Positions 1-64,000 of a stretch of 64,000 bases of DNA are shown in pieces. The position numbers and the translations under genes were made by a program. How positions within the stretch are numbered: position 1 is the first letter of the stretch; each line of letters begins with the position of its first letter. The notes beneath the pieces are model-generated. The model made no database searches, was not told where the DNA came from, and saw only the letters and a list, made by a program, of their open reading frames with translations. Source of the DNA: Acholoe squamosa (taxonomy: Eukaryota; Annelida; Polychaeta; Phyllodocida; Polynoidae); assembly GCA_949317995.1 (NCBI GenBank), contig OX439044.1, positions 23,012,733 to 23,076,732 of the forward strand, in the 5' to 3' direction.

Positions 1-325
1 GGCGTCTCCTCCGCTTCTCCGGACCTCCTCCGACTGCAACACAAGGTGAGTAGCCCTTTTAGTACCATCTCCCACCTTCCATGCTTCGTCTAGTTGTGTC
101 CCCCTGCTTTAGGTGATGTTCCCCCGCAAACCTTATGCCACAGCTGGCCTGTACTGGCCGTACCCGCCGGTGGCTAATTCTTCAGTGTCCCCCGCCTGTA
201 TTGGCCACCTCTCTGCCCCTCTCTGACAGCAACTATTCCGACCCGGTAGCACCTTCGTACACCCCCTATACTGGGGGTAGCTCCCCCTCTCTTCGTCTGG
301 AACACGTCTTTAGGATGAACTTACC

Positions 326-1090
326 CTACTGACTGGTTGACAGGGCTTCCCCGCAGTCACCTTCGGCTGGCTGCTCCTCTGCAGGCACGTCAGTCGACTC
401 GTCCTTCTCCGCCCTCTCCCTTCGTGGCCAAGCTTGACCACACCGAGCGCACTGACCCGAAGGTGCAGCATCCCCGTATCTTGTCCGTGTCACTTGCACC
501 AACTCATATTCCCCATTAGGTAAGCTTTGGATGGCTGCCGACGTGATACCTCCAGGTACCACCTTCAGACCGGGGCCCATGGACACTGGCTGACGCAACC
601 GTCTGGCGTACTCCCTCAGGGCTGCAGGTCCCGTAAAATCCCTGTGCCAAGGCATGGTAGCCTCCGCACACTACTCTTCCCCTCCGCCCCCTTGGTCTCC
701 TCCTTCTGGCTTAGCCGTGACTCCCACTATTCCTTGTGTCGGCGCCACCCCCTCTTCCTCCATTTCCACCACGGGGGCGTCAGTCACTACCACCACTCTA
801 TCCTGAGTCGGTGGTGGCAGTTCCAACTCCCTAGCCATACTCTCCACTATGGTCTCAGTTCCGGCTGGGACTAGCACCATGGTGTCCGCCGCCTCACCCT
901 CAGCCACAGTCTCCACTTGCAGGAGGAACTCCCCTTTTGGCGACTTAATCACTAGCCCGTTCATTCCCACAGTCACAGTCCTGGGGTGCCTCACCAGTCG
1001 CGGAGATGTAGCCCTGGCATGGCCTCCCTCCCCCGATAGTTTGGCCTGGCCCCTAGCAGATGTCTTCCGACCATTTCGACAGCGAAGTTC
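326..1090 (-). pseudogene. GC-rich open frame of unknown origin
   Basis: One minus-strand frame stays open over about 255 codons except for about one interruption. It has GC-rich codons and a protein-like composition: an acidic, Pro/Gly-rich middle and a CxxC (CARC) near the distal end. I recognise no family. Its upstream end runs into a dispersed SINE-like repeat at 1070-1240, so it may be part of a transposable element, or a host exon fused to repeat sequence. No splice sites bounding it are convincing. The function is unknown and the coding status is doubtful. Confidence 0.3.
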
Positions 1091-1240
1091 ATACTCATAG
1101 CCAGAAATGTATTTAGACGTTGATGAATGTCAGTGCCACACATATGTGCACCATGCACAGAGGGGATAGAAAAGAGGAGACGAGGATGCTAGGGGTCGAG
1201 AGGGTGCAGCAAAGCTGAAAGACCACTTTCAAGAGGGGTT
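1070..1240 (-). repeat. SINE-like dispersed repeat, diverged copy A
   Basis: This stretch resembles the repeats at 4605-4780 and 19536-19721. It shares the ccatttcgacag block, the 'catatgtgcaccat' block and the 'ggggatagaaaagagga' block in the same order. It lacks the simple (gtga)n end seen in the other two copies. Confidence 0.6.
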
Positions 1241-1640
1241 TAGGAGTTTAGATGGCCGTTTAGATCACATTGACCCTTTTGGTTTGGCAAAAGAGTCATG
1301 TGTGGTAGGCTTTGAGTAGGAGTGTGGGTTATAAAGGCTATAAATTTCTATAAAAGTGTGATGAAGGGAGGATGTGCATGTTATTTTACCAAAAAGAGTG
1401 TTGCTTGAAGGTACACTGTGGTACCTCAAAGAACTTTTTTTGGTGAATCAAGGTCTTCAATCAGTATGTGCTGTACATAATCTGTCACTACCTACAGTAA
1501 TAACTGCTGTAATATTACTGCTGCTTATGTCACTGTCTGTGGTTATCAGTCACCATCTACAGAAACCAGTCTCTAGTTATCTACTCTTTCCAGTCAGTTA
1601 TCTCTCACAATATACAGTAATCTATCACTGTAAGCAGTAA
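1241..1640. other. Unassigned stretch before the satellite
   Basis: There is no supported gene here. From about 1480 the sequence is built from loose repeats of 'tacagtaat' and 'gtcactatct', which look like a degenerate lead-in to the satellite that follows. The open frame at 1374-1640 is most likely fortuitous. Confidence 0.5.
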
Positions 1641-1649
1641 TATGTCAAC

Positions 1650-3640
1650 TTATTCCACCCATATTCCACACATACTCCAACCTTATTTGACTTATCTCAC
1701 CATTATTCCACCTTTTCCCATCCATATTCCACTTATCACATCCATATTCCCAATTTATTTCATGCAATTAAATACATAGTTATTACATTTATATTACACA
1801 CTTTTCCACCCATATTCCACTCACATTCAATCCCACCTTCATTCCACTCACATTCCACAAAATTTTCACATTGATTCCAATCTTTTTCAATGATTATACC
1901 CATATCCCAATTATTGCACCCAAAGTCCACACTTATTGCAACCATATTCCACACTTATTCCAGCTATAATCTACTTATTTTACCTATGATTTACTTATTC
2001 CTTCCATAATCCACACTGATTTCATCAATAATCCATACTTATTCCACCCATATTCCACACTTATTGCAATATTAGTCGACACCATATTCCACTTATTGCA
2101 CATTATTCCATCCATATTCCACTTACTCCACACAGTCACCACCCGTATCCCACTTATTCAACTTATTGGACTCATAGTCTACACCATATTCCACACTTAT
2201 TTCATCCATATTCCCATACTCCACCCATATGCCACACTTAGTGCATTCATAGTTCACTTAGTCCACCCATATTCCACTTATTCCAACCATATTCCAGTTA
2301 TTAGACCCATAGTCCACACCATTCCACCTTATTCCATCCATATTCCACTTACTCCATCCATAGTCCATTTATTCCACCCATATTCCATACTTAGTGCATG
2401 CATATTTCACTTATTCTACCCATATTCCACTTATTCCAACCATATCCCACTTATTCAACTTATTGGACTCATAGTCTATACCATATTCCACACTTATTTC
2501 ATCCATATTCCACTTACTCCAACCTTACTTCACATATTCGACCAATATTCCACACATGTTCACTTATTCCACACTTATCCCACTTGTTGGACCCATAGTC
2601 TACACCATATTCCACACTTATTCCATCCATATTCCACTTACTCCAACCATACTCCACTTATTCTACCTATGATTTACCTTTTCCTCCCAAAATCCACACT
2701 GATTTCATCTATAATCCATACTTATTCCACCCATATTCCACACTTATTGCAATATTAGTTGACACCATATTCCACTTCCTCCACCCATAGTCCACTTATT
2801 CCACACTTAGTGCATGCATAGTTCACTTATTCCAACCATATCCCACTTATTCAACTTATTGGACTCAGTCTACACCATATTCCACACTTATTTCATCCAT
2901 ATTCCACTTACTCCAACCATACTCCACTTATTCTACCTATAAGTTACTTATTCCTCCCATAATCCACACTGATTTTATCCATAATCCATACTTATTGCAA
3001 CATTAGTCGACACCATATTCCACATTATTCCATCCATATTCCACTTACTCCACACAGTCACCACCCGTATCCCACTTATTGGGCTCATAGTCTACACCAT
3101 ATTCCACACTTATTTCATCCATATTCCCATACTCCACTTATTCCACCCATATTTCACACTCAGTGCATGCATAGTTCACTCATTCCACTTATGCCAACCA
3201 TTACCCACTTATTCAACTTATTGGACTCATTATCTACAGCATATTCCACATTTATTTCATCCATATTCCACTTACTCCAACCATACTTCACATATTCCAC
3301 CCATATTCACTTATTCCACCAACATTCCACACTTATTCCACTTGTTGGACCAGTCTACACCTTATTCCATCCATATTCCACTTACTCCAACCATACTCCA
3401 CCCATATTCCGCACTTAGTGCACACATCGTTCATTTATTCCACCCATATTCTACTTCCATATTCCAAACTTATTGCATCATATTCTACTTTTTCACCAAC
3501 ATTCCACCTAATGCATCATTTTCCACACTTATGCCATCCATATATTCCCTCCGCAATGCATTTATTCCACCTATATTAAGCCTATATTCTACTCACTCCA
3601 CCCATATTGCAACCAGAGTTTACTTATTTCACCCATATTT
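1650..3640. repeat. TTCCAC-rich satellite with higher-order repeats
   Basis: About 2 kb is made of short degenerate units such as 'catattccacttattcc', roughly 12-14 bp each. A longer block, 'cttattcaacttattgg' followed by actcatagtctaca, recurs near 2150, 2447, 2845 and, less completely, 3070 and 3205. Short units are therefore organised into larger blocks of roughly 130-400 bp. Long open frames here (for example 2096-2758) arise because the repeat carries few stops on the plus strand. Confidence 0.85.
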
Positions 3641-3840
3641 GGGTTACATAACGTCCGTTTAAGCACACCTACACTTATTCATTTCAACCCCATAAGCTTG
3701 TATGAGACCTGGGCTTATTTTAGAGCCTGCGCTTATAGTTTTAGACCTCCTCGATAATAGGATTTTTGATGGAAAAAAAACCCATTGGTCCTGAACGGCT
3801 GGCCACTGTGGCAAGTAACAACTACACTGCCTGCTATACT

Positions 3841-3983
3841 CAGGGATGAAAGTCACAGAGCACAAAAAACCCTGAAATGGTCCAATATTCGCCCCAAAAA
3901 CCTGGGTTTATATATGAATGTATAGGGCCCTGGAACTTCAAAATCCCTGAAATCAGGGAATTCCCTGAAGACTTTCATCCCTG
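3841..3983. mobile_element. Short TIR element (CAGGGATG family), 143 bp
   Basis: The ends are perfect 14-bp inverted repeats, CAGGGATGAAAGTC and its complement. They are flanked by the 6-bp direct repeat tatact at 3835-3840 and 3984-3989. There is no coding capacity, so this is a non-autonomous DNA transposon. The CAGGG start recalls hAT elements, but only 6 bp of duplication are evident. The superfamily is therefore left open. Confidence 0.8.
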
Positions 3984-3989
3984 TATACT

Positions 3990-4315
3990 GCCGGGGTCAG
4001 ATCCGTGGCCCGGAAGTGGCAGCCAACCTGCTAGCCACTCTCCACTAACCCCCCCCCCACACACACCTCCCACTCACATGTCCAGTCAGGCAGGCCCTAT
4101 GCTTAAGGGAGTGAGGGGAGGGGGTTATAGACCAGTTGAGGGTATGGACCCAGGGTGCGATCAGTACATTGATTTACAGTGGAGGGTAGAGCTCAGGGCA
4201 AAGTCTTGGGCAGATGCAGTTGTAATAGACCACTTTCTCTTAGCAGAGGAAAGTGGTCAATAATGACTCTTTTTAGATGGCCTAGGGAAGCCATCCAATA
4301 CTTTTGACGCTGTCC
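3990..4315. other. Unassigned stretch
   Basis: No gene is supported. The 3' part (about 4225-4300) has a loose match to the distal end of the SINE-like repeat ('ggcctagggaagcc') and a small inverted repeat (gaccactttc / gaaagtggtc). Confidence 0.4.
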
Positions 4316-4324
4316 AACTGCAGT

Positions 4325-4595
4325 GAGTTAGTTAGTTAGTTATTGTTTTATGGCACTTCAGCTACTGGTGATGGCTATTTGTGACTAAAGGTTTTATGGA
4401 AGAAAGTTTCTACTGTTTAAATTTGACTGTAGTATCCCAGGTTCTTGACATATGCAAGTATTGTATCCGGTCTGCAGGTATCAAATAACTCTTTCAGTGT
4501 TGTACATTGATGGTATTGTGCCCTGATGGGGCACTGGCTACATTCCACAAGGAAATGTTCCACCGTCAGGTGTTTTTGACACCTGTTGCAAAGCC
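4325..4595 (-). mobile_element. SINE-like element with (gtta)n end
   Basis: The element is bounded by direct repeats of aactgcagt at 4316-4324 and 4596-4604; the match extends to 'ccaactgcagtgag'. The plus-strand start is a simple repeat, gagttagttagttag. A tail of that kind on the minus strand, plus a target duplication of 9 bp or more, fits retroposition. It has no open frame and the family is not recognised. Confidence 0.6.
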
Positions 4596-4604
4596 AACTG
4601 CAGT

Positions 4605-4780
4605 GAGTGAGTAATAGATGTTTAACGCCATTTCGACAGCTAAGGTCATATTCATGGCGAGAACTACATTACACAATTTCACAGAAGAATGTGTCAGTGC
4701 CTGCGCATATGTGCACCACACACATCCGAGGGGATAGGAAAGAGGAGGTATAAACCCTTTCAAGTGGGCTAGGGAAGTTG
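4605..4780 (-). mobile_element. SINE-like dispersed repeat, copy B
   Basis: It is flanked by aactgcagt at 4596-4604 and 4781-4789. It starts with gagtgagtaatag on the plus strand, a simple-repeat tail if read on the minus strand, and matches the element at 19536-19721 along its length. It shares its left duplication with the neighbouring element, so the two inserted at the same target. Confidence 0.75.
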
Positions 4781-4789
4781 AACTGCAGT

Positions 4790-5233
4790 ACAATTGAAGC
4801 TATTTGGTGAATCACTGCAGCATGAAGTGTGTTGCTGCTGCAGGATGACACACACTCCTGGCACTCAATCCGGTGTACAGTGCATGCACATCCATGGGGA
4901 AAGCATCAACATTTATCTTATAGATCCTTGTAAGGAGTTCTAGTACATTTTGACACTCAAAACAGAACATGATTGTATGTCAATTTAGTTTAATTATACA
5001 ACAAGAAATCCTATCTCAATCCCTAAGTAGGAAAGTACTGCATGATTCTACATCAAAAGAAATAATTTCACGGTTTTTCTTCCTTTCAATGAGTTTATTG
5101 TCTTTAGAACAGCTGTCTTGCCCATTTCGATAAAGATGATACAATATTTCATGATAGCTCATTTTTTTTTGGGTGGCTGCTGACAGTTTCACAATGTCCA
5201 CTAAATGCTAAACTTTTCCAACCTCCATGTCAA
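4790..5233. other. Unassigned intergenic stretch
   Basis: I see no gene, repeat boundary or RNA here. The short minus-strand frames at 4669-4851 and 5016-5201 lack any protein-like signal. Confidence 0.4.
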
Positions 5234-5430
5234 GTACCATAACACCTTTCCCATAAGCAGTCCCCCCCCCCCCATGTCAACCGATGAACTTGTGGGAAAC
5301 TTATAGGCAGCTTTTTGGAGCATTAGAAAAAAAGAAACAACCTTGCCATAAGCCGACCACAAAGTTTTGAGAAAATGCTATCCTTAAAAGGTCACAAAAA
5401 TGTCGGCTTGTGGGACAGGTTTTACGGTAC
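5234..5430. mobile_element. Short TIR element, TACCGTAA-type ends
   Basis: The inverted termini match imperfectly: gtaccataacacctttccc at the left against the complement of gggacaggttttacggtac at the right. The inner ends carry 'cataagc' and 'gcttgtggg', as in the sibling element at 13696-13975. It is non-coding and about 197 bp long. Confidence 0.55.
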
Positions 5431-5645
5431 CTGATTAATATAAAAACATTATATACAACGGCTCCAGAGATTAGGTTTATCGTAAACCTAAAACATAGTG
5501 GTCTACGTAATCACAAATGTAAATGGCAGGATTTTTCACTGATTCTAGATTCAAAACAAAATTACTTACAAGTACACATATCTTTGATTCACAATTATGG
5601 GGAATCGCTCTCCTTGGTTATGTTAAATCATTTAATCCCTATAGT

Positions 5646-6156
5646 ACCGTAGTACCTCGAATATAAGGCATATCTCTTGATTTTGTGCAGTTTGGCACTG
5701 CTCTAAAGCGACCTAACGGAACCAGACTGGTGCCTGGAGGGCTACATGCATGCTGACATCAGCAATTTCCGGACCTGATCTTGCAGCCACACCTGCTCCC
5801 AGCAGGTCAAGACAGTTTGGAAGTATGGCACCCATCTGAATATCGTGAGAAATTCCGAGATCAGAACTGTCATGGCTGCACACACAGATAAACAAGAAAC
5901 TTCGCTACAGTATAAAGTCCTTGTATAGGTGTAGTAACAGACTGTCCTTGCATAAAAACTGAGCTTTATACAGAGGTTGCAGGTTCCTTAGTCGGGGGCA
6001 CCATTGCTTGATCTGGGACCAGGAGATAAGCACTGATAACAGCCAGCATGATGGGTACCATATGTTATGTAAGGCATCATAAAAAGCCTGTATTGAATGA
6101 ATGGAATTATCTCAATAATGTATCCCGATAGGTTGGTATACACGAGGTACTACGGT
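5646..6156. mobile_element. Short TIR element, 511 bp
   Basis: The termini are a perfect 14-bp inverted repeat, accgtagtacctcg and cgaggtactacggt. No protein is encoded. The ends resemble the TACCGTAA group elsewhere in the window. Confidence 0.65.
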
Positions 6157-6718
6157 GTATGGCACATTATTCAGTTCTTTTAGACAGTTGTTTGCTTTTT
6201 CAAACATAAAGATACTGATATAGAACCATGCAAGCAGAGGCGTACGCGAGTATCCAGTGCTGAATTTTTACATTTAAAATGTAATCTTTCAAAAGTATTC
6301 TATTTTCAAGTTTGTGTCCAAATGCCATTCAATTCCTCTACACGTATGTGTTTTTGCATTTAAATATTCTATTGTAGATATTAAGTTCCCGGGTATCTTT
6401 CACTTGGTTCCTACCAAGTATTGATGTAAATGTTAAGTACAGCTTTGTTCTGTATCTGTAAATAATCATCAACATTATCCAGTAAAAAGTGCCCATTGCT
6501 GTAGCCAATCACCGGGGTTAGTAAATATCTAAGACAGACCTCAATTCTACTGGTACAGAAACAACTGTTGGTCTCACATATTACATGTATGAACTTATTT
6601 TTCTCTAACCCCCCTTTCTGTGTTTAAACCTCAACTCCCTTCCTAGTATCCATGAACAGAGAAGGACAAAGCACACCAGGCAGCAACGGTAATCTCAGGT
6701 CTGGTCTAACATCGGACG
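6157..6718. other. Region 3' of UMPS
   Basis: No gene is seen. The proximal part should hold the 3' untranslated region of UMPS, which ends at 6719 on the minus strand. I see no canonical AATAAA signal close to the stop. The nearest AT-rich candidate is around 6595-6605 (AAAAATAAG on the minus strand). Confidence 0.4.
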
Positions 6719-6921
6719 TTATTCTGGTACAACAGTGATCAGGGATTCATAGGCACTGTAGCCAGCTGCCTGGAACTGTTTAGCTGCCATAACCATGTCT
6801 GGTGCCTGAAGGATACCACGTCCAACAATGATGATGTCTGAGTGATGAGTTCCGATTACTTCAGCCGGACTCAGGTACTGCTGCCCCAGTGAGTCACCAC
6901 TGCCCGACTGCATGTTCACAC
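6719..6921 (-). CDS. UMPS: UMPS coding exon 11 and stop
   Basis: The exon encodes [20 protein letters not shown] and [10 protein letters not shown], the phosphate-binding end of the decarboxylase barrel. It closes at TAA (6719-6721). The acceptor is TTTCAG. Confidence 0.94.
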
Positions 6922-9900
6922 CTGAAACAGTTGTGTATCAAAACGTTAAAATAATTCGTCAACACTCTCTCTCACAAACCTCCCCATTCAGATGTGGGTT
7001 GCTCACTGGTTACCATTTAGAACATGATGGTTTGAAACAGCCAAAGAGAGAGCTGGATTCGGGGGCATCTATTTGCTGTAGAACACTGGGCAATAAAAGC
7101 ATCACATTTCTTAGTTGGAAAGACCACCTTAACTTAGTGTCTACATATGGGTTAGACCATCTTAACCCAGTGTCTACAGGGTTTTATAGTACCCGATGAA
7201 GGAAGGGACTATATAAGCCTGTAGACATTGGGTTAACCTACTTAGAATACGATGCTTTTATGACCCAGGTTTCTATCGCATGTAGACAGTCACACCCTCA
7301 ACTGCAGCCCAGTTTTACAACCATCGTGTTTTAAAGGGTTACAAGACCTAACGAATGAGGGTCCTATATAACCCTGTAGAAACCTTGGTTGCGGGGTCGA
7401 TGTCAAACACCTGCACTACTTCTCATATTGATATACTGGGTGTAACTTGAGCAGGATCAGAGACTTACCAGGTGTCATATGGATGAGGCAGGGGTCGTCT
7501 GTTACAAGCTTCCTTTGACAGATGAATCCAACAACATAGTCTGTGTGTTCCTTGGCCATCTGGATAGCAGCTAATCAGGAAAAGCAGAGAAAAATGTCAA
7601 CGCATTTCAAAGGTCAAAGTTCCAACAATTTAAAGTGTGTTCATAAGAACAGAAGTTCGGAATTCCAAAATAGTTAGAAAAAGTGTCATCTCTGGAATTT
7701 ACACAGGCTACTGTTCTTTTACTCAATACTGTAGAGTGAGTTCTCCCAAATGATAATACAAGGAGGCATAAATTTTAGGAATTTAGGTTCTTTTTTAAGG
7801 AAATGTTCACAGCATAGCTGTGATGAATTATTTTCTTATGGTTAAGGAACATAGTTACCATAGAACAAGACTTAGTTTATAATTCAACTAGATAGCATAT
7901 TGGGAGTGCTCAGCCGTGACCAGGCAGTACACACGGCCTCCACACACCTGAGACGTACTATAAGTATACAATTCAACTTGATAGCATATTGGGAGTGCTC
8001 AGCCAGGACCAGGCAGTACACACGGCCTCCACACACCTGAGACGTACTATAAGTATACAATTCAACTTGATAGCATATTGGGAGTGCTTAGCCGTGACCA
8101 AGCAGTAAACAGCCTCCACACACCTGAGACGTACTACAAGTATATAATTCAACTTGATAGCATATTGGGAGTGCTCAGCCGTAACCAGGCAGTACACACA
8201 GCCTGCGCACACCTGGGACACAGATTTATACATAGTAGTACGTCTCAGATGTATGGAGGCCGTGTGTACTGCCTGGTCACGGCTGAGCACTCACAATATG
8301 CATGGAGGCAGTGAGGTTACTGAGTACGATTTGGACAAAATTCTAGCGCAGACTGTTAGATGTGAATGAATTATTTTCAAATGAAAATAATTCAACAACA
8401 GTTAGAAACTTGCCCTAGTATTAATACTACCAGTAATTGAAACTTGTACACTTACCTTGTGTATATTCATCCTTACAAAGGTTGCCTTTGCTACTCATCT
8501 CTGCTATCAACAGACATCCTTGTTCCCGGGGCTTCCCGATCTTCAGCAATATAAACAAAACTGGTGATTGTCAGTTTGGAAAACGAGCTAGTGTCCTTTA
8601 TAGATGAGCGCAGCTTATAGTATACACCAAACTAACCCTCATACCTTAATAGTGTTCCTGAACACGTCGTGCGCTTTACAGGCGAGGTCAAATACACTGT
8701 ATCTATAAATAAGCTTGAATGGCCAAGAATCAAATAAACAGCTGGGCCTTTAAGTATTTCTTTCAACTCATGGTACGCCTTATATTCTGAGTTGTTATAT
8801 ACCTGCGGTACTACAGCACAAGTTTACAAATTACAGGGCACATACTGCAAAACACTACTACAAAACACTATGTGTAAAGCCCAGCTTATACACGAAACTA
8901 ATCTCAGCTGCAGCTCATAGCTTGTTCAGCAAATCTATTTGCGGCTTATATACGAGGTGAAAATGTATTATGTGTACAGTATATCACTATTATGCTAATG
9001 ATAAGGACGTTTTCATACTCATGATATGGCCTAGAGCAAAGCAAAAAAAATGCGAGTGCACCTTATACATGCAGTGTGGCTTAGATTCCCCCTTAATGGT
9101 GGTAAGAATGTTAACAATGTTGCATTGTCTTATGCTATCTTTATTTTTAGTTGTCTTTATGATGTCAAACTCTTTACAGCCTACCTCTTTGAGTCCATCA
9201 ATGACCCCTGGGCCTGGAAGTACATGGGCATTGATGATGTGAGCCCAGTTGACGATCTTGTAGATACCTCGGCTATACTGCTGCTTCACAGTTTTCCCAA
9301 TGTCTGCAAACTTCCTGTTCAATCAAGAATCGCGATGACCAATGAAACATGGGATTTCTAAGTACATGCTAGTCATTCAAGAATGATCGGTATTACATGA
9401 CTGTTGACCATCACACGTAACCAAATTCACACATGCATTTAAACATAGACATTGCTTACCGATCCTCAAAGATGAGGAAATTATGTCGTGCTGCGAGGTT
9501 GGCAAGTTTGGCAACAAAGTCATCACTGAAATCTTCGACAATATCAATGTGTGTTTTTAGCACACAAATATAAGGCCCCAATGTGTCCGCGAGCTGGAAA
9601 ATAACCCACAAATACATAAGACACGAAAAGGAAAGTGTTTACATTGTTATATTCCTCCAATAAACTCATTCTTCTCGTCAATACAGTATTCTCATATGCA
9701 AGCATATCAGAAAAGTTTAAAATTTGCTTTCCTTATAAACAATTACATGAATCAATTCTGAAATATACCGTAGCATTCAAGCATAATAAATTTTTGCTAC
9801 TTTTTTTTGGGGGGGATCTATAGGAATATCTCCATACCTGCAATATTTGGGAAGCAGTGGTAACATCAGCAGACAATGCCAAGTTGGTCTTCTTGTAGGC

Positions 9901-12900
9901 CATAATGGTGAAGAGCCGCTTTGTCAATGGGTGTGTACATAGAGCTGCCCTTTCATGGTATGACATAACCTGTATCAAAACATAACTCATTAAGATGTTT
10001 TACTTGAAGAAGTAGGGGGCATGGAACAGTCACTGATCCAAAAACACTTTGAAATCTTACAATAGAGGACCTTAATCATTTTTTCCGATTCATATTACCG
10101 GGTAATCTCCAATCGTGGATTTAAAACAATGGCAAAATTTAGCATAGTATGAACCCTTACCGGGTTACCGGTAGTTGGGATTCACAAAACTCACCTTGGG
10201 TTGTCCTTCTGTGGATTTGTTGTTGACATCACCATTTCCATGGCTACTGTCAGGTTGGTGTGTATTATTTTCTTCTATGAACTTCTTGACCTTTGCTACC
10301 GTTTCGTCTGTGATTTTTCCTTCTCTCAGTAAGACTTCAAGAAGTCTTGAGATAGTTATAATACTGTCAAAGAATGATAAAATATATCGGTAGTAAATAA
10401 GCGCTTCATCTCATGCATGGTACTGCAATACATGGCCTAGTTTGGAACAGCATTTAATTATATGATCATTGAGACATGAGTAAATTTCATAAACGGTCAG
10501 TCTTTCATTTTCTCAATACATTCCCTAACTGCGGTTACCTGTGGAGGGTTATGCCACGTTCTTTGAGTGTGAGACTGCCACCCTGCTGCCTGTCTAGAAG
10601 TACCACAGCGTCAGTGACCACCAAGCCTTCTGTGTGTAATGACTGCAGCACAAGCAAAAACATACCACTGTTTATAATGTACCAATTTAAGTCTATTTTA
10701 ATTGTCAAATAACGAACGTGGGACCATACAGGGGACCTATCACGATAGTCGATTTTTAGATCCACGCAACAACCCCAACATGACCTACTTTCGTTGGGCA
10801 ACTTGCCTACTCTTTACCACTGCAGGGGTAGGAAATCGACTTACATTTACATTGCAGTCTATTTCTTTGGTGATCATGCTCATCAATACAAACCCATAGC
10901 TGTGTTTGGTTAGTCAATACGACCAATATTAAGACATTTACAGCAATATTTGTGAGAAATCCCATAGCTAAGTATTATGAAATGCCCTGCAAAGTCGCCG
11001 ATACTAGCGGTTTACGACGGTAGCGCCCCCGGTGTTAAATCTATGAACTCACTTTTGTATCGCATGTATAGATCTTCAGGAATACGATGTGAATGACCCA
11101 TCCAATGGATGCTGGGTTTAAAATCAGGAACATATGGGCCTAGGCTTTAAATGGACCAGCATATACATGAGCAAAAGTGTACACTAAGACTGTGATACTA
11201 TATCTGAACAATTACAATTCATCTATATAATGAAAACTGGTCTCGTGTCTCCATTTAGGCACTAACCTGAACAGTTTCTTGTACACTGGATCCACTTGTA
11301 ACGACATCTTCAACAACCAGACAGACATCTCCAGCTGAAAATTTCCCTTCGATCATCTTCTTGGTTCCATATCCTTTTGCTTCCTTTCGTCGAATTAGCA
11401 TTGGAATGTTGTGCTTTGTTGATATGCACTGAAAGTTTACCCGAATTCATGAACTTTTTTTCTGTTATATGCTTTTAACATATTCAACTAAGAAATCATT
11501 TGACAAATATACCCTATAACTCAAGATACACAAATTGATATTTACTATAAAAAAAAACAACAAAAAACGGTACAAGCAGCAGCTCATAGACAATTTCAGA
11601 GGCATGCTACAGCATCAAATAGGATGTTCCTGGACACAGCATGTCGCTTATATGTGGGGTTTTACCATCACACTTTAAGTAGATGGGATATGGGAAATTC
11701 GGAGATACTTACTGTTGCAATAGGTAGAGCAGTATAAGGTACTCCACAGATAGAAGAATACTGACAGCTCTTTTCTTGGACTGCATCATACAGGGCATCT
11801 GCCACTTTAACCTGTAACAGAATGATATCATTCATTGCAGCGTTCAAGTCACCATTCACCTTCCACAATTGGTTTGGTTGGTTTTACCCACACTACTGAT
11901 TTAGCATAGTTACAGTGGTTCTTGGACATTAAGTATTTTCTTTTCTGTTTAGACAGGTATTCAAAAGCTGCGTGTCCAAACAGCCCAACAATTACTTGCT
12001 GCTTGCCCGACACAGCAGGGACCACATCTATTGATGATCGAATCTATGAGGAGGGGTGAGGGGGAAAACCGCTACCGGGGCTTAATTCTCCTTTTCTTCT
12101 CAAAGGATATCAAGTGTTCTTTTACTTTCCTGGTCCCATAGGCAGGGCCAGACAAACCATGGCTTTTAATCACTCAGTCATGGTTCACTTAGGCAGAATC
12201 CCATGACAAAATGCAAGCATGTAGGCCTGGGTCCGTGCCTTTTTATGAATCTGGTATGCCCACTGTTAGCATGGAAGAAGAATTTCTCCTTTGTGGACTC
12301 ACCATTAAGTTTTTCTGCTCCTTCATGCCGTCTCATGAAGGTCCCCACTCCACAGGGGGAAACCTTCCACAAATGACCATATCTCGCTATCCTGCACAAC
12401 CGCTTAACAGGTTCCTTATCTTTTCCCTCCATGGGATATTTCCTTTATCAGAGATGCCACTCACTGGCCAACAAATGCCAGGAAAACTGGACTTTGGACA
12501 CATTTTCCCAGGAATTTAACATAATTCAATACAGAAATCTTGGAATCAAAACCAGGAATTCCTGGTAAACCAGGAAAAGTGGCATCTCTGCTTTATGGCC
12601 CCAATTACCCATGAAATAGTATCTGAGTATATCTCTGGAGCCTTCACCAGTGGCCAAATCTCGGACATATCTCGTACATTCACACAGAACTCAGTCAGGG
12701 ACCCGAATCAGGGTCCATGCAATTTTCACTTTTTGTGCAGTGGCGGATCCAGGATGTGGAAAAGGAGGGGGCGTGGCCTAAAGGGAGGGGGTGCATCCTC
12801 TCTTTTTTGCCCAAATTTTGGGGTCCAAAATATGCACTTTTATTTGCAGTTAAAAAAGTACTGGCAAAAAGGATGGGGCGCACAATACCACGGCCCCTGT

Positions 12901-15900
12901 CTAAATACGCCATTGTGGCCGCTGGGTATGTGAACAAAAATTTCAGAAGCAATTTATGTCTTTGGTTTTCACATAGGACGAGGAGGTATATTAATTTTTT
13001 AGAAACATCATACTTATGGAATTTTTATTCTATCATGATTTGATCATGAGGCCTAAAAAAAAAAAGCTTGTGTTTCTGGTTGCCCTACTTAATTTGAGAA
13101 ATTCACCCTACTTAGACATTTTTTCTCATATTTGAACTTTTTTTTTTTTTTTTTTAAATCTAGTCCACACACGATTTTGATCTGTACTTTAATAGGTCGA
13201 TCTTACAATGAGCATCTAAATATGACTGAACTCAAATAAAGGGAAATGGAAGTTCGAAGCATATGAAAGTCATTTCACAATCTAAAGTACCCAGTATCAG
13301 TGTCTGATCAATTGTACAAACTAGGCCTATTAGAGTGCTTCCAGAATAACCCCTAAATAGCATTCATCGACAATCATCAATCATCGCATTGTTTTTTGTT
13401 AAAGATTGGGATTACGCTCTGTATTCTGCACTGGTAACAATGCCTTACTGAATACTGCTGGTACACTTGGTATGAACTCTGGCATATAAACAATGGCTCA
13501 AATTTCAAGGTGGGGCTTTGGCCATTTTAATCTGAATAATTGGATTGCAGGCTTTCACAGCCAAGCTGCAGGTCCCTCCCGGAAAAAAAATTATTTTCAG
13601 CTTTATATCTTGTTAATTCTATTGGCTGTAACCAAGAAAATAAAAAAAAATTGTTGAAAATACCAAAAATCTCACTGTCAGATCCATAATCTAAGTACAG
13701 TAAATTCCCTTGTATAAGCCACACCCTCGTATGAGCCACCCCATAAGTTTGTGGGAAAAAAATTGAAAATGGTACATTTTTCCTTATGGATGGATCTTCA
13801 AAATTAAAAAAGCTATGGGAACCTAGGGGGCCTCCATATCCTTCTATGGTGCTGGAACAATTGGGAAAATATAGGGAATTTGTCATACCTTACCCCTGCC
13901 CCCCACCCACCCTTGCTCTATCCTCGTGGGTTGGGTTCTGGTACTAGCTGCTGCTTATACGAGAGAATTTACGGTAATTCTATGTAAATGGCCTATAGGA
14001 ACGATCCAAACAAAGGCTGTGGCTTAAGGATGGGTATCTAACACATGAGAACAGCACTCTGAACTTTTGATTTGTATGCCCAATTCGTGGCTTATAGTTC
14101 CTTCCACTCATGGTGTGGATTATAATTATGCAGGTGTGGCCTTCAAGCAAGAATTTAGGGTAGTTATTCCTCCTTGACCAGATCTCTGTTAGGATGGAGT
14201 GTAAGACACTCTATAAAGTGTCAATATTTTATATATACACAGTGCCACTCTACCACTGGTGTTTCGCATGAGAATAGTCAACTTGTTGATTGTACACAGG
14301 GTGCCAAACATAAGCCACAGCTTTAACTGGAAACCCAAGCCCATATATGCCCTCTAGGATGTCCCTGAACCCAGGGGGCAACTTATATGTGGGATATAAC
14401 TGAATTTAAATTCTATTAGACAGCTGACAATCAACCCCCAGGTTTGCCCAATAGACTTATATGAAAGTCACGCTTTGCCTCATATGCGATAATGCCTTAC
14501 TGAAAAAAAAAAATAATAATAAAAAAGTTTTACCCCCCTCCCAACCTAGGTTGGAGCCCCAACCAGAAACACTTTTTTTTTTGGCCTGATCAAAACAGAT
14601 ACCACAAACCGGTGCCTATGACTCAGGGAGACCCTGAGCCAATAAGGCGATTACTGAGAGATACCCCTGCACTAAGCCTCAAACACGGGCCATATGAACT
14701 TCAAAATCTTAAGGTACCTATATAAATTCCACTATAGCTAAAAGAAAAAGGAAAATTTTTGAATATGAAACAAATTCACAAAATTTTCTCTTAGGCCACA
14801 CCAAATTAAAAAGTTGGTCTATGGATTTTCATTTTGAAAAAATGGAGGGGAGGGCGACTTTTTTTTTTTTTTAATTTTTTTTTTGGTCAATGGATTCTGC
14901 ACATCACAGATGTGGAGAGGGCGATTTTATTTATTTTTTCTTTGATAACCACAGATTTCCAAGGAAAGGAGTTGAGAGGCGTTGGCCAGTTTTTAAAGCT
15001 AGAGGAGTGGAGGGTATTTTCGGCCACTTAATCGTTGATCATGTCCCAATTGGAATTCAGTGCTTATAAATAGCAATTTCAGAGGTTGAGGGAAGGCATT
15101 ATCGACAATTTTTGGAAGTTGTATGATTTTATTGCCATAACAGGGATCTGTAGTCAAATTTCATATTTTACAGAGAATTTGGGTCTTCAGGAGGGCATTT
15201 TCGGCCAGGGGGAGGTATTTTCAGCCACCTTTGATACCTGCTGTATGAGTCTAGAGGAAAATATATCATATGGTAAAAACGTTAAAATGATCAGCACCTG
15301 ACAATGATATATGATGGCATAATTTTAGTAAAAATATCAGAAGTTAGATGATTAAGTTCCATCTCCCAATATTTTTCGATGTGTTAGGGTACTTTTAGAC
15401 ATGAACTTCCTTATTGACTACTACATTTTATGGGCTTCCAAAGTATTGATTTCCACTGACCTAAATTAATTCTCTGAGGTGAAAAGTAATATTCCAGTGC
15501 CTAGATTCAATATCATTTTGCTTTAAAAAAAAATCAAATCTTCCCCTTCATGTAAGTATAGATCATAAGCGGGTGTTAATTACCTCCTGGTGGCCGAAAA
15601 TACCCCCTTTAGGTCAAAAAGGGTTGGTATTTTCGGCCACCCCCCCTAAACAATGGCCAGCTAGATAAACCTTTCAAATAAGTTCTAGGGATAAAAATAT
15701 ATCATGAAATGCCAGCCAAAATGATATTTTATCAAAATTTTACTCTATAATACCCCTTACTTTGCTTCCAAGCCATGTATAGCTCTTACCTGAACAGTTA
15801 ATGGAGCTGTGCCTTGCCAGCACTTATTGAGAAAAAGTAGGGGTCCTTCTGAAAATGTGTATATTTATATCCTATGTGAGGGTTTCAGGTTATATTCGAG

Positions 15901-18900
15901 TTAACTTATTAAAAATAACCTTTTTCCTTGTCTGATGAACAGTAGAGCATGATGCTACTTCAAAAATATACATTGCTATACTAGAAATTATGGCAGGGTG
16001 GCCAAAAATACCCCCTGGCTGAAAATACCTTCCACTCCTCTAGTATCTGCCATTGTTCAAGAATTATGGCAAAAAAAAAAAAAAAAAATCAAAAAAATCA
16101 GATTTTTGCAGAATATGGTGCTGGCGGAATCCAGACAAAAAAATTTTCATGCTGGCCTACGTACCAAGGTCCTACACCAGCCATTAAAATTCTCTGCCGG
16201 CATCATTTTGGCATCACTGCACTGACTTTCAGTTTCACCTACCCATAGCATAGGGTCATATAGGCTGAAGAACTCTGCCTCTCTTACTCCCGTAGAAAGG
16301 CAGAGAAAGCTTTAGTTTAAAACTGGGGGTGCTGACATGGGCTTGTGAGCACTTTTTTAACCGCTAATACTTGGAATTTTGTGATTTTTTCAACTGCCTC
16401 AGATAGGCCAACTTGTCTGCTTTCTAATCCACTAAATTTCGAAATCAGATGACTAAAATTGAATATTTTACACTTTTTTCCCAAACCCTTCCTGATTTTG
16501 AATGTATTCAACTCCAGACTGGCCAAGTAGCCATGGTCAGTGCTTTGATAGGCTGACTTTCAAAGCACTGACTGAGAAAAAGAGGTTCCTCCACTTTTAA
16601 ACTACAGCTTTCCTGAACTCTCACAGAGGAACAGAGATGAGAGTTCAGGAACTGAGATCATCATGTAGGCTCAGGAGCTGTGAACTATATTTACTCATAA
16701 TTATACCAAATCTGTCTAGAACATTGTAAATAAAAACCTGGTGCTAAGGCCACACCAAATTAAAAAATTGGTCTATGGATTTTCTGTTTTAGAAAAAGAG
16801 GCGGGAGGGCGAAATTTTTTATTTTATTTTTCTAGGATAATTTATTTGTCTATGGATTTTGCATAGCCAAAATGTGGAGAGGGTGATTTTTTTTTTGTTT
16901 GTGTCGGGTGTCCCTTGCTGAAAATGTTCTCTTTTTTTTCCTGAGTGCAGAATAGGCCTATATAATGAAACCAATGGCATCTTTACCTATCCAATAAGTG
17001 GTCTGCCATTTCTGTACTTTTATTGACCGATCCTGTAAGCTCCTTGAAAAAAAAAAAAAATGTAATTTTCCAGAAAATGATGCTGGCGGAATCCATAGAC
17101 CAATAAATTTTCCTAAAAATATTTGTTTTTTTTTGGAAAATAAGCTGCGGGAAATCCATAGACCAATACTTTAATTTGGTGTGGCCTAACATAAGTGTAC
17201 TCCTTACATTTAGGACATCATTTATCAACAGGGAGGTTTGATGGTTTGAAAGGGGGGGGGGGCTTTAAAACTTTTGACTACTCTTGAGAGGGGTGGGGTT
17301 TTAGCACAAAAAAGCCCACAGCCTGTGGCACAGGCACATACTACTCCCGGTATCACTGCTACTATCTATACTTACTACCGTAATCTCCCGCGTATAAGAC
17401 GCGTCCTCTACGCCAAACAAAATGCTGGGGAGTCTTATAGGATGTACTTAAATTGGGGGTGCGTCTTATACGAGGGGTAATTTTACTATAGAAATGTACT
17501 GAATTTACAAAATTGAGCCTTAAAATGTGCGTCTTATACGCGAAAATGCATTTGCTAAGTTTGGGATGCGTCTTATATGCGCAGCGCGTCTTCTACGCGG
17601 GAGATTACGGTACTATAGATCAAAGAGGGTCGCAAAATCCTCATGACCACCATCGATGGGGGGGGGGGTGGGCATAAAAATGTTGGCATGTCTGTGCACC
17701 CATCACCCCCACTTTTGAAATAAGGACCACCACCTCTCTTAGTCACCGGGGGGGAGGGGGGGGGGGAACTTCATATGTTTGGCATACACAAGCGTGCGGC
17801 TGGCAAGGGTGCTTTTTCAATCCTAAATCTCCCTAGCCAAGGGTCTACTTTTGGGAAATCTCCCTAGGCAAGGGTCTACCTCACACCGGCCCCAACTCGT
17901 AGTCTCACGATTACGTCACTGGTAAACAGGCATGCTGGGTGGTACTATTTTTCTTAGCTTGTTGCTGGTGAGTCAAGCTGGCAGATGGGTACCAGCAAAT
18001 GCTGGTTCCCACAAGCACCCAGTATTGGGGTCAAAGTAGGTCCAACACCAGCGGTGTATGAATACGGCGATTTTTGGTCAAAATGGTAACCTAGGGGAGA
18101 AGGCTTAGTTTGCCCACCAAACTAGGTCGCCGGAGAAGTTGGGGTCTACCTTTAGGAAATTTCCCTAGGCAAGGGTACATTTTGAGTAAAAAATGTCGCA
18201 AACGCACATAATTTTTCATGAAAATGCTTAAAATTTTCATTTTTCCCCACAACATTGTACTATTCCCTCCAAATTTTCCCTACACAAGGGTCTATTTTCT
18301 TCAATTCTGGTCCTACAGTGGGAACCGGAAACAGCGCGTGGTTTAAACGGCCGTAACTCGCAATGTGCTTAAACGGCCGTAACTCACGAACTACACATTC
18401 CTCATCATCAATTCTTATATTTCTGGAAAGAGGAGATAAGTAGCTTCATTTCAAGTGGTAGTTTGACCCCTTTTGAAGCACGCTACACGTCACCCTTTGT
18501 GAGGGATAATAGGGGAAAATGAGAAATCACTCAGGACCACACCTTGTCTCCCCTAAGTGGCGCTGCAGTGTGGACATGGAATTGTAAACACTCCACCACA
18601 ATACAAACACTACACCATGCATCAGTAGAGAGAGAAAATTATGAGCATTATAGGACGCCATACAAATACCGTAATAAAGAATTAATATAAAATCAGGGAT
18701 GCCACTCACTGATCCCCAAAAAATCGGAAATCCTCATAATTTTCACAATTCACAATAGGAAATACCTATAGAAATGGAAATCAAAAATTCGGAATTCCTA
18801 AAAAGTTAGGAAAAGTGGCATCTCTGTAAAATAAACCAAAAGAAAAAAAGGAAACAAACTTTTGTGAAAGAAAAATGAATAAAATCTCACAAAATAAAAT

Positions 18901-21900
18901 AAAGTAGAAAAAAACAAAGGAGAATGTCCCCACTCACACATTAGCAGAATCTAAAAAAACAGTCATGTCTCAAAGAAATAGCCAGAGAGCTACAAAGACT
19001 CCTCAACACCTCAAGGACTTTATCGGTGTCCCTACCGACTAGGGAAGGCAAACCATTTCACAGTCATCAGGAGAAGGAAACCCTCAAGGTGACTCACAGA
19101 CGTTGGTGAAAAGAACCACCCCAGTAAGACAGGTCATCCCTCAAGCACCCACGGAAAGTAACTCACAAACTGCAGTGAAGGGCACCACCCTAAGTGCCAG
19201 TACCCAGTCACTCCCGAGTAGCCTTGAGATAATAGAGGATGGAGACGTTACTCTCACGCCGTCCATGTGAACCCCTGGAAAAAACACAGGGAAAAGACTT
19301 AAAGGATATGCTGAGTGATGCTCTGGAGGAGGGATTTTGGTTTGGTTTGGTTGATTTTTACGTCCACTAATAGTACTTAGCAGACATTTCTGTGGTTTGC
19401 GGACATCAAGTCCTTTCTTTTCTTTTTGGACAGGTTTTTAAAAGCTGCTTGTCCAAACAGCTAGACAGGTATTTATATGCTGCTTGCCCGACACAGCAGT
19501 GACAGAATCTATGAATGACCGAATCTATGAGATGAGTGAGTGAGTGAGTGAGTAAGAGATGTTTAACGCCATTTCGACAGATTAGGTCATATTTATGGCG
19601 AGAACTACATTACCATTTCACAGAGGAATATGTCAGTGCCCGCGCATATGTGCACCATACACATCTTGAGGGGATAGAAAAGAGGAGAAATAGACCCTTT
19701 TAAGTGGGCTAGGGAAGCCCGATCTATGAGATGAATGACCGCATCTATGAGGAGGGTTGAGGGGGAAAACTGCTATCGGGGCTTCATTCCCCTACTCTTT
19801 TCGAAGGATAGCAAGTGTTCTTTTATTTGCCTGGTCCCATAGGCAGGGCCAGACAAACCACAGCCTTTGATCACTCAGACGTGGTTCACTGAGGGGGAAT
19901 CCCATGGCAAAAGACAAGCATGTAAGCCCGGGCCCGCGCATATGGACAGCAGCTGCCCACACGCTCACCCCAAGCCACAAGAAATCCCAAGTTTGTCGCC
20001 TTTTACGAATCTGGTATGCCCACTGGTAGAATGGAAGAAGGAGAATTCCTCCTTCGTGGACTCCCAGTGAAGTTATTCTGCTCCTCCATGCCCTCACATA
20101 AAGGTCCCCACTCCATAGGGGGAACTGGAGGAGGGACCAAAACCCCGGCCACTCCCCAGGGTCACACCTGCACTACATCAACTCCTTGAGCATGGTCAGA
20201 AGTGAGGGCACAAAGCCTATTCATGCACAAGAAACTTGACGTCATGCAAAAGCAAATTGATGTTATGGAGACACATATTGCCCTCATGCCAGAACTGCTG
20301 GAACTTATGAAACGGCTGAGTGATAGTACAGAAAAAGATGACATGTACGCAAAATTGCAAGACAAAAAAATCAATCTCGGAAAAAAGGCTATATGAGGGG
20401 GAAACAGCCATTTGTGAGGTTAAGTACAAGGTACACAAAGCCTACATGCAAAATGCAGGGCTAAAGGAAGACCTATCTCTGGAAATGGAAAAGACAGGAA
20501 AAGCTGATTAAATCCCTTGAGAAGAAAACACCTAAGATGTCAAGGGAAATGGCTGGGTCTGCTGGAACGGAAAAGCCTGGAGATCACAATAAGGGCCAAA
20601 AAAGGCCAATGTGGAAAAGGGAGATGGAAAGTATGATAAGGAGAAGTCCCAAAAAGTCTAATGTACCTTTCTATGCCATTGATGTGGTGGATAGTTGTTT
20701 GAATAAGGTAAAATCAAGTATTTTGTGTGGGTGGTCAAGTCCTAAATTGTGTCAAAATTGGCTCCATTTTCACATCTCGCGCTCCCTGTGAAGTCATGTT
20801 AGGTCTCACAACCATAATAATTTTCTTCTAAATGTTTGTAAAATTGTTTTTAGTCATGTTCTTGAGTCAAACCCATAAGTCAAAATCGTTTTGATACACA
20901 TGAAGGGTTATTTTTTGTAACACAACTGCTGAGTTAGATACTAATGTTAATTTTTATTATGGTATGAGAGATTATGATTGTGGCTCCATACAACCAAAAT
21001 CCAAAATGGCGTCCGGGAGGTGAAACAAGAGATTTTGCAATCAGAGAAATGATCATCCTACGAAATTCCAAGCAGGAAACATGAATTCTAAGGTACATTA
21101 GGGTAGAAGTATGTCTTTGTTCACCAGAGGGGAAATTGGGACGTGACAAGGCCAGGTTTTTTATGAATGTGGGACCGATGCCCTAGAGACCGATGGCCCC
21201 GGGGACTGATGGCCCCAAGTGGGACCGATGAGATCACCTATCTTCATTAATCATGCATATCTATGACACTTTCCATCTTACACTTGATTGAAAATTATAT
21301 GAAAAAAAGATAATTATTAAGAAAAAATGTTGAAAAAATCAAAAAAAAAAAAAAAAATTTCAGATGTGCTTTCTATATTGAATCCATACATAAACACAAT
21401 TAAATCTATTTAATTTCGTTTATTATTATTATTATTATTATTATTTTTTTTTTTTATTTATTTTTTTCAATTTCTTGTGTATTCAAAGCAGGTGTGAAAG
21501 TAGTAGCTTCCTAGTTGTGAAGAATGTGAATTTTTTTTTGTGTATTTTTTTTTCAATTTCGTTTTTTTTTTTCAATTTCTATTTAATTTCCTTTATTTAA
21601 TTTTTTTTTTCAATTTCATTTTTTAATAATCAATTTCTCTTTGATTTTTCTTAGTCACTATGTAGTCACTACAGTGTGCCCAGTCGGCGCTGCAAGCTGA
21701 AAGGTGACATAGCTAATCCCCAGGCACCCACCCCACAGGGCTACACACACTGCCTCAGTGGGTAGGCATTGGTTATTGTAGCTCTAACACCTCCAAACTT
21801 GTGCTAAAATACACCAAACATGCTCCATAAGCAGTCAACATCATGTAAACATTCATTCTATAACAAATATATGTGAATTATTTGATCATATTATACACAG

Positions 21901-23298
21901 GGGCATCAAATTTGAAAGTGGGGCCATCAGTCCCAAAAGTGGGGCCATCAGTCTCATTTTCTGGGGCCATCAGGCCCGGTGTCGCATGCGAAATCTGGTC
22001 CATGCGAAATCTGGTCGGTCATTCTTCAAACAGACTCCTTAAGCTTTAATCCAATGCCAACAGGTACAGTTATCTGCTTGGAGAGTGATAAGTCTCTCAT
22101 AGCCTCGAAGTATTTTTATAATTGAAGGAACAGAACCATGATAACATCTTCCAAGATCTAATAGAATTTAATTAATACCTAACCCTAATCGCTAATGATA
22201 CTGTCCCTACGCCTTAGAACTAGGATTTGGGCAAAGTTACTCCGTAGACGCTCTGAGGGAACCTCAGAGACCAAGTGTGTCTGTTGTAGTCTGTTTGGTC
22301 AGCCAGATTGGCTGAGTGCCCAGTTCTCACAGAAGTACTTACTGTCAGGTCCAATGCTTCCACCAACACTTCCCTCAATGTATATCCAAAGATTCACAAT
22401 ACACAAAGCACTTGAAATACTTGTAATAATTAATAATCCAGGTGATTTTCAAATCTCCCTCCCTAACTCCAAATCATTGTCGGCCATCTTGAAGCCAGGT
22501 GTAGCCACCTAGTGCCAAAAAGACTACACTATTCTTGGTTGGTTAGCCCTATGTTTCAAAAGGAGGCTAACACCAGGTGGCATCCCCAGCATGTTGACAA
22601 TGGAGGCCATTGAGGTAGTGATACCTAAGCTCAAGATAAACATGTCAGATTTATTGGATATATCTCATGTTTCAGTCGATATAAGCTGATGTACATGGAA
22701 ACTACATGTTTGTGAATAGGAGGGACAATTTCCAGGAACTGACAGTGAGTACTTAGTTCAGACTAGCCATGTGTTTGTGCCACTATGGGCTTGTATACAT
22801 CTTGGATCCTGCCTGTGAGCAGGCAGGTATTTCGGCCTAGGCAAAGTGGGATTTTAGAAATAATTGAACTTCGGTGACCAGATTTCGCATACGACACCGG
22901 ACCAACTGTCCCTAGGCCAGGGCCATGGGTCCCGGTACCAACGACCGTATCATTGACGATGCGTCGATGGGTGGGCCAGCCTCGGCCAGCGTCTATTGAT
23001 ACTCAGTTCAATACTCTGTCGGGCTGGAGGGGGCGAGCCTGTGGGTGGGCCGACTAGTATCTCACCATCACCAGAAAGCCACTCATTATCGCTCAGACCG
23101 TAAGACGCTGTCATCGTCTAACGAACTCACCATTAAATCCGGATAAGACACGATAACACGGAGATCGAAGTATACCGGGGACTCGATACCACTCTTAAGT
23201 GTAAAGGTGCCGAACTTAACAGCCTCTGCATCATACAAATTAACGATGAGACGATCCAAATCGACCTGAGCCGGCTTTTCTGTCTCCATTGCTGACAT
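6719..23298 (-). CDS. UMPS: Uridine monophosphate synthase, 11 coding exons, complete
   Basis: This bifunctional enzyme catalyses the last two steps of de novo pyrimidine synthesis in the cytosol. Orotate plus PRPP gives OMP, which is then decarboxylated to UMP. I placed eleven exons by homology and GT-AG junctions: 23131-23298, 11713-11811, 11267-11428, 10539-10642, 10195-10363, 9838-9969, 9460-9593, 9185-9314, 8456-8540, 7469-7570 and 6719-6921. They total 1488 bp, or 495 residues, close to the 480 of human UMPS. Residues 1-230 form the phosphoribosyltransferase, with PRPP motif [11 protein letters not shown] at about 127-137. Residues 235-495 form the decarboxylase, with Lys291 in VLKTHID and Asp322, Lys324 and Asp327 in FEDRKFADIG. 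The linker (about 205-233) is hydrophilic. No disruption is seen, so the gene looks functional. Intron 1 is about 11.3 kb and full of repeats; introns 2-10 are 0.07-1.07 kb. Confidence 0.95.
7469..7570 (-). CDS. UMPS: UMPS coding exon 10
   Basis: The exon encodes [19 protein letters not shown] and ends ...IHMTPG. It corresponds to the VGFISGSR...LTPGV region of human UMPS. The usual Ser-Gly-Ser is replaced here by Cys-Gln, a difference worth confirming. The donor is GTAAGT. Confidence 0.9.
7880..8320. repeat. 89-bp tandem repeat with one inverted unit, in a UMPS intron
   Basis: The block gatagcatattgggagtgct recurs at 7891, 7980, 8069 and 8156, spacings of 89, 89 and 87 bp. A further, partial unit lies in reverse orientation at about 8230-8310. 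The array sits between exons 9 and 10. Four direct units plus one inverted could fold into a long stem. Confidence 0.9.
8456..8540 (-). CDS. UMPS: UMPS coding exon 9
   Basis: The exon encodes [19 protein letters not shown], a conserved decarboxylase block ([10 protein letters not shown] in vertebrates). The acceptor is CTGAAG and the donor GTAAG. It leaves one base of a split codon. Confidence 0.92.
8541..9184. other. UMPS intron 8
   Basis: This intron lies between exons 8 and 9. It contains scattered motifs such as 'cttatatacgaggtg' that resemble the interiors of the TACCGTAA-type elements, but I cannot place clear ends. No coding signal is seen. Confidence 0.5.
9185..9314 (-). CDS. UMPS: UMPS coding exon 8 (catalytic site)
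   Basis: The exon opens with [14 protein letters not shown], giving Lys324 and Asp327 of the decarboxylase active site. It continues through [17 protein letters not shown]. The open frame continues past the exon end, but the donor GTAGGC at 9179-9184 and exon 9 homology fix the boundary. Confidence 0.92.
9460..9593 (-). CDS. UMPS: UMPS coding exon 7
   Basis: The exon contains [15 protein letters not shown] (Lys291) and ends in NFLIFED plus two bases of the Arg codon. Asp322 is the first aspartate of the catalytic DxKxxD set. Confidence 0.93.
9838..9969 (-). CDS. UMPS: UMPS coding exon 6 (start of decarboxylase)
   Basis: The exon encodes [19 protein letters not shown] and [19 protein letters not shown], the start of the OMP decarboxylase barrel. 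The SADV segment is conserved and contributes to substrate binding. It is flanked by ATACAG and GTATGG, phase 0. Confidence 0.92.
10195..10363 (-). CDS. UMPS: UMPS coding exon 5 (inter-domain linker)
   Basis: The exon encodes [19 protein letters not shown] and [10 protein letters not shown], then a hydrophilic Asn/Ser-rich linker joining the two catalytic domains. The acceptor is TGACAG and the donor GTGAGT, phase 0 at the end. Conservation is low in the linker, as in other UMPS proteins. Confidence 0.88.
10539..10642 (-). CDS. UMPS: UMPS coding exon 4
   Basis: The exon encodes [22 protein letters not shown] and the following GITLH segment, the C-terminal part of the transferase fold. It ends after two bases of a codon; exon 5 completes it. 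Confidence 0.92.
10643..11266. other. UMPS intron 3
   Basis: There is no gene or clear repeat here apart from the exon-proximal splice signals. The longest frames are short and unconvincing. Confidence 0.45.
11267..11428 (-). CDS. UMPS: UMPS coding exon 3 (residues 90-143)
   Basis: The exon carries [14 protein letters not shown] (orotate/PRPP loop) and the PRPP-binding motif [11 protein letters not shown]. The acceptor is TTTCAG and the donor GTTAGT, phase 0. Confidence 0.93.
11713..11811 (-). CDS. UMPS: UMPS coding exon 2 (residues 57-89)
   Basis: The exon encodes [11 protein letters not shown] through [12 protein letters not shown]. The CGVPYTALP block is highly conserved in the transferase. 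The acceptor is TTACAG and the donor GTAAGT, phase 0 on both sides. Confidence 0.92.
11868..12432. repeat. Dispersed repeat family E, copy 1
   Basis: This stretch matches 19338-20128 over most of its length. Shared blocks include 'ggtttggttg', 'gctgcttgcccgacacagcag', 'ggtcccataggcagggccag', 'gaatctggtatgcccact' and 'gaaggtccccactcca'. It lies in UMPS intron 1. No long open frame is present and the transposon class is not recognised. Confidence 0.75.
12449..12590. mobile_element. Short TIR element (CAGAGATGCCAC family), 142 bp
   Basis: The termini are CAGAGATGCCACT and, inverted, AAGTGGCATCTCTG. The flanking 6-bp direct repeat is ctttat at 12443-12448 and 12591-12596. It is the same family as 18694-18826 and has ends related to 3841-3983. 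Confidence 0.8.
12597..13695. other. Intron 1 filler
   Basis: A low-complexity purine-rich block lies near 12760-12860, resembling other 'tggatccaggatgtgg' repeat remnants. A T-run lies at about 13139-13156. No gene or clear element ends are seen. Confidence 0.4.
13696..13975. mobile_element. Short TIR element, TACCGTAA-type ends, 280 bp
   Basis: The left end 'tacagtaaattcccttgtat' pairs with the right end 'acgagagaattt' plus 'acggta' as an imperfect inverted repeat of about 24 bp. The inner motif gtataagc/gcttatac is shared with 17376-17612. Confidence 0.6.
13976..14792. other. Intron 1 filler with element remnants
   Basis: Scattered 'gcttatagttc' and 'cttatatgtgggatat' motifs suggest decayed relatives of the neighbouring TIR element. 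No boundaries or genes can be supported. Confidence 0.4.
14793..16150. repeat. Long copy of the AGGCCACACCAAATT element, right end unclear
   Basis: The left end, 'aggccacaccaaattaaaaa' followed by gttggtctatggatttt, matches the left end of 16747-17187. Near 16110-16150 the text 'ggtgctggcggaatcca' matches its inner right part. The interior carries repeated 'attttcggcca' motifs, direct and inverted. The right terminus is not visible. Confidence 0.5.
16747..17187. mobile_element. Short TIR element, AGGCCACACCAAATT ends, 441 bp
   Basis: The left end 'aggccacaccaaattaaa' plus ttggtctatggattt is mirrored at the right by aaatccatagaccaat and 'ttaatttggtgtggcct'. This makes an inverted repeat of about 37 bp with a few mismatches. 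It is non-coding. A related longer copy starts at 14793. Confidence 0.75.
17376..17612. mobile_element. Short TIR element, 237 bp
   Basis: The termini taccgtaatctcccgcgta and, inverted, 'tacgcgggagattacggta' form a near-perfect inverted repeat of 28-30 bp. The interior repeats 'gcgtcttatacg'. There is no coding capacity. Confidence 0.85.
17613..18693. other. Intron 1 filler
   Basis: G-runs occur at 17658-17668 and 17750-17765. A phrase 'ccctaggcaagggtctac' recurs near 17820-17880 and 18140-18170. No gene is supported. Confidence 0.4.
18694..18826. mobile_element. Short TIR element (CAGGGATGCCAC family), 133 bp
   Basis: The termini are CAGGGATGCCACTC and, inverted, AAGTGGCATCTCTG. The 6-bp direct repeat taaaat flanks it at 18688-18693 and 18827-18832. 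It is a sibling of 12449-12590. Confidence 0.82.
18827..19337. other. Intron 1 filler
   Basis: An A-rich stretch runs from 18830 to 18930, followed by unremarkable sequence with repeated 'actcacagacg' and 'gtaactcacaaac' phrases. No gene or repeat boundary is seen. Confidence 0.35.
19338..20128. repeat. Dispersed repeat family E, copy 2 (interrupted)
   Basis: This is the second copy of the family at 11868-12432, carrying the same ordered blocks. It is interrupted by a SINE-like element at 19536-19721 and so predates that insertion. Confidence 0.75.
19536..19721 (-). mobile_element. SINE-like dispersed repeat, copy C
   Basis: It is flanked by a 13-bp direct repeat, atctatgagatga, at 19523-19535 and 19722-19734. 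The plus-strand start is (gtga)n, a simple-repeat 3' tail if the element is read on the minus strand. It matches 4605-4780. A long target duplication and a simple tail indicate retroposition. Confidence 0.82.
20160..20800 (+). other. Charged open frames of doubtful coding status
   Basis: Three short plus-strand frames (20202-20396, 20320-20511, 20537-20791) encode Lys/Glu/Met-rich, helix-prone peptides in different phases. They directly follow repeat family E. They may be a decayed element-encoded protein; no family is recognised and no splice sites join them convincingly. Confidence 0.25.
21166..21974. repeat. Repeat bounded by inverted GATGGCCCC blocks
   Basis: The left end holds three versions of 'gggaccgatg' / 'gactgatggcccc'. 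The right end holds three of 'ggggccatcagt' in opposite orientation. The interior is AT-rich with an (att)n microsatellite at about 21420-21445 and long T/A runs. It looks like a TIR element with short repeated subterminal motifs. Confidence 0.45.
21976..22900. mobile_element. TIR element, 925 bp
   Basis: The left end ccggtgtcgcatgcgaaatc plus tggtc is mirrored at the right by gaccagatttcgcatacgac plus accgg, giving 24 of 25 matching positions. The left terminal motif is partly repeated ('catgcgaaatctggtc' twice). No transposase frame is visible. Confidence 0.8.
23131..23298 (-). CDS. UMPS: UMPS coding exon 1 (residues 1-56)
   Basis: The exon starts at the ATG of [10 protein letters not shown] and carries the N-terminal motif [20 protein letters not shown], typical of orotate phosphoribosyltransferase. 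It ends at ...SYPDLM with donor GTGAGT at 23125-23130, phase 0. An alternative start is Met4. Confidence 0.92.
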
Positions 23299-23317
23299 TT
23301 TTGACCGGAAGCTGCAT
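23240..23317 (-). promoter_or_regulatory. Possible upstream ORF overlapping the UMPS start
   Basis: A minus-strand ATG at 23315-23317 in a good context (GCCATG) opens a 25-codon frame in another phase. It overlaps the UMPS start and ends at TAA. If the transcript begins upstream of it, it would reduce initiation at the UMPS ATG. The transcription start is unknown. Confidence 0.35.
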
Positions 23318-23330
23318 GGCGGAGCTAGGC

Positions 23331-23360
23331 GTCTGCGCAGTCCACAGCCACTTTCGCGCG
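23331..23360. promoter_or_regulatory. Possible UMPS core promoter motifs
   Basis: Just upstream of exon 1 lie tttcgcgcg (23352-23360), which matches the E2F core, and 'gtctgcgcagtc' (23331-23342), which resembles an NRF-1 half-site. The stretch is CpG-rich. This suits a growth-linked nucleotide gene but is motif evidence only. Confidence 0.35.
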
Positions 23361-23384
23361 ACCCAACCTGGTTAACCGGGTGAC

Positions 23385-23480
23385 TTGATCTGGTACATCC
23401 GGGTTGTAGCTGTGGTGTATGCCCGATGGGTACAGCCAGTCGACCGGGTTAACCGGATCGGGGCACGCGAAAATGCCCAA
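23385..23480 (+). repeat. Dispersed repeat, copy 1 (95 bp)
   Basis: The sequence from 'gatctggtacatccgggt' to 'ccgggttaaccggatcgg' recurs with some changes at 24830-24925 in the same orientation. It lies directly upstream of UMPS. Confidence 0.75.
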
Positions 23481-23830
23481 GGTAGGGCAGCGGGACCCAG
23501 GAAATTCGGCAAAAGGGTCACTTCTTGCAGAGTTAACCTGGCCCTTCATGGAGACGAAAGTTGATGCCGTCGCAGTTCCCAGTGTGCCCGGCCAAACGGG
23601 GGTTCGGGGGCAGAGCCAGAACTCATCTGAATTTGAATTACATTCAGATGAGATCATCTGAAATTTATGGAAACTTAAATGGAAGATTATTATTCAGATG
23701 AGATCTCATCTGAAAACAGTCAGAAGTGTGTGACAGCATGGTCCCACCACGTTCCTGAGGAACTGAGGCGGCGTGAATGTTTCTCTACAGTGTGACGTCA
23801 TTCTACTTCCGGCCAGGTTAAAATCCCAAG
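23480..23830 (+). repeat. Dispersed repeat, inverted partner near 55.1-55.5 kb
   Basis: Blocks 'gatgagatctcatctgaa', 'gaagattattattcagatga' and 'cacttcttgcagagttaacc' reappear in reverse orientation at 55100-55510. The 'cagatgagatctcatctga' core is itself palindromic. Confidence 0.7.
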
Positions 23831-23837
23831 AAGAGAT

Positions 23838-24004
23838 GGCGCAACATACAGTATTTCTATGTAGACACCAGATGGCAGTGCAAGCTGACAAACATATTAC
23901 AACAATAAGGGCTGAGTCATTTATTACCAGTGGGGGGGGGGGGAGCATTTGGAAGAACCCCTTTCAGTGGGGCAAAATCCTAAAGAGGATGTACTGCCTG
24001 TTGG
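23838..24004 (-). repeat. Uninterrupted copy of the repeat that hosts the Polinton
   Basis: Read on the minus strand, this copy runs through 'ccaacaggcagt', 'ttttgccccactgaaagg' and then 'ggttcttccaaatgc' without a break. The same order is split by the Polinton: left half at 26826-26873, right half from 50472. It serves as the internal reference for the empty insertion site. Confidence 0.85.
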
Positions 24005-24829
24005 TAGGCACTGAAATACCTCCACTGTGTGAGTCTGCTGCAGTAGAGGTGTGAAACTGTGATAAAGCTGAAACTGGGTAGTGGTAAACTCTCCTTTCTT
24101 TGCAAGCTTATTCTGAAGCTATTTACTGGAGGATCTTTACAAACAAGGGCTCATTTTAACAGGCTTGGCTAGACCTTCAAAATGAATATTTTTTTTGTAC
24201 AAGATTTAATGCAGGGAATTTTGCTTTCAACCCCATCGAAGTTCAACCAAAAGTTTAGAACCATTTTATGATGAGAGGATTACTGAGCACCTAAAAATAA
24301 ATGGTTCCCACCTGTTCTATGGTTAAAAATGATCTAGAAAATGTATAGCTTTTCTTTTTCTAAGGGGCTGCAGTATGTTTGACAGACCCTGCAAACTTTT
24401 TGGGCGAGTTTATTTCTGGACACTTGTCCCAACCTTCACCATGTTGGGTACTTCTGAGTCAAAGACGATATTCTGCCGTGGTTCTCTCAGAGCGCGCAGT
24501 TCAAGGGAAAAGATGACCTCAACAAGAAAAATGTTGCAAGGACTACGGATAGGAGTTGCCACGGATGACGTCACAGCTGCTGTATGACATCACTAGTGAC
24601 GTCACAGGTAAAACGAAAACATTATGGAGTTGCTACGGTCGCTACGCTTCCAGCCGCTTACACGGCTTGCAACTCCAACAAATTTGCTTTTACATTGTTT
24701 GATTATGATAAAATGTATCATTATTTACATTCCTGGGGGTATATCTAACTTATCTGAAAAGAAAATTGCCCAAAATAATCATTTCAGTGATCTAGTCTAC
24801 CTTGGATTCATCTTGCTTGATCACAAAAT
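24005..24829. other. Unassigned intergenic stretch
   Basis: I see no gene. Short repeated 'gacgtcac' motifs near 24560-24610 include possible CRE-like sites, without further support. Confidence 0.35.
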
Positions 24830-24925
24830 TGGATCTGGTACATCCGGGGTGTAGCTTTGCTGTATGCACGATGGGTACAGCCGGTCGACCGGGTTAACCG
24901 GATCGGGGCACTCGAAAGTGGCCCT
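24830..24925 (+). repeat. Dispersed repeat, copy 2 (95 bp)
   Basis: This is the direct copy of 23385-23480 and includes 'cgaccgggttaaccggatcg'. Confidence 0.75.
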
Positions 24926-24990
24926 GGGGCAGGACACGCGCTGTTTCCTTTTCTGGTAGTGGGGCCGGAAAAGGAAAGGGGGTAGTGAGT

Positions 24991-25430
24991 CGGTGCGTTC
25001 GGGCAGCGGTTTTCTAAGGATATCTATTGCATTATGGGTAGGGGTGACCTCGAACGCTAACTACACAACCTTAGCTTGTTCCCTCCACCCCCTTCCACCC
25101 CAGCCAGGTCTGGCTAGGTACCAGCCCTTAACTATGCTTGGAAGTGTAGTAAGTTGACTTGGGGATCAACCGGTGCGTTCGGAGTACGGCCGAGGGATCA
25201 ATGCTGGTTTGTAAGGCCACCCCCTATTGGTCTGCCCCATGTAGGTCAATGTTGATCCCTGAGTCAACTTACTACCCTCCCAAGCATAGTTAAGGATTGG
25301 TACCTAGCCAGACCTGGCTGGGGTGGAAGGGGGTGGAGGGAACAAGCTAAGGTGGTGTAGTTAGCGTTCGAGGTCACCCCTACCCATAATGCAATAGATA
25401 TCCTTTGAAAACCGCTGCCCGAACGCACCG
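24991..25430. mobile_element. Inverted pair of CGGTGCGTTCGG elements
   Basis: The arm 24991-25165 (cggtgcgttcgggcagcggt to 'agtgtagtaagttgac') returns in reverse at 25252-25430. The centre (25171-25250) carries the other terminus of the same family, cggtgcgttcggagtacggc. The whole could fold into a stem of about 175 bp. Confidence 0.75.
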
Positions 25431-25458
25431 ACTATTGACCCACATGGGGAGGACCAGT

Positions 25459-25777
25459 CGGTGCGTTCGGGCAGCGGTTTTCTAACCATATGCAGTGCAT
25501 TGTGGGTAGGGGTGACCTCGAACGCTAACTACACCACCTTAGCTGGTTCCCTCCACCACCTTCCCCCCCAGCCAGGTCTGGCTAGGTACCAGTCCCTAAC
25601 TATGCTTGGGAGTGTAGTAAGTTGACTCAGGGATCAACATTGACCTACATGGGGAGGACCAATAGGGGGTGGCCTTACAAACCAGCATTGATCCCTCGGC
25701 CGTACTCCGAACGCACCGCAATAGGGGGTGGCCTTACAAACCAGCATTGATCCCTCGGCCGTACTCCGAACGCACCG
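25459..25777. mobile_element. CGGTGCGTTCGG TIR element with duplicated right end
   Basis: A complete copy runs from cggtgcgttcgg (25459) to ccgaacgcaccg (25718). The right-end 58 bp ('aatagggggtggccttac' to 'ccgaacgcaccg') is then repeated in tandem up to 25777. No coding capacity. Confidence 0.75.
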
Positions 25778-25789
25778 AGTAAGAGCGTG

Positions 25790-26159
25790 TGAAGGGTGCC
25801 CCTGGTGTGTGCATGAGGAACTAATTTAGTCCCCATTCTCCTTTGTCCACCCAGAAATCCAATATATTTTTACCAAATCAAGCCTGTTTTGGTCATTTTG
25901 GACCAAAATATGACAACACTATAGGCCACAAATTGTATGTTTGTGCTGTTTGAAAAAAAAGTTTCTAGTCCCCACTCTCCTTTGTCCACACAAAAGCACA
26001 TGGCTGTTGTGTTGTGTATAACGAAGTGGTCATTATATGTACAAGAGGGGAGGTGGTGGGTTTTCATTGATGTGGGAAAACTACCTAACAGCATTTAGAT
26101 TCTTTTACTGCCCCTCACTTAGAACTGATTTTGCAAAATGAGCCCCCCCCCCCCAAATT
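25790..26159. other. Unassigned intergenic stretch
   Basis: The phrase 'tccccattctcctttgtcca' occurs twice, near 25832 and, slightly altered, near 25970. Nothing else is supported. Confidence 0.35.
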
Positions 26160-26332
26160 AGGTTATAGGCGACTGCAGACAGGCCAGATTCGATCGGTAA
26201 CCAGGGAGTACCTACCCGATCTGATCGGGAAGATCAAACTTGTTTGATATTGACCAACTGGATCGGACGTCCACGCAGACGCTTCTGATTGTCAGGATGT
26301 CGACCCAGTCGGGCCCGTCTGCGGTCACCTTA
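26160..26332. mobile_element. Short TIR element, GGTGACCGCAGAC ends, copy a
   Basis: The right end 'gggcccgtctgcggtcacc' is mirrored imperfectly at the left by 'ggcgactgcagacaggcc'. The interior is rich in gatcgg motifs. It is a sibling of 26521-26690. Confidence 0.65.
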
Positions 26333-26402
26333 TGGGTTGGACCAGTCTACAGTTGTTTTTATTGTGACTGACCTGCGCAAGTGGGAGGGGGGGGGACTTT
26401 TG

Positions 26403-26483
26403 CCTACAAAAGCTATGACATGTGAGGAGCACAGAATACCATATATGACTTTTAGTTTACTACTAAAAGAGGGCTAGCATGGC
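26403..26483 (+). repeat. Dispersed repeat shared with 55009-55079
   Basis: Contains 'gctatgacatgtgaggagca' and 'gggctagcat', which recur in the same order and orientation at 55009-55079 with few differences. Confidence 0.75.
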
Positions 26484-26520
26484 GATTTTCAAAGCCCCCT
26501 TTAAAATGTCGTTCTACTGT

Positions 26521-26690
26521 TAAGCTGACCGCAGACGGGCCCGACTGGATCGGCCGATCGGGAAGTCGGGAAGGTCTGCGGAGGACGTCTGATCCAGTCT
26601 GTCAATATCAAACATGTTCGATGTCCCCCGATCCGATCGGCTACCCTTCCCTAACTACCGACCGAATCGGCCCTGTCTGCGGTCACCTTT
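26521..26690. mobile_element. Short TIR element, GGTGACCGCAGAC ends, copy b
   Basis: The left end 'gctgaccgcagacgggcccg' pairs with the right end 'cggccctgtctgcggtcacc'. Length is about 170 bp, as for copy a, and it is non-coding. Confidence 0.7.
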
Positions 26691-26867
26691 ACCGGGTACT
26701 AGCTGGTACCGTATACAAAAACAAGGGTACCGGCACCAGTCCCGGTACCTGCATCAATTACGCGTTTCTGCATGCGTGCCAATGATGTTCATGTTAGCAA
26801 ATCCTGAAGCTGTGGTTTGGGTTTGCCAACAGGCAGTGCATCCACTTTGGGATTTTGCCCCACTGAA

Positions 26868-26873
26868 AGGGTT
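26868..26873. repeat. Polinton target duplication, left (agggtt)
   Basis: This hexamer abuts the left terminus and recurs at 50472-50477. A 6-bp duplication is the Polinton norm. Confidence 0.92.
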
Positions 26874-26976
26874 AGTAGTATCTAAGACGGTCTCCTATAA
26901 ATCACACCTTTTGAATTCAAACTTTGAATTGAAATGTTGAATTCAAAAGGTGTGATTTATAGGAGACCGTCTTAGA
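26874..26976 (+). repeat. Polinton left terminal repeat containing a hairpin
   Basis: Seven outer bases (AGTAGTA) are followed by a 96-bp palindrome (26881-26976). Its arms, tctaagacggtctcctataa and onward, pair perfectly for about 40 bp around a short centre. Such terminal foldbacks are not a standard textbook feature of Polintons. Confidence 0.9.
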
Positions 26977-27894
26977 TTGAAATTTAACTTTGCATTTAGG
27001 TGAATGTTGTAATTATCCTATACTTGAATACTATGAAGAAAGACAAAGATATCAAATTTGAAATTATATGTTTAATTCAGATTAATAAAATCTTAACAAA
27101 TATACTGATCAAATCTTTTTAAAACTTACAGTAAGCAGAGCCTTTATGGTAGGCTACAGTTAAAGCTCCTTATGAATCATATAAGTTATATCTTGGTTGG
27201 AAAGATATACAGAAGCACTGTCCAATCTCATGATATCTACTACAATTATGTTGATATACAAAAGAGAAAATCTTTACAAATATACTGCTATATATCAAAT
27301 CTTTTTAAAACTTACAGTAAGCAGAGCGCTCATGGAAGGCTACAGTTAAAGCCCCTTATGAATCATATGAGTTATATCCTGGTTGGAAAGATATACAAGA
27401 GCAGTGTTTAAACTTAATGGCTTGGAACGACCTTAGCTTTGAGCTGCATCACCTAGAAACTATTCATTAGTTTAAGACTAAATTAGTCAACTATGTAAAG
27501 TGAAAGTGCATATCCACTAAAGTCACTCCCTATATATGCTTAATAGAAGAATACACAAAGTAAAATACCACCCCTGAGGCTGTGTTGCTATGACTCTATT
27601 TATATTTCTTTCATGTAAAATCCAGATAGTATTATAGTATTTCTGCTAAGTATACATGAGTATATAAACAGTTAGACACTACAAAGTGATGCAAAGGTTG
27701 ATAACAACTTACCTTACAGGACATACAAAGACTCTCGCAAACTATATAGAGTCAAAGATGTTAGTTAAACAACAATATTTTCCGTATATTGACTTGTTAT
27801 AATCAATATATGTACATGTCCCACTCTCATACATTACTATTTTTTCCACGTTATGACCGGTGCGGTGGAATGTGTCACGTTTACATCAGCGATT
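26977..27894. repeat. Polinton left non-coding end with direct repeats
   Basis: Two copies of a unit of about 135 bp, 27091-27222 and 27271-27411, share 'aaatctttttaaaacttac', 'gtaagcagag' and 'ggttggaaagatatac'. No gene is supported. Repeats beside a virus-like terminus could mark a control region, but that is inference. Confidence 0.8.
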
Positions 27895-28116
27895 TTATTC
27901 ATGTGCAAATTCTTTTAAGGGCTCAGCTTTCATTGAGATTTTTGATATAAATGTATTCCAACTAGTTTTTTGCTTTGATGCAAACCATTCGATTATTAGG
28001 TACATATGATTAGGAAAGATACCATTGTATTTTTCAGTTTTTACTGACATAAGAAAGGTTTTAAGTGAAGATGGTATAGGAAGGCTGTGTATGCTATGTT
28101 CAAGATGTTTATGCAT
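27895..28116 (-). CDS. Small Polinton accessory frame, possible SOCS-like segment
   Basis: The 73-residue frame contains HSLPIPSSLKTFLM, which recalls the Cullin-5 half of a SOCS box (LPLPxxLKxYL). Just upstream in the same frame, PRNL resembles the usual PRSL start. The elongin-C half is not recognisable. It lies at the extreme end of the gene array. Assignment is weak. Confidence 0.35.
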   Translation of the reverse strand: MHKHLEHSIHSLPIPSSLKTFLMSVKTEKYNGIFPNHMYLIIEWFASKQKTSWNTFISKISMKAEPLKEFAHE

Positions 28117-28271
28117 ATGTGGAAAATATAGGTTTCTTGGAATATGAACTTTTCTTTGTTTATTTTTACATTTTAATTTATTTAAAAAAAAACAATGTCT
28201 ATGCTATACAATATAGCAAGTTTACATTGTATAATTAAACATAGATGATATTCTCTAAGTTTGTGTTTTTG

Positions 28272-28598
28272 TCATATGTTTTTAGCTATGTTTTGTACCA
28301 ATTTTTCATCTTGAATTTCAAACCCAGTTTTTTTAAAGATATGATCATATGCCTCATACATCATATTTTTTACCCTTTTTTCTTCTAAAAAAGTACATAT
28401 ATTATGATATTCTAAATACTTTTTATGTTGAAAATTGTAAAATAAGTATAAAATTATTTCAAGTTTTAATCCAAGCTTCCACTGTGGTTGAAGCATTATC
28501 CATTGCTTACATGAATATGAACACATGACTGACCATGTCCTAAAGGGAAGTATACATTCGTTAAAAGAATTTTCCACTTTTTCATAGTATTTATACAT
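28272..28598 (-). CDS. Polinton accessory frame, unknown helical protein
   Basis: A 108-residue frame rich in aromatic and charged residues, predicted by eye to be mostly helical. I recognise no family. It may belong with the adjacent 27895-28116 frame in function. The AT-rich gap 28599-29021 holds only short, low-complexity frames. Confidence 0.4.
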   Translation of the reverse strand: MYKYYEKVENSFNECILPFRTWSVMCSYSCKQWIMLQPQWKLGLKLEIILYLFYNFQHKKYLEYHNICTFLEEKRVKNMMYEAYDHIFKKTGFEIQDEKLVQNIAKNI

Positions 28599-29021
28599 GT
28601 GTTTTACCTTTGCTCTCTATATTTTATATAAATTTTAGGTGATTTTTATATTTTGCTTCATATAATTTTAATCTTAGCTACATATATTATGACTTTTAAA
28701 AGTTTTTTAGTGTAAAAATTGATAACATAGGGAAAACTATATACATTTTTATTATTTTTTATTATCATAAATATTGAAAATATTCTTTTTTTAAAGTTAC
28801 ATAAGGGTGTACATCTACTATGAAAGTGAAGATATATGTACAATAATGAAAGACATACTTAATAGGTTTAATAAACTACTTTAAATAAGATAACTCTTCA
28901 CACAATTTTAAAAGAATAAATATACAATTTCATTTTAACAGCATATTTGTTATTAATATTAACGCGCATTAATACATGCTACAAGTAATGTTTACACTAA
29001 ATCAAATTCTTTAGATGATTT

Positions 29022-29618
29022 TTAATAGCAGGAATTTATAATTTTAGTTTGTAAAAAATGTGCAATATCATTTCTACGCATATCATGTTTAAGAACATTT
29101 ATGAATTCTGAGGCAGGTAAAGTCTGCTTCTTTTTCCACAGTTTTAATACTTCTAATGCTCGATTACAAGGATTACTACAAGATGCTTGACTTCTTATCA
29201 TGTTGAGTGTTTCATATGGTATATCAAGTTGAATTCCTATAATTATCCATTCTTTTCCTATATTTTCTGCTATTTTTGACAATAATATTTGAATTTTTTT
29301 TTCATTCATATTAAAGGGATATATATTATTTTCTATACAAAATATGTTAGCCAATTTAATTAGATCTTTTCGTTTGCTTAATTCTAAAGCATTTTTAAGG
29401 TCATTAAGGTTATGATTATTTTCCCACCATGAATTTAACATATCTAATGACATATCATACAAAGATTTTTGATCCTCTAGTGACATCATATCTACTTTTG
29501 AGACGTTCAGATATATCCCCATTTTTTTCCAGTCATGATAAAACATGGAGCTTATCTCTTTAAGAGTGTTATCAGAAGGATAAGATTTGATGATAGGAGT
29601 AACTATATAGCTATCCAT
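29022..29618 (-). CDS. Tandem Death-domain protein of the Polinton
   Basis: This 198-residue open frame contains two Death-fold repeats. The first spans about residues 18-92: LKEISSMFYHDWKKMGIYL, then LDMLNSWWENNHNLNDLKNAL. The second spans about 107-190: IGKEWIIIGIQLDIPYETL, then ALEVLKLWKKK and RRNDIAHFL. Both keep the Death-domain pattern of a Trp in helix 2, I/L-rich helix 3, 'xxML..W' in helix 5 and a charged 'R.DL/IA' in helix 6. Death domains mediate homotypic assembly in apoptosis and innate immune signalling (FADD, MyD88, TNF-receptor families). No signal peptide, enzyme or caspase domain is present, so it looks like a pure adaptor or decoy. It sits among accessory genes of a virus-like element. 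I infer, but cannot show, interference with host signalling. Confidence 0.8.
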   Translation of the reverse strand: MDSYIVTPIIKSYPSDNTLKEISSMFYHDWKKMGIYLNVSKVDMMSLEDQKSLYDMSLDMLNSWWENNHNLNDLKNALELSKRKDLIKLANIFCIENNIYPFNMNEKKIQILLSKIAENIGKEWIIIGIQLDIPYETLNMIRSQASCSNPCNRALEVLKLWKKKQTLPASEFINVLKHDMRRNDIAHFLQTKIINSCY

Positions 29619-29886
29619 ATTTGTTTATTTTATGAAAATGTTTTTTGGTTTTACTTATATGTATATTTAAGATGAAACCACAATCAAATTGTGTAAAAAT
29701 AGTTACTCTTTCCTTATTTTTCACCCACTTTTTCTTTATCCCAAATGTATTTTTACAATGAAATTGAAGAAAAACCTAAACTCTTTATAATACTGTTGGT
29801 GGATTTTTTAAAAATGCTTATTTTTATTTTTAATCTATTTCATCTTCATTGGATATATAACCATCACTAGCAATGGAAGCACAAGC

Positions 29887-30222
29887 CTATGTTTTATTAT
29901 TTTCACTTTCATCGTTTTCTCCATCACATACTATTTTTCCATAATTTTTCATGTAGTTAAAATTTCTGTTTTTTCGCTCGTATTCCATGTTATATCGAGC
30001 CAAAGTGGCAGCTCGTTTTTGTGCAAAGCCCTCCATTACTTTTTTTTGAGAATCTTGGAGTTGTTCTTTTAATATGTTATTTATACCTTTTTCTTCTTTT
30101 AGTTGATTTTGCAAATTATTTTTAATTTGTATGAGCTTGAAAATGTAATTATGTTGAGCATTTGTGATCTTTTCTAAAATATGTAATTCATCCTCATCTT
30201 GAATAACTTTGTGGTTGTCCAT
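29887..30222 (-). CDS. Polinton coiled-coil protein, unknown
   Basis: The 111-residue frame has a heptad-like stretch from about residue 10 to 75 (LQIKNNLQNQLKEE, ILKEQLQDSQKK) and a hydrophilic acidic tail. There is no signal or membrane segment. It could be a structural or scaffold protein; no family is recognised. Confidence 0.5.
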   Translation of the reverse strand: MDNHKVIQDEDELHILEKITNAQHNYIFKLIQIKNNLQNQLKEEKGINNILKEQLQDSQKKVMEGFAQKRAATLARYNMEYERKNRNFNYMKNYGKIVCDGENDESENNKT

Positions 30223-30350
30223 TTCAATAAACTTTGTATTACTTTTGAATGAAGAAGGCTTTTGCTTTTAATCTCATCCTAGTTTCTCATATGATATTAC
30301 TTCTCTTTTAAAAAATTTCATAGGAGTCATTTTTGTGTTCATTGTTAAAA

Positions 30351-30638
30351 TTAATATCTGATGATTCTGTTTTTTTTTAAGTTCATTTCAATGTAAGGAA
30401 CAAATATATCATTGGATGTATCATTCTTTTGAACTGAGCAGCTAAAAAATGATTTTATTTTTATATTATTTTTAAATTGATACCCTGATTCAGAACATGT
30501 GAGATATATTTCTTCATTTAATCTACCATATTTAATTTCTATTAAAATGCCTATGGTTGTAAGGAAAAAAATAAGTAGTGCTCCAGCTGTTCCAATTTTA
30601 TTTTTTTTTATTTTATTAATTGATGATAATCCTTTCAT
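30351..30638 (-). CDS. Polinton single-pass membrane protein, unknown
   Basis: The 95-residue frame has a basic N-terminus (NKIKKNKIG), one hydrophobic segment at about residues 16-34 (GALLIFFLTTIGILI) and a hydrophilic tail with two Cys. A type II or signal-anchor topology is likely. It lies beside the protease and capsid genes, so a virion or entry role is possible but unproven. Confidence 0.5.
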   Translation of the reverse strand: MKGLSSINKIKKNKIGTAGALLIFFLTTIGILIEIKYGRLNEEIYLTCSESGYQFKNNIKIKSFFSCSVQKNDTSNDIFVPYIEMNLKKNRIIRY

Positions 30639-30910
30639 AGTGTTTTTTAATAGTTATTTAATTTTTTAACAATAAATGTGTGGAAATTGTGAAAAAAAAC
30701 ATTTAAATTTTTGTTTTTATATAAAGCTTTTCATTTTTTTTAAAGTTGTTTATGAAATCACAATGTTTAATGCTATATTGTCCATAGTTGGATCCTTTTC
30801 TTTTTTTATTCACAGGAGTGTTTATTTGTTTATTTATGTAGAGTTGAATCTTTTTTTCATTCCACAAAGTGTCAGAAGAAAAACTAGATATAATTTTTTG
30901 CATGCTTATA

Positions 30911-31261
30911 TTAGAGGCTCTTTTTTTTTAAAAAATATAAGCAGTATTCTACACATCTTAAAGATGTTAATGCTTGTATAGTATGTGAAGAATATTTGTA
31001 TTTTTTGGATAATTTTTTTAAAAAAGAATATCTTATTGGAGGTAATCCATATGAATCAAAATATTCAGGAATATTATTTTTAGATTTAAAATAAAATGCT
31101 ACCCAGTGTTCTCCAGGAAGATAGCTTACATCTGTATTTGCTATGAAAGCTGTAGGATAAGATTTTATAATGGGGATTTTATCTGCTGCATAAATACCAT
31201 AATTTCCTTTGGTTATATTTTTATCTTTTTCTAAAATGCTTATTAATTCCTCACCGTTCAT
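30911..31261 (-). CDS. Adenain-like capsid maturation cysteine protease
   Basis: The 116-residue frame has the adenovirus-protease order. GEHWVAFYF supplies the catalytic His, EYFDSYGLPP the acidic residue, and the C-terminal TSLRCVEYCLYFL block the nucleophile Cys. Polinton PRO genes of this C5/C48-related class are thought to mature capsid proteins. It lies immediately downstream of the major capsid gene in the direction of transcription. Confidence 0.85.
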   Translation of the reverse strand: MNGEELISILEKDKNITKGNYGIYAADKIPIIKSYPTAFIANTDVSYLPGEHWVAFYFKSKNNIPEYFDSYGLPPIRYSFLKKLSKKYKYSSHTIQALTSLRCVEYCLYFLKKKSL

Positions 31262-31265
31262 TTTA

Positions 31266-32615
31266 TTATTTCAATGAAGTGGCATTGTTAGGTCCCAATA
31301 TTAAAAGAGAATCGTATTCTAAATAAATAACAGCTGCTATTCCATGGGTGGGGACTGTTCCCAATTTAAAAGTGAAGCTTAAAGATCCGTTTTCTGATAG
31401 TTCAAACGTTTCTGAATTAATTCCATTTCTTGATAAATCAAAACAGTAAAGCGCATATCCATTTTTAAATTCTTCAGGGGTTATATTCACAGGTTCATTT
31501 CTGAATATATTTCCTGTACCTTTTAGCATAGCTAAATATGCCATGAAATATTTATTGTTGGGAAAATCTATATTATATTGATAAAAAGGTGTACCTCCAT
31601 CGTTAACTTTTAATTCTACTTCTGTTACATTGAAGTTATCAAATTTAAATGGATTATGATTATAATGACCCGAGAAGCCATCGAGTCTTACTAAAGAGAT
31701 TATGACTCTTTTTGGTAATTCTGTGTTATTTACAATATGTGATCCTTGTAATATTGATTTATTAGGACCAAAAGTAACATATTTCATTAATGTTTTCCTC
31801 ATATTATATTTTAAAGTGAAATTCTGATCTAATCGTGCTCTCATTAATTCATTGTAAAAACTATCTGTTAGGCGATATCTTTTTATGAACATATTCATAT
31901 CTTCTATTTGAATTATATATTTTTTGTCAGCTTCTTTTGCCATTAAACAAAACTTTTCATCTGATCTATCGAATTCTATGATAAGAGGTAAATCCCCTGG
32001 AAACATCTTAGTTTGTGCGAACAAGTCATTGTGAACTCAACACAACATTTCTATTTCTGTTCCGTTTTTAGTTAAATTATAGCACTGCTTGACACCTGCA
32101 TTGTGTGTATTACTATTTACATTTTCTATTTCATTAAAATCTTTGGTGTCTTTGTAAAATAAAGATAGTATACCCAGTCGGCTAGCAACTAATGGATCAT
32201 AGCTAAGCAGCATTTCAAACATAGCTTTGTATGCATATAAGTCATTACTTTCTGATATCCTTATACCATTGATGAATGCTTTTACATTTTTAAATATGCT
32301 TGCTCCAAAAAAGTTTACTGGAAACACCCTTGCTTCGTCTTTAATTACATTTGGAGTGTTTGCATCAGGAGCACTTGAAGCTGTTTTGTCTTCTTTTAAT
32401 ATTTTTGCTTTTATTTGGATAAAGCTGTCATGTAAAGAAATGAAATCCCTGTTGTTTGACTTAAGAGAAAATTGAACAGTACCACTGTTTGCAGATGCCG
32501 TAGGCTCAACTTTTTCATAATAGTTTTTTTCAACAGAAGTATTTGCTAAAGGCACACTGTCAAAAGGTAAATCTGAACTTATACAGTGACAAGGACTCTC
32601 ATCTATGAGTGACAT
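31266..32615 (-). pseudogene. Polinton major capsid protein, double jelly roll, decayed
   Basis: The start (SLIDESPCHCISSDLPFDS and onward) and the distal LVRLDGFSGHYNHNPFKF region match the protein known from nematode and other invertebrate Mavericks as F54H12.2-like, the double-jelly-roll capsid subunit. Most of the protein is recognisable. The gene looks broken, with about one break. The protease lies downstream and the minor capsid gene upstream, the usual Polinton morphogenesis block. Confidence 0.85.
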
Positions 32616-32685
32616 TTTAAATTGTTTTTACTTTTTTAACTTTCTATAGGTGTCTATCCCAGCAGTATATTTTAAGTTTGGCTAA

Positions 32686-33156
32686 TCAAAAATATCTCTT
32701 GAGTATGTTTTTTTTTTTAATTTTGGATCTTTTGGTGCTAGAGTTAATTCTTTTTTTGGTTTTAGGTTTATTTATTCTGTTTCCTACATAATTTAAAGCG
32801 CTTGAACTTAAATCATTTAAGCTGGATTGAGCCTCATCTTTTAATGCCTCTTTTATGTTCCCTCCAGATAAAACATTTTCTGCAACATTTATCCCTCCTT
32901 TTAACATTCTTTTGCCTACTCCTTTAGCAGCTGACTTAAGCACTGGTGCTATAAGTGGAACAACTTTTTTAAATAAGCCAGCAAAAATATTACCTAAACC
33001 ATATCCTTTTTGATATTTAGTCCCCATGAAAACTGGGAGCCCTTGACCATGTTGAATGTATTGAAGAGGATAGGCATTTTTTTTTTCAAATAAGTTGTGA
33101 TATAATGCTCTATCGTTTTTCCTTTGGTTTGAACTGTAATGTTGGTGCATAACCAT
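32686..33156 (-). CDS. Minor capsid / core protein of the Polinton
   Basis: The 156-residue frame begins with a hydrophilic stretch, then GQGLPVFMGTKYQKGYGLG and an amphipathic segment (IFAGLFKKVVPLIAPVLK). It ends in a very basic tail (KTKKRINSSTKRSKIKKK). The G-LPVF-G...GYGLG...FKKVVPL pattern is the conserved minor capsid protein that precedes the capsid gene in Polintons and is compared with adenovirus pVI/core peptides. Membrane-active or DNA-binding roles are inferred. Confidence 0.7.
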   Translation of the reverse strand: MVMHQHYSSNQRKNDRALYHNLFEKKNAYPLQYIQHGQGLPVFMGTKYQKGYGLGNIFAGLFKKVVPLIAPVLKSAAKGVGKRMLKGGINVAENVLSGGNIKEALKDEAQSSLNDLSSSALNYVGNRINKPKTKKRINSSTKRSKIKKKNILKRYF

Positions 33157-33267
33157 TTTTTAAATAAAATTTAAATGAAGGAAAATCGTATAATATATAT
33201 ATATAAATTAAAAGAAAAGATTTATTAAAATAAAGTATATCTCATCTTATCTCAACTTTATTTTCTC

Positions 33268-33663
33268 TTATTTTTTTCTCCAGTTTGTTACCCACTCTTT
33301 TCCTAAAAACAATTTATTTGGTTTAGGCTTTCGTTTGCTTAAAAGCAAAGACTCTTGCTCATATATTTTTTGTCTAGGATGTAGTTGTACAGATGCTTCT
33401 GTGTCCTCATCTTCTTCGCTAGTAAAAATGTCTTTTTTCAATAATGTTTTTTGCTGTAAAACAGGGGATTTACTTACAGTAGGTATAGGTGATGTTTTGG
33501 TTAAAGGTGAAAAAACAGGAGTTTTGGTTTCTAAAATTTTTCCAAGTGATATGCTTTTTGGAGTTGAGGTATGCATTTTACTTTTGGAAAAAGGTGGTAA
33601 ATCTTTGGGAGAAAATAAATTTTTAGATTCATATTCATCATCTGAAGGATATTCTTCATTATT

Positions 33664-33734
<71 letters not shown>

Positions 33735-33945
33735 TAGACACATTTGTGAAAGTAGGAGGAGTTATATCTAATATGTTAGTTGCCCCCTCTTTCAGGTCAT
33801 GAGTTCCTTGTTTTAATTCATCTTCTTTTTTTTTCAGTTTTTTAGTATGATATATTATATCTGTCATTATATCTTCACTTGGATATGGTCCAGGAATATA
33901 AGAGCTCGATCTTTTTTTTTGCACCATCATCATCCATAGACACAT
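33268..33945 (-). CDS. Acidic low-complexity Polinton protein
   Basis: A frame of about 225 codons has a run of more than 20 Asp, encoded by an (atc)n microsatellite, followed by Ser/Pro/Lys-rich sequence (SPKDLPPFSK, TKTPVFSPLTK). No fold is evident. Its upstream end runs into a tandem duplication of about 200 bp, so the true start is uncertain. The function is unknown. Confidence 0.4.
33659..33733. repeat. (atc)n trinucleotide microsatellite
   Basis: About 24 uninterrupted 'atc' units, read as poly-Asp on the minus strand. Such tracts change length quickly. Confidence 0.95.
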
Positions 33946-34128
33946 TTGTGAAAGTAGGAGGAGTTATATCTAATATGTTAGTTGCCCCCTCTTTCAGGTC
34001 ATGAGTTCCTTGTTTTAATTCATCTTCTTTTTTTTCAGTTTTTTAGTATGATATATTATATCTGTCATTATATCTTCACTTGGATATGGTCCAGGAATAT
34101 AAGAGCTCGATCTTTTTTTTTGCACCAT
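33725..34128 (-). repeat. Tandem duplication of about 201 bp within the Polinton
   Basis: Unit 1 (33725-33926) and unit 2 (33927-34128) run from 'catcatccatagacacattt' to 'agctcgatcttttttttt' and are almost identical. The near-identity indicates a recent event. Confidence 0.9.
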
Positions 34129-34949
34129 ACTTTATCCAAGAAGGGGGTAAGATAGTAATGAGATGTGAATATAATGTTTGTGTACCTGTAGGCTCATTTT
34201 TAAAACCAGATTTTGAAAAATATTTCATTAGATCAATGATATTTGAATTCGCTATTTTCTTTGAATCATAACTTATTTCTCCAGCTGTGTCCCATTGGTA
34301 CTTATTTTCTAACATTTTTTCTAAGATCATTTTAATGTTTGGTCTTTGTGCTGTAATAACCAGAGTCGACACCGTATATAAAGAATGGAATATAAAGTTA
34401 CAACCGTTGTTGTTGTTTTATTTCTTTGGAGCCTTAAGGACTAACAGTCACTGGTCATCAGTTACTTGCTTATACTGATACTTGTACTTGTACTTATTCT
34501 TGCTTAGAGACGCCACTCTGTTCGTGAGCTAGGACTAGCCACCGAACTCCCTTAAGATAGCTTACACGTAGGCCACCTGAGTGTCTGATCGCGTCTGCTA
34601 TAAAACCACCGAACACCGCGTTTTATAGCCCCCGGCCGCCGACGGTGACGTCACAAGGCTGTGACGTCACCGCCGACGCGCCACCTAGCGGCCACAGCGG
34701 GAACCCGCCACCGAGCTTCGGTGGCCGCCGCCGAGCCGCCGGCCTATGTTTATTACAGTGCCAAGGGTACTTTGTCAAGAATGTAGTTTATGGTTATACC
34801 TATTTGTGATGTTTCCTTAGGTTTAGATTCTAGGTTGTTTACTTCTACAGGAAGTTGATCAGTGTTTTCAGTAGAATATATAGAGTAGGGATTTATTTTA
34901 AACACTCGCTGATTTATTAATTCTTCCTGTCTTTTTAAAACAAGTATTT
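34129..34949 (-). pseudogene. Conserved Polinton morphogenesis-block gene, interrupted by a solo LTR
   Basis: The block YQWDTAGEISYDSKKIANSN followed by IIDLMKYFSKSG matches an uncharacterised protein regularly found between the capsid and ATPase genes of invertebrate Polintons ('WNxxGEI..DGK.I.GSNIVDLI' pattern). The solo LTR at 34352-34757 lies inside this coding-like sequence. The gene is broken. Confidence 0.55.
34352..34757 (-). mobile_element. Solo LTR (406 bp) nested in the Polinton
   Basis: It begins TGTAATAA and ends TTATTACA, is flanked by a 4-bp duplication gtgc (34348-34351 and 34758-34761), and is far richer in G+C than its surroundings. On the minus strand it has a TATA-like GCTATAAAA (near 34620) and then AATAAA (near 34420), the order expected of U3-R. 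No internal retroelement genes are present. It is an LTR-retrotransposon relic, family unassigned and younger than the Polinton. Confidence 0.8.
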
Positions 34950-35192
34950 TTATGACGTTTTAGCTTTGAATGTGTTTTTTTTATCTATAGGCACATTACC
35001 AGCTAACACATTAAATATGCATTGGTATATTGCATCTAAGTCTTTTTTTGATGCAAAATCAATTAATATATTTCTTTTTTTGGCATTTTTGGCTGAGGCT
35101 AGCAATGAAAGAAAATGCTGATGTTTTATTATATTGCAACATTTCTTTTTTTTAACTCCAACTTTCCTTTTCTTTACCTGTGTTTTAGCCAT
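34950..35192 (-). CDS. Small conserved Polinton protein
   Basis: The 80-residue frame has a very basic start (VKKRKVGVKKKK) and then FLSLLASAKNAKKRNILIDF and AIYQCIFNVLAGNVPI. The 'R..I...A..DL...I.EC..N.L.GNVPL' pattern is shared with a short uncharacterised protein common in invertebrate Polintons and adintovirus-like elements, usually next to the ATPase, as here. Confidence 0.6.
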   Translation of the reverse strand: MAKTQVKKRKVGVKKKKCCNIIKHQHFLSLLASAKNAKKRNILIDFASKKDLDAIYQCIFNVLAGNVPIDKKNTFKAKTS

Positions 35193-35283
35193 TTTTTTAA
35201 AGTATTTTATTTATCAAAGATAAAAAATCTGATTTTTTTTTTATAGTGCAAGCTTCTAAACTTCACTTATCTCATGTAAGTTT

Positions 35284-35958
35284 TTACTTTTTATTTGGTA
35301 TAAATATTCGCTGTGAATCAGAAAAAATATCTGTTCTAAACATGAGATCTTTGTTTCTTTTTTGATGACCATCTATAAATAAATATCCATGAGGAGAATT
35401 TGTTGCAGCTGAAAATATATCATGAAAAGTTTTTACTCGATCAGGCATAAGTTTTCTTCCTAAAGAATGGGATATTGTTTGAACCAAAGGAGAATAAAAT
35501 ATTACTAAGTAAGTTGCATTTTTTGCCAATGTTTTTCTTTCTTTTCCTTCACAAAAAAAATTCTGCGTAATAAATACCACACTTAAACCATCATGATGAG
35601 AACGCTTAGTAAATAAATCTGTAACTAATGGATCCTTAGAACATTCCATCATTAAATCATCTAACACTATAAGCTCGTGATTATTAGGTGATATATAATC
35701 ATCAAAAGTATGAGGCAACCCTTGAATAAAATTAATGTTTTTTAAGTTTAAATCAATTACATCAGAAGGGGGACTTTGTCCATAAAACCAGTTTATTTTT
35801 TTAAATTCATTGTCTATAATGCGATCCATATTTTTTAAAAGATTAAGAAGAAAACTGGATTTTCCTGAATTACTAGGGCCTGCTATTATCATAGAAAATG
35901 GAGTTTTTAATCTCGCATCAATTAATTCTATGTCTTTAGTTTTAGTTTTTTCTACCAT
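35284..35958 (-). CDS. Genome-packaging ATPase (FtsK/HerA, A32-like)
   Basis: The 224-residue open frame has Walker A MIIAGPSNSGKSSFLLNLL near residues 23-41 and Walker B HELIVLDDLMMEC near 92-104. A sensor-like VVFITQNFF follows. Length and motifs match the Polinton/adintovirus packaging ATPase, which pumps DNA into the capsid. It remains open and lies between the integrase and the small conserved gene. Confidence 0.88.
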   Translation of the reverse strand: MVEKTKTKDIELIDARLKTPFSMIIAGPSNSGKSSFLLNLLKNMDRIIDNEFKKINWFYGQSPPSDVIDLNLKNINFIQGLPHTFDDYISPNNHELIVLDDLMMECSKDPLVTDLFTKRSHHDGLSVVFITQNFFCEGKERKTLAKNATYLVIFYSPLVQTISHSLGRKLMPDRVKTFHDIFSAATNSPHGYLFIDGHQKRNKDLMFRTDIFSDSQRIFIPNKK

Positions 35959-36940
35959 CTTGTATCTTATTTAATTCTTGTGCATAAAAACTACCAGTAA
36001 GTATTTCATTGTTTTCATCTAATAATATATAAGTAGGTGGCCATGTTCTAAGCGCAAAAGCTACTTGAAATATTTCTTTTTGCCAATTTGGCTTATATCC
36101 TTTAGTAAATGTTTTTCTTTTAGTTGTGATTTTTACTTTATCTCCTACTGAGAAAGGAAGTTGTATTCTTCTAGAATGTAAATATGGTTTCTATTGTTTG
36201 TCCCAAATTATCTTTTGGTTTTTTTCATCAACTTCAGAGGGGCTAATTCCTAGAGTACAATGTGGACTTTTATTGTAGCTAAGTACAATGTCTTGCAAAT
36301 CATCGATATATCTCAAGCTTTTTTTAAAGGTTAAAAATCGATGTATTTTATTTTGTATAGTTCTTATAAAACGTTCAACTATTGCAGCCTTTGTGTCTTG
36401 TGATGTGCTAAAAGAGTGAATATTTTGGTTAATGAGATATTTCTTAAAAACACCCTTAAATTCACTACCTTCATGTACTTGAATAAGCCTAGGCTTGTGT
36501 TTTGCCCTAAATAATATAGCTTTAAAGCCTATTAATGTTGTTTCTGCTTTTTTGTCTTTAAGAGGTTCTATGTAAGCATATCTGGAAAAGCAATCTATAG
36601 CAGCTAATAAATATGAAATGTTGTTATTATATCGTCTAATTTGGAAAGTACTTATTAAATCTAACTGCCATTGATCATTTAATCCTTTTACAATAGTTTT
36701 TCGTCTTAAAAAGTTATATTGTATAGGTTTGTGTGAAGTATAAGTTCTAGTATTTTGTTAAAATATTTCAGCGTCTTTTAAAGTTATTTTTTTTTTTTTT
36801 TTTTTAGCAGATTTATATAACTTTTTCACAGAACTAAAAGATGATGGATGACTTGGGTTAAAGTAAATACTTTCAAACAACCTTTTTATTTCTTGGTTTC
36901 TTTTTATTTCTTCTTTTTTTGCCATATTAAAATTAAACAC
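35950..36940 (-). pseudogene. Polinton integrase (retroviral-type), decayed
   Basis: Minus-strand sequence here carries recognisable pieces of a retrovirus-type DDE integrase core: a WQLDLI-type first catalytic block, then YLLAAIDCFSRYAYIEPL. A C-terminal chromo-like WPPTYILLDENNEI segment follows. In Polintons this enzyme inserts the element and makes the 6-bp duplication seen at its ends. The gene looks broken, with about two breaks. Confidence 0.8.
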
Positions 36941-37733
36941 TTCTTAAGAATAAACATATAAAGATGTAAACATGTTATGTTTGAAACAGGTGCAGTCCTT
37001 AAAACATTAAAGCATGCATTTAACCCTCTTGTTTACTAACCATCTCATTACAATTCTTAAGTTATGTTTTACTTTTAACTAGTGTGCGATGGTAAATATG
37101 ATTTGTCACATTTAGTACATGAAATGAAAACATTTATAAACTATGTTTGGAACAAATGCACGTATCCTGATGAATTAAAAGTAAAATTACATAAAAAAAC
37201 AATGTTAGGATCTTAGTATTTACACACCCGATAATAAGTTAATATCCTTAAGGACAAATACCAGATTCCTAACAACAACAACAAAGTATCATGATAGCGT
37301 ATTAATTGATTTGTTCACTGAGCATTTCAATGTAGATATATGACATCAATAAACATCATTTAAAAGTACAAAATATCATTTCACTGAAAAAAGAAACACA
37401 AAAAATAAACTTTTTAGGTTTAAACTAATATATAAGCAGCTAATACTTACTAAATATGAATTCTCTTTTACTATATACACAACTTGTTATAATAATACAA
37501 AATAATATTTTCAATACAGGCACATGAAAAAACATTTAAAAGCAAACAAGAAATATTTTAAAGAATGATATCAACAGTTTTAGATTTTTTTGGATAAATA
37601 TTTCCCTTTTTGCAACTTATTTTAAGAGTAAGCTGTAGTGGCTCATTTGTCTTTTTTGTTAAATTTAAAACTGTATTGTTATCTTTACCAGCAGATGTGT
37701 TTTTACCTGTTTCTTTTTCATTTTGACTGTTGC
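36941..37733. other. AT-rich gap inside the Polinton
   Basis: No ATG-initiated gene is seen. The minus-strand stretch 37563-37733 encodes a short Lys/Thr-rich peptide (QLTLKISCKKGNIYPKKS) without a start codon and may be a gene remnant. Confidence 0.4.
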
Positions 37734-38096
37734 TTAATGTAGTTTATTTACTTTTTTTTCAGTTAAATCGATAATTTTGTTAGAAAGGACCTTACTTCTT
37801 TTTTTCAGATTTTTAGTAATTATTTTTTTTTCTTTTTCGTCCTTTTTTTTAAAAGAATCTTTGCTCTTTGATTTTAATTTCTCCAGTTCATATTTTTCAT
37901 GACATGAATTACATCTAGATGGGTGTTGACTAAAAAAATGAGCGGAATGTAAGGGTCTATGACAGCGGATACATTCTTTGTACATATTTTCATAACAAGG
38001 AATACAATATTTTTTTCCAGTTTTTAAGTCATCACAAATACCACAATATATACATAATTCGCCCATTTTAAATATATAAAAATATTTGGAAAACAA
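37734..38096 (-). CDS. Cys-rich zinc-binding protein of the Polinton
   Basis: The 120-residue frame has CxxC pairs (CIYC, CIPC, CIRC, CNSC) and His residues within about residues 15-70 (CHRPLHSAHFFSQHPSRC), and then a Lys-rich tail. At least two zinc sites are likely. The composition suggests nucleic-acid binding. It lies next to the PC4-like and polymerase genes. An alternative start is the second Met (MGELCIYC). Confidence 0.55.
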   Translation of the reverse strand: MFSKYFYIFKMGELCIYCGICDDLKTGKKYCIPCYENMYKECIRCHRPLHSAHFFSQHPSRCNSCHEKYELEKLKSKSKDSFKKKDEKEKKIITKNLKKRSKVLSNKIIDLTEKKVNKLH

Positions 38097-38176
38097 ATAT
38101 TAAAAGTTGATTGTTTTTTAGCTAATTATGTTCACCTAAAGATGTCTATCCCACAGACTTTTTCTTAAAATTTTTT

Positions 38177-38488
38177 TTAATCGCTGTCAGAATTACTATC
38201 TACATAGGAATTATCGCTGTCACTTTCATCACTGTCTCTTTTAACCGATGATTTACTTTTCTTTTTACCTTCATTTTTTGTTTCTGTTTCTTTAGGACTT
38301 TTAATCTTTTTTATTCTTTTTTCTATTTTAACCTTTAATTTTATAAGTTCATCACATTCAGATTTTTGCAAGCTCATATTTTTATCTTTAGTCATATCAT
38401 GCAAATGAATATATTCTTTTCCTCTAAATCTAGTTATATCTATTCTCTTTTTTTTCCCAAAAGGAATGGTGTGAAATTTAGAAGCCAT
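38177..38488 (-). CDS. PC4-like single-stranded DNA-binding protein
   Basis: The 103-residue frame resembles the PC4/Sub1 fold. IPFGKKKRIDITRFRGKEYI followed by HLHDM and MSLQKSECDELIKLK matches the beta-strand, 'D.R.F..K.YV.IR' and 'GISL...W..L' elements. The C-terminal tail is Lys-rich and then Asp/Ser-rich (DSDESDSDNSYVDSNSDSD); cellular PC4 has its acidic Ser-rich region at the other end. PC4 binds ssDNA and acts in transcription and replication. Next to the polymerase gene, a replication SSB role is plausible. Confidence 0.55.
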   Translation of the reverse strand: MASKFHTIPFGKKKRIDITRFRGKEYIHLHDMTKDKNMSLQKSECDELIKLKVKIEKRIKKIKSPKETETKNEGKKKSKSSVKRDSDESDSDNSYVDSNSDSD

Positions 38489-38704
38489 CAGAAGTAATTT
38501 CTTTTAAATTAATTTGTGATTTCTTTGAAAATAGATTTTTAAAATATTAACTTTTAAGAGCTTAGAAATGATTTCTTTATGTTGATATAAAATACCCTGC
38601 TGTTTAGATGCAAAAGGTGAATTTCATTTGTTTTAAAACAGTATAACACAGGTAATCTCAAGTATATTTTCACTGTTCCATACACAATGTTACGCCTTTT
38701 TAGT

Positions 38705-41690
38705 TTAATTTAAATTTTTTTTTTTTTTTAAATTTACAGATGAATCAAAATATTTATGTCTTTTACACACATTGATCATATGATTCCCATAAGCAAAAGA
38801 TTTGATTCCATCTTTTTGTAGCCAACGTTTATCTTCAAAAGGTGAAAGAGCAAGTTTATTTTCTTTTATTACATGTACTTTATGATTGTAACTTCTCATA
38901 GCATGATATGATTCTCGATGAAATTTCTTTTTAAACAATACTTTTTTAAACTGGTCATGTCTCATATCTCTTATATTACTTTTTTTAACACCTTTTACTC
39001 TTTTTGTTTCTTTATTTGATTCAAATAAAATAGAATACATCTTAGGACGTAAACCAATGAATTCTTTTATTTTTTTTCCCTCACTTTCATCCTTAAATTT
39101 TCCTAATACTCTACAATTCTCAGTACAGTGCAGGGGGTGATCTAGTTTAAGATTTGAAAAATCAAAATATTTTTTTATACTTTTCAGCTTTTCAATAAAA
39201 TGTTCATCTTCTATAAAATATATGAATGAATCTGTGTCTGAATATAACAAGTTAATAACAGATAAAGAAAAAGTAGGTAACATTACCTTATAATGGAACC
39301 AAAACATGTGCATTTTAGATAATTCTAATATAGTAAATCCAAGATATATCGGCTTGTCTAAATATACTTGTTCTTTAACATTTTGTATTCCTACATAATC
39401 TTTGTCTAAAAAATACAAGGAATGAAAAGTAGGTTTTCGAATAAGTTTTTTACATTTAATTTTACATGAAGTAAGGGTTAAATTTTTCCTTTTTTTAACA
39501 TTTTCCATGCATTTTCCAAAACATGAATTAGTCATTAACTTAAAAAATGCTTTATCAAAAGAAGAAGTTGATTCTCTCCGTTTAGTGTTATTAAAGTCAA
39601 TATATTTTTTCATCCAAGCAGATTGTTTAAAAGATAGAATTTTATGTATTTTAACTATTTTCATCCCTAATTTAAGGTATAGTTTTAAATTCTTATAGTG
39701 AACAACATAATTTTTTTTTCTCTCTTAAATCACATATTAGCTTATTCCCACTTTTTTTGTATTTAATATTTAATTTATGTAATAAATCTTTAGCATATGG
39801 AGATAACTCATCAAGAAATATCTCTTTTTTTTTCTGGAGCCAGTGGAAAATCATCATGCAAAAAATGTAAATGCTTTGGATACAATAAAGTAACTTCTAA
39901 TATATAGCCTTCATCACTGTTGTTAGCTACTTCTAATACATTAAACTTAGAATAACTAGAAGACGGTAACCAAACAAAATCATGAGTGGGAAGTTCTTGA
40001 CACATAGCATGGCCATAAAGATTATTACAATCATAATAAACCAAATGTTGGGAATCGTTTTTTACTTTAACATATCGTTGTACAACGTTTGTAATACCTC
40101 CGCGTATACCTTTTTCAATAAAGTTATGTTTATCTATATCATCTAAAAGATCAAGCTGTATCTTTGTGTGTTTTAACATAGCCTGATAACTAAGAGATGG
40201 AGCAGTAAGGAATTTCGCAGGATCTAAACCATAATTTTCTAAACTTCTTTCTCTAAAAGATTCAAATACATCGCATAATAGTAAAACATCAATTTTAAGG
40301 TATTCTTTTAAATAGCTTCCTAAAGATTTACAATTCAATAAATTAAACATTGTTTTAGCATGAGTGTAAGCTTCTTTAGATATATTTTCTTTAGTTAGCT
40401 TATTATAGAAATGGGATCTAACAGGTAGATTTTTTTCTTTTAATTTTTCCCATGAATCTATGTAATCATAACACATAATTCCCTTTTTTATTACATAAGG
40501 TAATAATTCCTTTTTGGTTAAGTTTTTTTTGGTTTCTATGAAATTATCTACATGATTAGCAGCTAAAAGATCTGCCAAGTGTGACAAAGAGGCAGATAAA
40601 AATTGGAATGAATCTAAAAAGTAAAAATTTTCAAATTGTAAAGTTAAAAATTTAATTTTTGATTAAATGTTTCAAAGTCTGCATATATGATAAAAGGGTT
40701 TTTAATTTGTTTAGAATAATCTTTGTATTCAACTTTGCTTCATTTTTATGGGCATTATATATGATTGACCAAAGAAGCTATTATTGTCACAGGTTTTTTG
40801 GGTATGAAAAAGGAGATCATTTTTTTTTTAAAAAAGAAGTTAAACATTTATGACAATAATATCTTGTTTTCTTATAAAAAAAGGGTCTAACAAACTTACT
40901 CATGTCTCTTATAAGCCAATAATGTTCCCGATATAGTAAAAGGTTAACATGATTTAAATGTTTTTCTTCATTAAAATTAGTAAAAATATACATAGGATAT
41001 GGATGATAATTTTCATTTTTATTTTTAAATATACCAAAAACATTTACAATTATGTGTTTTTTTTTCTTCAAATTTAGCTATTTGACCAAGTTTTACAGGA
41101 AAAGAAAGACAAGATATATTTAAACTTTGCAAGTAAGGTAAATAAGTGCTTGCTCTGTTTGCATTTGTTTTACTTTTAAACAAGGCAGCTAATATGCTAA
41201 AAAGAAAACATTTATTTCCTGCTCCTTTAATATTAAGCAATGATCTTTTCTTAAACAAAATACTGTCTATATCAGAAGGCTTATAGCCTCCCAAAGGATT
41301 ATATCTATAAATAGAAATTCGCAAACATATAATTTCTTTTAAAAACCATTCAGATCCTAGTTGAATAAAAGAATCAAAAAAAGCAGAAATGATTCTGATG
41401 GCTTCATAAACTTTTTCTTCTATAGATTTTACATTTAGAATTACAGCTACTGGACTTTGAAACCAAGGTTTTATTTCAAAATGTTGGTTAGTTTCTATTT
41501 TATATTTGGCTAAAAATGTATTAAGACCTAATTGGAACTTAACTCCACCATGCTTTAACATCCACTTTTTTATTTTAGATGTAACTCTGTTTGATATATA
41601 TCTTAAAAAAAATTCTAAGTCATGATTATATATTTTAGGGACCAAATTATATTCTATTGCAATATTCCTGAAACCATTTCTTCGATTCAT
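38705..41690 (-). pseudogene. Polinton protein-primed DNA polymerase B, decayed
   Basis: Motif A appears as YYDCNNLYGHAM, motif B as KLMTNSCFGKCMENV and motif C as LLYSDTDSFIYF, all typical of protein-primed family B polymerases. The N-terminal part (KCFLFSILAALF, FPVKLGQIAKFE, NVFGIFK) matches the long extension found only in Polinton polymerases. The gene looks broken, with a few breaks. This polymerase is thought to start replication at the inverted repeats with a protein primer. Confidence 0.9.
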
Positions 41691-42668
41691 TATCTGAGTT
41701 TACAACGGCGAAAGTGAAGTACTACAAATACTTTGCCATACTCAAATTTTATAAGTTTTCCTTGGTCATCAACTATTTCTATTTCTATTTCGTGTATCTC
41801 AGACATTTTAACTTTTTTATAATAGGGAGAAGTAAATATCATTTTAAAATCTTCTCCAAACAAGCCATTACATCTTATAACTCTTAAAAGAGGAACTTGA
41901 ACATTTCCAACAACTTCATTAGAAACTATATTGGTATATAAATAAATATTTGAAGAACGAGAACTTAAAGAAGGTACTCCTGTTGCTTTATAAGAAGCAT
42001 AATGTTTATGTATTATTTTTTTTAAATAATAAATTATTATAATCATCTATGGATTCTAAAGGAAGACCATAGTAACCTGTTACTTTTGAATCAGTTTCAT
42101 CTTTAATACCTCCTTCTGCATTTGTTAAGCAAAGAATATCAGACAAAGAGGAAGGCATCCACACAGTATCTCCCCTTGCTACATGTAAAACAGGCTTTAA
42201 ATTTTCTTTTTCTATACTAATGTAAGGCTCTCTAGCCAAATGAAAAAAATCTAAATTTTTTTCGGCTAACTCTATTGATTTCATTAACTTATTCATTACA
42301 TCTATATAATTCTCTATATTACCATAATTTCCATATGGCATCATTTTAGTGTGAAAGCTCATGTCTGTTCTAACAGTGTCTATTTCTCCTTCTTCTAATA
42401 CATGTAATTCATCATTGACCCCCATTTCTTTTCTGTAAATAGCAAAAGTTCGATCTTGTGGAGGATCCTATGGAATATTGTACCAGGATACAGGAAGGTT
42501 TATTTCTACTATGGCCACCTCCCAATGACCTTCTAAATGAAATTTTCCAGGAATTTCAACAAAAAAATGACTTGTTTTATTAATCCGAGATGAATGAATA
42601 GTATTAGAAGGTAGAGTAACATAAAAGTCATCTGAGTGAGCCATTTTTTGTTTACCCATAAGCTTCAT
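41690..42668 (-). pseudogene. Polinton minor structural protein, decayed
   Basis: HSDDFYVTLPSNT and FHLEGHWEVAIVEINLPVSW at the start, and LIKFEYGKVFVVLHFRR at the end, match a large uncharacterised protein of invertebrate Polinton-like elements ('LEGEWEVALVEI...PFEFGKV.V.LHFRR'), probably a virion surface or penton-type component. The gene looks broken, with about two breaks. Confidence 0.6.
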
Positions 42669-42690
42669 TTATTTTTAATCTCATTTTGGT

Positions 42691-43581
42691 TTACATTAAC
42701 TTGTTTTTTATGTGACGATTTATGCTAGTTTCATACTCATTTAAACATAGAGCTAAATGATCTGTAGTGTATTTCACCAGGTAAGTAAAATTTTCTCTTT
42801 GGTTCCATTTCAGAAACATAGCATCACAAACAGGATTCCCATTAAACCATTTCATGTGACAAAATGGACAATTGATTTCTAAATTAATCGCAACTACTTC
42901 ACCATCATTTTTGGTATATTTTAAATGATAATGAACCACACTTGCGTAGCAATGCTTATGAATAGGTTTGCCACAACATATTGTGTATTCTATATTACTT
43001 TCATGTTTTTTGCTTACAAGAACTACCCTTCTACATAAAGCACATCCCAAATACACATTACTGTAAAATAAACGTTTTTCTCTCACTTTTTCTTTTATTT
43101 TACTTTGAAGCCTTGAAGAGGCATACTGTCTTGTGCCTTTACGTTTATTTTTATTTTTTATGAGATGAAATATTGCTTCTTCATTGTAACCAACAAGATC
43201 ACTTATAAATTTACATATTTCTTTAGTAAAAGAATGATTCTCTCCTAATAAGATACTGGATGTGATTAAAACTCTAGCAGCTTTAATTTCCTCTTGTATT
43301 ATCATATTTTTGATTTCTGAGAACATAAAATAACATTGGAAATAATGAGAAAAATATACAAGAGCTTCTGTTTTAATGTTTGATATGTCAATGAATTCGT
43401 CAGATAAAACAGAAAATATGTTAGAACATTCTTTGGCACTCATAAACGTTTGATTTGGTATGCTCACATTTAAGCAAATTTTAAATTTCTGCATATTTGA
43501 AGTAACATTGTTAAAAGAGCACAAACATGAAATGTACTCTACTCTTTCTTTAAGCAGCTCTATGTTCACATCAAGCAACAT
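42691..43581 (-). CDS. RING-like zinc-finger protein, paralogue 1
   Basis: The 296-residue open frame has a helical N-terminal half. Its pattern (FIDISNIKTEALVYFSHYF, RVLITSSILLGENHSFTKEI) is loosely BTB-like. The C-terminal zinc cluster is CALC (about 181-184), CCGKPIHKHC (about 204-213) and CPFC (about 238-241), spaced like a RING C3HC4/C4HC3. After it comes KWFNGNPVC. The fold suggests an E3 ligase or its adaptor. It pairs with the adjacent gene of like size and layout, implying duplication. Confidence 0.55.
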   Translation of the reverse strand: MLLDVNIELLKERVEYISCLCSFNNVTSNMQKFKICLNVSIPNQTFMSAKECSNIFSVLSDEFIDISNIKTEALVYFSHYFQCYFMFSEIKNMIIQEEIKAARVLITSSILLGENHSFTKEICKFISDLVGYNEEAIFHLIKNKNKRKGTRQYASSRLQSKIKEKVREKRLFYSNVYLGCALCRRVVLVSKKHESNIEYTICCGKPIHKHCYASVVHYHLKYTKNDGEVVAINLEINCPFCHMKWFNGNPVCDAMFLKWNQRENFTYLVKYTTDHLALCLNEYETSINRHIKNKLM

Positions 43582-43857
43582 AGTTACATAGATAAATACA
43601 AGTTTAAATATGATAAAATGCTTAACAAATGATTAAATTACCTTAACCCTTTCTACCATGAGAACTTGTATCCTCACTTATTTATTGTTATATTGTTTAT
43701 CAAAGCTGTTTTAATGAAGCTGTACAAACTAAATTCTAATTTATCTATACCTCTATAATAACTAAAAAACCTTTAATTTTACATGTACTTGTTATACTTT
43801 ACAAATATCAACTAAAATTAAACCAACTTTACAACAAAGATAAGAAGAAAAAATCTT
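43582..43857. other. Spacer between the RING-like paralogues
   Basis: AT-rich and without an open frame. It may hold the promoter of the 42691-43581 gene. Confidence 0.35.
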
Positions 43858-44763
43858 TTATCTTATTTCATTAAGTGGTTTACAAAAGAAATCTATCCTA
43901 TCTAATATCAGATTTCTACGTATTTCAGTATATTTTTTGTTTTGAAACTTTGCATAAAGAGGGGTGCAAGTAGGTTTTCCATCAAACCAAGGAATAAAAC
44001 AGTTTTTACATCTCGCAACCCTTTGGTTTTCAACATAAGAGGAAAAATATTGTAAAAATTCGAGACATCTTGTTTTACTTGGGCTCCCACAACATTGCAT
44101 ATATGTTATTTTAGATAATGCTCTTTTTCTGTTTGTCCTGTCTGCTTTGTGAAATCTTCCACAAGATGCGCAACAATAAGTTAAAAATCTCAGGCAATTG
44201 TTATATATCATATTGGCTATTTTCATCTTTTTTTTAAGTTTTTTCACACGTTTATATTGAGTAAATTTCCTTTTCCTAATAGTCATAGTTAATGCAGTAG
44301 TTTCGCTATAATTATCCTCACAGTCTTTCATACATTCAAGGATTTCATATACTCGAGGTACTCTTAAAAAATCAGCCGCAAACCAAATCATTTCTAAAGA
44401 AAACTTGTGAAATTCTCCCATAAAGAAAATAGCCATTTTGATAACGCAAGGAACTTCTTCCACGTTATTTATACACCGACTTTTTATATATTCATACAAG
44501 AAATCACTTTGAAAAAAAATTGCAAAAAAAACAATACTTTTAATATCTCTAATATCATTTAAAAGAATGTGGCATAATTCATCTTCTTCTGATAAGGTCA
44601 TCATTAAATAGGAGCATTCAGAAATATTCATATATTTTATAGCAGGTATTTCTAAGCTAAGCTCTTTCTTTTGTTTACCATAAAAAGATTGATAGCTTTT
44701 AAAATAGTGACATCTTTCATACAACAAAGAACTATCTAAATCTATTTCTATAAAACTATTCAT
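43858..44763 (-). CDS. RING-like zinc-finger protein, paralogue 2
   Basis: The 301-residue frame parallels 42691-43581: a helical N-terminal half, a basic stretch (KRKFTQYKRVKKLKKKMK), then CCASCGRFH, MQCCGSPSKTRC, CKNCFIPWFDGKPTC. The CCGxP...C and PWFDGKP/KWFNGNP blocks show common descent. In this paralogue the position of the central His (IHKHC in its sibling) reads KTRC, so zinc ligation may differ. Function is unknown. Confidence 0.55.
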   Translation of the reverse strand: MNSFIEIDLDSSLLYERCHYFKSYQSFYGKQKKELSLEIPAIKYMNISECSYLMMTLSEEDELCHILLNDIRDIKSIVFFAIFFQSDFLYEYIKSRCINNVEEVPCVIKMAIFFMGEFHKFSLEMIWFAADFLRVPRVYEILECMKDCEDNYSETTALTMTIRKRKFTQYKRVKKLKKKMKIANMIYNNCLRFLTYCCASCGRFHKADRTNRKRALSKITYMQCCGSPSKTRCLEFLQYFSSYVENQRVARCKNCFIPWFDGKPTCTPLYAKFQNKKYTEIRRNLILDRIDFFCKPLNEIR

Positions 44764-45573
44764 GGTTAGTCTTTTATTTTATCGCATAAAATGATGCTTT
44801 CTTCTATACAATTCGGGAGATGGTTATTGGGGAACACTTTACAAGTTACTTTCTCTTTGTTTTTTAAATATTTTTTTTGTGTTTAAATTACATTGAAATA
44901 TTTTTTCATTAAGTTTTTTTTTATCAATGAAACGCAAAATATCATCAATATCCATAAGATTTTTAAGATGAAAAGTTTTTTAACTGCTACTTGATTTTAC
45001 TTTTAGGTCCTCTTCGTCCTTTAGTACCTTTAATTAAAGGAGGTGTGCAATGTAAAAAACAACATGCACATCTGTTTATATTATCTGGTAAAATATTCCT
45101 TAAAAATACTTCTGCGTGACTCTTTATTCTATCGCATATAGCTATAGTCCTTTCCAAATTTGCTCTGCAAGTATCTGTTTGTGGTTCAAATAAAGTAGAT
45201 GTTGGATTAAATTCAGATAGTTCTTTTACCTGATGGCTTACTGATAAAGGAATTTTTCTCTTTTTATTTTGAACTTTATTTTTAAAATCAGTAATTTCTT
45301 CCTCACTTAAATCATCATTGCTGTCTGATAAAGTTTTGCTAACTTTCTTTCTTTTTGGAAGAGAATGTGTTCCTTTTATATCTTCTTCATTACTGTCACT
45401 TTCTTCTAAATCTTTATGTAAAATACCTGGTAATTTTTGCTGTGATTGAATGAAAGCAGGGTGATCTTTTTTTTTTTACTGGGTCATTGTCACTCTCACT
45501 TTCTGTAGAACTGTTTTGCTCTGAAGAGGATGGTCGCTGTTTAATATTAGACCAGCTTTTACTTTTTGTCTTT
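44764..45573 (-). other. Polinton segment with charged low-complexity coding-like sequence
   Basis: Minus-strand sequence about 44985-45573 encodes Ser/Glu/Lys-rich stretches (SSTESESDNDP, EEDIKGTHSLPKRKK) and a Cys cluster near RCACCFLHC. No ATG-initiated frame covers it. It may be part of a decayed gene. Confidence 0.35.
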
Positions 45574-46146
45574 TTATTTTAATTGAGAAGTGGACGTGAT
45601 GCTCTCTTTTTTACAAGAATTAAAAGAACTTAAAGCTGAATCTGACAATTTTTCTAAAGAAGGCATGTGATACAATTCATCATTTACTTTTTCTACTAAT
45701 GAAGTAAAAAAGTTGAAATACAATGAAAGTCCTTTCCCTGGTTTTAAACTCTGTTTTGAGCTTCTGTATTCTGAAGATTTATCGTGGCTGTAATAAAAAA
45801 TGATATTTATTTGGAGAATTTCAACCAAACATTTGATCAAAATACTTTCTGAAGAAGTTATATCTTTTATTATACCATTATTTTCTCCGCATAAAGCCTC
45901 ATAAAATTGTCTGATTTTTTTATTTTTTTTAATGTAAGAATGAAGAGACGATTTAGTTTCCTGAATTAAAGGATCTATGTAAGATTCTTTGTTGTGATGA
46001 TACTTTTTATATAGGTGATGCAAAGCAAAATTTAAATTATGTTCTTCACATAAATGAACCCTGTCCCAATATTCTGTATTGCTAGGAGTATCCTCTAATA
46101 AATAAACCAGTATCACCCTTAATAAATTATCTATGACAGAAGCCAT
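45574..46146 (-). CDS. Unknown Polinton accessory protein
   Basis: The 190-residue frame starts MASVIDNLLRVILVYLLED and is largely helical, with a hydrophobic strand-like ILQINIIFYYSHD in the middle and a Ser-rich end. I recognise no family. No signal peptide or zinc site is evident. Confidence 0.45.
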   Translation of the reverse strand: MASVIDNLLRVILVYLLEDTPSNTEYWDRVHLCEEHNLNFALHHLYKKYHHNKESYIDPLIQETKSSLHSYIKKNKKIRQFYEALCGENNGIIKDITSSESILIKCLVEILQINIIFYYSHDKSSEYRSSKQSLKPGKGLSLYFNFFTSLVEKVNDELYHMPSLEKLSDSALSSFNSCKKESITSTSQLK

Positions 46147-46190
46147 GAATTAATTTATTATTAAAATATAGTTTACAGAGAACCTTAGCT

Positions 46191-47207
46191 TCATATAACT
46201 TTCTCAACAAGATTACATAAAAACAGAAATTGATTTATATCTTTAGTTATACAACTTCCAGTAAAAGTGTGAGTAAAAGAAAAAGTTGTTCCTTTATTTT
46301 TTATTCTAAGAGAAGAAAACCTAATAGCATCAAAAGATTGCTTTGAGTTTAATAAGTTATGGTTTATTTCCAACCATATTGACTCATATGAATTCGATTC
46401 TTTAACTTCTATGCTATAGCCCTTTTCTAAACTTGACACTATTTTAAAGCAAAAATCATGAAATTTAATTCCTTCTTTAATTATAGTAAAAGATATTTGA
46501 ATATTTACAATGTCTAAACTGTATTGAATTATATTATCTTTGCTGTATTTTTCAAAAAAATTAATGCATGAGGAATAAATAAAGTCTTCTATCTTAGATA
46601 AAATACAAGGGATACTATTTTTTTATAAATATATAACAATAATTATTTTTAGTAAATTTTAAAGTGTAATCTTTTTCAGAGTACACTATAGAACCTCTAT
46701 AAGAAGAAGAATTCACCACCTCTCTTTGAAATGAAAGTATGTCAAAAGATGACTTAGGCAATGCTGTTAATCCTAGCACAACTAGATGGGTAGAATAATC
46801 TATAGGCATTGAAAGCAAGCCTAAAATCTATAACTTTGATATTTCTCCCAATGAAGGAAAAAATTCAGCTTCACTACGCAACTTTTTCATAGGAATATAG
46901 CCCTCATGCTGAACTATGGAAAATAAAAAATGCTAGTTGTAAAGTGAAAATCAAAAAAAGGAGCCTGATAATAAGAAGGTGTATTTACTATATCTCGAGG
47001 ATTTACTTTGGTGTAATCATTAAGAGCTAAATTCGCATTGTATACACATGTTTCTGTTATAATCTGATTAAATGTAATATATTTGGCAGAAAAATCTGCT
47101 ATGTCTAAAGTATGTAGCATATATGTACAATTATGACAAGAGCAAAGTTCTTCAGTTTGACTATCTTTAAATGCGAGATAAAACCTAGTCATAGAGACAG
47201 TAAACAA
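46191..47207 (-). other. Cluster of short unknown Polinton frames
   Basis: Frames of 82, 67 and 97 residues (46191-46439, 46615-46818, 46914-47207) have ordinary codon use but no recognisable family. The last has a Cys cluster (ELCSCHNCTYML). They may be separate small genes or remnants of larger ones. Confidence 0.35.
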
Positions 47208-47643
47208 TTTGCTCTCCTATGTGATGTTTCAATAAAATAGGAAGATGGTTTATGCTTAGTCGCTTAGTTTTTTTAATGAAATCTTCTTCAGATAAAATAT
47301 CATCTACTAAGCTCAAAGGTAAAATTGAAAGGAGCTTTTCTCTCCTAGTGTCTTTAAGGTAAACTTTAGATAAACTTAAACAAAGATTTTTTAAAGTAGT
47401 AATTGGATGAAACTGATGATTAATCTGTTCTGCTATTTCTGACACTTTTTCAACTAAGTCGTGAGTTATAACCTCATAAGGAGGGCAAATATGTTCATAT
47501 GGTTTAAAAAATGCATGAAAATGTGTTGTTCCAAGAAAATTACAATAAAAACATTCACAAAATCCTTGACCGTTTGTTGTAAAATTGATTAAAAGATAAT
47601 AAATATCAATTGGTTTATCCTCTTCTAGTTTAGCCAAATCCAT
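47185..47643 (-). CDS. Polinton accessory protein with a VHL/SOCS-box-like motif
   Basis: The 152-residue frame has a Cys/His-rich start (GFCECFYCNFL, HFHAFF) and then, at about residues 82-118, TTLKNLCLSLSKVYLKDTRR followed by EKLLSILPLSLVDDIL. The opening resembles the VHL elongin-C box (TLKERCLQVVRSLV) and the LPLSL segment a Cullin box. Such boxes recruit Elongin B/C and a Cullin to make a ubiquitin ligase. The match is by eye and one hydrophobic position of the BC-box consensus is Ser here. Confidence 0.45.
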   Translation of the reverse strand: MDLAKLEEDKPIDIYYLLINFTTNGQGFCECFYCNFLGTTHFHAFFKPYEHICPPYEVITHDLVEKVSEIAEQINHQFHPITTLKNLCLSLSKVYLKDTRREKLLSILPLSLVDDILSEEDFIKKTKRLSINHLPILLKHHIGEQIVYCLYD

Positions 47644-48058
47644 TTACAGCAATAAGGCTTTAAAAGTGTTCAGCGCTTTTCAAGAACAATTTGAATAAAC
47701 ACTTGTTCAATGGACACTTGCATTAGTTTGATAAAAGTTTACAGTGTCTACCTTTAAAAGTGGACTCAGCTTTTATCCTAGGTGAAGCTTTACGAGTTTT
47801 CAGCGCTTTCTAAGAACGATCAGAGTCCAAACAGCTTCACTTAAATCGAGCGATCCTTTTCATGGATGTCTAAAGGTAGACCATCTGTAGCCCATTTGTG
47901 GAACGTCTAGTTGACTCTCAGCAAACGTGCATTAAGGAATGGAACCGCGGCTTTCTTCTGTAACAGTCAAATAATGTAGATTTAGTATATCAAATATTTT
48001 ATGGCTGTTACAAAAAGTTCAGTTTCTTGCTCTCTTACTTGAGGCTACTATACCTTTT
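47644..48058. other. Spacer where transcription direction changes, with short repeats
   Basis: The phrase 'ttcagcgctttt/ctaagaac' occurs near 47670 and 47798, and 'gcttttatccta/gcttta' recurs around it. This divergent spacer between minus-strand genes and the single plus-strand gene may hold promoters. Confidence 0.45.
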
Positions 48059-48631
48059 ATGAAGGTTTTTCAATACAACATCAATACTAAATTCCTATGG
48101 GAGCTAAGAGACAAGAGAGCAGATCCAGTGACACACCGTGGTAAGTGTTCAGCACTTAATGGTGCTGCAACAGAATGTCAGCAACCAGCTAAAAAAAACC
48201 TGTGTCCTTTTCACAACCATCTGAAATTTCTTGTTGAAAAATTTCAAAAAAATATTGAAGAAAAAGACAGCTCATATACAGCCACAGATTGTGCCCATGG
48301 TATACCATTGAGATTGCTAATAAGAGCCACCATGTTCCATGGGATAATGGACGATGCTCATGTTTATTGGCTTGTTCACATCTTATGTCATCGCATTTCA
48401 GTTAAAGATATATTAGATATCTTAAAGGTTAACACCAGTGCTCATCGCAATGGGGTAAAAAGTTCAATCATCCAAAGCTGGATAAAAAATGAATCACTTA
48501 ACAAAAATTCCATAAAAGAAGCACTGGTAGGAACCTTTTGGCATTATAGCAGATTATTAACAAGAAAAAACTTTATGTTATCAAAGGCTGTTGTTTCGTA
48601 TATTCTTCCGATCTGTTCAAATTGTGTTTAA
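48059..48631 (+). CDS. Unknown Cys/His-containing protein, only plus-strand Polinton gene
   Basis: The 190-residue frame has a short zinc-site-like segment at about residues 28-55, GKCSALNGAATECQQPAKKN plus LCPFHNHL. It resembles the 'CxAxTxxGxxCxxxA...CxxH' module seen in small zinc-binding viral and transposon proteins. The rest is helical with conserved-looking Trp and His residues (YWLVHILCHRISVKDIL). Function is unknown. Its opposite orientation sets it apart. Confidence 0.5.
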   Translation: MKVFQYNINTKFLWELRDKRADPVTHRGKCSALNGAATECQQPAKKNLCPFHNHLKFLVEKFQKNIEEKDSSYTATDCAHGIPLRLLIRATMFHGIMDDAHVYWLVHILCHRISVKDILDILKVNTSAHRNGVKSSIIQSWIKNESLNKNSIKEALVGTFWHYSRLLTRKNFMLSKAVVSYILPICSNCV

Positions 48632-50368
48632 AAAAAATAGAAAAATGTCACACTGGATGTGCTTCTACTGAATACCCCAACGTGTATGATATATTACACA
48701 AAATCTACATAAATCAGGGGTTTATATCATAAAGTATCTAAGTTCCCATACATAAACTACATTTTAAAACAGGGAAATTTTAGACCATTAAGATCAAAAT
48801 TTAGATGCTGCTCTATAGGATAGCCTTCTCGCGGCGGCAGTGAAGAATTCACATAGAAATAGCTGTATCTTATTACAGCAAAACATTCTATGTTAATTTA
48901 CCAATGATACTATTACATATAACAAAATAAAGATTTCACAAGACAGCTTAATTCTCTTTAATGGAGCTCTAAATTGGTAGCGTCCACCACTGTGCTAGAG
49001 TCAGCGGGTGTAACTCCTCGATCTAAAGCACCTTAAATACCAGCAAATTTTCCTTATACAAAACTAACGAAAAAACAAAAGATACTTACTCAATGTTACT
49101 TTTATTAACAAAATTCGTTTAAAAAAGTAGTAAAACTTCATTTATCTTAAAATATTAACTTCATAACATGGTGTAAAACACCTCTGTGATTTTTCAAAGT
49201 TAAAAAACCATGCGCGTCTGCCAAACAGCGGCTAAAACCAAACACAGACCGAGAGCAATGCACTGGTGACATCTAGCGGATAAAAAATACAACATATATA
49301 TAAATGCTAGATCTTCCCACTAGAGGGAGACAACAAAATGCGCCCTGCGTTCAGGAACGCAATGAAAATCTGTCATCTCAATTGTAAGCTAGCGCTGTAA
49401 GAAAATCTTGGTTAACTTTATTGAAATCTCGCACTATTAGTGCCTGGCGCAAGATGAAATTGGCGATCGGCGCAGATTGGCGAAATGCACCTAACAGTTC
49501 TTGCTTTTATCGCAAGAGGGAGACAACAAAATGCGTCCTGCGTTCGGAACGCGTTCGAAATCTATCGTCTCAATTGTAAGCTACCAATGTAAATTCCTTT
49601 AATAACATAATAGATATTCTTTATTAACACGAATGAAACATATCAAAAAACAGAAGAGAAAGAGCGCTATACACGAGAAGTATTCCGAATTAAAAAGAAT
49701 CTATATCCTGATCACTAAAAATGTATTTGCTCGTGCACTTTAACAGTAAACACCACATCTGTGGTTTCACCAACGTGAGGGGGTTTATAAGAAAGCCGAT
49801 GTCAAACAGTAAATAGAGAGGTCCGGCCCCCATGTCACGAGCCACCTCACTTCCGCTCACGCCACTGGTGCGTCTGCGTCTGGCTTCGCTGCGAACAAAA
49901 TCTCTGCCATGAGATATGTCCATACCGCCTATGCCACGGTAATCCAGCTGAAGCCTTCAGAGACTGTCAAAATCTCTCGTCTGCTTCCACTGGTGGCCCT
50001 TGAGCCATACATAATGGTCCTCGTGCTCAGGTAACGCCACCTAGGTTGCCGAGCCCCAGTCAGTGCTTCCAGATCTGTGCTGAAAATGAATGTTGCTATA
50101 CCCGGCTTAACCCGGATGCCTGGCTTAACCCGGAAGAATTACTAAAACCTTAATAAAACGTCGATCATTACTGACTAACTAAAACCTTTAAAACCGTCGA
50201 TCATTACTGACGAGTATAATCCTCTCTCCTCCTCTCTCCAAAGCACATTCGCTAATCAGTTCATTCCTCTGCACCAAAAGCTCAGCGGAAAAAGAACAAG
50301 ACTCGTGACATGGGTACCACTTGACCTCTTTTATTTAAAACCTAAAGTAGCTTAGTATAAGTTCTATT
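48632..50368. other. Polinton right non-coding end
   Basis: Composition shifts to moderate G+C after about 48800. Two repeats of about 85 bp (about 49321-49405 and 49510-49590) share 'gagggagacaacaaaatgcg' and 'tctcaattgtaagcta'. Near 50105-50215 'ggcttaacccgga' and 'cgtcgatcattactgac' each occur twice. No gene is supported. Part of this may be foreign sequence acquired by the element. Confidence 0.5.
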
Positions 50369-50471
50369 TCTAAGGCGGTCTCCTATAAATCACACCTTTT
50401 GAAATCAAACTTTAAATTGAAATCTTCAATTCAAAAGGTGTGATTTATAGGAGACCGTCTTAGATACTACT
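50369..50471 (-). repeat. Polinton right terminal repeat containing a hairpin
   Basis: A 96-bp palindrome (50369-50464) is followed by tactact. Compared in direct orientation with the left palindrome it differs at 5 positions; compared as a true inverted repeat it differs at 9. The hairpin therefore seems flipped relative to the left end. Confidence 0.88.
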
Positions 50472-50477
50472 AGGGTT
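50472..50477. repeat. Polinton target duplication, right (agggtt)
   Basis: Identical to 26868-26873 and directly adjacent to the right terminus. Confidence 0.92.
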
Positions 50478-50620
50478 CTTTTCCAAATGCCCCCCCCCCT
50501 CCCCACTGGCAATAAATGACTCAGCCCTTTATATTGTTGTAATATGTTTGTCAGCTTGCACTGCCATCTGGTGTCTACATAGAAATACTGTATGTTGCGC
50601 CATCTAGAGGATGGGAAATT
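50472..50620 (+). repeat. Right half of the repeat split by the Polinton
   Basis: From 'gggttcttttccaaatgc' through 'ggcaataaatgactcagcc' to 'catagaaatactgtatgt' it matches the complement of 23838-23970. The left half is 26826-26873. Confidence 0.85.
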
Positions 50621-51379
50621 AGACTGACACAAGCCTGTCCCGAGTATGAGAGTTGCAGCAGGTTGCCAGCTAAGTTAGCTTCTCTCCCTGTACTGTCAGA
50701 CGGCGTAACAAGCACTTGCGCGCCCTCTATATATCACGCCATATATGCGACTGCACCTGGCTGTGTGTGTCAGTTACAGAGCAGCCAGCACAGGGGTCAT
50801 ATCACCCAAATAGGTCAAGATGGCCAGTGTTGTCTAATGATAAGTCTATGGAGGTCACCCCCTTTTCCCAGTTCTATTTCTACTATTAAACCTGGAGCAC
50901 TTTTGAGCACTCTTAGTGAATTGAATGCATAATGTCTTGCACTATTGATATGTAGAAATAATTTCAAAAGTGACTCTCACATTAATGTGTAAAATCAATT
51001 TTGATTTGGCTAATTATCAAATTTTGGGCAGCCAACTGTCAACTGACATCCTCATCTATATTGAACTATCTTCATACTGACAGGTATAAAACACATACCA
51101 GATATACACAGACAATGGTGTCCAACATGCCTACAGTAATCTATTCTTTGGATTATCCTTTACTTGTCTGTTATAGGCTTAACAGTTGCAAACTCTAAAG
51201 TGTCCGTTACCGCATGGGCGCTGTGTTTACCGCGATCCTGTCCCACTCCCCCTACAGAGGGCGTACTGCTTGCTGCGTCGTCTGCTGTACTGTTATATTA
51301 CTCTACTGTCACTCTCCGAGCACAGGCCGGTCAAACCGTGGGGCAGGATACCGATGACGGCGGTCTAGCTAGTCCTGAG
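50621..51379. other. Unassigned intergenic stretch
   Basis: No gene is supported. At 51347-51378 the text 'ggataccgatgacggcggtc' is the complement of sequence at 54932-54960, marking one side of a larger inverted-repeat-bounded region. Confidence 0.45.
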
Positions 51380-52575
51380 GTACGGAAAGCCGGTGCGACA
51401 CGCCAGTTTGAAGAATTTGCCATTTCCTATTTTTTGCCCTTTCAGAAAAATTTGCCTTTTTCAAAAAATATTTGCCCTTTTGATAAAATTTGCTCTTCTG
51501 AGAAATTTGCCTCTTTGAGAGAATTTGCCAGTTCACCAAAGTTTGCCATTTTGTATAGAATTTGCCCCACTGAAGTATTTGCTTCTCCACGATAATTTGC
51601 CTTTTCAATAAAATTTACCCTTTTGACAAAATTTGCTCTTCTGATAGACCAATATTTGCCAGTTGCCTACAATTTGCTCATCCAAAATATTTGCCCTTTC
51701 GAGCTTATTTGGCCCATCTATCATAATTTGCCTGTTCAATAAAATTTGCCCTTTTGATCAAATTAAAATTTGCTCTTCTATGATAGATTTGCCTCTTTGA
51801 GAGAATGCAGGCTTTTTCACTAAAAATGAATGAAATTATTCTGACCCAGCTCAGAGGCGTTGAAAATTTTTTGACCCCCCCAGTTATTTGCGCACCCCCA
51901 CTGCACCGGAGGCTGAGAAATTCCGCGCCCCTCTTTGATCTATAGTAGGAGGGGTCAAAATCTTTTACGCTTCCCCTCAGAACACGGTTTATAGGGGAGG
52001 ATTACCATGGAATTTTAGGGAGTGATCATCTTTTTAACAACGGGGGCTGGGGAGTTGGAAGGGAAAGGTCAGAATTTTTTCGATCCCTTGACCGGGGGAC
52101 GAAATATTTTCGTTCCCTCTGAGGGGGAAGGTAGAAATGATTTCACCTGTTTTCAGTGAAAAAGCCAGCATGTTACTATAGGTAAAGGGCATGTTCACGC
52201 ACAAATTTCGTCTCTTATGGGGGGGGGGTAAAAACTTAACCCCCTCGAAAAAGGGGGATAAAATCTTTTTTGCATGCATCAGTGCGCAGACCCACCAACT
52301 CCCCTCCCTGCTGTTAAAAAAAAACGATCACTCCCTAATATCCATGGAAAATGGGGTGGGCCAGGCCCCGGGGGCCAGGCATAAGAGCTAGATTACGTAC
52401 CAAACAAAAAACCTGTTATAACCTGTGTGGACTGAAAACAAGCAAATAATCTGAGAAGAGGCAAATTTTTCACAGGAAGAGGCAAATTCCTTAGAAAGGG
52501 CAAATTCTGTCAAAAAGGCAAATTTCACAAAGGGGCAAATTCTTGAAACTGGCGTGTCGCACCGGCTTTCCGTAC
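51380..52575. mobile_element. TIR element built of TTTGCC repeats, 1.2 kb
   Basis: The ends gtacggaaagccggtgcgac plus acgccagttt are mirrored at 52575. The inverted repeat is at least 42 bp. Subterminal DNA is a long run of degenerate 'aatttgcc.tttt' units of about 17-24 bp, in one orientation at the left and the opposite at the right. A different element (52017-52336) is nested inside. Confidence 0.8.
52017..52336. mobile_element. AGGGAGTGATCA TIR element, copy 1
   Basis: Ends agggagtgatcat...ttttaacaa and, inverted, gttaaa...gatcactccct. It is nested within the TTTGCC element. Sibling copies lie at 53978-54263 and 63405-63840. Confidence 0.78.
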
Positions 52576-52721
52576 TACGGACTAAGGCATCTGCTGCATC
52601 CGCGCTGCCCCTGTTTGCCGCGTACACTGCAGTGGCCAGCAGCAGCCACGCGCCGACATCTAGTCCTGGGAACTAGAACGCGCCCTTACTATGCGTGCTA
52701 CGCTTTAGTCCTCAGGATTAC

Positions 52722-53280
52722 AGAAAGTATCTGAGAGAATTTTCATATTTTCTGGGGGGGGGGTTGGCCCCTTACCCTCGAATTATGGAAAAAAAATTCC
52801 CATTCCCTTGTCCTTAATCCAGTGTTGATAGGCCTGGATGTTTCTGCTAGACTTATCCAAAAGTGTGCACCCAACTTGTCTACAGAAAGTATCTGAGAGA
52901 ATTTTCATATTTTCGGGGGTGGGGGGGGGCTGGGGAGTCTGTCTCCTAACCACAAATTATGAAAAAAGTCTTCAATTCCCGTGCCCTATAAAATCTGGTG
53001 GTATTTCTGCTAGACTTATCCAAAAGCGTGCACCCAAGTTATCTACAGAAAGTATCTGAGAGAATTTTCATATTTTCTGGGGGGGGGTGGCCCCTTACCC
53101 TCAAATTATGGAAAAAATTTCCCATTCCCTTGTCCTTAATCCAGTGTTGATAGATATTTCTGCTAGACTTATCCAAAAGTGTGCACCCAAGTTGTCTAGA
53201 GAAAGTATCATAGAGAATTTTCAGATTTTCTGGGGGGGGGGGGCTGGAGAGGCTGGCCCCTAGCCCCAAATAATGGGAAA
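52722..53280. repeat. Tandem repeat, about 160-bp unit, 3.5 copies
   Basis: The phrase 'agaaagtatctgagagaatt' starts units at about 52722, 52882, 53044 and 53201. Each holds a G-run and 'gacttatccaaaagtgtgca'. Units differ by small indels in the G-run. Confidence 0.88.
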
Positions 53281-53629
53281 ATCACCCGTTTCTCTTTAGG
53301 CTTCTTTAATAAGTTTCTTCTCTAAACTCTCAGATTTGCTAGTCATGATTTTTGTATGGATAAGAATAGGTCATATGACCTGGTACAAGTCACATGAATG
53401 CTAGTTGCCTTTTGCCACTGTAGAGGTCACTGTGGTGGTGCTCTCCAAGTAGCCTCCTAGTATTAGGTTGTGGAACTTACTTTTCAGTCAGCTCAGAGCC
53501 CCTTTAAGGGCAGAGCAAAAATTGTTGCCCTGGCCATGGGGACGGCCTCTGAAAAAAGTATAGGTCCTAGAGGACGAGCCTATTTTCAATTCCTATACTA
53601 ATCCTATATAACTGGCATTGACTATAGTC
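53281..53629. other. Unassigned stretch
   Basis: I see no gene, repeat boundary or RNA signal here. Confidence 0.35.
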
Positions 53630-53977
53630 GACGCTAGGCCTGCCATGGTGTCGACTATAGTCGATGGTAGGCCTACCATGGTGTCGACTATAGTCGATGC
53701 TAGCCCTCAATGGACAGGTGCTCCCAGGGACTATATGAATCTCATCCCCAGGGCACCATGACTATTCTCTACTCTTGGATGATTATGAGCTAGGGTCTCA
53801 GTCCCAAGGACTATAATCTAGTCCCTAGGACTGTATCTTTAGTCCCTGGGACTACACAGAGCAGTCCTGGAGACTAAGAAGTAGTCCTCAGGACTAAATT
53901 TGAAGTCCTGGGGACTACATCCCCAGTCACAACTACATTAGACAATCAATGAATTAGTCCTCAGAACCACATGCATC

Positions 53978-54263
53978 AGGGAGTGATCATTTTTTAACAA
54001 CGGGGGGGGGGGCGGTGGGTTTGAGGGGGGGTCAGAATTTTTTCAATACCTCTGATGGGGGGGGTCAAAATAATTTTACTTGTTTTCAGTGGAAAACCCC
54101 GCGCGTTACTATAGGCTAAAAGGGGACGTTCGCGCGCGATTTTTGTCCCTTATGGGGGAGTCGAAAAAATTTTATCCCCTCGAGAGGGGGGGTTGAAATT
54201 TTTTTCGCGCATCTGCGCGCAAACCCACCAGCCCCCCCTGTTGTTAAAAAATGATCGCTCCCT
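53978..54263. mobile_element. AGGGAGTGATCA TIR element, copy 2
   Basis: Ends agggagtgatcattttttaa and, inverted, ttaaaaaatgatcgctccct. It is 286 bp, non-coding, with a G-run near the left and a C-run near the right. Confidence 0.82.
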
Positions 54264-54287
54264 TAGTCCTGAGGACTAGGCAAATGA

Positions 54288-54586
54288 TGCATACATGCCA
54301 ACACTCCCAGATTTTGACAATTTTTTTATGGTTTCTCACGGATTGAAGTTCTCCCCTTAAATCTCCCGGATTTTCACACTTCTCCCGGATTTTGACAGGT
54401 TTATGCACTTTAAACATATAAAATCTCCCGGATTTTGATATGCCTTGGCATTTTCAGGCTGAGAAAAGCATTTAAAGGATACCAAAAATTGTGAAAATGC
54501 TTGATAAAGTCTGTATAGCCTATAGGGCATTTGGGAAATACCCGGGGTCTCCCGGTTTTCCTCCCTGAAATGTTGGCATGTATGCA
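54288..54586. mobile_element. Short TIR element, TGCATACATGCCAACA ends
   Basis: A 16-bp inverted repeat (tgcatacatgccaaca) bounds 299 bp whose interior repeats 'tctcccggattttga'. It is flanked by aaatg-type direct repeats. It is inserted in the palindrome array. Confidence 0.72.
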
Positions 54587-55008
54587 AATGTTTTTGTAGT
54601 CCTCAGGACTAAACAAGTAGTCCCTGAGTCTATAAATTAGTCCCCAGGGCTAAAAGCTTAGTCCTGGAGACTAACAGCACAGTCTTATACAAATTCATGC
54701 GGTCTGCAGGGTAATTCATGGGAATGTACAATTATAGTCCCTAGGACAATATCCTCATATTCTTAGTCCTGGGGACTAGGCTTTAGTCCTTAGGACTTAA
54801 GCATCGCATTTGCATTAGCTATAGTCCTGATGACTACCACTACGCCCGCGCACCTACGCTCACCGCGGGAGGCTCCGCGTAGAGTCCGCGTATTTAGGTC
54901 AGCGCGGACACGCCAGTCACCTTAGTCCTCAGGACTAGCTAGACCGCCGTCAGCGGTATCCTGCGCATCTGGGGGCACTTTTGCGTGACCAAAAAGGAAA
55001 ACCCTACA

Positions 55009-55079
55009 AAAGCTATGACATGTGAGGAGCACAGAATATATGACTTTTAGTTTACTACTGAAGGAGGGCTAGCATAGGG
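55009..55079 (+). repeat. Dispersed repeat shared with 26403-26483
   Basis: Carries 'gctatgacatgtgaggagca' and 'gactttagtttactactga'-like sequence in the same order as the partner. Confidence 0.72.
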
Positions 55080-55099
55080 CGGCGCATCTGGGTCACTTC

Positions 55100-55510
55100 T
55101 TGGGATTTTGACCTGGCCGGAAGTGGACTGATGTCATACCGCCCCATAAACATTTCATTCCTTGAGAGACCCATCCGGCCACATCCCCCGGATAACCCCC
55201 CCTTTCAGATGAGATCTCATCTGAATAATAATCTTCCATGTAAGTTTCCATAAGTTTCAGATGATCTCATCTGAATATAATTCAAATTCAGATGAGATCT
55301 GGCATATATCCTTGATCGGGGGCTCTGCCCCCGAACCCCCATTCTGGCAAGAAAGAAACAGAGAGGTGAACCATAATTATTTGATGAGACACAGAATGGG
55401 TGGAAAGAGCCACCTGGAGGATGAAGAAGGAACTAAAGGCGACATCTAGAGGAAGGAGTGGGAAACAGAGGGCCAGGTCAAATCTGCAAGAAGTGACCCT
55501 TTTGCTAGGG
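55100..55510 (-). repeat. Inverted partner of the 23480-23830 repeat
   Basis: Contains 'cagatgagatctcatctga', the 'ataataatcttccat' block and 'ctgcaagaagtgacc', in reverse order and orientation relative to 23480-23830, about 31.5 kb apart. Confidence 0.7.
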
Positions 55511-55783
55511 CGGCGAAGTAACGTCACGTGACTTGCGAAGGAGTGGTGTGCTGGGGTTATTCCATTATCGCTCAGTGGCGTCCGTCAGCGCTGAGTGAAT
55601 CAGGGGCTTGGTTGTCACTCAGAAGAACACTGAATACTCATGATTTATGTGAAATATAGGCATGATTCTAGGTTCACTTCACTTCACTTCGTGCGTGAGC
55701 CCTGATTGGTCAGGGCGCTCAGTCGCAATGATGAGCTACGCAATTTTTTTTTTTTTTTTTTCCGTTGTTGTTGTTTTCTTTTC

Positions 55784-58700
55784 TTATAGTGACCACTTTT
55801 TGATATATGCTGTTATTCTTCGTATTTTTCTTGCTGTTTCCCAGTATTCCTCTTCGTTTTTCGGGTAAAGCTGTTCTGCGGTAACTTTTGTGTCGTCCCC
55901 ATTGTGTAATGCTGTGCATTCCTTCATAACATGTTCCTGTGTCTCATCTATTATGCCACACCCCCTGCATACCTTATTGGCGTACATGTTTTTATAGTTG
56001 TCCTTGGTTCCTAACATGCGTGTCCTTGCCTTGAATAGATTGCTTGCATCCTTTCTTGTGAGGATCTGTAGGTAGATTGCTGGGTGTCCTTCTCTATCTC
56101 TTCTGTGGTCCTGGAGGTGTTTGAATTTAGGCTTTTCTCCCCCCTTTTCCTTCATGTCTCGCTCTTGCCTTTTTTTAACACTGCTATTAACCTTTGTTCT
56201 CCATTGGCTTCTTGAGTGGTTGTTGATATATTCACTCGCTTTCTCTATGCCTATTTCAGTAGCCATAGCCAGGGTTTGCTGCCACCATGAATTGTATGTG
56301 GTCCCCGCTTTTATGTTATGGTGGAACGTGTCATTCCCGTTGTTGACCTTGTACATGTAGTTTAGCCGTCTTTCCATTATCCTGTGCTCTATGTCTTGCA
56401 TACCTAGTTCCTTATATAGGCTCTCTCTTGGGGTGCTTTGTGGGGTCATGAGGATTCTCTTCAGTATTTTGTCCAGGATTCTGTTTATCCTGCTCGTCTG
56501 TTGCCTTGTCATCTGTCATGTCTCGCATCCGTATATTATTATTGGGATGATGCATGTTTCGAGCAGTTTCCATATGGTCTTCATTTCTACTCCTCTGAAG
56601 TTGTCATCCCTTGCTATGTGTAATACTGTCTGCATAGCAGCCTCGGCTTTGCTCTGGAGCTGTGTGATATGGTCTTCTAGGTTGTTCTTTTGGTTTATAA
56701 CCTCACCTAGGTATTTGTATTGTTTTATGTATTGTAGGTTGAAATCGTCTATGGTATGCTCCTTCTCTTCTGTTTTCTTGCCTATCTTGACCGTCTTTGA
56801 TTTCTCTTCTCTGAATTTTATCCTGTACCTACGGGCTACATCCTCAGTTATTTGCAGTGCTTTGTTGTGGTCTTCGTGGTTGTTTGATATTATTGCCACA
56901 TCATCGACCCATAGTAGGCATTTGCTCTTCACGTTTGGGGTGTTTTTCACTTCTTTGCTTATCTCGTCCATCATATTGGCATACTGTGTGACTGATAGCA
57001 CTCCCCCTTGTCTTATGCTGTTTTTCATGCTGATTTGTCTGGTGAGGCCGTTTCTTGTTCTAATTTTTGCTTTCAAGTTTGTGTTGAGTTTTTTTGTTAT
57101 ATTCCATAGAGCTCCATCACACCCACTTTTATTAAGTGTATACATGGTAGCATCCAGCCACGCCTTATCATAGGCCTTTGTTACATCAAGGAAGGTGATT
57201 ATGGTGTCTCTGTTTTCTTCCATGTTTTTCTTGGTTTCCTCTTTTAGTGCTAGGATGTGGTCTACCGTGCTGGTTCCCTTCTTCCCTCCTCCTTGCTCCT
57301 GTGTTATATGTATATTCTTTGAGATTCTGTTGTTGATCATTCTCTCATATACTTTTCCAAAGTTACTGGCTAGTGTTATTCCTCTCTCGTTTTCACACCT
57401 GCCCTTTTTCCCTTTCCCTTTGTATATCCTGATTATTTCCCCTTCCTGCCACTGTTGTGGGATTTCTTTGTGTTCTGTGATTTTATGCAGGGTTCTCAGG
57501 TATATTTCCCTGGTTTCTCTGTCCGCTTTTATAATTACTTCATTCGGGATTCCATCTGGCCCTGGTGCTTTGCATGGTTTTAGGGATCGAATGGCATCTT
57601 CTAGTTCTTTTCCCGTGAAGGGTTCAGTTGTTGCTCCCTCAGTCTCTCTTTCTAGTTTTCGTACTTTGGTTTCAATAGCCTTTGTCCACATATCATAGCT
57701 TGGGATCCCCTCGCGTGCCTGGTATAGTGATTCATAGTATGCTGCTATGTGGTCCTTTGCCTTTTCACTATCTCTTATTTCTTGGTTTTTGTTGTCCAGA
57801 GTGGGGTAGTTTTCCTTCGCCTTGTCTGAGATCTTTCTCCTTGCCTTCCAGAAGTATCCTGATTTGACTCCTCCTTCCTCTATTATCTTGTCCATAGTTG
57901 CCTTAACTCTTCTTTTTTCTTCCTTTTCTAGTTCCTCCCTGAGCGACTTTTGTGCTGTTATATATTCATTCTTTCTCTGTAGGGTCTCGTGCCTCCGGCT
58001 CAGTACTGTTAGGGTGGTAGTGTAGTCTTTTCTACTGGTTTTCTTTTTCCCTCTTAGCTCTTTGATCTTTTCAGATTCTACTTTTCTTCCTTGTCCTCTC
58101 ATAGTTACTTTTCCTATATTGTCTTTTAGGCTTTGTATGACGGCTTTTTCTATTTTTTCGTAGCTGTCTCCGTTAGCTACATTGGCTTGTACCTGCTGGT
58201 TGAAGTGCTTCCATGCCTCTGGGGTTCCTTTCTTCCACCTAGATGTTTTGGTATTTTCTACTTTTGGAATGGCTGTCTCCATGGTTAGGAGGATTGTGTT
58301 GTGGTCTGTTTCCTTCTTGCCCTTGATCCTATGTGTTCCCTCTGTGTCCACTCTCACTTCCTTAATTCTGTCTTTTACTTGTTGGCTGCACATGATATAG
58401 TCAATTATTGACTTTTGGGTAGGGTTCTTTCTGTTTTCCCTTGTCCATGATACAGGTTCTTCTTCTATTGTTGGGATGTAAAGGTTGGTTTCCTCCACCA
58501 GTTCCCTCAGGTATGTTCCGTTTCTGCTTTCGCTTTGTTTTATACCTTTGTCCTCGTTCTTCACTGGCAGTTTTGCATTAAAATCCCCAGCAATTATTAA
58601 TTCACCTTCCTGGTTCAGTCTAGAGATTGTTGTTTGCAGTTCATGGTATACCCTTTTTACAGTATCCATGTTTATATTTTCTTGTGGCCCATAGAATCCT

Positions 58701-58936
58701 CCTATATGCATCTTTTTCCTTCCTTTATTTATTCTGACCCGAATGACTTCTGCCGTTTCCTCGTCTAGCTGTATCTCTTGGCAGATGCCTTCTAATTCCC
58801 TCTTTATTAGGATGCCTATGCCTCCTCCTGTCCTGTTGGTTCTGGGTTTGTGCATCCATGTATAACCTTCTATTCTGGGGGGTTTTAATGTTTTTGTCTC
58901 AGCTATTATAGCGATGTCTGTGTTTTGTTCTTTCAT
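55784..58936 (-). pseudogene. LINE ORF2: endonuclease, reverse transcriptase, Cys/His motif; one in-frame TGA
   Basis: Residues 1-215 form an apurinic-type endonuclease (Glu13 in AETKT, GDFNA at 117-121, TDHN at 210-213). Residues about 450-700 form the reverse transcriptase, with CKAPGPDGIPNEVI, FLDVTKAYDKAW (Asp584), SIRQGGVLS and LLWVDDVAI (Asp678, Asp679), so the usual Y/F-A-D-D reads W-V-D-D. After YGCET a TGA at 56516-56518 interrupts the frame, which then continues for 243 codons to a CRGCGIIDETQEHVMKEC zinc motif (CX2CX8HX4C). The frame is open upstream of the first ATG too (LNILYTNANGITG), so the true start is probably further 5'. One nonsense change (a Trp codon would fit) is the only break. 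Confidence 0.88.
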
Positions 58937-59802
58937 AGCTGCTTTTAGGCTGGTGGTCTTGCCTGTTATACCGTTGGCATTGGTGTATAATATATTGAGG
59001 GTTTTGTGTTTTTTTCCGTTCTGTCGTCTACCTCCCCTTCTTGTCTTTTTAACTTTCCTCTCTGTCTTTGTCCTCCCTTTATAACTATTTTTTATACTTT
59101 TTGGGGGTTTTTGTGGGACGAATATGAGGGTTCTGTTTCTGGTTTCATCTATTGTGATGGTGGTGCGGGGGTGTTGGCATATGTCCTAGTATTTACGTTG
59201 GCTGTAGTATGAGGATGTTGAGTGGTGTGGCGTTCTTGATCTTCTGTGATGGTCGTCACGTGCAGGTGGGCTCCTCCTATGGTGACTGGTGTGGGGGGTT
59301 CTGTCTCTGTGGTGCCTCTCATGGGGGGTATTCTCTCTATACCGATTCTGTTGTCCGCCCTGTTGGGACCTATCTCTGTGGTGTCCTTTATCAGGTGTTC
59401 TTGACCTGTATGTTGGTCGGGTTCTGTGGTCACTGTAATCGCTGTGTTGTGATCTTGATCTGTGGTGTGGTGATCTTGTCCTGGTTGGTGGGGTGATCTT
59501 GATCTGTGGTGTGGTGACCTGGCACGTGGTGTCCTTGATCTGCGGTGTGGTGATCTGGCGCGATGTGGTGACCTTGGTCTGTAATGGGGTGACCTGGCGC
59601 GGTGTGGTGACCTTGATTTGCGGTATGGTGAGCTGGCACGATGTGATGGCCTTGGCGTGCGATGTGGTGATTCAGTGTAGTGTGGTGACCTCGATCTGCG
59701 GTGTGGTGACCTAGCACTGTGTGGTGACCTTGATCTGTAGTGTGATGACTTAGTGTGGTGTGGGGACTTTGATCTGCGTTGTGGTGACTTAGCGCGGTGT
59801 GG
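58937..59802 (-). other. LINE inter-ORF region with minisatellite
   Basis: About 59440-59860 is a minisatellite of 36-39-bp units ('gatctgcggtgtggtgacct' type). It overlaps the ORF1 tail and keeps two frames open: RS/SPH-rich in the ORF1 frame and His/Thr-rich in another (59430-59942). A shift between these frames may have shortened ORF1 in this copy. Confidence 0.6.
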
Positions 59803-61446
59803 TTATCTCGATTTGTGGGGTGATCTTGGTCTAGTATGGTGTGGCGATTTGGTTCTGGATCGGTGTGGTGTAGGTCGTGGCTTAGAACGGGTCCTTTCTT
59901 GTTCCTTACTTTTTTCCTGTTCCCTTTGCTGATATATGTCAACTCGTTCGATGGTCTTTCTTATTTCATCCGTTGCCTTTTGTACTGCCGGTTGTTTGCC
60001 TGTGATAACTGCTGTTTCTCCATCTATTCTTATGTGAGTGTCTGTGCTCTTTTGAATCGCATTGATTTTCACTCCTTCTTTTCTGATGATGTGTGGAATA
60101 TGTTGCTCATTTAACCTTATTCTCTCTGTGACCTGGGATGATTGCGGTGTTTTTTGTTCTGATGGTCTTATTACCTCCTCTAGCTTTCTAGCAAGGTCTC
60201 TAGTTGTTGCTGGATGAATATGGAATCCATCTTGGTGGAGTTGTTGGTCTGTTGGGAAGATGTTCTTGATTTTTAGCCCTGCTGCTTCCAGGATGGCTGG
60301 TAGTTTTTCCCTTTCTCTCTGATGCTCTTTGTTTTTTAATGGTGGTGGGGTTAGGTATATGGTTTTGCTTGCCCACTGTTCGGTTGCCCGTGCTATGGCG
60401 GCTGCGGTTGTTATGGCCGGTTCCCCCTTTCGTATATTGTTAGTTCCCACCATTATATAGATTGCGTCGGCCCTCTCTAGCCTTTCTTTATGCAGATCCA
60501 TTGCATTGGCAAGTTCTTCTGCCCCATAGACTGCAGTCATATCTATTGGTGCATCATTTATGAGGAGATGTTCTCCGATCCTCTGCAGATTTGAGTCACC
60601 CATTGCCACGATATCTGGGTGGGTTTTTTGGTTGTCTATCAGATCATTTATGACCTGGTCCCTCTGCCTTATCTTTTCTTCGCTTTCTTCAGCTCGCCTC
60701 AGTAGTTCCTGAATTGTGTCAGCCTGTGTCTTAATTTGCTCAAGGAGGTCTTTGTTCAGTTGCGTCAATTTACGTATCTCGACGTCTTTTTTTCTCCCTG
60801 TGCTCTTTAAGTCTTTCATGGCCTCTGCCGCCTTTCTGACTGCCTCATTTTCGGTCTTTTCGCCGTTTCTCTTCAGTTTGGCAATTTCGCTTTTCAGTTT
60901 TCCTATCTCTTTTTGTTTCTCGAGACATTTTTTGCACCTTTCTTCTTTGTGCTCTTCTTCACCCTTTTCTTCGCCACTTTGGTCACCATCTTCGTTGCTA
61001 TGTGCTTTCTCCTCATCGTCTCGTGATTCTTCGCTGCTCTCTTCGTTGTTATCGGCACTGCTATTGTCGTTGTCATTATCTTCGTTGTTGTCTTTACGGT
61101 CTTTGTGGTTGTCGTTGTCTTCTTTACTATCTTCGTTATTATCTTCGTTGTTACTATCTTTGTTATTATCTTCGTTGTTGTTTGCTCTTCCTTGTTCTCG
61201 GTGTTCTTCACATTTTCCATGCTCATTTGTTCCCTCCCTCTCATCTGTATATTCTCCCAAGGTGATATCATCTTCAGCCTGACTATTGTATGGGCTGTCT
61301 GTCTTTATTAGCTGAGCCTTTTTAGATTTCATTGTTTTCTTTTTGTCAGTTTTCTTGGCTTCCGGTTTCTTCTTTACGCCTCCTAACTCTGCATATGAGC
61401 CTGCTCCGCCGACAATTTGTGTTGTCCTTCTGGCTCTGTCTGACAT
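59803..61446 (-). CDS. LINE ORF1 protein: acidic region, coiled coil, SGNH hydrolase, KH domain, RS tail
   Basis: The 547-residue frame shows: a basic N-terminus; an Asn/Asp/Glu-rich stretch (about 85-170); a coiled coil (about 172-275, KEIGKLKSEIAKLKRNGEK); and an SGNH esterase fold (about 277-425) with GDSN (Ser285), GTNN (334-337) and DGFH (Asp406, His409). A KH RNA-binding domain (about 441-503) follows, with RLNEQHIPHIIRKEGVKINA then ITGKQPAVQKATDEI; the GxxG loop reads RKEG. The tail is Arg/Ser/Pro/His-rich (RSRTKSPHHTRPRSPHKSR). SGNH domains occur in ORF1 of CR1/L2 LINEs; the KH and RS additions would supply RNA binding. The tail falls in a minisatellite and may be cut short. Confidence 0.85.
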   Translation of the reverse strand: MSDRARRTTQIVGGAGSYAELGGVKKKPEAKKTDKKKTMKSKKAQLIKTDSPYNSQAEDDITLGEYTDEREGTNEHGKCEEHREQGRANNNEDNNKDSNNEDNNEDSKEDNDNHKDRKDNNEDNDNDNSSADNNEESSEESRDDEEKAHSNEDGDQSGEEKGEEEHKEERCKKCLEKQKEIGKLKSEIAKLKRNGEKTENEAVRKAAEAMKDLKSTGRKKDVEIRKLTQLNKDLLEQIKTQADTIQELLRRAEESEEKIRQRDQVINDLIDNQKTHPDIVAMGDSNLQRIGEHLLINDAPIDMTAVYGAEELANAMDLHKERLERADAIYIMVGTNNIRKGEPAITTAAAIARATEQWASKTIYLTPPPLKNKEHQREREKLPAILEAAGLKIKNIFPTDQQLHQDGFHIHPATTRDLARKLEEVIRPSEQKTPQSSQVTERIRLNEQHIPHIIRKEGVKINAIQKSTDTHIRIDGETAVITGKQPAVQKATDEIRKTIERVDIYQQREQEKSKEQERTRSKPRPTPHRSRTKSPHHTRPRSPHKSR

Positions 61447-61865
61447 TTTTTTGTATGCTTGTATAGTTGTGCTGTGCTAGTGTGCAGTTTTGCAGTTAGT
61501 GTGGTGTGTGCATGTGCATAGATGTGTGCAGGGAGTTGTGTGGGGGGATTTGTTTACTGTTGCTAGGTGGGTGATAATGGAGTGATTTTGGTTGTGTGGT
61601 GGTTTTTGTGTAGTTTACTGTTTAGTGATGGGCTGATTATATTGATTATATACAGATTTCACTTATCTTTGTACAGTTTGGGTTTGGTATTGTCCTATTT
61701 GACTTCTTTCTATGCTTTTCTTCTGGATTTTCACTTTCAAATTTCGCGCGCGTAAAAGGGGACGTCCGACGTCTGTTCCCCGGCCTCCACTCCACAGACT
61801 CAGTAACACAGTCAGTGAGACTGAGAGACAGACTCACAGAGACTGAGAGAGTGACAGTTCCTCAC

Positions 61866-61980
61866 CTGACTTTCTCATCTCATCCTCGTCGTCAGTCCCT
61901 GATGAGTGACGTCTTTGCCTCAACTGGGGCCGCTTCTTGGCACGGAAAGACACCTTCTTTAGTTCTACTTCATCTGACAT
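61866..61980 (-). CDS. First coding exon of an unidentified host gene
   Basis: ATG at 61978-61980 opens MSDEVELKKVSFRAKKRPQL, continuing RQRRHSSGTDDEDEMRKS. The exon ends at G|GTGAGG (donor at 61860-61865) after 38 codons plus one base. A basic stretch followed by an acidic Ser/Asp stretch is typical of nuclear proteins. The layout is loosely like the N-terminus of RNF113/CWC24 splicing factors, but I would not name it. The next exon is not visible; the LINE occupies the following intron. Confidence 0.5.
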
Positions 61981-62411
61981 GTCGAAAATGTATTTATGAT
62001 GCAATATAACTTGATATTTTGCACAAAGATCTACCGCAGTTGCTTCCCAAATCGTTCAAGTTATGCTGGTCCCAGGGGAATAGGTTGTAGGCCACCATGG
62101 GGCTTTAAGGAACAATAAGAACCATGAATATTCTTTATTTTTCTTGGCAGCTATGTACCCAAGTGAAGTCTGTCGCTCCAAATTCTGGGCTTTCCAACAA
62201 TGAAAGAATTTTCCAATCTATTCCCAATAGAACCAAAGTTATGAAGTGATGTCACCCTGTCTCACCCACAGTCCCACCATTCCACCACCCTCAGTCTCAC
62301 CCTGTCTCACCCACAGTCCCACCATTCATATTGACAGTGAAATTAGTACCCACGTACCGTGGCCCTGCCATTTCCTACTATCCAGGTACGGGCTATTACC
62401 GGTAGTATTAT
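61981..62411. other. Upstream region of the minus-strand host gene
   Basis: A direct repeat 'ctcaccctgtctcacccaca' occurs twice near 62252 and 62291. No other gene signal is seen. It should contain the promoter of the gene starting at 61980. Confidence 0.4.
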
Positions 62412-62925
62412 CAGAGATGTCAGACCTTCAGAGGTCTGTCTATTTTCAGATGTTCAAACTTTCCTAAAAATCAGACATCTCAGAGGCTTCTTCCAAATTG
62501 TGATCATAATATGGATAGAGAGAATTACATAAATCATAAATACACCCTTACAACATGCCCTTCTACTTCTAGGGAGCCTAAGGCTGATCATAATTCAGGC
62601 TTCAGCAGGTGGAATTAAGCATGCCTTGTGCTGCCCTCTAGCTTTTTCTAGACAAACCACCTTTCAGAGATCAGAGGATCTCTGAAATCTCATTTCAGAG
62701 GACATGAATCTAAGCTGGCTTCTGATTGGCTGAAATTCTGATGCAGTGTTTTTAATTGTATTTCTATGACCATCCACTCCAGAGAGGTTTTAATGGTTTT
62801 GAGTGAGGGGAATAGGTTGAAATGACAAAATGGGTGCTTTTTATAGCATAATACATTGGGAGAATGGGTGTTTTGCTAACCTAAAAACGTTCAGAGGTTG
62901 AGCCCATACCCAACTGACATCTCTG
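62412..62925. mobile_element. TIR element, CAGAGATGTCAG ends, 514 bp
   Basis: Termini cagagatgtcag and ctgacatctctg are perfect 12-bp inverted repeats. The flanks are tattat and tagtat, a 6-bp duplication with one mismatch, matching the 6-bp pattern of the CAGGGATG elements at 3841, 12449 and 18694. 'tcagagg' motifs recur inside. Confidence 0.72.
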
Positions 62926-63050
62926 TAGTATAGTAATAGTGCTAGCCCCTATAAACTTGGCCTCAGGACATGTTTTTTTTTTACAACAGGGGGTGGGGGT
63001 GGTTAGCTACTTTTGTATTTCTACTCTACTCCCGTTCCCCTCCCGTACTA

Positions 63051-63280
63051 AGGGAGTGGTCATTTATTATAAACAGGGGCCCGGGGGGGGGGGGGGTGGT
63101 AGGTTTGAGGGGGGGGCGTAAAAATTTCAGACCCCTCAGAGGGGAGGGGGGCTAAAACAGTTTTGACCCCTCCTGGGCTAGGGGGGGTGCCCTTTTTCAA
63201 AGAAACCTGCAAAAGTAAAAGGGCACATTCCCACACAATTTTCGGCCCTTCAAGGGGGGGCAAACAAATTTAAATTTAAA
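63051..63280. repeat. Partial AGGGAGTGATCA-family element
   Basis: Starts agggagtggtcatttattat plus a G-run, and contains the 'cagaggg' and 'cacattcccacacaattttc' interior blocks of the family. The right terminus is absent. Confidence 0.55.
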
Positions 63281-63404
63281 TTTCCTTGCGTGTGCCTAAT
63301 CCTAGGTCTACACTTATGTACACGGGCAATTGCCTACTGCAGCTTGTCACTGCTGGCGACCTTTCTAATATGAGTTGGGCGGCGATCAACTAACTCCGGA
63401 ACTA

Positions 63405-63840
63405 AGGGAGTGATCACTTTTTAACAGTGGGGGGGAGGGGGCAGTGGGTTTGAAGGGGGGCAGAATTTTTTCAATCCCTCAGATGGGGGGGGTCAAAATA
63501 ATATCACCTGTTTTCATTGGAAAACCCAGAACATTACTATTCCGAGGTAGCAGGTTGTCCCATGGGTGCGGCCATTGCTGGAGCTTGTTACCAGCGAGTT
63601 CTACTGATAAGACCTATCAGATGGGTACCAGTTGGCTCCCGAAGGACCGCAGTGAATACATGTAGATTGGGGTTCTCTCATTGGCTAATAAATAAACCTG
63701 TTAAGTCCGTATAGGTTAAAAAGGCACATTCCTGCGCGATTTTCACCCCTTGAGAGGGGGGTCGATTTTTTTTCCACACGTCCGTGTGCAAACCCATAAG
63801 CCCCCCCTCCCCACGTGTTGTTAAAATATGATCACTCCCT
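63405..63840. mobile_element. AGGGAGTGATCA TIR element, copy 3, with internal insertion
   Basis: Ends agggagtgatcactttttaa and, inverted, ttaaaatatgatcactccct; an aact direct repeat is a possible target duplication. Relative to copy 2, about 168 bp (63541-63708) are inserted in the middle, after 'cattactat' and before 'ataggttaaa'. Confidence 0.78.
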
Positions 63841-64000
63841 AACTGCAGTAGAACATGTTGACCAAATTTAAACCCTTGGCCCTCTCTGAAAGGGCCTAGG
63901 CTAGGCCTACCTTTGAAATAGGCTTAGAAATAAGTCAATAGAGTAAAAAATATGGTTTACCATATCTATAGTAGCGCGGGGGTAAATTTTTTTAGCCCCC
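63841..64000. other. Window end, nothing recognised
   Basis: No gene or repeat boundary is visible in the last 160 bases. Confidence 0.4.

Follow-up and report, generated by a model that had tools for sequence, protein, structure and literature searches.

The window analysed here, a stretch of 64,000 nucleotides from the polychaete annelid Acholoe squamosa (assembly GCA_949317995.1, contig OX439044.1, positions 23,012,733 to 23,076,732 of the forward strand), contains an inserted unit with a GC content of 0.29 versus 0.45 and 0.44 in its flanks. A palindrome of ∼97 nt is present at each end of the unit. The unit carries DNA polymerase B, rve integrase and A32-type ATPase genes, and together with the terminal inverted repeats and a 6-bp duplication these identify it as a Polinton (Table 1). 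Adintoviruses are defined by an OTU-like N-terminus of PolB and a chromodomain in the integrase; no OTU or chromodomain family was found among the ORFs of the unit that were scanned against Pfam, where matches were assessed at family level. The gene of interest, termed the Death gene, lies near the left end of the unit on the same strand as the core genes.

Table 1. Positions of the inserted unit, its boundaries and the genes discussed, numbered from the first letter of the window
Feature	Position	Strand	Basis or remark
Inserted unit, 23,598 bp, with inverted termini (AGTAGTATCTAAGAC...), each palindromic as well	26874..50471	.	Repeat and GC analysis
6-bp target-site duplication AGGGTT, left copy	26868..26873	+	
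6-bp target-site duplication AGGGTT, right copy	50472..50477	+	
Uninterrupted copy of the host repeat targeted by the unit (paralogous empty site)	23820..24020	+	
DNA polymerase B, fragmented	38705..40476	minus	DNA_pol_B_2, E 9.2e-15, 54.9 bits in 39811-40476, above cut-off; piece 38705-39664 without Pfam match, assigned by position
rve integrase, two frames	35945..36757	minus	PF00665, 32.9 bits, cut-off 32.6
A32-like packaging ATPase, no stop	35284..35958	minus	Pox_A32, 28.0 bits, above cut-off
Conserved ORF immediately upstream of the capsid gene	32686..33156	minus	'Minor capsid' by position only; no Pfam match
Major capsid protein, DJR-like	31266..32615	minus	E 3e-4, below Pfam cut-off; in-frame stop
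Adenain-like protease, shorter than that of L029	30911..31261	minus	PF00770 (Peptidase_C5), E 0.0059, below cut-off
Gene next upstream of the Death gene, common to lineages A, B, C and D	29887..30222	minus	Coiled coil is a guess from the letters
Tandem Death-domain gene, 198 codons, ATG to stop	29022..29618	minus	Repeat 1, residues ∼15-95; repeat 2, residues ∼104-193
Candidate poly-A signals, ATTAAA and two AATAAA	28753..28872	minus	152-271 nt past the Death stop; motifs only
ORF separating the Death gene from the SOCS-box-like ORF	28272..28598	minus	Matched in A and B loci
ORF downstream of the Death gene, weak SOCS-box match	27895..28203	minus	Pfam, E 1.9e-4, 22.0 bits, cut-off 23.5

Longer homologues of the capsid and protease (ORFs of 458 and 185 aa) are present in L029, a related element described below. 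The SOCS-box-like ORF, which has matches near the Death gene in loci of lineages A and B too, is perhaps a second host-signalling module. Elsewhere in the unit, the minus-strand ORF at 33268-33945 contains a run of 23 aspartates derived from a triplet repeat and lies beside a 202-nt tandem duplication. Two adjacent minus-strand ORFs (42691-43581 and 43858-44763) are paralogous, with 25% identity over 289 columns (E 1.4e-17), and have cysteine-rich C-termini and no credible Pfam match; they may perhaps represent a duplicated zinc-binding gene. A 218-aa ORF on the opposite strand of the unit (47975-48631, plus) gave no match in Pfam, NCBIfam or the PDB. The left end (26874-27890) contains two 121-nt direct repeats that are 89% alike.

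Domain composition of the Death protein

The Death family (PF00531) matches the 198-aa protein as a whole with an E value of 5.6e-12 (46.1 bits, cut-off 22.6), and two Death stretches are recorded at E≤1 and at E≤10, with one at E≤0.001. When the halves were scanned separately, the C-terminal half alone reached 31.5 bits, whereas the best match of the N-terminal half was bDLD3 (bacterial Death-like domain 3), whose 24.3 bits fall short of the family cut-off of 27.1, and Death was absent from its matches. Two Death stretches are present at E≤0.01 in the relatives L020, L022, L023, L024 and L029, and the N-terminal half is the stronger of the two in L020 (residues 18-90) and L024 (residues 41-110); both halves are for this reason read as Death-type. 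Another of the relatives, L031, showed a single Death stretch. All ten members of the gene family that were scanned matched Death in Pfam, versus none of eight shuffled or reversed control sequences. No DED family was matched at E≤10 by either half or by the whole window protein and no BIR was matched by the window gene, both in Pfam, and NCBIfam gave no match for the protein. These results support the earlier description of two consecutive Death-type repeats with no further recognisable domain, the N-terminal repeat being weak and resting mainly on its relatives.

An open frame of this length arose in one of 200 runs of simulated AT-rich DNA of the length of the element. The codon usage of the Death frame, compared with that of the core genes, scored 0.213 bits per codon, against at most 0.132 in the other five frames. 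Together with the shuffled and reversed controls, these results rule out an open frame produced by chance or composition. The start codon has A at −3 and G at +4.

The predicted structure of the C-terminal half has six helices, at low confidence, and its top 19 PDB matches are all Death domains. Comparison with the PDB places the C-terminal repeat in the FADD class, since FADD is nearest (E 6.9e-9) and MyD88 is far behind (0.089). A full-length single-sequence AlphaFold model (pLDDT 42) carries no information. The two halves differ in predicted pI (5.2 and 9.3) and so are of opposite charge. Their mutual identity of ∼24% is weak, as 88 of 2,000 shuffles scored equally high.

A fixed position in four Polinton lineages

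The genome of which the window is part (1.48 Gb) was searched with the window Death protein, and at least 152 matches were obtained; 150 of 1,909 candidates were scored, such that all counts are lower bounds. The 150 matches listed include at least 78 near-identical full-length copies (97–100%, 77 of 78 without a stop), which define lineage A, and two rows at 73–74%, one with a stop, which define lineage B. The remaining matches listed are 13 partial placements, seven additional rows representing second pieces of these, and 50 diverged rows at 27–35%. After the seven second pieces were left out, 93 A/B Death rows were compared with 90 A/B ATPase rows. Of the 93 Death rows, 87 are preceded on the same strand by an ATPase no more than 30 kb away, at a distance of 5.7–6.4 kb in 70 of these 87, and a Death gene lies downstream of 87 of the 90 ATPases; this leaves six Death rows lacking an ATPase inside that distance and three ATPases lacking a Death gene. 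Capsid, protease and Death gene follow one another in a single order in eight of ten fetched A loci, while in L016 and L017 the sequence fetched contains the Death gene and its near neighbours only. Lineage B is a close sister of A, with a capsid piece that is 93% identical, and the gene order of its copy L020 is the same as in A; in the other B locus, L021, the sequence fetched again holds only the Death gene and near neighbours.

The same slot is occupied in more distant families. The capsid, protease and ATPase of family C, represented by L029, are 57–59%, 54% and 53% identical to those of A, and L029 has in the corresponding place a 219-aa tandem Death ORF with 29% identity to A. When the family C Death protein was used as query, all 150 scored matches were at least 98% identical and 145 were without a stop (a lower bound, with 2,028 candidates), the neighbouring genes having been inspected in L029 only. 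Relatives of the window ATPase at 50–53% identity number at least 60 rows. Most of these have one TAA; the two rows with inspected elements differ in this respect. In a blind test, one such row without a stop was picked by its ATPase alone (L032, family D), and a tandem Death gene was found on its downstream side. This ORF is uninterrupted, encodes 202 aa, and is 57% identical to C and 25% to A; it follows capsid, protease and two small ORFs, the order seen in the other lineages. The test covered one of 60 ATPase rows, which may include more than one family, and L033, taken from the Death list, is an element of the same kind as L032. Capsid identity between families is 57–70% outside the A/B pair. 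A dUTPase ORF (L029:1294-1998, E 5.5e-41) is situated just past the Death gene in family C, and similar-looking ORFs are present in L032.

The tandem Death gene, of which the A. squamosa genome has hundreds of copies, is present at a fixed place in four Polinton lineages, which strongly supports its description as Polinton cargo. Its recurrence alongside the other Polinton genes rules out a host exon captured by chance in the window.

The window element is itself a mosaic. To the left of ∼29.0 kb it is B-like (96–99.6%) and to the right it is A-like, with 97.6–100% identity in each 250-base block except for one block of 78–82%, which coincides with the triplet repeat near 33.6 kb. The switch point falls within the final 38 nt of the Death frame or beyond its stop codon, and no switch from A to B was seen inside the gene upstream of these 38 nt. 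By this comparison, the element (27891-36000) is a recombinant of two Polinton lineages. None of 14 other loci contained its terminal sequence within the portion fetched, and a 1,650-bp segment common to L010 and the B copy L020 (97.7%) is missing from the window to the left of 27891. Left of the Death gene, seven of the ten fetched A copies compared match L010 over 2.5 to 3.0 kb, matches that mostly reach the edge of the fetched sequence. The window copy therefore appears to have a left end of its own, since its leftmost ∼1 kb differs from the A and B copies compared and its termini were not found in the sequence fetched for the 14 loci.

Constraint and rate of change

The original prediction had also drawn attention to the Death frame remaining open while several core genes are broken. 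This holds for the window copy but is weak evidence, because the in-frame capsid stop is private to that copy, occurring in none of eight other A copies examined, and it was set aside as proof of selection. Copies that are 97–100% identical may be open through youth and not selection. Between A (L010) and B (L020), the Death gene has a dN of 0.147, a dS of 0.297 and a dN/dS of 0.49. Protease, capsid piece and ATPase have dN/dS values of 0.08 to 0.10 and dN values of 0.033 to 0.035 for the same pair, such that the Death dN is approximately four times that of the core genes; three other small ORFs are also fast (dN/dS 0.35 to 0.45). Neutral simulations of the whole Death gene gave dN/dS values of 0.62 to 2.06 (5–95%) and a mean of 6.4 stops, with one of 200 runs stop-free. 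By half, dN/dS is 0.40 for the N-terminal and 0.69 for the C-terminal part, and the latter value falls within this whole-gene neutral interval. The gene reads as constrained yet fast-changing, on the basis of one A/B pair.

The tandem Death sequences align end to end and are colinear. In a domain tree the N-terminal repeats form one clade and the C-terminal repeats another, each with 100/100 support, so a single tandem is ancestral. A recent internal duplication of one domain is not supported, given the separate clades and the ∼24% identity of the halves. Grouping the Polinton Death genes (A–D) as a single clade apart from those paired with BIR sequences, described below, is not supported either (2 changes, 66/67, 10% of 200 bootstrap trees), the support for their relationship being weak either way.

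Tandem Death sequences paired with BIR sequences

Eleven of the 50 diverged rows (27–35%) among the matches listed were fetched, and two of these loci, L029 and L033, are Polintons. At the other nine (L022-L028, L030 and L031), comparison of the 3.9 to 9.9 kb fetched with 25 other window ORFs and with three family C proteins gave no match, which places them outside the Polinton gene set; for lineages A–D the possibility raised in the original prediction, host exons with introns unrelated to Polintons, is not what was found. In all nine loci the Death sequence is followed by sequence of the BIR (apoptosis-inhibitor) type, confirmed by Pfam in L022, L023, L024, L026 and L030 and resting on tblastn in the others, several of which are broken. 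Two classes are distinguished. Class E has a tandem Death ORF of ∼229 aa with a BIR ORF and comprises 11 dispersed rows among the matches listed, two of which were fetched (L024 and L030). In class F (L022, L023, L025-L028 and L031), a tandem Death sequence precedes BIR sequences, several of them broken, mostly at a GC content of ∼0.45. L024 also contains large ORFs without a Pfam match, and ORFs near the Death sequence in L027 and L028 look PolB-like by eye; the three L027/L028 ORFs scanned had no match in Pfam.

Comparison with sequences and systems outside this genome

No relative of the window Death protein outside this genome was found in the protein database, IMG/VR or GTDB contigs, and none of the 50 BFVD matches listed is named as a Death-domain protein. 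The window ATPase has 36 relatives among unnamed proteins and no match in phages. In IMG/VR there was one weak capsid match (L001), and neither a PolB piece nor the ATPase alignment gave a match.

Death domains assemble helical signalling complexes. FADD, the best structural relative of the C-terminal repeat, is similarly a two-domain adaptor of comparable length (191–216 aa in PDB chains), but its N-terminal domain is a death effector domain that recruits caspase, where the window protein has a second Death-type repeat. The v-FLIPs are composed of two tandem death effector domains with no enzyme part. The window protein shares with them the tandem of death-fold domains lacking an enzyme, and differs in that its repeats are Death-type and its carrier is a Polinton. 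Apoptosis is inhibited by the v-FLIPs, viral death-fold proteins found in herpesviruses and in molluscum contagiosum virus (PMC9371342). GIV-CARD, an iridovirus CARD-only protein, is a stand-alone viral death-fold protein with an inhibitory effect on apoptosis too, for which its authors hypothesise competition with host CARDs (PMC4457926); it has a single CARD of 91 aa in an iridovirus, whereas the Polinton protein has two Death repeats in 198 aa. Oyster IAPs such as BIRC10 and the TII-DD type join BIR and Death domain in one protein (PMC8917759). In the class E and F loci BIR sequence follows tandem Death sequence, perhaps within one gene; these loci differ from the oyster IAPs in that they are dispersed and their Death part comes first and is tandem, and the Polinton form has no BIR. 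ISKNV ORF111L, considered as a viral TRADD-like protein, was dropped from the comparison, as the literature describes a viral TRAF that binds TRADD.

Anti-apoptotic homologues appear to be encoded by most of the adintoviruses associated with mammals, which are elements similar to Polintons; the text that states this does not contain the word 'death' (PMC11071296). No Death-domain cargo is named in the accessible portions of PMC11071308, PMC8905726 and PMC8363768. A full-text literature search, reaching only a minority of subscription papers and not the adintovirus founding paper, returned nothing pairing 'Polinton' with 'death domain', nor any 'viral death domain', in agreement with the earlier statement that no tandem Death-domain Polinton cargo was known.

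Discussion

We propose, with moderate confidence, that the 198-aa tandem Death protein fixed in four Polinton lineages is a decoy adaptor, predicted to bind host FADD-type Death-domain complexes and to keep cell death or immune signalling off. A decoy for FADD-like signalling, as originally suggested, is plausible. It would be made during replication of the element and would bind host Death domains, the C-terminal repeat being nearest to FADD; the opposite charges of the two halves would permit two different contacts. Having no effector domain, the protein would cap or divert the growing oligomer instead of completing the complex, and blocking the complex would let the infected cell survive during replication of the element.

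The same architecture might instead serve as an activating scaffold, whose two Death repeats cross-link host adaptors and switch on an NF-κB-like survival signal, as some v-FLIPs do. Repeats of opposite charge could bridge two partners, and the v-FLIP K13 is entered as an NF-κB activator in a review table (PMC9371342); nothing in the sequence, however, favours activation over blocking, and we consider this function unlikely. Appreciably less probable is a captured host adaptor that has no present role and is open in many copies only through the youth of the elements. The high identity to their queries of at least 78 full-length A rows (97–100%) and at least 150 C rows (98–100%) would fit such a capture, but the slot is equally occupied in families with capsids only 57–70% identical outside the A/B pair, and the A and B sequences are both stop-free, at a dN/dS of 0.49, where neutral runs accumulated 6.4 stops on average and were stop-free once in 200. 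It is slightly more doubtful still that the protein targets other mobile elements or viruses, competing with the Death–Death plus BIR products for a common host partner, a role for which the pairing of tandem Death with BIR sequence in classes E and F of this genome can be cited. It is very improbable that the protein belongs to the virion or serves its assembly, with the Death fold reused for self-assembly: the Death gene does lie just past the capsid–protease cluster in A, B (L020), C and D, but it is far less conserved than the capsid (25–29% versus 57–59%, A versus C or D), which fits a host-facing role better than a virion role.

Beyond the decoy function, we suggest, tentatively and with somewhat less than even confidence, that an entire lineage of animal Polintons has long kept the tandem Death adaptor as one of its standard genes, equivalent to v-FLIP but built on Death domains, and that this gene shares an ancestor with the Death–Death plus BIR loci spread through the genome. 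Polinton-type elements would then act as carriers in which modules of cell-death control are captured, paired and exchanged, and the expanding Death and IAP families of the host could in part derive from such elements. It is an open question whether animal Polintons behave as viruses, and a conserved, fast-evolving gene seemingly aimed at death-domain signalling is one that a virus would need and a plain transposon would not. Given the dispersed Death–Death plus BIR loci in the same genome, hosts may have received regulators of cell death from mobile elements.
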